From a virus: DNA of 31,303 nucleotides. Shown here piece after piece: positions 1 through 31,303 of the stretch. How positions within the stretch are numbered: the stretch's first letter is position 1; each line of letters starts with the position of its first letter. The DNA lies in IMG/VR virus record IMGVR_UViG_3300044846_000708, positions 1 through 31,303 of that record. The stretch is one strand, 5' to 3'. Under the pieces are notes generated by a model. It searched no databases. It was not told the DNA's origin and saw only the letters and a list, made by a program, of their open reading frames with translations. A program made the translations under genes and the position numbers.

Positions 1-921
1 AATTATTATTTTGGTTTTTCTAGAAACACTTCTAATGGAGCGTTGCAAATACAGGGCAATCAAACAGGGAATAATAATATATGTTTAGCACCAACTTCAG
101 GCAATGTAGGCATCGGCACGGCTAGTCCTGCAAGTTTTAGCAGATTAGAGGTAGCAGGTACAGCAGGAGCGCAAACAGACGCAGCGCAACAAGTAGTTAT
201 TTCAGCACCTACTACAACAGTTGGTAGTGGAGCAGGTTTAAGATTTAACGCTGCAAGTGGTGCTAAGGAAGCGGTTGGTATTGTAGGAATGGTCAATGAG
301 GCTAGCGGAAATCTAGGTGCTATGACCTTTCACACTTATGGAGGTGGGGCAAATATTCCCGAACGAATGCGCATCACTTCGGGGGGGGATGTTCAAATTG
401 GTTTAGCTTCTAATTATAGTGCGGTCAATGTCTATTTAGGAACTGCAACAAATGGAAGCACGAGTCAAGGTGGTCAAGCGTTTTATGGTGGTGCTCAAGC
501 TAGTCAAGATACGGGACATGAATCGGGAACTGCATCAGGATCTAATTATCACAGATTTATTTTGAATGGTTCTGTAATTGGTTCAATTACTCAAAACGGA
601 GTTTCAGCAGTTTCTTACAATACTTCATCAGATTATAGACTAAAAGAAGACTTGCAAGAAATCAAAGGAATAGAAAAAATTCAAGCCATAAAAGTATATA
701 ATTACAAATGGAAGGCTGATGAAAGCCGAATGGATGGAGTACTTGCACACGAATTAGCGGAAGTACTTCCTTATGCAGTACATGGTCAAAAGGATGAAGT
801 CGATGAAGAAGGAAACGATGTAATGCAAGGGGTTGACTATTCCAAAATAGTGCCGATATTAATCAAAGCAATACAAGAACTTAAAACAGAAATAGATTCA
901 CTTAAAAACCAAATCAAATGA
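1..921 (+). CDS. Tail fibre/appendage protein, C-terminal part with S74 intramolecular chaperone (5' end outside window)
   Basis: The frame is open from base 1, so the gene starts before the window. About 306 residues are visible. The N-terminal part is Gly/Ala/Thr/Ser-rich with short beta-type repeats (GNVGIGT, MRITSGGDVQIG), as in trimeric fibre shafts. The last ~100 residues carry the S74 (endosialidase chaperone) signature: SSDYRLKE, then a GVLAHELAEVLP segment, then an alpha-helical tail (VPILIKAIQELKTEIDSLKNQ). In this family the domain trimerises the fibre and usually cleaves itself off at the Ser before the DxR/K motif. The likely role is a host-binding fibre or baseplate appendage. 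Its stop overlaps the next start as ATGA. Confidence 0.88.
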   Translation, partial: NYYFGFSRNTSNGALQIQGNQTGNNNICLAPTSGNVGIGTASPASFSRLEVAGTAGAQTDAAQQVVISAPTTTVGSGAGLRFNAASGAKEAVGIVGMVNEASGNLGAMTFHTYGGGANIPERMRITSGGDVQIGLASNYSAVNVYLGTATNGSTSQGGQAFYGGAQASQDTGHESGTASGSNYHRFILNGSVIGSITQNGVSAVSYNTSSDYRLKEDLQEIKGIEKIQAIKVYNYKWKADESRMDGVLAHELAEVLPYAVHGQKDEVDEEGNDVMQGVDYSKIVPILIKAIQELKTEIDSLKNQIK

Positions 922-1058
922 AAATCACGCTAACAGAAGAACAAATCAAAATGCTAGAAGCATGGGCGCAAGAACTGCCTACCAAGTACGGGATGAGTTT
1001 CATTCAATTCCTAGCACAGCAAGTGCAGGAGCAGAACCCGAAGGAAGAAGCAGAATAA
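918..1058 (+). CDS. Small hypothetical protein (46 aa) after the fibre gene
   Basis: It starts in an ATGA overlap with the fibre stop, which implies coupled translation. The product is helical and polar (MKITLTEEQIKMLEAW..., ending in a Glu/Lys-rich tail), with no membrane segment or known motif. A hairpin follows six bases after the stop, so this is probably the last gene of the fibre unit. It could be a fibre assembly helper, but only position supports that. Confidence 0.6.
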   Translation: MKITLTEEQIKMLEAWAQELPTKYGMSFIQFLAQQVQEQNPKEEAE

Positions 1059-1063
1059 CAAAT

Positions 1064-1084
1064 GGGGAATCAAATCGATTCCCC
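1064..1084 (+). terminator. Perfect 8-bp hairpin between fibre unit and tape measure gene
   Basis: GGGGAATC (1064-1071) pairs with GATTCCCC (1077-1084) around a 5-nt loop. Only a weak T-rich stretch (CCTTT) follows, so it may be a partial terminator or an RNA processing/stability hairpin. Confidence 0.5.
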
Positions 1085-1106
1085 TAACCTTTAAAAACCC
1101 ACACCA

Positions 1107-3296
1107 ATGGCTGAAGAAAATAAGATAGTACTTGATGCTGATGTAAAACCTTTAAAGAAACAATTAAGGGAAGCAACGCTTGAACTTCAAGCAGCACGGC
1201 AGAAGTTTGGAGATCTAAGTACGGAAGCCGTTGAAGCAGCGAAGAAAGTAGCCGGCATTAGGGATAGCATAGAAGATGCTAATGAGCAGGCTAGTCTATT
1301 CGATCCGGGTAAGAGATTCCAAGCCTTAACAAGTGCAGCAAGTTTAGCAGCCGGGGCAGTAGGTGCCGTTCAGGGTGCTATGGGATTATTCGGTGCAGAA
1401 TCTGAAGATGTGCAGAAAGCCCTTTTAAAGGTGCAGTCAGCAATGGCCTTATCTCAAGGCTTATCTCAGTTAGCGGATCTCAGCAAGGTAACGGATCAAC
1501 TTAAGTCTTCCTTTAAAGGCTTAACTACAACTACTGCACAAAAGACCGCAGCGACTACTGCAGATACTGCCGGGGTAGTAGCTAACACCTCAGCAAACGT
1601 AGCACAGGCAGCAGCCACAAACGCAAGTTCCTTAGCGAGTAAGGCAGCAGCAGTATCTTTAAAGGTATTGCGAGGGGCTTTAATTTCTTTAGGTATTCCT
1701 GCATTAGTTCTTGCTTTAGTTTCCTTAGTGCAAAACTTTAGTGCTATTAAAGATGCGGTTTTAAATTTAATGCCGGGATTAAAAGGATTTTCGGACACTA
1801 TAGGTGGATTAGTGCAAGGAGTAACGGATTTCTTTGGAATTACAAGTAAGGCTAACCGAGAGCTTGATGCACTTACAAAAGGAACTGCAGCAAGAAATGA
1901 AAGTATAGAAGCACAAATAAAATTACTATCAGCTCAAGGCGGTAAGGAAAAGGAAATATTCGAACTTAAGAAAAAGCAAACTCAGCAGGAGTTGCAGGAT
2001 ATCATAGCTTCGGATAGACTAGATGGGAAGACAACAGAAGAAAGGCAAAAGAGAAGGACTGAACTTTTAACAAACCTAACCTTAGAAACGGCTGCGTACA
2101 ATAAGAAGGAAGCTGATGAAGCAAAAGCAGCAGCAGAAAAGCAGGCCGGAGAATCTAAAGCAGCAGCAGAAAAAGCGAAGGCAGAACAAGAGAAAATAAA
2201 TGAGCAAAAGCTAGAAGCAGACAAGATCCTTCTTGATGCAAAAAACTCTTTGAAAACCGAAAGAGAACAGGAGGCTTTGGCAATCGAGGCAACGTATCAG
2301 GAGCAAAGTAAAAAGCTAAAGGAAGCAGGCATTAAAGATGACGGCACACTAGAAGAGGTACGAAGAAAGGCTTTGCAGGCAAGTAAAGATAAGTTTGATC
2401 AAGAGGATGCAGCAAAAGAAGCTGCATTCCAACAAAGGCTAAACGAAATCACTACAGAAATTAGACTTCAAGGAATTAAAGACGAAAACGAAAAAGCCCG
2501 TGCAGAACTATTAATTCAGCAGGAGCAAAGATTAGCGGATATTGAAGCAGACACTACTCTTGAAGAGGATCAAAAACTTGCTATTAAATCTCAATTAGCT
2601 ATACGAAATCAGCAGGAACTTGATTTATTGCAGCAGGGAATTAATGAAGTAGCAGCCGAAAAGGAACTTGAGGCGATCGATAAAGAAATCGAAAGAGCGG
2701 ATATAAGTTTGCAAATTCAAAAGAATCTGCTAGATCAGAAACAGATGCTTCTTCAGGCTCAGCTAGATGCCGGGTTAATAAGTGAGGAGGCATATAATCA
2801 AGCAAACGCAGAACTAACTAATTCAAGAATTGAGTTAGCTCAAAAGGAAGCTGATGCGAAGGTGCAACTTCTACAAGCGGTAGGACAATCCTTAAATGTA
2901 GCAGCGGATCTCGTAGGTAAGGATACAAAGGCAGGTAAGGCATTGGGAGTAGCGAGTGCAGCAATTAATACGTATCAAGGTATTGCAGCCGGAGTTAAAC
3001 TAGGTTATCCTGCAGCTATTCCTGCGGTAGCTATGGCAGCAGCTACAGGATTTGCAGCGGTTAAAAATATCTTAGCAGTAAAAGTACCGGGAGGAAGCGG
3101 TGGCCCATCTGCTCCTTCTGTAAATACGAGTGCACCCGGTACTATGCCTGCAGTTCCTACTATAGGATCTAGCCCGGTTACTGCATTAGGAACTATGATG
3201 CAGAATCAACCTCCTTTAAAAGCGTATGTGGTCGAGAGCGAAGTAACCGGAACGCAAAAGAGAGTTGCAGATATTGAACGAAGAGCCGGATTTTAA
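1107..3296 (+). CDS. Tail tape measure protein
   Basis: This 729-residue protein has the usual tape measure make-up. It has an Ala/Gln-rich helical N-terminus, a Thr/Ala-rich stretch (about 135-180) and a hydrophobic segment (about 183-208, including ALISLGIPALVLALVSLV). A very long Lys/Glu/Ala/Gln coiled coil follows (about 330-640), then a second Ala-rich hydrophobic region (about 655-695) and a Pro/Gly/Ser-rich C-terminus. Tape measures set tail length and can reach the host membrane during DNA entry. The size fits a short-to-medium siphovirus tail. It is separated from the tail assembly chaperone by several tail genes and the fibre, not directly behind it as is common. Confidence 0.85.
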   Translation: MAEENKIVLDADVKPLKKQLREATLELQAARQKFGDLSTEAVEAAKKVAGIRDSIEDANEQASLFDPGKRFQALTSAASLAAGAVGAVQGAMGLFGAESEDVQKALLKVQSAMALSQGLSQLADLSKVTDQLKSSFKGLTTTTAQKTAATTADTAGVVANTSANVAQAAATNASSLASKAAAVSLKVLRGALISLGIPALVLALVSLVQNFSAIKDAVLNLMPGLKGFSDTIGGLVQGVTDFFGITSKANRELDALTKGTAARNESIEAQIKLLSAQGGKEKEIFELKKKQTQQELQDIIASDRLDGKTTEERQKRRTELLTNLTLETAAYNKKEADEAKAAAEKQAGESKAAAEKAKAEQEKINEQKLEADKILLDAKNSLKTEREQEALAIEATYQEQSKKLKEAGIKDDGTLEEVRRKALQASKDKFDQEDAAKEAAFQQRLNEITTEIRLQGIKDENEKARAELLIQQEQRLADIEADTTLEEDQKLAIKSQLAIRNQQELDLLQQGINEVAAEKELEAIDKEIERADISLQIQKNLLDQKQMLLQAQLDAGLISEEAYNQANAELTNSRIELAQKEADAKVQLLQAVGQSLNVAADLVGKDTKAGKALGVASAAINTYQGIAAGVKLGYPAAIPAVAMAAATGFAAVKNILAVKVPGGSGGPSAPSVNTSAPGTMPAVPTIGSSPVTALGTMMQNQPPLKAYVVESEVTGTQKRVADIERRAGF

Positions 3297-3307
3297 TACT
3301 TAAAGAC

Positions 3308-4237
3308 ATGGAAGAAAAATTACCACTTTATAGAATGCTTATTTCGGACGATGACGAAGGTAAGGAAGAGGTTGACTTTGTAGCTTTGGTTGAAAGCCCT
3401 GCTATACAAAGAAATTTTCTTGCCTTTACTGAAGAAAAGTTTGAGAGCTATACCGATTATCCTGATGGTGTAAGGGGCAATGCTAAAAATGTTTTAGAAT
3501 ATACCGAAGCAAACGGATGGGGATCTTGTGGAACTCCCGTAGGAAAGCAAAGAGCTAATCAACTAGCAAACGGAGAGCCTATTTCTTTGGAAACAATAAA
3601 GAGAATGTACTCTTATTTAAGCCGTCATGAGGTTGATTTAGAATCTTCTACTTCGTACGGCGATGGTTGTGGCAAATTAATGTACGATGCTTGGGGTGGT
3701 AAGGCTGCTTTAGGTTGGAGCCGTAATAAGTTACGGGAGTTAGGTCAATTAGAAGAGGAGTTTAGTGCAAGCCTATCCTTTGCAGTTCAAGACGAAGATC
3801 AAAAGATAGTATCAGGGCCACTAATGATTGCGGATCTTCCAATGTATCGAAGAGATGAGGAAGGAGAATACTATGTAATGTTTAGCCGGGAGCAGATCAA
3901 GAAGATTGTTCAACGTTTCTTTAAAAAAGGCTATCAGGCGAAGGTTAATATTGAGCACAAAAAACCGGCAGAGGGAGTATATATGTTTGAATCCTATATA
4001 ATCGACCGGGAGCGTGGAGTAAACCCTCCAAAAGGCTTTAAAGACGTAGCAGACGGGTCTTGGTTTGGTAGCTTTAAGGTAGAAAACGATGATCTTTGGA
4101 AGAAGGTTAAGGATGGCACGTTTAAAGGCTTCTCAGTTGAAGGCTTATTTAAGTACGAAAAGACCGGAGAAGTAATGAGCAAAGAAGAAGAGATCATGTC
4201 ACAGATCTTTAAAATATTGGGACAAATTGAACAATAA
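3308..4237 (+). CDS. Prohead maturation serine protease, XkdF-like (S78_2), with an inserted domain
   Basis: Residues about 1-50 and 150-285 match the XkdF-like prohead protease layout: an N-terminal VDFVALVESPAI strand, then FSASLSFAVQDEDQKIVSGPLMIADLPMYR, YYVMFSREQIKKIVQRFF, a histidine in NIEHKK (His217), and GTFKGFSVEGLF with the likely nucleophile Ser276. The protease would process scaffold and capsid during head maturation. Residues about 51-142 form an extra module (YPDGVRGNAKNVLEYTEANG, a SLETIKRMYSYLSRHEVD helix, then a W-G-G motif) that resembles a small domain seen in other phage head proteins. The scaffold-like and capsid genes follow directly. Confidence 0.82.
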   Translation: MEEKLPLYRMLISDDDEGKEEVDFVALVESPAIQRNFLAFTEEKFESYTDYPDGVRGNAKNVLEYTEANGWGSCGTPVGKQRANQLANGEPISLETIKRMYSYLSRHEVDLESSTSYGDGCGKLMYDAWGGKAALGWSRNKLRELGQLEEEFSASLSFAVQDEDQKIVSGPLMIADLPMYRRDEEGEYYVMFSREQIKKIVQRFFKKGYQAKVNIEHKKPAEGVYMFESYIIDRERGVNPPKGFKDVADGSWFGSFKVENDDLWKKVKDGTFKGFSVEGLFKYEKTGEVMSKEEEIMSQIFKILGQIEQ

Positions 4238-4254
4238 ATACTAAACAAATACTT

Positions 4255-4851
4255 ATGATTATGAACGCAAAAGAAGCACTCACACAAATCAAAAGTCTGC
4301 TTTTTACCGAGGCAGAAAAAAAGGCATCTTTCGCTATGGTGGAAGGAGCTTTAATCGATGGCACTAAGGTGGCATACGATCTTGAGACATCCGAAATCTA
4401 TGTGATCGGAGAAGATGGCGAGTCAATCCCTGCCCCTGTTGGTGAGCATCAACTTGAAAGTGGTGAGATCGTTGTGGTAACCGAAGCCGGAAAAATTGCA
4501 GAGGTTAAAAAAGGAGAAGAGCAGAAAGTCGAGATCGAAATCGAAGCAGCCGAAGATCCAAAGAAAGAGGAAGATCCTAAAAAAGACGAAGCGATGGCCA
4601 AGTTTGAAGAGGTCATGGGTGAACTTGAAAAGAAGGTTGAAGAACTTTCCGCTAAAGTTAAAGCAATGGAAGAAAAAGCAGAAGATGTAAAGGAAGCCGT
4701 AAAGCTATCTGCACAAGTAATTGAATCCCTTGCAAAAGAGCCAAGCGATAAGGCGATTACTGCGCCAAATCAATTTGCTAAGCAATTAAAAACAGAAAAA
4801 AATGACAGGTATAATAGCCTTCAGAAAGCATTTCAATCACTAAAAAAATAA
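4255..4851 (+). CDS. Scaffold-like head assembly protein
   Basis: The protein has 198 residues, or 196 if the in-frame ATG at 4261 is the true start. Residues about 25-85 look like a small beta-rich domain (GALIDGTKVAYDLETSEIYV, then GEHQLESGEIVVV). A charged linker rich in Glu, Lys and Pro follows, then a coiled coil (about 105-150), then a basic C-terminus (QLKTEKNDRYNSLQKAFQSLKK). This make-up and the position between protease and capsid gene fit a scaffold cleaved by the protease. Direct homology is not evident to me, so the assignment rests on composition and context. Confidence 0.65.
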   Translation: MIMNAKEALTQIKSLLFTEAEKKASFAMVEGALIDGTKVAYDLETSEIYVIGEDGESIPAPVGEHQLESGEIVVVTEAGKIAEVKKGEEQKVEIEIEAAEDPKKEEDPKKDEAMAKFEEVMGELEKKVEELSAKVKAMEEKAEDVKEAVKLSAQVIESLAKEPSDKAITAPNQFAKQLKTEKNDRYNSLQKAFQSLKK

Positions 4852-4857
4852 ACAACA

Positions 4858-5773
4858 ATGGCACTAGATTTATCCGGTTTAACTAACTATGTAAAGGAGA
4901 ACGAATTGCAGCTTACTTCTGCTGCTATCTTCTCAGCGAAAACTGCTTCTTTGATCGAAGCTCAAGGTAATGTTCAGGTAGGTATTAAGTCTGCTGAAAC
5001 TATTAACATCATGACTACCGATGCGGTATTCCAATCAGGAGGAACTTGCGGTTTTTCTTCTTCCGGAACTACTACAATCACTCAGCGTACTATCACTGTA
5101 GGTAAGATTAAGATTCAGGAAAGCATCTGCCCTAAGGCATTCGAAGCTAAGTACACTCAGAAGGCACTTAGAGAAGGATCTACTTATGACTATATGGCTT
5201 ATGGTGCTGAGTACTCTGAACAGAAAGTTCAAAGAATTGGTGCAGCTCTTGAGACTGCGATTTGGCAAGGTGATACCGGAAGCGGTAATGCTCAGCTTAA
5301 CAAGTTTATGGGCTTTAGCACTATTATTAACGCACTAGGTTTTGACTACCTTGACAAAGGCAAACGTTATTGCTGCGGTTGACGATATCTTTATCTCTCT
5401 TCCTCCTGCTCTTTTGGATAAGCAAGATGTAGTAATTTTCTGTGGTAACGATACGTTCCGTGAGTACGTTCTTGCTTTGAGAGATGACAACTTGTTCCAC
5501 TACCCTGTAGATGCTGCTAACATGGAGCTAATCGTACCGGGTACTAACATTAAACTTCTTGGTGTTAATGGTTTGAATGGTACTGATAGAATGTTCGGAA
5601 TTAGCATGAGCAACATGTATCTTGGAACTGACCTTTTGAATGAGCAAGATCGTTTCGAATTGTTCTATGCCAAAGAGGCTGACGAAATGAGATTCGTAGT
5701 TGAGTTTAAGCTAGGTGTACAAGTTGCCTTCCCTGACGAAGTAGTGTTCTGGAAGTTGTACGTAGCACCTTAA
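4858..5773 (+). CDS. Major capsid protein, coding frame broken once near 5340
   Basis: The N-terminal half (4858 to about 5343) and the C-terminal half (about 5342-5773) are in different frames, +1 apart. Together they read as one HK97-fold-type capsid protein of about 304 residues. The C-terminal half has the typical LLDKQDVVIFCGNDTFREYV and DLLNEQDRFELFYAKEADE stretches. Dropping one T from the TTTT run at 5340-5343 gives one continuous frame through ...NALG-LTTLTKANVIAAVDD. The zero frame otherwise stops at 5380-5382. A one-base assembly or sequencing error is the simplest cause; a real mutation or recoding is less likely. Position after protease and scaffold, and a strong hairpin downstream, support the call. 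Confidence 0.85.
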
Positions 5774-5781
5774 ATAAAATT

Positions 5782-5808
5782 GGGGAAGAGAGTGGCCTCT
5801 TCCCCTTC
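5782..5808 (+). terminator. Hairpin after the major capsid gene
   Basis: GGGGAAGAG (5782-5790) pairs perfectly with CTCTTCCCC (5797-5805) around a 6-nt loop, nine bases after the capsid stop. Only TT follows, so it may protect the capsid mRNA 3' end as well as slow transcription. Confidence 0.65.
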
Positions 5809-5828
5809 ACATATTAAATAATATAAAT

Positions 5829-6332
5829 ATGCCTTGTGCCTTAACTCAGAGTTATACGCTTGATTGCAAAGATAGCGTAGGCGGTTTAGTAGCTGCATAC
5901 TTTGCACCTTATGAAGATTTGGGAACAGTGACCATAGCAGCCGGAGTAGTTACTACTTTGACTATGGATGCTACCAAAAGATTTTACAAATATGACCTTG
6001 TAAAGGAATCTTCTAACTTTGCTGAAGCAGTAAATACTAACGTGCAGAATGGTACTATTTTCTACGCTCAAACCCTTGAAATTATCCTTAACAAATTGCA
6101 GGTTAATACTCGAAACGAAATAGTTTTGTTAGGTAAAAATAGACTTGCAGTTATTGTAACAGATAATAACGGAGAGAATTGGTTTTTGGGTGTAGGTAAT
6201 GGTTTGGATCTTACCGGCGGAGGAAGTGCTTCAGGTACTGCCTTCGGTGACAGATCAGGATATACCTTAACCTTTACAGGAAATGAGAAGGAACTATGCC
6301 CGAAAGTTACTGCGGTTATTCCTATTACTTAA
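5829..6332 (+). CDS. Structural protein, probably major tail tube protein
   Basis: A 167-residue protein with an abundant-structural look. It has alternating beta strands, a central segment TIFYAQTLEIILNKLQVNTRNEIVLLGKNRLAVIV, and a C-terminal GDRSGYTLTFTGNEKELCP stretch. The latter resembles the end of tube proteins from Bacteroidota phages (a Gly-rich DRxGYTLTFTG followed by an acidic turn). It sits between two strong hairpins, as expected for a highly expressed monocistronic unit. A head decoration protein is the main alternative. Confidence 0.6.
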   Translation: MPCALTQSYTLDCKDSVGGLVAAYFAPYEDLGTVTIAAGVVTTLTMDATKRFYKYDLVKESSNFAEAVNTNVQNGTIFYAQTLEIILNKLQVNTRNEIVLLGKNRLAVIVTDNNGENWFLGVGNGLDLTGGGSASGTAFGDRSGYTLTFTGNEKELCPKVTAVIPIT

Positions 6333-6362
6333 AATATTTGGTTTAGAGGTTTGATGTTAAAA

Positions 6363-6392
6363 GCACCTTCCGTTGTGGAGGTGTTTTTTTTT
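6363..6392 (+). terminator. Rho-independent terminator
   Basis: CACCT(T)CC (6364-6371) pairs with GGAGGTG (6377-6383) with one bulged T and a GTTGT loop, followed by nine Ts (6384-6392). It closes the tail-tube unit. Confidence 0.8.
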
Positions 6393-6420
6393 GTGTACAT
6401 CCAAACTGATTTTATATTTC
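6390..6420 (+). promoter_or_regulatory. Bacteroidota-type promoter overlapping the terminator T tract
   Basis: TTTG (6390-6393), a 19-base spacer, and TATATTTC (6413-6420) match the Bacteroidota -33/-7 pattern with one mismatch. The ATG of the next gene is at 6426, so transcription would start at or next to the start codon. Confidence 0.5.
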
Positions 6421-6425
6421 TAGGT

Positions 6426-6785
6426 ATGATAGCAATACCACAAGGTGTAAATAGCTCGATTTATATCACTCTAACTGACAAGAGAGAAACGTCAAGTAAC
6501 GTATACATTTTCTTGTTTGAGCATGAGGTTACAAAGGAAAAAGTTACCTTAACCTTAACGGATACTAGCACATTTAAAGATCGTGTTTCTAAATTTGCAA
6601 TTACTTCAGCAAATTTTGATACAAGAACTATTGGATTTTGGACATACTACGTTACGCAATCCGGAAGCGGTACTCAGATAATTGCCACAGGGAAAATGCA
6701 ACTTACCGCACCTAACTTAAGCACCGCCGGAGTAGTTAGATACAACGGCTATAATGGTGACTTTAAAACCTATACAACCACATGA
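6426..6785 (+). CDS. Hypothetical structural protein (119 aa) upstream of portal
   Basis: I chose the ATG at 6426 because any earlier in-frame start would read through the terminator. The product is beta-rich and resembles a single immunoglobulin-like or immunity-fold beta sandwich: a VYIFLFEHEVTKEKVTLTLT strand pair, then RTIGFWTYYVTQSG. It has no signal peptide or membrane segment. Its stop overlaps the portal ATG. Position among head genes suggests a virion or head-assembly role, but I do not recognise the family with certainty. Confidence 0.7.
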   Translation: MIAIPQGVNSSIYITLTDKRETSSNVYIFLFEHEVTKEKVTLTLTDTSTFKDRVSKFAITSANFDTRTIGFWTYYVTQSGSGTQIIATGKMQLTAPNLSTAGVVRYNGYNGDFKTYTTT

Positions 6786-8833
6786 TAAAATTTCTAAAGT
6801 TTGACCAAGTGCCTTTGCCTATTTACAAAGAAGTAAAAGGAAAGGATTACATATTTTATGGGGAAAAAAATGATTACCCAAATTATCTACTTCGTATTTA
6901 TAACAACTCAGCAAAGCATAATGCAATCGTAACCGGTAAGGTAGACTACATTTGTGGTAATGGTTGGGGTGTAAAAACCGAAGACGAAATGGAGAAAGCC
7001 AAGGTTTATGGCATGATTCAAAAGGTTAATACAAAAGAAGAAAGTTTAAATGAGTTAACGAATAAGCTAGTAACTGACTTAACAATATTTGGAGGTTATT
7101 ACTTGCAAGTAATTTGGACAAAAGCTACCGGCGAAATAGCTGAGCTTTATCACGTTGATTATTATAAGGTTAGAACCAACGCTGATAATACAGAATTTTA
7201 TGTGTCTGACAATTGGATTAAAAACGATAACGTCAATCCACGTCCTGACTTTGAAACCTACCCTGCTTTTGATCCAAACAATACTACCGGATCTCAGATA
7301 CTTTATTTTAAGGAATATCGAGCAGGGGTAAATACCTATTCATTACCTGATTATCGTGGGGCTATTTCGTACATAGAGCTTGATATCTCAATTGGAGAAT
7401 ATCACCTAAATACGATTAACAACGGAATGTTCTCAAGCAAGCTAATTAACCTAAACGGAGGAAAGGTAAGTCAAGAAGAGGAAGACAGAATTGAAAAGCA
7501 GTTTCAAAATAAATTTAGTGGATCTAAAAATGCAGGTAAGTTTATGCTTGCGTTTAATGATAGCAAGGAGAATGAGCCTTCTATTATTGATCTATCCGGG
7601 ACAGAGCTTGATAAGCACTTTGATCTTTTAAATTTAACTGTCCAACAAGAGATTTTTTCAGGTCACAAAATCACGAGTCCATTATTATTCGGTATAAAAA
7701 CAGAAGGCCAACTCGGAGGAAGATCCGAAATGCGAGAGGCTTATCAGCTATTCCAAAATACCTATGTTAACGCTAAGCAGCGTGCAATGGAAGAGACCAT
7801 AAATTACCTTTATAAGTTTAATGACGTAACGGCAAAGCTTGAATTAAAAGCAACGGAGCCAATCTCTTTTGAATTTAGCGAGGCGATTATTTCGGCCAAC
7901 ATGACACAAGACGAAATACGGGAGAAGTTAGGTCTTGCACCTATTGAGAAAAAAGAAACTCAAGGAGCTCAAGATATAATTAATTCATTAAATAGCTTAT
8001 CACCTTTGATTGCTACAAAGGTAGTTGAAAGTATGGATGTGAACGAACTTCGAGGATTGATTGGATTACCTTCAAGAAACGAAATAGTTACTCCTGAAAA
8101 CGCAGGTAAAATAAGTGAGCTTCCGGAAACTTTAGATGTTGTGGCAGGATTAGAATTAACTCTTAGCGATCACATGCATTTAACTTGTGCGGATACTAAA
8201 AATGACGAACAAATACTTGCATTATTTGAAGGTAAAGGTGTAAGCCGTGACCGGTTTAAGGTAATTCAAAATGACCGAATGGTTTTTTCCTCTTCGATAG
8301 ACGAATTTGTAAAGCAAGAATTATTTGCTGAATATCAACTAAACGAAATTCAAAGAAAAATTCTATCTCAAATTCAAGGTGATATTAACGTAACTATTCC
8401 ACAAATTGCAAAGGCGGTAGGTATAGACGAAAAGGTAGTTATTGACAGAATCAATACTTTGATTGATGATAACGTAATTACTGAAGAGATTAGCCGAACA
8501 GGATTAATTACTCGAAAGATTACAAGAACAGGAGAGGCAGCCATTAAACGTATTCAGCCTGTTACTTCCTTTAAAGTTCTTTATTCTTATGAAGAAAGAC
8601 CAAACGTGCCGGAGGCTGCAAGCGGAAGCCGACCTTTATGCAATATGCTTTATAAGGATGGCAATAGTCTTTTATTTACCCGGGAAGAAATTCAAAATAT
8701 CTCTAATCAATTAGGCTATTCAGTATTCCAACTTTGCGGAGGATGGTACCGAAACCCGAATACCGGCAAGACAACTCCTTTTTGCCGTCATGAGTGGAGA
8801 CGTAACGTAGTAGTAGAAAAAACAACACGATGA
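6782..8833 (+). CDS. Portal protein with winged-helix and CRHxW C-terminal modules
   Basis: Residues about 1-395 read as a phage portal. There is an N-terminal YGEKNDYPNYLLRIYNNSAKHNAI with VDYICGNGW, a central VTDLTIFGGYYLQVIW, a HLNTINNGMFSSKLINLNGG segment, and LFGIKTEGQLGGRSEMREAYQLFQNTYV, which is typical of the portal stem/crown. The portal forms the dodecameric DNA channel at the head vertex. The protein goes on far beyond a usual portal, to 683 residues. Residues about 518-590 look like a winged helix (a QLNEIQRKILSQIQ helix, a recognition helix KVVIDRINTLI, and a wing near ISRTGLITRKITRTG). Residues 616-676 carry SRPLC ... LCGGWYRNP ... CRHEW, a motif also found at the ends of minor head proteins. 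The start overlaps the upstream stop as ATGA. Confidence 0.85.
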   Translation: MIKFLKFDQVPLPIYKEVKGKDYIFYGEKNDYPNYLLRIYNNSAKHNAIVTGKVDYICGNGWGVKTEDEMEKAKVYGMIQKVNTKEESLNELTNKLVTDLTIFGGYYLQVIWTKATGEIAELYHVDYYKVRTNADNTEFYVSDNWIKNDNVNPRPDFETYPAFDPNNTTGSQILYFKEYRAGVNTYSLPDYRGAISYIELDISIGEYHLNTINNGMFSSKLINLNGGKVSQEEEDRIEKQFQNKFSGSKNAGKFMLAFNDSKENEPSIIDLSGTELDKHFDLLNLTVQQEIFSGHKITSPLLFGIKTEGQLGGRSEMREAYQLFQNTYVNAKQRAMEETINYLYKFNDVTAKLELKATEPISFEFSEAIISANMTQDEIREKLGLAPIEKKETQGAQDIINSLNSLSPLIATKVVESMDVNELRGLIGLPSRNEIVTPENAGKISELPETLDVVAGLELTLSDHMHLTCADTKNDEQILALFEGKGVSRDRFKVIQNDRMVFSSSIDEFVKQELFAEYQLNEIQRKILSQIQGDINVTIPQIAKAVGIDEKVVIDRINTLIDDNVITEEISRTGLITRKITRTGEAAIKRIQPVTSFKVLYSYEERPNVPEAASGSRPLCNMLYKDGNSLLFTREEIQNISNQLGYSVFQLCGGWYRNPNTGKTTPFCRHEWRRNVVVEKTTR

Positions 8834-9423
8834 GCGCAAATGTATTAATGATTAGTGAGCAGTCTTTCAAAGACTTCACGGTTGCAAGTGCAAATATTGA
8901 CCTTAAAAACGTCACTCAAGTTATTAAGATGACTCAGGATAGGTATATTCATCCTATTGTTGGTACTGCTTTGTATGATAAAATACTTACTCTAATCGTA
9001 GCCGGTACTATAGGGCAAGTAGGTAATGCAGTTTATAAGACATTGCTAGATGACTACCTTACGGACACTCTATTTAACTACGTATTAGGTGAGCTTCCTA
9101 TGGCTATGCAATACAAGTTTGTAAATAAGGGAGTTGTAAAAAGAAAGAGCGAGAACATTACCGAACCTACGTTTGCAGAACTTCAAAGCGTAAGTCAATA
9201 TTATAAAGGTTATGCAGAGTGGTACGCTGAGCGTTCAATTAATTACTTGTGTGCAAACTCAACTCTTTATCCTGAATACCTAAATCCGGGAAGCGATGTA
9301 ACTACAATACAACCGGTAAGTAATCAATATAAGGTTGCAATAAATTTAGGACGTGGGGATTACGAAGATTATAGACCATACTCTGAAAGATATCAAGGTA
9401 ACCGATATAAAAAACCATTCTAA
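8830..9423 (+). CDS. Head-tail connector (adaptor) protein
   Basis: A 197-residue mainly helical protein that starts in an ATGA overlap with the portal. The TQDRYIHPIVGTALYDKIL and LLDDYLTDTLFNYVLGELPMA segments resemble the connector proteins that follow portal genes in Bacteroidota phages (gp6-like helical adaptors). It would dock under the portal ring to prepare tail attachment. The C-terminus is Tyr/Arg/Asp-rich (GRGDYEDYRPYSERYQGNRY). Confidence 0.7.
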   Translation: MSANVLMISEQSFKDFTVASANIDLKNVTQVIKMTQDRYIHPIVGTALYDKILTLIVAGTIGQVGNAVYKTLLDDYLTDTLFNYVLGELPMAMQYKFVNKGVVKRKSENITEPTFAELQSVSQYYKGYAEWYAERSINYLCANSTLYPEYLNPGSDVTTIQPVSNQYKVAINLGRGDYEDYRPYSERYQGNRYKKPF

Positions 9424-9426
9424 AAA

Positions 9427-9558
9427 ATGGCTTATTCTAAAAACGAACGAAAGCTAAAGGCATTCTTATCTAAGCAAGATGACACTATCAAATCTGATCG
9501 AAAAATTAAAAGTAATCCAAGAAGAACATCCGATGATTCGGACGTTCGGCGAGGGTGA
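9427..9558 (+). CDS. Possible small basic protein (43 aa) overlapping the completion gene
   Basis: It starts four bases after the connector stop (MAYSKNERKLKAFLSKQ...) and ends inside the next gene, with an 80-base overlap. The product is short, basic and Ser/Arg-rich. The close spacing to the connector favours a real gene. The large overlap and simple composition argue against it. Confidence 0.35.
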   Translation: MAYSKNERKLKAFLSKQDDTIKSDRKIKSNPRRTSDDSDVRRG

Positions 9559-9913
9559 TATTTACGATTACACAGATAATGGGGGCGAAATTGTTTACCC
9601 TGTTTTTTGGGTTGTTGTAAGACCTTCTCAATTCTCAAATACAACGATGCGATACCGGCTTGTCCTTTTGTTTGCGGATCTATTAACCGAAGATAAAAGC
9701 AACCGATTGCAGGTACAAAGTGATCAGCTACTTATTGCTTTAGATGTATTGTCAAAATTAAAATTAGATAACGATTATAATTTTAACACTCAGCCTCAAG
9801 CCTCTATCGAATTTTTTCAAGAAAGATTCGATGATTTTACTGCCGGAGTAAGCATAGATATTGAGATCACAAGTCCAATGCCTTTAAACCTTTGTCAAGT
9901 TCCAACTATTTAA
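9479..9913 (+). CDS. Tail completion / terminator-like neck protein
   Basis: A 144-residue protein whose opening (TLSNLIEKLKVIQEEHPMIRTFGEGDIYD) and central FWVVVRPSQF, YRLVLLFADLLTED and QVQSDQLLIALDVL segments fit the small neck or tail-terminator proteins that cap the tail tube and join it to the head. It follows portal and connector, the usual place. Its C-terminus is beta-rich (GVSIDIEITSPMPLNLC). Confidence 0.6.
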   Translation: MTLSNLIEKLKVIQEEHPMIRTFGEGDIYDYTDNGGEIVYPVFWVVVRPSQFSNTTMRYRLVLLFADLLTEDKSNRLQVQSDQLLIALDVLSKLKLDNDYNFNTQPQASIEFFQERFDDFTAGVSIDIEITSPMPLNLCQVPTI

Positions 9914-9917
9914 AGAT

Positions 9918-10112
9918 ATGAATATCTTGAAAAGCGATGAGTTAGGAGTCCCCTCCACCTTTATGGCAATCTTTGCGAATGTCACCGCAATGGCGGGGCT
10001 TCAATTTGTAAACGTAGTTTTTACCTCGGTAATTTCTATTTTGTCAATAATTTATTTGGGTTATAAAATACGCCACGAAATAAAAAGAAACAAAGAAAAT
10101 GGCAAAGGCTAA
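9918..10112 (+). CDS. Small membrane protein (64 aa)
   Basis: It has one clear hydrophobic segment (about 28-50, LQFVNVVFTSVISILSIIYLGYKI) with a weaker hydrophobic stretch before it, then a basic cytoplasmic-type tail (RHEIKRNKENGKG). Position three genes before the amidase makes a holin or lysis accessory possible. The sequence alone does not separate this from another membrane role. Confidence 0.65.
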   Translation: MNILKSDELGVPSTFMAIFANVTAMAGLQFVNVVFTSVISILSIIYLGYKIRHEIKRNKENGKG

Positions 10113-10224
10113 AGCGGTAGCACAGATCAAGATTACTTTTGGAAAAAGAAGGAATGGCAAAGCAAAAAAAGCCTACTCAAAAAGTTTAAACAAGCCTAAA
10201 AAATATAGGGGTCAAGGCCGATGA
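10099..10224 (+). CDS. Tiny highly basic protein (41 aa)
   Basis: The ATG lies 14 bases inside the end of the previous gene, and the stop overlaps the amidase ATG. Composition is extremely Lys/Arg-rich with a QIKITFGKRRNGKAKKAYSK core and a C-terminal KYRGQGR. I recall similar small basic proteins next to neck genes in other Bacteroidota phages. It may bind nucleic acid, but no function is established by the sequence. Confidence 0.65.
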   Translation: MAKAKAVAQIKITFGKRRNGKAKKAYSKSLNKPKKYRGQGR

Positions 10225-10643
10225 AAAGAGGTATTAAATATATAGCTATTCATTGTACTGCAACGCAACAAAATACATCCGTAGCAGCTATTCAAAGATA
10301 TTGGAAAGATTCTCTTGGATGGAAATCACCCGGATATCATTTGTTAATTGAACCTAACGGAACGATTAATCGATTACTAGATTTTAATGGAGTAGCTAAT
10401 GGGGTTAAAGGCTTTAACAATCATAGCATTCACATAAGCTATATTGGAGGCATAACTAAAGAAGGTAAGCCGTTAGATAACAGAACCGATGCGCAAAAAA
10501 AAGCTATTTTGTTGTGCATAAATGAGGTAATTGATTGGAGCGATAATAAGTGCCTAATTATTCAAGGTCATAGAGACTTTCCTAATCAAAATAAAGCTTG
10601 TCCATGCTTTGATGCAAAGGCAGAATATAGGGGAATAGTATGA
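10221..10643 (+). CDS. N-acetylmuramoyl-L-alanine amidase (endolysin)
   Basis: A 140-residue single-domain Amidase_2 enzyme of T7-lysozyme size. Likely zinc ligands are His11 (in IAIHCTAT), His117 (in QGHRDF) and Cys127 (in KACPCFD, where the usual CPGFD glycine is Cys). Tyr39 (SPGYH) matches the catalytic tyrosine. It would cut the bond between muramic acid and L-alanine in peptidoglycan at lysis. There is no signal peptide, so export needs a holin, and small membrane proteins flank it on both sides. ATGA overlap upstream and GTATGA overlap downstream. Confidence 0.93.
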   Translation: MKRGIKYIAIHCTATQQNTSVAAIQRYWKDSLGWKSPGYHLLIEPNGTINRLLDFNGVANGVKGFNNHSIHISYIGGITKEGKPLDNRTDAQKKAILLCINEVIDWSDNKCLIIQGHRDFPNQNKACPCFDAKAEYRGIV

Positions 10644-10831
10644 AAGTAGTAAAAAACGTAAAGCAATGGAAGACTACTGCATTAGGAATAATACTTATTG
10701 TTGCTAGCATTGCTTCCGTATTTATTAAAAGCGTTAGTTGGTCTGATGCAGTATTTGGTATTGGAACAGGTCTTGTTTTAATTTTCTCACCTGATAGTAT
10801 ACTTTCCAAATTTGGCAATTTTGTCAAATAA
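10640..10831 (+). CDS. Holin-like two-segment membrane protein (63 aa)
   Basis: Two hydrophobic segments (about 13-29, TALGIILIVASIASVFI, and about 36-51, DAVFGIGTGLVLIFSP) are separated by a short polar turn, with a basic N-terminus (MKVVKNVKQWK). Size, topology and overlap with the amidase stop fit a class II holin that would release the amidase. Confidence 0.65.
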   Translation: MKVVKNVKQWKTTALGIILIVASIASVFIKSVSWSDAVFGIGTGLVLIFSPDSILSKFGNFVK

Positions 10832-10852
10832 CTTTAACCTTATAAAATTATA

Positions 10853-11734
10853 ATGGAATTAATCAAAGTATCAAGGAACCTTCACACTCTTGTACTAGGT
10901 AAAGAAGAAACAAAGATTGGCCTATTCTCGGATCTTCATTGGGATAACCCGAAGTGCGATAGAAAAATGCTTAAGAGCCATCTAGATTACTGCCTTGAAA
11001 ACAATATCCCCGTCTTTATAAACGGGGATTTATTTTGCTGCATGCAAGGCCGTGGCGACAAAAGAGGAAATAAAAGCGACATTCTTCCGGAGCATAATAA
11101 TGCTAGGTATTTAGATTCAATTATTGATACTGCGGTAGAATGGTTTAGCCCTTATGCAAGTATCTTGACTGTGATTGGATACGGGAATCATGAGACCTCA
11201 ATAATTAAATATCAAGAAACGGATATCCTTCAGAGATTTGTAGATCTAATGAATTACAAAAACAAAAGTAATATTTATACCGGAGGCTATGGAGGATGGA
11301 TAATTATACGAAAGGAAATCCGATCAGGAACCTCTATGTCAAAATTTTTGAAGTATCAACATGGTTCAGGTGGTGGCGGAATTGTTACACGCGGTGCTAT
11401 AAACCTAACGAGAGCCTTGGAAATGTACGAAAATATGGATGTATTTGTTATGGGTCATATCCATGAAAATGCTAGCCGAAACGATGTCCGTGATTCAGTT
11501 CAATATAATACCGGTAAGCGTAGTTATGAATTAATACAGAAGCAAATTCATTTGGCAATAACCGGTACTTATAAGGAAGAGTACGGCGATGGGTTTGGTG
11601 GATGGCACGTTGAGAGAGGTGCACCTGTAAAACCTGTAGGAGGAAGGATTTTAACCTTGACAAGCAAGAGATACAAAATTGAAGATACTGATAATTACGA
11701 ACTATTAATTGACTCACACAAATTCCCTTTATGA
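10853..11734 (+). CDS. Calcineurin-like metallophosphoesterase
   Basis: The 293-residue protein has all the family's metal motifs in order: SDLHW (Asp27, His29), FINGDL (Asp59), GYGNHE (Asn112, His113), a central YQHG (His170) and MGHIHE (His202, His204). Two metal ions in such a site hydrolyse phosphomono- or diesters. In phages this may mean a nucleic-acid phosphatase/nuclease or removal of a nucleotide signal; the substrate cannot be read here. It lies in the lysis/late region, not near recombination genes. Confidence 0.82.
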   Translation: MELIKVSRNLHTLVLGKEETKIGLFSDLHWDNPKCDRKMLKSHLDYCLENNIPVFINGDLFCCMQGRGDKRGNKSDILPEHNNARYLDSIIDTAVEWFSPYASILTVIGYGNHETSIIKYQETDILQRFVDLMNYKNKSNIYTGGYGGWIIIRKEIRSGTSMSKFLKYQHGSGGGGIVTRGAINLTRALEMYENMDVFVMGHIHENASRNDVRDSVQYNTGKRSYELIQKQIHLAITGTYKEEYGDGFGGWHVERGAPVKPVGGRILTLTSKRYKIEDTDNYELLIDSHKFPL

Positions 11735-11952
11735 AAGCTATTCTTGAATTTACCCTACCCGAAGATAATCATGAATTTGCTAATGCAACTCAAGGCGGTA
11801 AACTACGTTCGGTATTGTGGGATCTAGATCAATGGTTTAGAGCAAAGGTAAAATACGAAGACTTAACCGATGAGCAATATCAAGTCTATCAAGGATGCCG
11901 TGATCAACTACGAACTTTACTTTATGAAGAGAACATAGATCTTGAAGGATAA
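11731..11952 (+). CDS. Small acidic hypothetical protein (73 aa)
   Basis: ATGA overlap with the phosphoesterase and TAATG overlap with the next gene. The sequence has a strand (MKAILEFTLPED), then helical segments (LRSVLWDLDQWFRAKVKY, QYQVYQGCRDQLRTLLYEE). Short proteins of this type are widespread in phages, often near DNA metabolism genes, but their role is unknown to me. Confidence 0.7.
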   Translation: MKAILEFTLPEDNHEFANATQGGKLRSVLWDLDQWFRAKVKYEDLTDEQYQVYQGCRDQLRTLLYEENIDLEG

Positions 11953-12488
11953 TGGAAAAAGAACGAACTAAAATAGCCGCAATATTTTTTTTGCTTGGTG
12001 TTATTGTTTCTGTAATTCTATTCCCTAAAAAGGAGATTGAAACCATTTACAAGACCACTACAGAAATTAAAACAGATACTTTGTTTGTCGACAAATTAGA
12101 GACGATTGAAGTTCCAAAGATTAAGATAAAAACACAGGTATTAAGGGATACAATCTTAATTGAGTACAAGCCTAAAATTAGCCTTTTTGAGACCACATTC
12201 CCTTCTACCTATGGAAGTACTAAGGTAAGCGGAGAAGTCTTGGGAGAGGTGCTTAAAATGACCGCAATTAATGACTATTCTTTACCGGTAGTTACCAAAA
12301 CAATTACGGAAGTAAAAACAGAGTCAATAGTACAAAAACCAAAGGGGATTTATTTGGGAGCAAGCATCAACTCTATGTTAGATCCGGGCGCAAAAGTTTC
12401 GTATCTTGATAATAAATATTTGTTTAGTTATCAGTACCAACCTTTGGAAAAATTACATACACTAAGTGTTAGCAAAAAACTTTTTTAA
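11952..12488 (+). CDS. Membrane-anchored periplasmic protein, spanin-like candidate
   Basis: A short basic N-terminus is followed by one hydrophobic segment (about 8-25, IAAIFFLLGVIVSVILFP), with no lipobox or cleavage-type site. A long Thr/Lys/Glu/Ile-rich beta-type or extended region follows (about 27-115). The end (about 133-178) has a GIYLGASIN segment and finishes in ...HTLSVSKKLF, resembling an outer-membrane beta-strand terminus with a final Phe. Position after amidase and holin and this topology (inner membrane anchor reaching towards the outer membrane) suggest a role in outer membrane disruption. This is inference; no spanin homology is claimed. Confidence 0.6.
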   Translation: MEKERTKIAAIFFLLGVIVSVILFPKKEIETIYKTTTEIKTDTLFVDKLETIEVPKIKIKTQVLRDTILIEYKPKISLFETTFPSTYGSTKVSGEVLGEVLKMTAINDYSLPVVTKTITEVKTESIVQKPKGIYLGASINSMLDPGAKVSYLDNKYLFSYQYQPLEKLHTLSVSKKLF

Positions 12489-12489
12489 T

Positions 12490-12735
12490 ATGTGGATCGA
12501 GATAGATGTAATGCTAAGTGGAAGTACAATGGATTGGAAGGAGTTAGGCTTGGAGGTAAAGCACGAGTTTACCAAACGAATGGTACGGGTAAAGGATGTA
12601 GCCTACGTTCAGGAGCTAGTGCATGATATTCAAGTAATATTTTTTTATGATCAAACTTCCTGCCTGATACGTGGAACCTATCCGGAGATCCGGGATGAGC
12701 TAATTCATTTAACTCAAGACGAAGACTTTGATTAA
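12490..12735 (+). CDS. Small hypothetical protein (81 aa), last of the late block
   Basis: I chose the ATG at 12490, one base after the previous stop, over a TTG inside the upstream gene. The product is acidic, mixed alpha/beta (WIEIDVMLSG, then GLEVKHEFTKRMVRVKDVAYV). No family recognised. It is followed by the large control region at 12736-12964. Confidence 0.6.
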   Translation: MWIEIDVMLSGSTMDWKELGLEVKHEFTKRMVRVKDVAYVQELVHDIQVIFFYDQTSCLIRGTYPEIRDELIHLTQDEDFD

Positions 12736-12741
12736 TTGCGT

Positions 12742-12828
12742 GTAAAAAACTGATTTTTTTACCCTTGTATTTCGGATATCTTCCGAATAACTGCATGAAT
12801 TTTTACTAACTATGGCATATCTGCCATA
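12742..12828 (+). promoter_or_regulatory. Cluster of inverted repeats in the late/early junction
   Basis: Three perfect inverted repeats occur in a row. GTAAAAAA/TTTTTTAC is at 12742-12749/12755-12762, and TTCGGA/TCCGAA at 12771-12776/12782-12787. TATGGCA/TGCCATA is at 12811-12817/12822-12828. The first could act as a weak terminator for the late block. The latter two look like operators, each with a TATC-type spacer. The rest of 12736-12964 is AT-rich and ends in a promoter. Confidence 0.5.
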
Positions 12829-12909
12829 AATAAAACCGGCCTATTTAAGGAATTTAACCGGATCAATAAAAATATTTGTCTTTTTTGTAAAAAATATTTG
12901 TAGAAATAG

Positions 12910-12940
12910 ATTGAATTCTAATTTATTTATAATATATTTG
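12910..12940 (+). promoter_or_regulatory. Strong Bacteroidota-type promoter for the early block
   Basis: ATTG (12910-12913), a 19-base spacer, and a perfect TATATTTG (12933-12940). The first early gene begins at 12965, giving a leader of about 20 bases. Confidence 0.75.
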
Positions 12941-12964
12941 ATACATAATAAAACGGCGAAGAAA

Positions 12965-13102
12965 ATGAAAACTCTAAAATTCAACACGGCATTAAAGCAA
13001 ATCAAAGAAGGTAGAATCGAATGTATCACCGATCTAAAAATCGGATATGTAGAAATCTACAATATGACCTCAAGAAAAAGAATGACAATCGAAATAATCT
13101 AA
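12965..13102 (+). CDS. Small early protein (45 aa)
   Basis: The ATG at 12965 follows the promoter with an A-rich leader; earlier in-frame starts would lie inside the promoter. The short basic product (MKTLKFNTALKQIKEGRIEC...) has a helix then beta strands. First gene of the early transcript, so it may be a host take-over or regulatory peptide, though nothing in the sequence shows this. Confidence 0.6.
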   Translation: MKTLKFNTALKQIKEGRIECITDLKIGYVEIYNMTSRKRMTIEII

Positions 13103-13114
13103 ACCCTAAAAAAA

Positions 13115-13303
13115 ATGAGAACCTACACAAACATCGATCAATTTATTAATAGCCTAAACGATCGTAGGGCTAAACAATATCAAGCCTTTTATTCATCAGC
13201 AATTAGATCGGGAAAATCCGAATACGAAGCAAAGATTGATTCGGCAGAATTTATTATTAAAATAGAAAAAATGTCAAGAGATAAATCAATTTTAAGATAC
13301 TAA
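13115..13303 (+). CDS. Small early protein (62 aa)
   Basis: A helical, charged product (INSLNDRRAKQYQAFYSSAI, then EAKIDSAEFIIKIEKMSR). No motif recognised. It lies between two small early genes with 5-12 base gaps and an A-rich start leader. Confidence 0.6.
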   Translation: MRTYTNIDQFINSLNDRRAKQYQAFYSSAIRSGKSEYEAKIDSAEFIIKIEKMSRDKSILRY

Positions 13304-13308
13304 TTATT

Positions 13309-13563
13309 ATGAATTACGAAACAGAAAGTTTTTTTGATCAGGAGATCAGCTTTAGCTACGAAGGACAAGACTACCTATGGATCGGGGATTATTCAGTAGA
13401 ATCCTTTGGAGAAGAGGAAAGCGAGTATGCACCGGCCTATGGAGAAATAGAGGTAATCATAGATCACACTCATAGTCTTTCATCTTATGAGCACGGCTAT
13501 GAGATAGTACCTACCCGGTCTATGCTGATGGCATTACAATTAGAAATCGAAAGAAATTATTAA
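13309..13563 (+). CDS. Small acidic early protein (84 aa)
   Basis: Strongly acidic and beta-rich: FDQEISFSYEGQDYLWIGDY, an EEESEYAP turn, then GEIEVIIDHTHSLSSYEHGY. Such acidic small phage proteins sometimes mimic DNA or bind host enzymes, but that is speculation here. No family recognised. It precedes the ERF gene by 19 bases containing a CCAAAAACCAAA leader. Confidence 0.65.
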   Translation: MNYETESFFDQEISFSYEGQDYLWIGDYSVESFGEEESEYAPAYGEIEVIIDHTHSLSSYEHGYEIVPTRSMLMALQLEIERNY

Positions 13564-13582
13564 CCAAACCAAAAACCAAATT

Positions 13583-14134
13583 ATGATTAAATCAGAGAGT
13601 ATTCAAAACCTAACACAAGGTCTAGCAAAGTTTCACGCTATGGTAGGCCGGATCTCAAAGGATGCAAAGAATCCCTTCTTTAAGTCAAACTATGCAAGCC
13701 TTCCGCACATCATCACAGAGATCTCTGAACCTATGGAGAAGGCAGGTCTTGTTATATCACAATTCCCCGATGGAGATGGTCTTACTACGATGTTAATTCA
13801 CGCAGAAACCGGTGAGTTTATTTCGGCTACCTATACCCTTCAGGTAGTAAGGCAGAATGACCCACAGGCACAGGGTAGTGCCTTGTCTTATGCCCGTAGG
13901 TACGGATTGACATCCGTTTTAAATTTAGCAATCTCAGATGACGATGCGGAGGCAGCTATGAAACCTTTTAGACAAGCACCTACACCTACTAAGGTAGCTC
14001 CTACAGAAGCTCAGTTTGCCGGCATAGTTCAGTACCTAAACGGATCACCCGAGCAACAAAAAGCTGCCAAGGAAGCACTTAAAAAATACACCTTAACCAA
14101 AGAACAAACAGACACTTTAGACGGATTGTTATGA
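13583..14134 (+). CDS. erf: ERF-family single-strand annealing recombinase
   Basis: The 183-residue protein carries the ERF core: LAKFHAMVGRISKDAKNPFFKSNYASL, ITEISEPMEKAGLVISQFPDG, TMLIHAETGEF, and the signature GSALSYARRYGLTSVLNLAISDDDAEAA (near residues 97-124). ERF proteins anneal complementary strands in phage recombination and genome circularisation. The C-terminal ~45 residues are a Pro/Thr linker and a helical end. A Gp157-like gene lies two genes on, a common pairing in phage recombination modules. Confidence 0.9.
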   Translation: MIKSESIQNLTQGLAKFHAMVGRISKDAKNPFFKSNYASLPHIITEISEPMEKAGLVISQFPDGDGLTTMLIHAETGEFISATYTLQVVRQNDPQAQGSALSYARRYGLTSVLNLAISDDDAEAAMKPFRQAPTPTKVAPTEAQFAGIVQYLNGSPEQQKAAKEALKKYTLTKEQTDTLDGLL

Positions 14135-14376
14135 ATAATGTAAACGTAATTGCTCCCGGAGCTTACAAGCTAAAAAAACAAGTTAATGGAAATTTTAGAT
14201 CAGTAATTTTAGATGAAGAGCTAGATCCTTTTCCGGTAGAATTAATCGGAGAAGATTGCATTCAGATAGAAACAAATGATATGGCATATATCACGCTATC
14301 AATAGGTAACCTTTTAGAGATTATTGAATTAATAGAAAAAGCAGAATTAAAATACTTTAAACGAGACAACAAATGA
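14131..14376 (+). CDS. Hypothetical protein (81 aa) in recombination operon
   Basis: ATGA overlaps at both ends put it between the ERF gene and the Gp157-like gene. The product has beta strands (APGAYKLKKQ, FRSVILDEELDPFPVELIGED) and a C-terminal helix (IGNLLEIIELIEKAELKYF). No family recognised; context implies a role with recombination or single-stranded DNA. Confidence 0.65.
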   Translation: MNNVNVIAPGAYKLKKQVNGNFRSVILDEELDPFPVELIGEDCIQIETNDMAYITLSIGNLLEIIELIEKAELKYFKRDNK

Positions 14377-14855
14377 ATCTATACGAAATCACAAGGGAGG
14401 CCCAAGAGTTGGCCTTCCTTTTAGAAACAGACGAATTAACTCCTGAATTAGAGGAGGCACTAGTTATTAATCAGGATCAGTTACAGACTAAAGCCGGTAA
14501 CTATGCAAAAGTCATAGCTAATATTCAATCGGATTCGGATTCAATCGAATATGAAATTAAAAGATTAAAGGCGATGAAGGAGACAAAAGATCGATCCATT
14601 AGTAGACTAAAGGAAGCTCTCAAATATGCGATGCTAGTAAGCGGAATAGAGAAGATTGAGTCAGGCCTATTTAAGATCTCATTGAGAAGATCCGAGGCAG
14701 TAGAGGTAGATGTACTAGAAGCCCTACCTAATGAGTTCGTAAACGTCAAGAATGTAATTACTGCTGACAAGATAGCTATTAAGGAAGCTATTAAAAGAGG
14801 GGAATATGTAATCGGTGCAAGAATAGTCGAAAACTTTAGCCTACAAATAAAATGA
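14373..14855 (+). CDS. Siphovirus Gp157-like protein
   Basis: The 160-residue sequence matches the Gp157 layout. An N-terminal acidic helix (LYEITREAQELAFLL) leads into a long coiled coil (about 45-90, NYAKVIANIQSDSDSIEYEI and on to KDRSISRLKEALKYAM). A beta end follows (FKISLRRSEAVEVDVLEALPNEFVNVK, then the IKEAIKRGEYVIGARIVE helix-strand). The family is usually encoded next to ERF/RecT genes. Its biochemical role is not settled. Confidence 0.85.
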   Translation: MNLYEITREAQELAFLLETDELTPELEEALVINQDQLQTKAGNYAKVIANIQSDSDSIEYEIKRLKAMKETKDRSISRLKEALKYAMLVSGIEKIESGLFKISLRRSEAVEVDVLEALPNEFVNVKNVITADKIAIKEAIKRGEYVIGARIVENFSLQIK

Positions 14856-15043
14856 GCCCGGATATAACAATGTGCCCAGGGACAAATTGTCCACACAAAG
14901 AAACCTGCTACAGATTTACGGCTTGGATTGGTGAATATCAATCGTTCTTTATGGAAGCCCCAATAAAAGACGGGAAGTGCGAGTATTATTGGGGAGAAAA
15001 TTCACAAAGTATTTGGAATCAACTTAAAGAAATAACAAAATGA
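14852..15043 (+). CDS. Small Cys-rich protein (63 aa), putative zinc-binding
   Basis: Three cysteines in MCPGTNCPHKETC with a fourth about 24 residues later (DGKCEYYW) suggest a metal site. Aromatic residues are frequent. It is coupled by ATGA overlaps to the genes on both sides. Function unknown. Confidence 0.65.
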   Translation: MSPDITMCPGTNCPHKETCYRFTAWIGEYQSFFMEAPIKDGKCEYYWGENSQSIWNQLKEITK

Positions 15044-15186
15044 AACCATATCTATACCTCGGAAAATTCATACAGAGACCGGGAGACCTTGCTCCTAAAG
15101 GAATCCGGTCTACCTATCAAACTGAAAAGCTAACATTTAACGAAACCTTTGAAAGAATATGGCAGCTTGTAAGCACGAATCACTAG
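15040..15186 (+). CDS. Small hypothetical protein (48 aa)
   Basis: ATG overlaps the previous stop (ATGA). The basic product (MKPYLYLGKFIQRPGD...) ends 28 bases inside the next gene. Position in a row of coupled genes supports it; no motif is seen. Confidence 0.5.
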   Translation: MKPYLYLGKFIQRPGDLAPKGIRSTYQTEKLTFNETFERIWQLVSTNH

Positions 15187-15488
15187 TTCCTTTGGTGCGG
15201 GATCTATATACTCAAGGCCAAACTAAATATCAGATAGCTGATACTATGGGAATACGAGCTACCACGGTGAACTATATCCTATACAACATTCTTGAAGTCT
15301 CAACCTATAATCCAAGGGCAAACCTAGTTAATGAAATGCCAAAGGAATTAGTTAACCGGGTAATTACCTTAGCATGTTGGGGATATACCAAGAAAGAAAT
15401 AGCTGAAGATCTAAATGTCAAGTTTAAACTAGTGGCGGATCTAGTTAAGGAGGCTACTGACAAAAAATTAATTCAAAAATATTTGTAG
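15159..15488 (+). CDS. Tandem helix-turn-helix protein
   Basis: The 109-residue protein contains two HTH-like units: about 22-44 (TKYQIADTMGIRATTVNYIL) and about 76-100 (YTKKEIAEDLNVKFKLVADL). Each has the usual helix, short turn and recognition helix. It lies at the end of the recombination block, directly before a promoter, so it may regulate early genes. An alternative is a phage DNA-packaging or replication adaptor. Confidence 0.6.
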   Translation: MAACKHESLVPLVRDLYTQGQTKYQIADTMGIRATTVNYILYNILEVSTYNPRANLVNEMPKELVNRVITLACWGYTKKEIAEDLNVKFKLVADLVKEATDKKLIQKYL

Positions 15489-15494
15489 ATCAGT

Positions 15495-15525
15495 GTTGGA
15501 AATTATAATCTATTTATTAGATTTG
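15495..15525 (+). promoter_or_regulatory. Bacteroidota-type promoter
   Basis: GTTG (15495-15498), a 19-base spacer, and TAGATTTG (15518-15525), a perfect TAnnTTTG. The next gene starts at 15556, about 25 bases after the expected start site. Confidence 0.75.
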
Positions 15526-15555
15526 TACATCATATAATTCTAACCCCAAAACCAA

Positions 15556-15828
15556 ATGGAAACAATTAACAGAGTAGCTTACCTAGAAGCCAAAGGAAAA
15601 TCACTTATTTGGCTAGCTTACGCAAATTACTTCGCAAGCGAAGAAATTGTTGAAGAAGGATTTAATCCTAATTCAGGATATGTCTACATCGCATTAGACA
15701 ACGGGATTACAATAGCTTCAGCATTCGGTCAAGACGTAGTATTTATTACATACGATTTCGATCAATACGAGGAGTTATTTTTCGACTCTTATGAGGAATT
15801 AAACAACTACTTAGAAAAAGCAAATTAA
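15556..15828 (+). CDS. Hypothetical early protein (90 aa)
   Basis: First gene of the 15495 promoter, with an AAAACCAAATG leader also used at 16296. The product is acidic and mixed alpha/beta (KGKSLIWLAYANYFASEEIV, GYVYIALDNGITIASAFGQD, then an acidic helical end). No family recognised. Confidence 0.65.
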   Translation: METINRVAYLEAKGKSLIWLAYANYFASEEIVEEGFNPNSGYVYIALDNGITIASAFGQDVVFITYDFDQYEELFFDSYEELNNYLEKAN

Positions 15829-15832
15829 GATC

Positions 15833-16159
15833 ATGAAAAAACTAGAAGTCAATAACGAGCTAATCGGTAAGTACATAAACCGAGTTTTATGGTCAGACGT
15901 AGATCCGGTAGGTAAAATCATCGGTATTAAAGGAAAGACCAAGGTAATTATTCAGCCTATTGAAGCGGGAGAAAACAAGGTCAAAATGGAATTTGTTGCC
16001 GGAGGTTTTTCCGCTCATTGCTTAAATCAATACAATCAAGAATATGATTTTCAAGAATCAGGAACCCCTTTTGATACTTCGCTATCTAATTCAAAACTAA
16101 AAAACAGATATTGGAGTATCGACAATCACCCAAGAAAATATTATGACTACAACTTCTAA
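15833..16159 (+). CDS. Hypothetical protein (108 aa)
   Basis: A beta-rich N-terminal part (LIGKYINRVLWSDVDPVGKI, KGKTKVIIQPIE, KVKMEFVAGGFSAHCLNQY) resembles a small SH3-like or barrel domain. The C-terminus is Asn/Tyr/Arg-rich and probably disordered. No function can be assigned. It overlaps the next likely gene by 17 bases. Confidence 0.65.
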   Translation: MKKLEVNNELIGKYINRVLWSDVDPVGKIIGIKGKTKVIIQPIEAGENKVKMEFVAGGFSAHCLNQYNQEYDFQESGTPFDTSLSNSKLKNRYWSIDNHPRKYYDYNF

Positions 16160-16283
16160 ACCAAAAGCCCCTTCGGGGGCTGCATTTAAACTTATGAAAA
16201 CACTAGGATTAATTATCTACACTATTATCGCTCTATTGCCAATATTCATATTAGGCTATATGCTAGGTCTTAAATTATTGTAA
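16143..16283 (+). CDS. Single-pass membrane peptide (46 aa; 29 aa if starting at 16194)
   Basis: From 16143 the product is MTTTSKPKAPSGAAFKLM followed by a hydrophobic segment (LGLIIYTIIALLPIFILGYM). An internal in-frame ATG at 16194 would give just the membrane part. The longer form overlaps the upstream gene by 17 bases and has a basic, Pro-rich cytoplasmic end. The GC-rich UUCG hairpin lies inside its coding region. Function unknown; superinfection exclusion or regulation at the membrane are common roles for such peptides. Confidence 0.55.
   Translation: MTTTSKPKAPSGAAFKLMKTLGLIIYTIIALLPIFILGYMLGLKLL
16166..16181 (+). other. Stable UUCG-tetraloop hairpin
   Basis: AGCCCC (16166-16171), TTCG loop, GGGGCT (16176-16181). 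No T run follows, so it is not a classic terminator. It sits just before the internal ATG at 16194 and could choose between the two starts of the membrane peptide or protect the upstream mRNA. Confidence 0.6.
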
Positions 16284-16295
16284 ACCAAAAACCAA

Positions 16296-16595
16296 ATGAA
16301 AAAACTAACATTAAAAACAACAAAGATTGTAGAAGGTACCACCGAAGTTCCTGAATACTTTCGTATTGATCATTCGCAGTACTACCGGATAGTTAACGAA
16401 AATATCTATGTATTGGTCTATTTTCACGATTTAAATCGAGAGACAATGGAAGCCTTAACCATCTATCCAGAGATTCAAGTGAAAAGGGTAGATCACCTGT
16501 ATATTCACGTTCAAAACAAGGATATTGTTGAAATCACTAAAGAACAATTCACCGAGCAGTTTGACGCTTGCATGACATTTATCGATCAGCTATGA
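16296..16595 (+). CDS. Hypothetical protein (99 aa)
   Basis: Beta-rich with aromatic strands (QYYRIVNENIYVLVYFHD, HLYIHVQNKDIVEIT), ending in a helix. The start has the AAACCAAAAACCAAATG leader. Stop overlaps the next ATG. No family recognised. Confidence 0.65.
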   Translation: MKKLTLKTTKIVEGTTEVPEYFRIDHSQYYRIVNENIYVLVYFHDLNRETMEALTIYPEIQVKRVDHLYIHVQNKDIVEITKEQFTEQFDACMTFIDQL

Positions 16596-16819
16596 AGACA
16601 GAATCACAAACCGCACTAATTAAGGGATGGCTATTAAACGGCCATTCCTTGACCACCCTAGAGGCTTTAACAATGTTTAGATGCTTCCGATTAGCCGCAA
16701 GGATTGATAACCTCAGAACCGCCGGTTTACCCATCCTGACAGAAATGATAGATATAAACGGGAAGCGAGTTGCACGATATTCATTAATCACGGATTTTGA
16801 CCTAATCGATAAGCGATGA
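16592..16819 (+). CDS. Helix-turn-helix domain protein (75 aa)
   Basis: I chose the ATG at 16592, which overlaps the upstream stop as ATGA. The sequence SQTALIKGWLLNGHSLTTLE, FRCFRLAARIDNLRTAGLP, then GKRVARYSL fits a common small winged-helix protein in phages (helix, ALxxFxxxRLAARIxxLRxxG recognition helix, then a wing). It probably binds DNA near the replication genes. Confidence 0.78.
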   Translation: MKTESQTALIKGWLLNGHSLTTLEALTMFRCFRLAARIDNLRTAGLPILTEMIDINGKRVARYSLITDFDLIDKR

Positions 16820-16965
16820 GACGGCGAAACCTAACAGAATACGAGAAGGAATTGATCTTTGAAAGATGGCAGGATCGGATACCTACAAAGGTAATAGCTA
16901 TAGAATTTGGTGTTAGCTACATGTGCATTTATTACCAACTAAAAAGGCGCAACTTAGTTGGATAA
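16816..16965 (+). CDS. Small helix-turn-helix protein (49 aa)
   Basis: ATGA overlap with the previous gene. The product is basic at the start (MRRRNLTEYEKELIFERWQD) with an HTH of the resolvase/homeodomain type (IPTKVIAIEFGVSYMCIYYQ). A candidate autoregulator; the -33 element of the next promoter lies within its last codons. Confidence 0.65.
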   Translation: MRRRNLTEYEKELIFERWQDRIPTKVIAIEFGVSYMCIYYQLKRRNLVG

Positions 16966-16987
16966 TCTAGAAAAAAACTTATATTCG
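16957..16987 (+). promoter_or_regulatory. Bacteroidota-type promoter for the structured RNA / replication genes
   Basis: GTTG (16957-16960), a 19-base spacer, and TATATTCG (16980-16987), one mismatch to TAnnTTTG. An inverted repeat ATTCGA/TCGAAT (16983-16988/16992-16997) overlaps the -7 element and the expected start near 16992-16995, so a repressor site is plausible. Confidence 0.6.
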
Positions 16988-16993
16988 AATATC

Positions 16994-17078
16994 GAATTAT
17001 TCATGTGTGGTAGCAAGAATAATTCTCAGGTTTACTAAACCTAGCCCGGCAGTCTACCACCTGTCGGGCTTTTTAATT
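16994..17078 (+). ncRNA. Three-hairpin RNA with complementary first and last loops
   Basis: Hairpin A is GAATTATTC/GAATAATTC (16994-17002/17017-17025), 9 perfect pairs with a 14-nt loop. Hairpin B is GGTTT/AAACC (17029-17033/17037-17041) with a 3-nt loop. Hairpin C is the terminator AGCCCGGCAG/CTGTCGGGCT (17043-17052/17061-17070) with an 8-nt loop. In loop A, GTGGTAG (17007-17013) is the exact complement of CTACCAC (17054-17060) in loop C, so a 7-bp kissing interaction is possible. A promoter ends at 16987 and a T tract follows 17070, giving an RNA of about 80-85 nt. It could be a separate small RNA or an attenuator leader for the replication genes. Confidence 0.6.
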
Positions 17079-17080
17079 TT
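17043..17080 (+). terminator. Strong rho-independent terminator before replication genes
   Basis: A 10-bp stem (17043-17052/17061-17070, one G-U pair), an 8-nt loop and a TTTTTAATTTT tract. It lies five bases before the start codon region of the next gene, so read-through or another promoter is needed to express that gene. Confidence 0.85.
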
Positions 17081-17084
17081 TATT

Positions 17085-17765
17085 ATGATAGGTAAAAAAT
17101 CCTTTATTATGTACACCGATCAGCGAGAAGTATTTGACGAACTAGATGACGTCACCGCCGGTAAGCTAATCAAACACATCTTTGCATACGTTAATGACGA
17201 AGATCCAAACACGGAAGACCTTCTTTTAAAGGTTGCATTCCTACCAATTAAGACTCAGCTTAAGCGAGATCTCAAGATATGGGACTCAAAGAAGCAACAA
17301 AGATCTGAAGCCGGAAGGAAAGGAGGTTTAGCAAAAGCTAGCAATGCTAGCGAAGTTCTAGCAAAACCTACGATCGCTACAAATATTGTAGCAAATCTAC
17401 CTGTTAATGTAAATGATAATGTTAATGTTAATGGTAATGTTAATGATATTTCTTCTTTTACTATTTTTACTAATAGGCGATTAGGAGGTAAAAATCTCTT
17501 TGAAGATATGATGCATATCTACGATCTAAACGAAGAGCAAATTCAAAAGCTATATCAGGAATGGGATTTAACTCATGAGGGTCAAACCTTTGAAAGCGAA
17601 AGGCATTTTAAAAATAGCTTTATACTATTCGTAAAAAATAACGCAAGTAGATTTAAGCAGGTAAAAAACAATTCCTACAGGCAAAAAACTGAAAGTAAAT
17701 CAGAAAATATTTTTAGCAAATTACTTGCTGAAGAAATCGAAAAAGAAAACCAAAATAAGCCATGA
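17085..17765 (+). CDS. Replication-type protein with DUF6291-like N-terminus
   Basis: I chose the ATG at 17085, after the terminator; a GTG within the upstream RNA is unlikely. The N-terminal half (KKSFIMYTDQREVFDELDDV, GKLIKHIFAYVNDEDP, LPIKTQLKRDLKIWDSKKQQ, RSEAGRKGG) matches a domain common at the start of Bacteroidota phage replication proteins. A low-complexity Asn/Val linker follows (about 131-145), then a helical C-terminal part (LFEDMMHIYDLNEEQIQKLY), possibly DnaD-like. It is probably a replication initiator or helicase-loading protein. The linker DNA is a degenerate GTTAAT hexamer run. ATGA overlap with the next gene. Confidence 0.72.
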   Translation: MIGKKSFIMYTDQREVFDELDDVTAGKLIKHIFAYVNDEDPNTEDLLLKVAFLPIKTQLKRDLKIWDSKKQQRSEAGRKGGLAKASNASEVLAKPTIATNIVANLPVNVNDNVNVNGNVNDISSFTIFTNRRLGGKNLFEDMMHIYDLNEEQIQKLYQEWDLTHEGQTFESERHFKNSFILFVKNNASRFKQVKNNSYRQKTESKSENIFSKLLAEEIEKENQNKP

Positions 17766-18391
17766 AAAAAACAATCTTAACACACCTTCAAAAAATGGAA
17801 TTCGTCTGCGGTCTTAAGCAGTTCAAAGAATACAAAGAAGAGGATGCAATCGAATTACTCAATTGCCTAAATAAATTATTTACAAGCTACGGATGGATGA
17901 ACGAAAGTCGGGTAGACTATATACTGCACGCAGGAATGCGAGGTCAGTACGGGGACTTCTATCACGTAAACGAAAAGACAGTCAGCGTTTGGATAAATCA
18001 ATACTACGCTCATCATCAAAGTCAAATTGTTCAGGAGGTACAGGCAATGAATAACGTAGACCGGGAGCCTTCAGAGGAAGAGATTGCACAATGGATAGAA
18101 ATAGGAAAGCAGATATTTCGGGATAATTATCAATACGCAAAAGATAACGGATACTGCAAGGATCTAGCCGAATGGGGAGGCAATTGGTTTAACAAGTTTC
18201 AGGAGAAAGGAATCTTAAAACCTTGGTTGTATCAAGTAGAAGAAATTGAGAAGGACGTACGCAGGGAATTAAGGCTTACTACCCGGTACATCGATGAAAT
18301 ATCTGTAGGAGCTAAATCAAAGAATAAAATTTGGAAGCTATTTATTTTAGAATCAATTCAGGAAAACAGAAACTTAGACAAATTAATATGA
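17762..18391 (+). CDS. Hypothetical replication-operon protein (209 aa)
   Basis: Mainly helical and charged (EDAIELLNCLNKLFTSYGWM, EEIAQWIEIGKQIFRDNYQY). It is coupled by ATGA overlaps to the initiator-like gene and a small membrane protein. The pairing suggests a replication partner such as a loader, but no ATPase motif (no GxxGxGK) is present. I do not recognise the family. Confidence 0.65.
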   Translation: MKKTILTHLQKMEFVCGLKQFKEYKEEDAIELLNCLNKLFTSYGWMNESRVDYILHAGMRGQYGDFYHVNEKTVSVWINQYYAHHQSQIVQEVQAMNNVDREPSEEEIAQWIEIGKQIFRDNYQYAKDNGYCKDLAEWGGNWFNKFQEKGILKPWLYQVEEIEKDVRRELRLTTRYIDEISVGAKSKNKIWKLFILESIQENRNLDKLI

Positions 18392-18564
18392 AAAAGTTAA
18401 TAGAAAGTCTAACTCCAAAAAAGCAGGATCTATTTAGTATGCAAACTACACTGCTAACTATCTTTACCCTTATGCACTTTAAATTTAATTGTGGACTTTG
18501 GTTTATATTCATTGTAGCTGGGGTTACCATAGCAATGGATTTTGTTTATAAAGCCTGCAAATGA
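18388..18564 (+). CDS. Small membrane protein (58 aa)
   Basis: The ATG at 18388 overlaps the upstream stop. A basic N-terminus (MKKLIESLTPKKQD) precedes one or two hydrophobic segments (MQTTLLTIFTLMHF; CGLWFIFIVAGVTIAMDFV). ATGA overlap with the resolvase gene. Function unknown. Confidence 0.6.
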   Translation: MKKLIESLTPKKQDLFSMQTTLLTIFTLMHFKFNCGLWFIFIVAGVTIAMDFVYKACK

Positions 18565-18902
18565 TTCAATTTAAACTTAATCAAAAGCCTTTATCAATTA
18601 ATCAGGCTTGGCAAGGAAAAAGGTTTAAATCACCTGCATATAAAATCTACGAAAAAGAAATGCTTTTGCTAATGCCAAAAGCAAAAATCGAAATAGATCA
18701 AATGTTAAGGATCGAGTTCTTTTTTGGATTTAGCAATTTAGTAAGCGATTTAGATAATCCTGTCAAGTTATTAATCGATATAGCTCAGAAAAAGTATGGA
18801 TTTAATGACAAAATGGTCTTTGAATTAAATGTAAGGAAATGCATTGTAAAGAAAGGGGAAGAGTTTATTCACATGGCAATTTATAAAATGCTACCTTTTT
18901 AG
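18561..18902 (+). CDS. rusA: RusA-family Holliday junction resolvase
   Basis: The 113-residue protein has the RusA features: SINQAWQGKRFKSPAYKIYE near the start, and SDLDNPVKLLIDIAQKKYGF with the conserved acidic residues followed by NDKMVFEL. RusA dimers cut four-way junctions arising in phage recombination and replication. The length is normal for the family. It ends the replication block; a promoter element follows. Confidence 0.88.
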   Translation: MIQFKLNQKPLSINQAWQGKRFKSPAYKIYEKEMLLLMPKAKIEIDQMLRIEFFFGFSNLVSDLDNPVKLLIDIAQKKYGFNDKMVFELNVRKCIVKKGEEFIHMAIYKMLPF

Positions 18903-18942
18903 ACATAATTAACCTTTAAAAATAAGATATTAATTTATTTTT

Positions 18943-18950
18943 TATATTTG
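18943..18950 (+). promoter_or_regulatory. Perfect -7 element without a clear -33
   Basis: TATATTTG lies 15 bases before the XRE gene. At the 19-base distance upstream there is AAAT in place of TTG. The promoter may be weak or need an activator, which suits a gene for a regulator. Confidence 0.5.
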
Positions 18951-18965
18951 AATAAATAAAAACAA

Positions 18966-19169
18966 ATGAGCTTAGAAGAAGGAAGATTGATTAGATCAGC
19001 AAGAAAAAAAACAGGCTATACGCAGCTACAATTATGCGAAAAGCTAGGAATTAGTCACGCACCTATTAATCAGATAGAAAACGGATTAGAAAGTATTAGC
19101 CTGCATAATCTAAGATTGATATGTGATGCAGTAGGATTAGAGGTAATTATTCAACATAAAAATGCCTAG
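18966..19169 (+). CDS. XRE (Cro/C1-type) transcriptional regulator, 67 aa
   Basis: A single HTH_3 domain fills the protein: EGRLIRSARKKTGYTQLQL, CEKLGISHAPINQIENGLES, LHNLRLICDAVGLEVII. No dimerisation or sensor domain is attached, so it is Cro-like in size. It is the first gene of the modification operon and may control it. The stop overlaps the next gene by 8 bases. There is no integrase nearby, so lysogeny control is not implied. Confidence 0.88.
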   Translation: MSLEEGRLIRSARKKTGYTQLQLCEKLGISHAPINQIENGLESISLHNLRLICDAVGLEVIIQHKNA

Positions 19170-19413
19170 AGGATTGCCTACCACAAAGCCGGACTATTCA
19201 CTTGAGATTCGTTACAAGAAATCAAATAACGAATGGTCTGAATGGTCACCGAAAGGTAAAGGCACTTTTCAAGGAATAGAAATAGTGCAGCGACAAATTA
19301 AAATTTTATCAAATCCCTATATCAACATAGAGAAGGAGATCCGCTTCATTTTATTTGGATCTATTTGTGATATTCAGGGAAATCCAACCGGTAAGGTTAT
19401 CACTTTAAAATAA
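19162..19413 (+). CDS. Hypothetical protein (83 aa)
   Basis: Starts with MPRGLPTTKPDYSLEIRYKK, then NNEWSEWSPKGKGTF and a beta-rich second half. No recognised family. Its place between the regulator and the ParB-like gene suggests either a small DNA-binding adaptor or an accessory of the modification cassette. Confidence 0.6.
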   Translation: MPRGLPTTKPDYSLEIRYKKSNNEWSEWSPKGKGTFQGIEIVQRQIKILSNPYINIEKEIRFILFGSICDIQGNPTGKVITLK

Positions 19414-19418
19414 AAAAC

Positions 19419-19955
19419 ATGAATATTCAAAAAGTAAAAATCGCACAAGTAAAAAGTAATCCGAATAACCCAAGGATTATTAAGGATGATAAGTTTCAGA
19501 AGTTAGTGCAATCTATTAAGGATTTTCCTAAAATGCTTGAGATCCGGCCTATAGTAGTTAACTCAGATATGATAGTCCTTGGAGGCAATATGAGGCTTAA
19601 GGCTTGCAAGGAAGCAGGGCTTAAAGACGTATTTATTATTCAAGCTAATGACCTCACAGAGGAGGAGCAAAATCAATTTATAATCAAAGACAATATAGGG
19701 TTTGGCGAATGGGATTGGGACATTTTAGCAAACGAATGGAATGTAGATAGCTTAGAAGATTGGGGTCTTATAATTCCTAATTTTGACACAGAACATTATA
19801 ACCCGAACTTAGATCCATCCACTAATTATAGTGATATTACTCAAGAGCAAATACAACGAGAAGCTGAGAAATTAGCAAATCAAATGCTAAAAGAAAGAAG
19901 GAAGGTAGAATGTATGTGTCCGGAATGTGGTACAGAATTTCAGATAGATGCTTGA
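19419..19955 (+). CDS. ParB-like (Srx-fold) protein with C-terminal Cys motif
   Basis: Residues about 3-75 form a ParB/sulfiredoxin-type domain (IAQVKSNPNNPR, ... IRPIVVNSDMIVLGGNMRLKACKEAG), with the GGNMR motif at 55-59. Next comes a stretch seen with phage methylase-linked ParB proteins (IKDNIGFGEWDWDILANEW). The C-terminus has VECMCPECGTEF (Cys165, Cys167, Cys170), a possible half zinc site. ParB-like domains bind CTP or ATP and DNA, or act as nucleases or kinases in other systems. Here it likely couples to the methyltransferase two genes on. Confidence 0.82.
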   Translation: MNIQKVKIAQVKSNPNNPRIIKDDKFQKLVQSIKDFPKMLEIRPIVVNSDMIVLGGNMRLKACKEAGLKDVFIIQANDLTEEEQNQFIIKDNIGFGEWDWDILANEWNVDSLEDWGLIIPNFDTEHYNPNLDPSTNYSDITQEQIQREAEKLANQMLKERRKVECMCPECGTEFQIDA

Positions 19956-20232
19956 AGAACAGGTACATAAATTATTAAGCGAAGCAAGATTTAAATTTGC
20001 CTTCTCTATGCCAACTATTCCTCATGAGTATTCTCATAGAGATCAATGGCTAAACGATAAAGACTTTTGCGATGTAGTTCAATTTATTAGAGATAACGGA
20101 ATTCAAGAGAAGTTTTTCAAAACAGAGTTTACGTACTATTACTTTAATGGACACAAGTATTGGACTATGGGTAATCCTTTATCCTATACGGATAAGAAAA
20201 AAACATACATTTTAAATAGAGCAAAAATATGA
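19948..20232 (+). CDS. Hypothetical protein (94 aa) between ParB-like and methyltransferase genes
   Basis: Aromatic-rich product with KFAFSMPTIPHEYSHRDQWL, FIRDNGIQEKFFKTEFTYYY, and HKYWTMGNPLSYTDKKKTYI. The His/Asp/Tyr-rich pattern looks conserved and could hold an active site. I recall similar proteins beside phage DNA methylases, but no function. Overlaps both neighbours. Confidence 0.65.
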   Translation: MLEEQVHKLLSEARFKFAFSMPTIPHEYSHRDQWLNDKDFCDVVQFIRDNGIQEKFFKTEFTYYYFNGHKYWTMGNPLSYTDKKKTYILNRAKI

Positions 20233-20831
20233 ATCATTTCATCACGAATTTTAACATCAAAGATCCAAGAGTTGAGCAAAATATTAAAGCTAACTTTCCT
20301 AATAAATTAGATTTTTGTTATACCGATCCTCCATGGGGAAGTGGAAATTTAAATTATTGGAAAACAATGAATCAAAAAATGACCGGAGCTAATTCGGATC
20401 TAATAAATCAAGTTGAGCTAGAAGAGATCTTTACTAGGTTAATTGTACAAAACGTAAAGAATTATGCATTTATTGTTTACGGGATTAGAGAGATGGATTC
20501 AGCGATTGCAATGTTTAAAAAATATTCAAACGTGACAAATATTCAGCACTACTTTAAGACCTATAGATCCGGAAATAAAATACTTAAGAACGTAGTAATT
20601 TGTGTCACTTTAAACGATGCGCCAATTGTTGATTGGAGTGGTTTAGAAAACCTACAGGGCTTAAAAGGATTACAATATGTTTGCGAAAAATTTAAGAATA
20701 ATTATAAAACATGTCTTGAATTATTTGTAGGCATTGGATACTATTTGAACATCTTAAATAAATACGGATATATAGTTTGTGGTAACGAATTAAATTCTGC
20801 TAGGTTAAAGAAAGCCTTGTCTAAACTATGA
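20229..20831 (+). CDS. Small DPPW-type SAM-dependent methyltransferase
   Basis: The 200-residue protein has motif IV DPPWGSGN (33-40) near the start and motif I CLELFVGIGYYLNIL (162-176) near the end, with Glu187 (CGNELN) as a likely SAM ribose contact. Motif IV before motif I is the beta-class order of amino methyltransferases, which methylate N6 of adenine or N4 of cytosine. There is little room for a target recognition domain. Its neighbours (ParB-like, GNAT, IbrAB-like) suggest a partner supplies specificity or a further modification step. Confidence 0.8.
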   Translation: MNHFITNFNIKDPRVEQNIKANFPNKLDFCYTDPPWGSGNLNYWKTMNQKMTGANSDLINQVELEEIFTRLIVQNVKNYAFIVYGIREMDSAIAMFKKYSNVTNIQHYFKTYRSGNKILKNVVICVTLNDAPIVDWSGLENLQGLKGLQYVCEKFKNNYKTCLELFVGIGYYLNILNKYGYIVCGNELNSARLKKALSKL

Positions 20832-21181
20832 TCAAGGAAATATATGATATCCCGAATAAAAAGGAGGCTGAGAAATCCGGCCTTCATTTCTGTAAGTCAA
20901 CAAAGATATACGGGATATTTATTGAGAATGAGTTGGCAGGGTATGCCGGATTAATCTTAAAAAAAGATAAAGCCATTTTTAAAAATGCTTTTATTTTTAA
21001 AGGCTTTAGAGGAGCAGGCCTTTTTAAAAAATTAATTGATTTTAGAATTGAGGCAACAAAAGACAAAAAAATTATTGAGGCGACATGCACTAAGATGAGC
21101 CTAAACGAATATCTAAAGCGTGGATTTAAAATTGTTCAGGAGTACAAACTTTATACGAAAGTAAGGCATGAAAATTTATAA
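20828..21181 (+). CDS. GNAT-fold acyltransferase (117 aa)
   Basis: A compact GNAT domain: IFIENELAGYAGLILKKDKA, then FIFKGFRGAGLFKKLIDFR with the RGAGLF pyrophosphate-binding turn of motif A, and the motif B-like MSLNEYLKRGFKIVQEY. GNATs move acyl groups from CoA or modify nucleic acids. Mu Mom is a GNAT relative that modifies DNA adenine, which makes a similar role beside a methyltransferase attractive, but direct Mom homology is not shown here. ATGA overlap upstream, 14-base overlap downstream. Confidence 0.8.
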   Translation: MIKEIYDIPNKKEAEKSGLHFCKSTKIYGIFIENELAGYAGLILKKDKAIFKNAFIFKGFRGAGLFKKLIDFRIEATKDKKIIEATCTKMSLNEYLKRGFKIVQEYKLYTKVRHENL

Positions 21182-22364
21182 CAATCAGAATGTATATAAT
21201 GCAGCTCTTGACAGAATTAGATTTTTGTTTGATGAGTTCGAAAATGTTGTTGTTGGATTTTCCGGAGGCAAGGATAGCACTGTTACTTTAAACCTTGCAC
21301 TAGAAGTTGCTCAAGAAAAGAATAGACTTCCGCTTAAGGTAATATTTGTAGATCAAGAAGCAGAGTGGCAGGGAACAATTGATTACGTAGAAAAGGTAAT
21401 GAAGGATAGCCGGGTAGATCCTTATTGGTTTCAAATGCCTATGGTTATTACAAATAATGCATCAAGCTATGAAAGATATTCTAGATGTTGGAATCCTTCC
21501 GAAAAAGAGAATTGGATTCACCCTCAACATGAAATGTCGATAAAGGAAAATAAATATGGAACGGAAAGGTTTCACGAATTATTTGAAAACATTTTTAAGG
21601 TTGAGTTTAAAAATCAAAAGAGTTGCTACCTATCCGGGGTAAGAACAGAAGAAGCTCCAAAACGATTTGTAGCCTTAACTCATGCACTGACATACAAGTG
21701 GATTACATGGGGTAAAGTCCTTAACAAAAAACTAAATCACTATACCTTTTATCCTTTATACGATTGGAGCTATACTGATATTTGGAAGTACATTTTAGAA
21801 AATAACATTGCGTATAACAAGGTTTACGATGGGATGTATCAGCAAGGAGTTCGGGTACTTGATATGAGAATATCTAATTTGCATCACGAAACTGCTATGC
21901 AGAATTTACTCTTAGTTCAAGAGATCGAACCTAATACGTGGAATAAGATTGCAAAAAGGATTGAAGGAGCTTCGAGTATTAAGCACATCAAAAACAATTC
22001 TTTTGCTTGCCCAAAGGAATTACCCTACATGTTTAAAGATTGGGAAGATTACGCATACCATCTAGCAAACAACATTATTCAGGAAGAGAATAACAAAAAA
22101 CTACTTATCAGTAAAATCGAATCTAAAAAGAATATCTATACCGGCGATAATATCAAGCACTCTTTTTGGAAGGTAATTATAAACACGATCCTTTCAAGCG
22201 ATTGGGACTTTACAAAGATTGCTAATTACGAAATGTCACCTTTGGTTTACGGATACCGAAAATATAAAACAGGTAAGATTGATGAAAAACTTTTAATGGA
22301 CACCAAAGTTTTTACCGAGACAGAGCTGAAAGAAATTAAACAGATACTATATGGAAGAGATTAA
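21168..22364 (+). CDS. PAPS reductase-family ATP pyrophosphatase, IbrA-like
   Basis: The 398-residue protein opens with VVVGFSGGKDSTVTLNLAL, whose SGGKDS loop (32-37) binds ATP in PAPS reductase/N-type ATP pyrophosphatases. Next is KVIFVDQEAEWQGTIDYVE. The length, the SCYLSGVRTEEAPKRF segment, the FYPLYDWSYTDIWKYI helix and a DUF3440-like C-terminus fit IbrA/YbdN-type proteins. The catalytic role of IbrA is not settled; DndC is a relative that acts in DNA phosphorothioation. The next gene is the expected ParB-like IbrB partner, sharing a 14-base overlap. Confidence 0.85.
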   Translation: MKIYNNQNVYNAALDRIRFLFDEFENVVVGFSGGKDSTVTLNLALEVAQEKNRLPLKVIFVDQEAEWQGTIDYVEKVMKDSRVDPYWFQMPMVITNNASSYERYSRCWNPSEKENWIHPQHEMSIKENKYGTERFHELFENIFKVEFKNQKSCYLSGVRTEEAPKRFVALTHALTYKWITWGKVLNKKLNHYTFYPLYDWSYTDIWKYILENNIAYNKVYDGMYQQGVRVLDMRISNLHHETAMQNLLLVQEIEPNTWNKIAKRIEGASSIKHIKNNSFACPKELPYMFKDWEDYAYHLANNIIQEENNKKLLISKIESKKNIYTGDNIKHSFWKVIINTILSSDWDFTKIANYEMSPLVYGYRKYKTGKIDEKLLMDTKVFTETELKEIKQILYGRD

Positions 22365-23004
22365 AATTGAGATCCGAGAAGCCTTTTATGAGGCAGAGGA
22401 TAAAATTAAATTTGTTAATGAGTTAAATGAATTCATACACAAAGAAATATCCGAGATTAAGCAGCCCATTGATTTCGTGAGATGGATACCTATTGAAAAG
22501 GTGTCCCCAAACGATTACAATCCAAATAGCGTTGCCAAGATAGAAATGGGATTGCTATACAAAAGCATTAAGCACGATGGATATACTCAGCCCATCGTAA
22601 CTATTTACGATAAAGAAAAAGACAAGTATGTTATTGTAGATGGATTCCACCGGTACTTTACCTGCAAAACAAATAAGGATATCTACGAAAGAAATAAAGG
22701 TCATCTTCCTTGCGTTGTAATCGAGAAGGATATCAACGAAAGAATGGCTGCCACCGTGAGACACAACCGAGCGAGGGGAGAACATAGTGTAGCCGGTATG
22801 GGTAACATGGTATTTGAAATGCTAGAAAACGGATGGACAGAAACAGAGATATGTAATCATCTTGGTATGGAACCTGAAGAGATTCTAAAGCTAAAACACA
22901 TTACAGGATTTAGCAGATTATTTGAAAACGTAAACTATCAGAAAAGTTGGGAAACAAAGAATCAGATTAAGCTAAAGAAGGAATATCAAAGTAAGCAAGA
23001 GTGA
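22351..23004 (+). CDS. ParB-like protein, IbrB-like partner
   Basis: The 217-residue protein has a ParB/Srx domain at about 42-125 (WIPIEKVSPNDYNPNSVAK, GYTQPIVTIYDKE, YVIVDGFHRYF with DGFHR at 97-101). It continues with RMAATVRHNRARGEHSVAGM (131-150) and an HTH-like helix pair (ENGWTETEICNHLGMEPEEI), as in IbrB/YbdM proteins. In known cases IbrA and IbrB are encoded as a pair and act together. The next gene begins at GTGA inside its stop. Confidence 0.85.
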   Translation: MEEIKIEIREAFYEAEDKIKFVNELNEFIHKEISEIKQPIDFVRWIPIEKVSPNDYNPNSVAKIEMGLLYKSIKHDGYTQPIVTIYDKEKDKYVIVDGFHRYFTCKTNKDIYERNKGHLPCVVIEKDINERMAATVRHNRARGEHSVAGMGNMVFEMLENGWTETEICNHLGMEPEEILKLKHITGFSRLFENVNYQKSWETKNQIKLKKEYQSKQE

Positions 23005-23486
23005 AGTCGATCGGATGGCTATATGATCGAGAGTTTGAGTATGTTTTTAAGAACATAGGAAAAGACCTATGGGAAGATCTCAGACAAGAGGTTGCGTATA
23101 TAGTCTTTCAATATGATCGAGCAAAGATTACAGAACTAGAAGAAAAAGGAAAGCAGGTCTTTAAATTTTGGATAGTTCGAATCTGCTGCAATCAAACTAA
23201 TAGTAAATACGGGAAGTTTGGCAGGCTATATTCAAGCCTTTTACCGGTAGAAGATATTCTAAAATTTGTCAAGGAGGAGGAGCCAATTGATAATAGCCAA
23301 GAGGTATTCGATAGCATATCTAAAATAGTAGAAGGCTTGTATTGGTACGATCAGGAGATCCTTAAGATGTATGTAGATTTAGGAAGCGTTCGAAAGGTAA
23401 GCAAGCAAACCGGGATTCCTCACACGTCAATATTTATAACAATTAAAAAAATACGCTCATGTATCAAATCGCAGTTGGTTTACTAG
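23001..23486 (+). CDS. Sigma-70-like protein (161 aa)
   Basis: It starts with GTG in a GTGA overlap. The N-terminal part (DLWEDLRQEVAYIVFQ ... FKFWIVRICCNQT) resembles sigma region 2 of ECF-like proteins. The end (YDQEILKMYVDLGSVRKVSK, QTGIPHTSIFITIKKIRSCI) resembles region 4 with an HTH at about 127-156. It might redirect host RNA polymerase to late genes, several of which lack the usual promoter. It could also be a simple DNA-binding factor. Confidence 0.65.
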   Translation: MKSIGWLYDREFEYVFKNIGKDLWEDLRQEVAYIVFQYDRAKITELEEKGKQVFKFWIVRICCNQTNSKYGKFGRLYSSLLPVEDILKFVKEEEPIDNSQEVFDSISKIVEGLYWYDQEILKMYVDLGSVRKVSKQTGIPHTSIFITIKKIRSCIKSQLVY

Positions 23487-23725
23487 GATCGATAGGGATT
23501 ACCTTGCTTTACTATTATATTATTAACATTCCTAAAATATTTAAGAAAGTAACGGGAATTACTTTAGGCAAGCCTTTTGGATGTACATTTTGTATGTCCT
23601 TTTGGATATGCTTTTCGTATCTCCTTTGGAATACAAGTTTTGTGGAGGCGATATTTATAGGAAGTACAACACCATTTATTTACCTTTTAATTGAGGATTA
23701 TTTAACAAACAAATTTCAACTATGA
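23459..23725 (+). CDS. Membrane protein with Cys pair (88 aa)
   Basis: Hydrophobic segments at about 4-24 and 48-78 (including FCMSFWICFSYLLWN and IFIGSTTPFIYLLIE) flank GKPFGCTFCMSFW. The CxxC-like pair and membrane layout resemble DUF1360-type proteins. Overlaps the sigma-like gene by 28 bases. Function unknown. Confidence 0.65.
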   Translation: MYQIAVGLLGSIGITLLYYYIINIPKIFKKVTGITLGKPFGCTFCMSFWICFSYLLWNTSFVEAIFIGSTTPFIYLLIEDYLTNKFQL

Positions 23726-24045
23726 CACCGGAAGATCACGAACTATTCAAGAAGCACATGGAATTATACGAGTGCTACAAGAAACACGCTTTTATTAGAA
23801 ACTACAATAAGGAAGTTTACAATGATTTGATTTATCTCTATACTACGTACGTAAACGCTAAGCATACCTTTTCTCATTGGTGTAGCTCTTGCCGTATGGA
23901 GTTGGTAAATTACCTATACGGATGGTATACTAATGAAGAACACACTACTTGGTACCGGCAGCAGGAGCAAGAAAGTGCCGAAGTATTGTTATCTTCGGAG
24001 GAAGTAACTCCTGTAAAAAGAACAAGAAAAACCAAAACCACATAA
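23722..24045 (+). CDS. Small Cys-containing protein (107 aa)
   Basis: Helical N-terminus (EDHELFKKHMELYECYKKHA), then HTFSHWCSSCRMELVNYLYG with a CSSC pair, and a basic, probably disordered tail (PVKRTRKTKTT). ATGA overlap with the membrane protein, whose own Cys pair may act with this one. No established function. Confidence 0.65.
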   Translation: MTPEDHELFKKHMELYECYKKHAFIRNYNKEVYNDLIYLYTTYVNAKHTFSHWCSSCRMELVNYLYGWYTNEEHTTWYRQQEQESAEVLLSSEEVTPVKRTRKTKTT

Positions 24046-24049
24046 ACCA

Positions 24050-24337
24050 ATGGAAGAAAAACAAAAAGTAAAGCTAGGGAACGGAAAGAAAAGAAACGAT
24101 TCTTGGATTACATCATCATTTTGTATTACAGATGCGGAGGAACATGCTTATACCTATGAAGGTAAAAAGTATGTAAACATTAATATCAATGTTTATGAAG
24201 AGGCTAATAAATACGGGAAGGATGTAGCCATTACCTTAAACGATTATAAAAAGCAAGAAAATGTTAGCCCACAGGTTAACAAGATGCCTGTGGCTAATGC
24301 TCCTTATCAAGCAGAGGAATACGATCTACCCTTTTAA
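24050..24337 (+). CDS. Single-strand DNA-binding-like protein with SSB-type tail
   Basis: The 95-residue protein is beta-rich (SWITSSFCITDAEEHAYTYE, GKKYVNININVYEEANKYGK, DVAITLNDYKKQ), followed by a flexible linker and the acidic-hydrophobic end EEYDLPF. This end resembles the DDIPF-type tip by which bacterial SSB recruits partner proteins. A phage SSB or an SSB mimic is plausible. The fold assignment is my inference. Confidence 0.55.
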   Translation: MEEKQKVKLGNGKKRNDSWITSSFCITDAEEHAYTYEGKKYVNININVYEEANKYGKDVAITLNDYKKQENVSPQVNKMPVANAPYQAEEYDLPF

Positions 24338-24591
24338 TGAAAAAGCATACTAAGATTTACATGGAATATTTTGGCTACACGATAGCTGATTTTATTCCAT
24401 GTGAAGTATGCGGATCTCAAGCAGTAGATATACATCACATAAAGGCTAGGGGAATGGGAGGTAGCAAGCTAGCTGACCGAATAGAAAACCTAATGGCATT
24501 GTGCAGAAGATGTCACGATACTATGGGGGATATAACAAGTCAAAGAGAATACTTACAGGAAAAGCACAAAGAAAAAATGCAAGTCAGGTGA
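24337..24591 (+). CDS. HNH-type endonuclease-like protein (84 aa)
   Basis: Two zinc-type Cys pairs, CEVCGSQ and LCRRCHD, bracket IHHIKARGMGGSKLADRIENL, the usual HNH beta-beta-alpha core with catalytic His (HH at about 37-38). HNH proteins near terminase genes often help packaging; others are homing nucleases. The last codons overlap the 5' end of the tRNA-like RNA. Confidence 0.82.
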   Translation: MKKHTKIYMEYFGYTIADFIPCEVCGSQAVDIHHIKARGMGGSKLADRIENLMALCRRCHDTMGDITSQREYLQEKHKEKMQVR

Positions 24592-24690
24592 CGGAATTGG
24601 TAAACGTACATCGGAGCTGCTTGTCAAAAGTGATGGCATATTGAGATAACCTTAGATGTGTATGCAGGTTCGAATCCTGTCCTGACTACA
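24582..24690 (+). tRNA. tRNA-like RNA (Leu/Ser-type), anomalous anticodon region
   Basis: The acceptor stem is AGTCAGG (24582-24588) with CCTGACT (24681-24687). A TGACGGAATTGGTAAACGTA D-arm of class II (Leu-like) type follows. The T arm is GCAGG-TTCGAAT-CCTGT (24664-24680). The 3' end is ACA, with no encoded CCA. Between D-arm and T-arm lie about 55 bases, roughly 20 more than in a normal tRNA-Leu. I cannot build a standard 5-bp anticodon stem with a U33-NNN loop. CATC (24609-24612) can pair with either GATG at 24632-24635 or at 24655-24658. So it may be a tRNA with an insertion, a decayed tRNA, or a tRNA mimic. Confidence 0.5.
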
Positions 24691-24750
24691 AGGCTAAGCG
24701 ATCCCACCTGCCTACAATTGGGATGTGAGTTGTTAGTAGGTAGCCTTTCT
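24690..24750 (+). ncRNA. Pseudoknot-capable RNA next to the tRNA-like gene
   Basis: An outer stem AAGGCTA/TAGCCTT (24690-24696/24741-24747) encloses ATCCCA/TGGGAT (24701-24706/24719-24724). The loop of the latter holds CCTAC (24711-24715), which pairs with GTAGG (24736-24740), directly against the outer stem. This is an H-type pseudoknot. A TTTCTTATT stretch follows, so a terminator role is also possible. The next gene starts at 24780. Confidence 0.5.
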
Positions 24751-24779
24751 TATTAAATAAACTAAAACAAAAAAAAACC

Positions 24780-24968
24780 ATGTCAAACTTTCAATTAAAT
24801 TTTAACACTGCAAAAAAGGTAGTAAGCATTACACTAGATCAAGAAGATGGAGTATTAGATCTAGCTTACTTGTTCAAGAAGATTTTAGATGATGCCGGGA
24901 TAGAAAATCAAATCAAAGAAACATTAATTGAAGAAGCTACTCCTATAGATCCGGAGTCATTGAATTAA
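24780..24968 (+). CDS. Small hypothetical protein (62 aa)
   Basis: A strongly A-rich leader (AAAACAAAAAAAAACC) precedes the ATG. The acidic product (FQLNFNTAKKVVSITLDQED, LDLAYLFKKILDDAGIENQI) has no recognised motif. It lies just before the terminase genes, perhaps the first gene of the packaging transcript. Confidence 0.65.
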   Translation: MSNFQLNFNTAKKVVSITLDQEDGVLDLAYLFKKILDDAGIENQIKETLIEEATPIDPESLN

Positions 24969-24983
24969 ACAAAATTATACAAT

Positions 24984-25325
24984 ATGAAAAAGCCGGATAG
25001 ATCAACGATAGAGAAAGCGATTGTAATGGCATTTGGGAACCTTTCTACGGCAGCAAAGTCTTTGCAGGTAGAAAGGGCTACCCTTTACTCTTGGATCGAG
25101 CAGGAGGGCTTAAATGAGTCCGTAACAGAAGGGAGGAATAGAAGGCTTGACTTCGCAGAGTCTATGCTAGATAAGGCTATGCAAAACGAAAATATGAGTG
25201 CCATTATTTTTTTCCTAAAAACTCAAGGTAAATCAAGAGGATATGTAGAACGTCAAGAGATATCCGGAGCAGATGGAACAAAACTTTTTGAGGTAACCAT
25301 TGTAGATGGAACAGATCAAACTTAA
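24984..25325 (+). CDS. terS: Terminase small subunit-like protein
   Basis: The 113-residue protein begins with an HTH-type helix set (IEKAIVMAFGNLSTAAKSLQ, then ERATLYSWIEQEGLNESV). It continues with EGRNRRLDFAESMLDKAMQN and NMSAIIFFLKTQGKSRGYVE, a helical oligomerisation-type region with the K-T-x-x-x-x-R-G-Y motif common in small terminases. It recognises phage DNA for packaging. It overlaps the large subunit gene by 20 bases. Confidence 0.85.
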   Translation: MKKPDRSTIEKAIVMAFGNLSTAAKSLQVERATLYSWIEQEGLNESVTEGRNRRLDFAESMLDKAMQNENMSAIIFFLKTQGKSRGYVERQEISGADGTKLFEVTIVDGTDQT

Positions 25326-26466
25326 AACGAATAAAGTCTTTAAACACTTAGAGACATCTAATGCTAAGATCATAGTTCAGCAGGGTGGCACTAGATCCGG
25401 AAAGACCTATAACATATTGATATGGATAATCTTTGCTTACTGCCAAAGAAATAATGGCAAGATTATAACTATTTGTCGAAAGTCTTTTCCTGCTTTGAGG
25501 GCAACCGTGATGCGTGACTTCTTTACCATAATCAGGGATTACGATATTTACTCTGAAGAATTCCATAGTAAAACATTACACGAGTATAAGATAAACGGAA
25601 ACATAGTTGAATTTGTATCTCTTGATATGCCTCAAAAGATTAGAGGTAGAAAGCGAGATTTACTTTTTGCTAATGAGGCAAACGAATTAAACTTTGAAGA
25701 TTGGCAGCAGCTTCTTTTCCGAACAAGCGAAAGGGTGATAATTGACTTTAACCCTTCAGAAGAATTTCATTGGATTTATGATCAAGTCCTTACCCGGCCG
25801 GACGTTGACTTCTTTCAAACTACCTACAAAGACAATCCTTTTTTAGGTGACGTAATCAAGGCAGAGATCGAAAGACTACAGAACATAGATGAGAACTATT
25901 GGAGGGTTTACGGATTAGGTGAGAGGGGTCAGTCAAAGTCTTTGGTTTATTCCTATAACACGATCAAAGAAATACCGAAGGAGGCAAAGCTAGTTAGTTA
26001 CGGCCTTGACTTTGGCTACTCAAGCGATCCAACTTCTTTAGTTCGTACGTATATTCTAGATGACAATATGTACGTAGACGAAGTGCTATACCGAACCGGA
26101 ATGACTAACCAAGATATTGCTAACGAAATGAAAGTACTTGGACTTGACAGGAGTAACGAAGTCTTTGCGGATAGCGCAGAGCCAAAGTCAATCGAAGAGA
26201 TATACCGAATGGGATGGAATGTCAAGCCAACAATAAAGGGATCGGTTAACTTGGGCATAGACATAATTCGAAGATACAAGCTACACGCTACAGAAAGTAG
26301 CTTTAACCTAATTAAGGAGCTACGCAATTACAAGTATATTGAAGATAAAAACGGGCAGGTTACGAATAAACCCGTTGACAACTTTAATCACGCTTTAGAT
26401 GCGTTGCGATATTCGGTAGTAAACAAGATTTCGGCAAGCCATCTTGGTAGGTACTCTTTCCGATAG
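25306..26466 (+). CDS. terL: Terminase large subunit
   Basis: The 386-residue protein has an ATPase domain with Walker A GGTRSGKT (27-34), a Walker B segment LLFANEAN (119-126) with its acidic Glu124, and DFNPSEEFHW (148-156). The nuclease domain has Asp235 (YGLDFGYSSDPT), Asp289 (FADSAEP) and Asp365 (NHALDALRY). It translocates and cuts phage DNA into the prohead. It lies about 12 kb from the portal gene, across the tail module on a circular map, which is unusual. Confidence 0.95.
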   Translation: MEQIKLKTNKVFKHLETSNAKIIVQQGGTRSGKTYNILIWIIFAYCQRNNGKIITICRKSFPALRATVMRDFFTIIRDYDIYSEEFHSKTLHEYKINGNIVEFVSLDMPQKIRGRKRDLLFANEANELNFEDWQQLLFRTSERVIIDFNPSEEFHWIYDQVLTRPDVDFFQTTYKDNPFLGDVIKAEIERLQNIDENYWRVYGLGERGQSKSLVYSYNTIKEIPKEAKLVSYGLDFGYSSDPTSLVRTYILDDNMYVDEVLYRTGMTNQDIANEMKVLGLDRSNEVFADSAEPKSIEEIYRMGWNVKPTIKGSVNLGIDIIRRYKLHATESSFNLIKELRNYKYIEDKNGQVTNKPVDNFNHALDALRYSVVNKISASHLGRYSFR

Positions 26467-26498
26467 AAACATCAAACCAATTAAATATATTTAAAGCC

Positions 26499-27101
26499 AT
26501 GTGGGACAAATTATCAGTCGGGCAGTTTATTACCTTGTACGATATCGATGCAAGCTCAAATCTAAATGTTATCGAGAAGCAGCAGAAAATGCTAGCGGTT
26601 ATCGATGGCAAGAATGAGGATGATTACGATGATTACAAGTACCGGGATCTAATGAGGGAGTACGGGGAAAAGCTATCTTTTTTTAATAACATCCCTGAGA
26701 CCAAGCCTGTAGACTATTTGCAGGTAGGTGATAACAGATACAAGTTCTGTTATGAGTTACACGAGATTACCGCCGGGCAGTACATTGATATTACTACCTT
26801 TAGCGGAGAGATTATGCAGATAAATAAAATTGCTGCTTGCTTCTTTCTACCTATGGAAGGTGACAAGTACAAAGGATACGGGGTAGTACCTCATGATATT
26901 GTAGCAGAGGATATGCTATCAGCTAATTTCTTAGAGGTATACGGATGCATGCTTTTTTTTTGTCAACTATTCAACGAATTAATAAGCAGTACCATAACCT
27001 CCTCAATAAAGAACCCGGATCTAGCGGAGAAAGCAGCCCGTTTATGGAGCGTTGGGGCTGGGTATACAGCACAAAAGAGGTCGCAGACTTTAACAATATA
27101 A
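26499..27101 (+). CDS. Tail assembly chaperone, short form (G-like)
   Basis: The 200-residue zero-frame product begins SVGQFITLYDIDASSNLN and contains YGEKLSFFNNIP, YKFCYELHEITAGQYIDITT and KIAACFFLPMEGDKY, as in Bacteroidota phage tail chaperones. These hold the tape measure during tail assembly. A T9 run (26953-26961) gives the slippery heptamer T TTT TTT at 26954-26960 in zero frame. Past that point the zero frame continues for 47 codons, but the -1 frame looks more protein-like. Confidence 0.75.
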   Translation: MWDKLSVGQFITLYDIDASSNLNVIEKQQKMLAVIDGKNEDDYDDYKYRDLMREYGEKLSFFNNIPETKPVDYLQVGDNRYKFCYELHEITAGQYIDITTFSGEIMQINKIAACFFLPMEGDKYKGYGVVPHDIVAEDMLSANFLEVYGCMLFFCQLFNELISSTITSSIKNPDLAEKAARLWSVGAGYTAQKRSQTLTI

Positions 27102-27226
27102 CACTAAACGATGCTTACGAATTACGGGTAATCGAGTATCTAAACACTCTTGCATACTTAAAGGATTATAACAAACACAAAGATTTAGAATATAAGAAAT
27201 GGTCGTTGCAAACCAAGCTAAGGTAG
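26960..27226 (+). CDS. Tail assembly chaperone -1 frameshift extension (T-like)
   Basis: A -1 shift at 26954-26960 joins the first 154 codons to this frame, giving a fusion of about 242 residues (GT-like). The extension holds SPFMERWGWVYSTKEVADFN and ELRVIEYLNTLAYLKDYNKH, a typical second half for these proteins. The frame could also start alone at the ATG at 26945, though no leader supports that. A one-base error in the T run is the other explanation. Confidence 0.65.
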   Translation: MSTIQRINKQYHNLLNKEPGSSGESSPFMERWGWVYSTKEVADFNNITLNDAYELRVIEYLNTLAYLKDYNKHKDLEYKKWSLQTKLR

Positions 27227-27822
27227 ACGGGTTATTTAACATCGGTGGGACTAAACTTAAGAGTAATCAATACATTTTAGATGTAGAGAAAATTCTTGTT
27301 ACGAACATCAAGGAGGCGATGCTTAAGTTCGGTGGCAGCATAGTGAATAACCTTGAAGATTTTGCACCCGATTCTTCCGGAGGTTTAAAGTCTTCATTCG
27401 ATGTTATAGGGGTAAAGGAAACCAAGACAGGATACAGGCTTGAAATTAGCGTTGGCAAATATTATTCGGACTATATTGACAAAGGTGTTAAGGGTGTAAA
27501 AAATAAGAGAAAGACATACCCTAACGCTGAAGGAGTATTCTATAAGTTTAAGAACTATGGAATGCCTATTGAGGCTCTGCGAAGTTTAGCAGGTTGGGTT
27601 AAAAGAAAGAATATAGAACTAGAAGCAACTGCCTTAATTAACAATCAAAAGGTGCCGGACGAAATTGATGCAACTACAAGAACCATTGCATATTTCATAA
27701 AAAAGAACGGAATTGAAGGAAGGCAATTTATCAAGAGATCAATCGATAAGGCAACACCTGATTTTAATGTCGATCTAAAAACCATAGGAACAAATACACT
27801 TATTTTAAGAATAGCAAAATGA
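27199..27822 (+). CDS. Tail completion protein, HK97 gp10-like
   Basis: The 207-residue protein has VEKILVTNIKEAMLKFGGSI, NNLEDFAPDSSGGLKSSFDV, a YRLEISVGKYYSDYIDKGVK strand-turn, and TTRTIAYFIKKNGIEGRQFI near the end. This matches the gp10-like layout (N-terminal helix, GxLKxS strand, central DKGVKG, basic end). The family helps finish the head-tail joint or the tail tube. It overlaps the chaperone extension by 28 bases. Confidence 0.7.
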   Translation: MVVANQAKVDGLFNIGGTKLKSNQYILDVEKILVTNIKEAMLKFGGSIVNNLEDFAPDSSGGLKSSFDVIGVKETKTGYRLEISVGKYYSDYIDKGVKGVKNKRKTYPNAEGVFYKFKNYGMPIEALRSLAGWVKRKNIELEATALINNQKVPDEIDATTRTIAYFIKKNGIEGRQFIKRSIDKATPDFNVDLKTIGTNTLILRIAK

Positions 27823-29003
27823 TAACCCTTGTACAACCTAGTATAGATATTCTGCCTGCATTTAATCGGATTAACTATACGATTAGTAGCACTAATGCAA
27901 ACCTGCCCGGCTTTAAATACGTGGTTAAGGTTTATAATACTGCAGACGAATTAATTACTCAGGCTTTTTACGATTCTCCTGCTAATCCTTCCGACTCAGT
28001 TGAGTTTGATGTAAGCAAGTTTGTCTCTGTAAACTTTACCTATGCAAGTGGATTTTATCAGGTAGCTACCTCCGCAAGCAATACGAATATAATTAAGGGG
28101 TTTTATCTAAAATGCTATGAGTACTACGAAGTAGGTGGTGTGTTTGTAATAGTTAATGCCTCGGAGGTAGTTAGCTCAACCAAGTATTCCTTTGCCGGAT
28201 CTTTCCCATTACTAGAAGAAAATAATTGGACAAGTGATATTGCAAAATATACCGGAGCAAGCAATACTAATTACCTGCCTTTAACAGATTGGTCTATAAT
28301 TAAAGCTAGGGAAACTGATCAACAAATATTTGGTTTTATTAATACCGGGCTTTTAGTTAATGTCGAGCTTTTAGTGACTTACAATAATGCGACAACTCAG
28401 ACGTATTATATTACACCCTCAGCTCCTGCGGTTAATCCTAGCGTTACTTATATTCAAGTAACTGCAATGACCTACGGAGCTAACATAAATAATATTCAGC
28501 TATTTACAAATTGGAATAACGGAAGTGCAAGGCGAGCAAAGTTTGCTACGATCTTTACTCAAGAATGCGGACGTTTTGATCCGATTCGTTTAGCTTACCT
28601 AAACAAGTATGGGGCTTTTGATTTCTTTAACTTTGATCTAGTAAGCAAGACCACGTTTGACGTAGAACGAAAGGGATACGAACGCAACTATAGTGGTAGT
28701 ATTTACGAATCTAATGGAATAGTAGTTAAAAATATTAACCCTGTTTACTACACAAAGGAAACACAAAAGTGGAAGATCATAAGCGATTATTTAAATGATA
28801 GTCAAGCCGAGATCCTCCGGGAGTTGTATTCATCCCCTTTGGTTTACATGAATTTAGTAAACGATAACTACATTAACTTTTCTTGGATACCTGCGAAGCC
28901 TACTGCGACCTCATACGAGGTTAAAAAGACTGCGGTCGATAAAGTATTTAACATTGAATTAGAACTCGAATTTGGGCTTATAAACACCCGACAAGTAATA
29001 TGA
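27819..29003 (+). CDS. Tail/baseplate structural protein (394 aa)
   Basis: Beta-rich, Asn/Tyr/Thr-rich product (ITLVQPSIDILPAFNRINYT, VEFDVSKFVSVNFTYASGFY, ... TKSSA-poor) with a C-terminal FSWIPAKPTATSYEVKKTAV. The wording of its strands fits a distal tail or baseplate wedge-type protein of Bacteroidota siphophages. I do not assign a named family. ATGA overlaps both neighbours, and the next gene is a larger tail protein. Confidence 0.65.
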   Translation: MITLVQPSIDILPAFNRINYTISSTNANLPGFKYVVKVYNTADELITQAFYDSPANPSDSVEFDVSKFVSVNFTYASGFYQVATSASNTNIIKGFYLKCYEYYEVGGVFVIVNASEVVSSTKYSFAGSFPLLEENNWTSDIAKYTGASNTNYLPLTDWSIIKARETDQQIFGFINTGLLVNVELLVTYNNATTQTYYITPSAPAVNPSVTYIQVTAMTYGANINNIQLFTNWNNGSARRAKFATIFTQECGRFDPIRLAYLNKYGAFDFFNFDLVSKTTFDVERKGYERNYSGSIYESNGIVVKNINPVYYTKETQKWKIISDYLNDSQAEILRELYSSPLVYMNLVNDNYINFSWIPAKPTATSYEVKKTAVDKVFNIELELEFGLINTRQVI

Positions 29004-31180
29004 GCGCAAGACTATTCGTAGAAGGATTTGAAGCAGATACACTAGGGGATATCGATGTTGAGTTCACATTCTCTGTCGCTGACATTAGCGATATCGAGAG
29101 AAGGAACACTTCTTTTTCCAAGACCTTAACCCTTCCATCTACTTCAAGAAATCAGCAGCTATTTGGAAACATCTTTGATATATCCGTAAGTAATGATATT
29201 ATACCGGGAGCCAATATCGGGCAGAACTTTAACCCGGCGAAGCAGGCGAAAGCTCAAATATTCTTGGATAATGTAAAGATCTTTGACGGGGTTTTAAGAA
29301 TGTCAAAGATTAATAACAAAGAAGGGGAAATATTGTATGAGGTTAATATGTTCGGTAGGCTTCGGGATATTCTCGATGCTCTTGGAGATCTTACCCTTGC
29401 AGATTTAGATTTCGATGACTATGACCATACTTATAATCAGGCAAATATAGAAGCAAGTTGGTCTAGAACTGAATGGGTAGAAGGAGCACAAAACTATGTT
29501 TACCCTTTGGTGGATTACGGGTATAGCACAGACAATGGAGTAACCTACCCATTAAAAAACTTTAAGCCGGCAGTATTTGTAACCGAGATTCTAAATAGAA
29601 TATTTGAGGAGGCAGAATTTGTTATTACTGCACCGATCTTTGAATCCTTCTTTTTTAGGAAGCTAATTTTATTGACGGCCGAAAAGAATATCACTAGGGA
29701 AGTTCTAAACCTGCTTGATCAGAGAACAAACCTATTGATTCAAAACGTAACTTCTACACCTAGCTTTTCTCAGCTACTAACCTTTAATAGTGTATCTGCT
29801 CCTAGCTTTACGATTAGTAATGGAGGCACTAAATTCACTTACAATAAAACTCAGGGTTTAAATACAGGGCTTAACTTTAATGTAAGCCTGAGCTTAACTT
29901 CTTTAGAAACATTTACAAAGAATCAGTGGACGATAATCGTTTTAAAAAATGGGTCGCAAATTTTATCTGAAAGCGAGCTAGTAACTATAGTACCACTAGG
30001 GGGAACATACACTTATAATTTTGCAATAAGCGGAGGAATAACCCTTGCATTAGGTGACTACTTTGAGATAAGATTAACCGGTACGGCCGTAGGGGGATTA
30101 GGTTATAATGCCAACATTCAGAACACGGTAACAATAGCACCTGGAGGAGCGTTAAAGATTGGTAGTTCAATACCTGTGGCAGTCGATGTAGTGGAGGGTG
30201 ACACGATGAAGATTAATTATACGATGCCAAAGTCAATGAAGCAGAGGGATTTTCTTAAGTCCATTATCTCAATGTATAATTTATACATTACTCAAGATCG
30301 ATTACAGACGAACGTATTAGAGATCATCCCTTACAATGAGTTTTTTAAAGCCTTTAAAAACGAGGCTTTGGATTGGAGTGAAAAACTAGATTACTCTCAG
30401 GAGATAAGCATCACACCTTTAAGCGAACTAAGTGCAAAGGAATACCGGTTAATGTTTGACGATGATAGCGATTATTGGAGCCAAAGCTATAAGACAAAGT
30501 TCAATAAAGGATATGGAGAAAGCAGGACTATAACACCCAACGATTTTATTTTAGATACTAAATCGGTAAAGGTAGTATTTGCACCTCCCGTAATGAGAGA
30601 AGAGGTAGCCGGCAGAATAATGGTACACCTTTACAAGGTTGAAAACAACGTAAAGATACCGGATAACTTTAAGCCAAGAATAGTATTCTTTGCGCCTCAA
30701 ACTCCTTGTCCAACATCTTGGAAGATTCAGTATGCATCGGGATTAGTTACCTATAATTCCTATCCTTATGCAGGTCATATTAATAGCACTATTGATCCGG
30801 TATTCGATCAGCTATTTTCTTACCCAGATGAGGTTTACTTTTCTGTAGGGTCTTACCCGGAAAACACTAACCTTTACACAACTTACTATGATCAATTAAT
30901 TAGCTCAATAGGTGACAGAAATAGTAGGCTTTTAGAAGGTTATTTCTACTTGACTCCAACCGATATTTCTAACCTTGATTTCCGTAAGATCATCAAAGTT
31001 GGAAATCACTTTTATCAGTTACAGAAGGTAGATAAATACAATCCAATAGCAAACGGATTAAGTTACGTTTCTCTATTCAAGATTCTTGGAGAGCTTCAGC
31101 CTGAAGACTATGACTATATCCTTTTAGAGAATGACTTCTATATGTTACAAGAAAACGGGGTAAGCAAGTTTTATATTTAA
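29000..31180 (+). CDS. Large tail/baseplate protein (726 aa)
   Basis: The N-terminal part (SARLFVEGFEADTLGDIDVE, SFSKTLTLPSTSRNQQLFGN, GANIGQNFNPAKQAKAQIFL) is typical of the large tail protein following the distal tail gene in these phages. It has a baseplate hub-like beta domain with long loops. The centre has a Ser/Thr/Asn-rich beta repeat region (about 240-390). The C-terminal third is Tyr/Phe/Pro-rich and likely folds as beta sheets. No peptidase or lysozyme motif is evident. Confidence 0.7.
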   Translation: MSARLFVEGFEADTLGDIDVEFTFSVADISDIERRNTSFSKTLTLPSTSRNQQLFGNIFDISVSNDIIPGANIGQNFNPAKQAKAQIFLDNVKIFDGVLRMSKINNKEGEILYEVNMFGRLRDILDALGDLTLADLDFDDYDHTYNQANIEASWSRTEWVEGAQNYVYPLVDYGYSTDNGVTYPLKNFKPAVFVTEILNRIFEEAEFVITAPIFESFFFRKLILLTAEKNITREVLNLLDQRTNLLIQNVTSTPSFSQLLTFNSVSAPSFTISNGGTKFTYNKTQGLNTGLNFNVSLSLTSLETFTKNQWTIIVLKNGSQILSESELVTIVPLGGTYTYNFAISGGITLALGDYFEIRLTGTAVGGLGYNANIQNTVTIAPGGALKIGSSIPVAVDVVEGDTMKINYTMPKSMKQRDFLKSIISMYNLYITQDRLQTNVLEIIPYNEFFKAFKNEALDWSEKLDYSQEISITPLSELSAKEYRLMFDDDSDYWSQSYKTKFNKGYGESRTITPNDFILDTKSVKVVFAPPVMREEVAGRIMVHLYKVENNVKIPDNFKPRIVFFAPQTPCPTSWKIQYASGLVTYNSYPYAGHINSTIDPVFDQLFSYPDEVYFSVGSYPENTNLYTTYYDQLISSIGDRNSRLLEGYFYLTPTDISNLDFRKIIKVGNHFYQLQKVDKYNPIANGLSYVSLFKILGELQPEDYDYILLENDFYMLQENGVSKFYI

Positions 31181-31185
31181 TCGAT

Positions 31186-31303
31186 ATGGCAGACAAACGA
31201 ATAAGTCAATTAGTAGATAGGGGTACAATTGCAAATAATGACGTTGTACCTATCGTAGTTAGTGGAGCAGTTACAACTAATAAAGCTACGATCTCAAGTA
31301 TTC
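31186..31303 (+). CDS. Fibre-type protein, N-terminus only (3' end outside window)
   Basis: 39 codons are visible: MADKRISQLVDRGTIANNDV, then VPIVVSGAVTTNKATISSI. This is a typical start of a phage appendage protein, in which a short N-terminal module attaches to the baseplate. It may be the same gene whose S74 end opens the window at base 1. Five bases separate it from the previous stop. Confidence 0.7.
   Translation, partial: MADKRISQLVDRGTIANNDVVPIVVSGAVTTNKATISSI

Follow-up and report, generated by a model that had tools for sequence, protein, structure and literature searches.

Antisense control of replication initiators is well known from plasmids, among them ColE1 with RNAI and RNAII, pT181, pMV158 with its RNAII, and ColIb-P9, in which the repZ leader forms a pseudoknot. 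Among phage RNAs, the put RNA of HK022 forms hairpins at the 5' end of the early transcript and acts on RNA polymerase, and to our knowledge it contains no kissing pair, while the pRNA of phi29 carries two complementary loops in one short RNA. Attenuators and SreA-type terminated leaders consist, in this order, of a promoter, a structured leader, an intrinsic terminator and a gene, and the released leader may act as a small RNA. Antisense control of the replication initiator by RNAII of pMV158 has been described (PMC4485353), and lambda OOP is a self-terminated phage RNA of about 77 nt beside the replication initiator and origin which is antisense to cII (PMC12197685).

The locus analysed here lies in a complete virus record of 31,303 bases, referred to below as the window, the terminase of which resembles those of phages of Bacteroides and Flavobacterium. 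It resembles the plasmid antisense systems in that an RNA precedes a replication-initiation gene, in a loop-loop pairing of about 7 bp and in the logic of a leader pseudoknot or attenuation, but differs from them in that both partners are on one sense-strand RNA with its own terminator, that there is no counter-transcript and that the carriers are phages; promoter, terminator and G-U pairs are all on the sense strand, and not on the opposite strand as in plasmid-type control. Lambda OOP is likewise a self-terminated phage RNA beside a replication initiator; in contrast to OOP, however, the present RNA has the same strand as the operon and a conserved kissing pair, and it is intergenic and in sense orientation, with no antisense overlap with a regulatory gene. 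The resemblance to HK022 put, compared by description, is in hairpins at the 5' end of a transcript that could influence termination. The genomic place, the size and the number of kissing pairs all differ from phi29 pRNA, and the unit is linked to replication genes and has no link to packaging or packaging-motor genes. As in attenuators and SreA-type leaders, promoter, structured leader, intrinsic terminator and gene follow one another, with no intervening gene in the window and in all 54 distinct flanks of the window family described below; unlike in these leaders, no ligand domain or alternative antiterminator was found and the terminator loop is itself the pairing surface.

A search of the window and eight relatives against Rfam 15 gave no family at the gathering score except a tRNA in one relative, and the best match near the unit, trpB, scored 23.5 bits where 59 are required. 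The open literature searched contained no description of such an RNA. The leader thus appears to be a previously uncatalogued RNA and a new RNA family, although of a known kind, that is, a structured attenuator or regulatory leader.

Anatomy of the unit in the window

The promoter, 9-bp hairpin, small hairpin, terminator, loop words and start codon that an earlier note had proposed from the letters of this DNA were all found where it had placed them. The features of the region are as follows.

16816-16965, + strand: upstream ORF of 49 aa, helix-turn-helix, HTH_23-like (Pfam HTH_23 E 2e-4, below the curated cut-off)
16958-16987, + strand: promoter, TTG (16958-16960), N19 and the -7 box TATATTCG (16980-16987)
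~16992, + strand: predicted transcription start (+1), about 2 nt 5' of H1, from placement of the box at -12 to -5 (PMC9723704)
16994-17025, + strand: hairpin H1, 9-bp stem (16994-17002/17017-17025), 14-nt loop
17007-17013, + strand: kissing word 1, GTGGTAG, in the H1 loop
17028-17042, + strand: hairpin H2, 6 bp, 3-nt loop
17043-17070, + strand: terminator hairpin, 10 bp (seven G-C, one G-U), 8-nt loop, followed by a T-run
17054-17060, + strand: kissing word 2, CTACCAC, in the 8-nt terminator loop
17085-17765, + strand: DUF6291 gene (Pfam DUF6291 E 3e-23), the first of the replication operon

The last codons of the helix-turn-helix ORF overlap the -33 region of the promoter, and the ATG of the DUF6291 gene is 14 nt past the terminator stem. 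The flavobacterial sigma-A consensus is TAnnTTTG at -12 to -5 (PMC9723704), and TATATTTG is the prevailing -7 box among relatives, whereas the TTG at -33 is not retained in all of them. Since the box corresponds to this consensus, the RNA is expected to start at H1 or within a few bases of it in the families examined, which moves the start proposed earlier, near 16993, to about 16992.

The unit is intergenic within a run of + strand genes, and its terminator is the strongest intrinsic-terminator match on both strands of 12400-24700. The RNA strand folds at -33.3 kcal/mol (z = -5.7), and none of 200 shuffled sequences did as well. G-U pairs occur in the terminator stem, and the structure is thus that of an RNA of the + strand and not of DNA. 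The predicted fold contains no mutually exclusive antiterminator structure; the kissing pair can coexist with the terminator stem and so does not qualify as a classical antiterminator. When the letters of both loops were shuffled, the loop match in the window had a probability of P = 0.0056, so that the 1 in 1000 estimated previously was somewhat optimistic. At this value the window alone would not settle the loop pairing, which the comparative evidence does.

At the DNA level, blast comparison of the region with known phages gave no match. Elsewhere in the window, a single capsid-type gene seems to be split into the ORFs at 4858-5382 and 5342-5773 by a frame change, either a sequencing error or real, and a PAPS-reductase/DUF3440 protein followed by a ParB-like protein at 21168-23004 forms an ibrA/ibrB-like pair.

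Paired changes in the two loops

Scanning IMG/VR for the terminator pattern yielded 70 stretches. The window family comprises 47 distinct RNAs, and in all 47 the loop-loop complement is a perfect 7 bp. Four loop types were seen, GTGGTAG/CTACCAC (14 RNAs), GTGGAAG/CTTCCAC (6), GTGAGAG/CTCTCAC (15) and GTAGGAG/CTCCTAC (12). The stems are compensated as well, with inner pairs of H1 changing from TG/CA to AG/CT and pairs in the terminator stem from CAG/CTG to CTG/CAG. A scan free of loop constraints for loops beyond these four alleles on the window-family terminator stem added a single match, unrelated-looking and self-complementary, and among GTDB genomes no exact window-type RNA was found.

Further scaffold families were obtained from protein-guided scans of IMG/VR; H2 is present in the window family and absent from the other scaffold families. 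Covariation was judged by direct pair counts. In family ii (30 sequences) the kissing helix is 99.5% paired with 6 of 7 pairs altered on both sides, and in family iii (23 sequences) it is 100% paired with all seven altered on both sides, together 13 of 14. The covariation score of the whole structure was 0.746 in family ii, against 0.06-0.10 with slid partners, and 0.557 in family iii, against 0.09-0.14; sliding the partner by 1-3 columns thus abolished the signal. On a single scaffold, the pair CTCTCAC/GTGAGAG of one contig (L241) is replaced by CTTCCAC/GTGGAAG in another (L243). These many matched changes strongly support a kissing pairing that has been conserved by evolution. Paired changes in both loops were the check that the earlier note had named for its proposed kissing interaction, and no uncompensated loss was seen; its RNA unit of promoter, hairpin and terminator with a real kissing pair is thus borne out by covariation in the window family and in families ii and iii.

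The same layout, with a flavobacterial -7 box, a 5'-terminal hairpin and a loop-complementary terminator, is present with unrelated sequences in the isolated phages 11b, Muminvirus/Lillamyvirus, elemo, Harreka and Baltivirus. The following kissing pairs all lie upstream of a DUF6291 relative or its operon.

Phage 11b: CGGGCAGG/CCTGCCCG
lillamy, filifjonk, snork and kin: GTGAGACG/CGTCTCAC
elemo: GTGAGATG/CATCTCAC
Olleya phage Harreka: GTGGTGG/CCACCAC
Cellulophaga phages phi13:2 and phi19:3: CTCTCACAA/TTGTGAGAG

In the elemo phage (MT497065), an annotated CDS overlapping the RNA promoter and H1 (L091:1030-1149; the relative with the tRNA match) is probably spurious.

In a permutation test over 32 clusters, in which box and terminator were picked regardless of complementarity, a complement of at least 7 nt was found in 75% of own loop pairs and in 12% of those swapped between clusters. 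An ordinary terminator after the upstream gene, with a loop complement arisen by chance, could claim a loop match of P about 0.006 in the window alone; it is refuted by this test and by the double-sided covariation in every family examined, and its probability is close to nil.

The covariation is blind to whether the loops pair within one molecule or between two identical ones, and dimers or rings could therefore be considered, as formed by phi29 packaging RNA or by HIV at dimer initiation. In family iii the H1 loop of 7 nt is wholly the kissing word, which would suit such pairing. The unit is, however, located at replication and not at packaging genes, and the linkers appear long enough for pairing within one molecule, so that we regard pairing between molecules as very improbable.

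The kissing words nearly always start with GU on one strand (the other ending in AC). Families i, iii and iv have this GU strand in H1, whereas family ii has it in the terminator loop, giving two mirrored layouts. Diversifying selection on the kissing words, as for orthogonal 'immunity types', was considered and rejected: mean entropies of kissing, stem and other positions were 0.85, 1.25 and 0.78 in family ii and 0.66, 0.69 and 0.68 in family iii, and since the kissing columns do not exceed the rest in variability, the changes are ordinary compensatory ones. Another recurrent unit, with box, terminator and a GGTAGCC/GGCTACC complement but no close downstream start codon, was seen in three contigs (L103, L015 and L055; for example L015:2388-2505), and is possibly another RNA element or a product of chance.

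The RNA was not found at the non-Bacteroidota relatives of the gene in Vibrio and Pseudoalteromonas (Vibrio 1.265.O and PS_L5), and no convincing unit was seen in the Bacteroidales phages BC669P2 and Porphyromonas 005b or in one faecal contig. In bacterial genome assemblies, 20 of 22 gene relatives had no such RNA, from which it follows that the DUF6291-type gene does not need the RNA there. As the relatives in bacterial assemblies, Vibrio and Pseudoalteromonas mostly lack it, the RNA belongs, on present evidence, to phages of Bacteroidota.

Position before initiator genes and third copies of the H1 word

The start codon of the replication-initiation gene is 11-19 nt past the terminator stem in 54 of 54 distinct flanks of the window family, a family gathered mostly by RNA pattern and not by protein. 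Three dissimilar types of gene, alike in the kind of role they have, follow, encoding DUF6291, Lin1244_N (replication initiation protein) and a DnaD-like helicase loader; DUF6291 relatives in isolated phages are annotated as 'replication protein', and a PHROG match to 'primosomal protein' is weak. Loop types are spread across these gene types, indicating that RNA and gene have recombined while the position stayed fixed. The RNA and DUF6291 are separated by one or more further genes in some phages. Each of the complete or near-complete carriers scanned (the window, 11b, lillamy and Harreka) has one convincing copy, the only intergenic, GC-containing match of its kind.

Relatives with a longer space before the start codon carry a further copy of the H1 word immediately upstream of the ATG, as listed here by word and contig.

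GTTGCAG: L187, L194-196, L202
GTCGCAG: L186, L188
CTTCGACA: L184, L198
AGGCAG: L255
AGTGCAG: L222, L231, L244

Among 116 distinct RNAs with 50 kissing words, nine sense copies were observed between the terminator and 60 nt beyond it, against 0.12 expected from other words (L133 and L198 being the same contig in this count), with no antisense copies and no excess elsewhere. Between L186 (GTCGCAG) and L187 (GTTGCAG) the matching base is changed in all three places. Because the word recurs before the ATG, the terminator loop of these phages has two possible pairing partners, H1 and the start region. A seed complementary to the initiator start region is thus found, as five different words, in a subset of relatives. 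The third copy is absent from the window and most relatives, which rules out terminator-loop pairing with the start region as the general function.

The RNA might instead be a stand-alone small RNA of the phage acting in trans, with a compact, nuclease-resistant fold, a target elsewhere (host RNA, defence or other phage RNA) and an incidental synteny. Its own promoter and terminator, a predicted start that coincides with H1 and the single copy per genome are consistent with this. Kissing words were, however, not enriched as targets elsewhere in phage flanks, the unit remains fixed before the initiator start codon even when the gene is swapped for a dissimilar one, and some relatives carry the third copies at that codon; we consider a trans-acting RNA rather unlikely. 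CTACCAC also occurs in the window close to the beginning of the gene at 19162, but it was not found as a site shared among relatives and was rejected as a target.

Within the DUF6291 gene, TGTTAA and 18-bp iteron-like repeats at 17402-17445 (+ strand) encode an NVNVND stretch, and relatives encode similar NVN stretches; the repeats are a possible replication origin inside the initiator gene. Transcription from the promoter of the unit, or the RNA itself, might then activate or prime replication at the iterons of this adjacent gene, much as a primer role was once ascribed to lambda OOP RNA, which lies near the origin (PMC12197685). No coupling of the kissing words with the TGTTAA repeats was seen, however, and if transcription had to pass through the repeats, one would not expect a terminator between them and the promoter, which makes an origin-linked role improbable.

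Proposed control of the replication initiator

The earlier note had left open a small RNA or an attenuator. The unit is fixed, at 11-19 nt, before whichever initiator gene follows, and some relatives have a third, matching copy; the evidence thus leans towards a leader or attenuator, with which a released small RNA is compatible. We see about an even chance that the unit is a self-terminating leader RNA of about 84 nt (~16992-17075) which heads the replication operon and gates expression of the replication initiator, the leader probably also being released as a small RNA of this length. The transcript and its termination, as well as the regulation and its direction, are predicted here from the DNA.

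In such a leader, the host sigma-A promoter would fire and H1 would form at the extreme 5' end, and the loop of the emerging terminator hairpin would pair with the H1 loop over 7 bp. Most transcripts would end at the T-run and be released as a compact small RNA clamped at both ends, and a minority would read through and allow the initiator to be made (DUF6291 here; Lin1244_N or a DnaD-like loader in relatives). How stable the terminator hairpin is and when it forms would depend on the kissing contact, and the folded terminator, within the ribosome footprint of the start codon, may limit translation as well as transcription. In F. johnsoniae, lower translation is linked to structure in the region from -20 to +20 around the start codon (PMC6847099), a region in which the folded terminator also lies. 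In the relatives with a third copy, H1 could be a built-in mimic competing with the start site for the terminator loop, giving a translational switch. The fuller form of this idea is a three-way switch, in which the terminator loop would choose between the 5' mimic hairpin and the start region of the replication gene, and the terminated leader, released as a self-inhibited antisense RNA, would set initiator translation according to phage copy number; we consider it unlikely.

The structured RNA is common to most examined flavobacterial phages with a DUF6291-type replication gene, several isolated phages included, the share of loci being a biased estimate, as detection required a -7-type box and a T-run. 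The covariation is strong enough to define an RNA family. The dozens of self-matched kissing pairs on related scaffolds form a natural set useful for studies of loop-loop interaction and of termination. With the proposed leader, the question of how such phages meter their replication initiator receives an answer that can be tested, and the three-way switch, if true, would be a phage control of the copy-number type with all its parts encoded on the sense strand.
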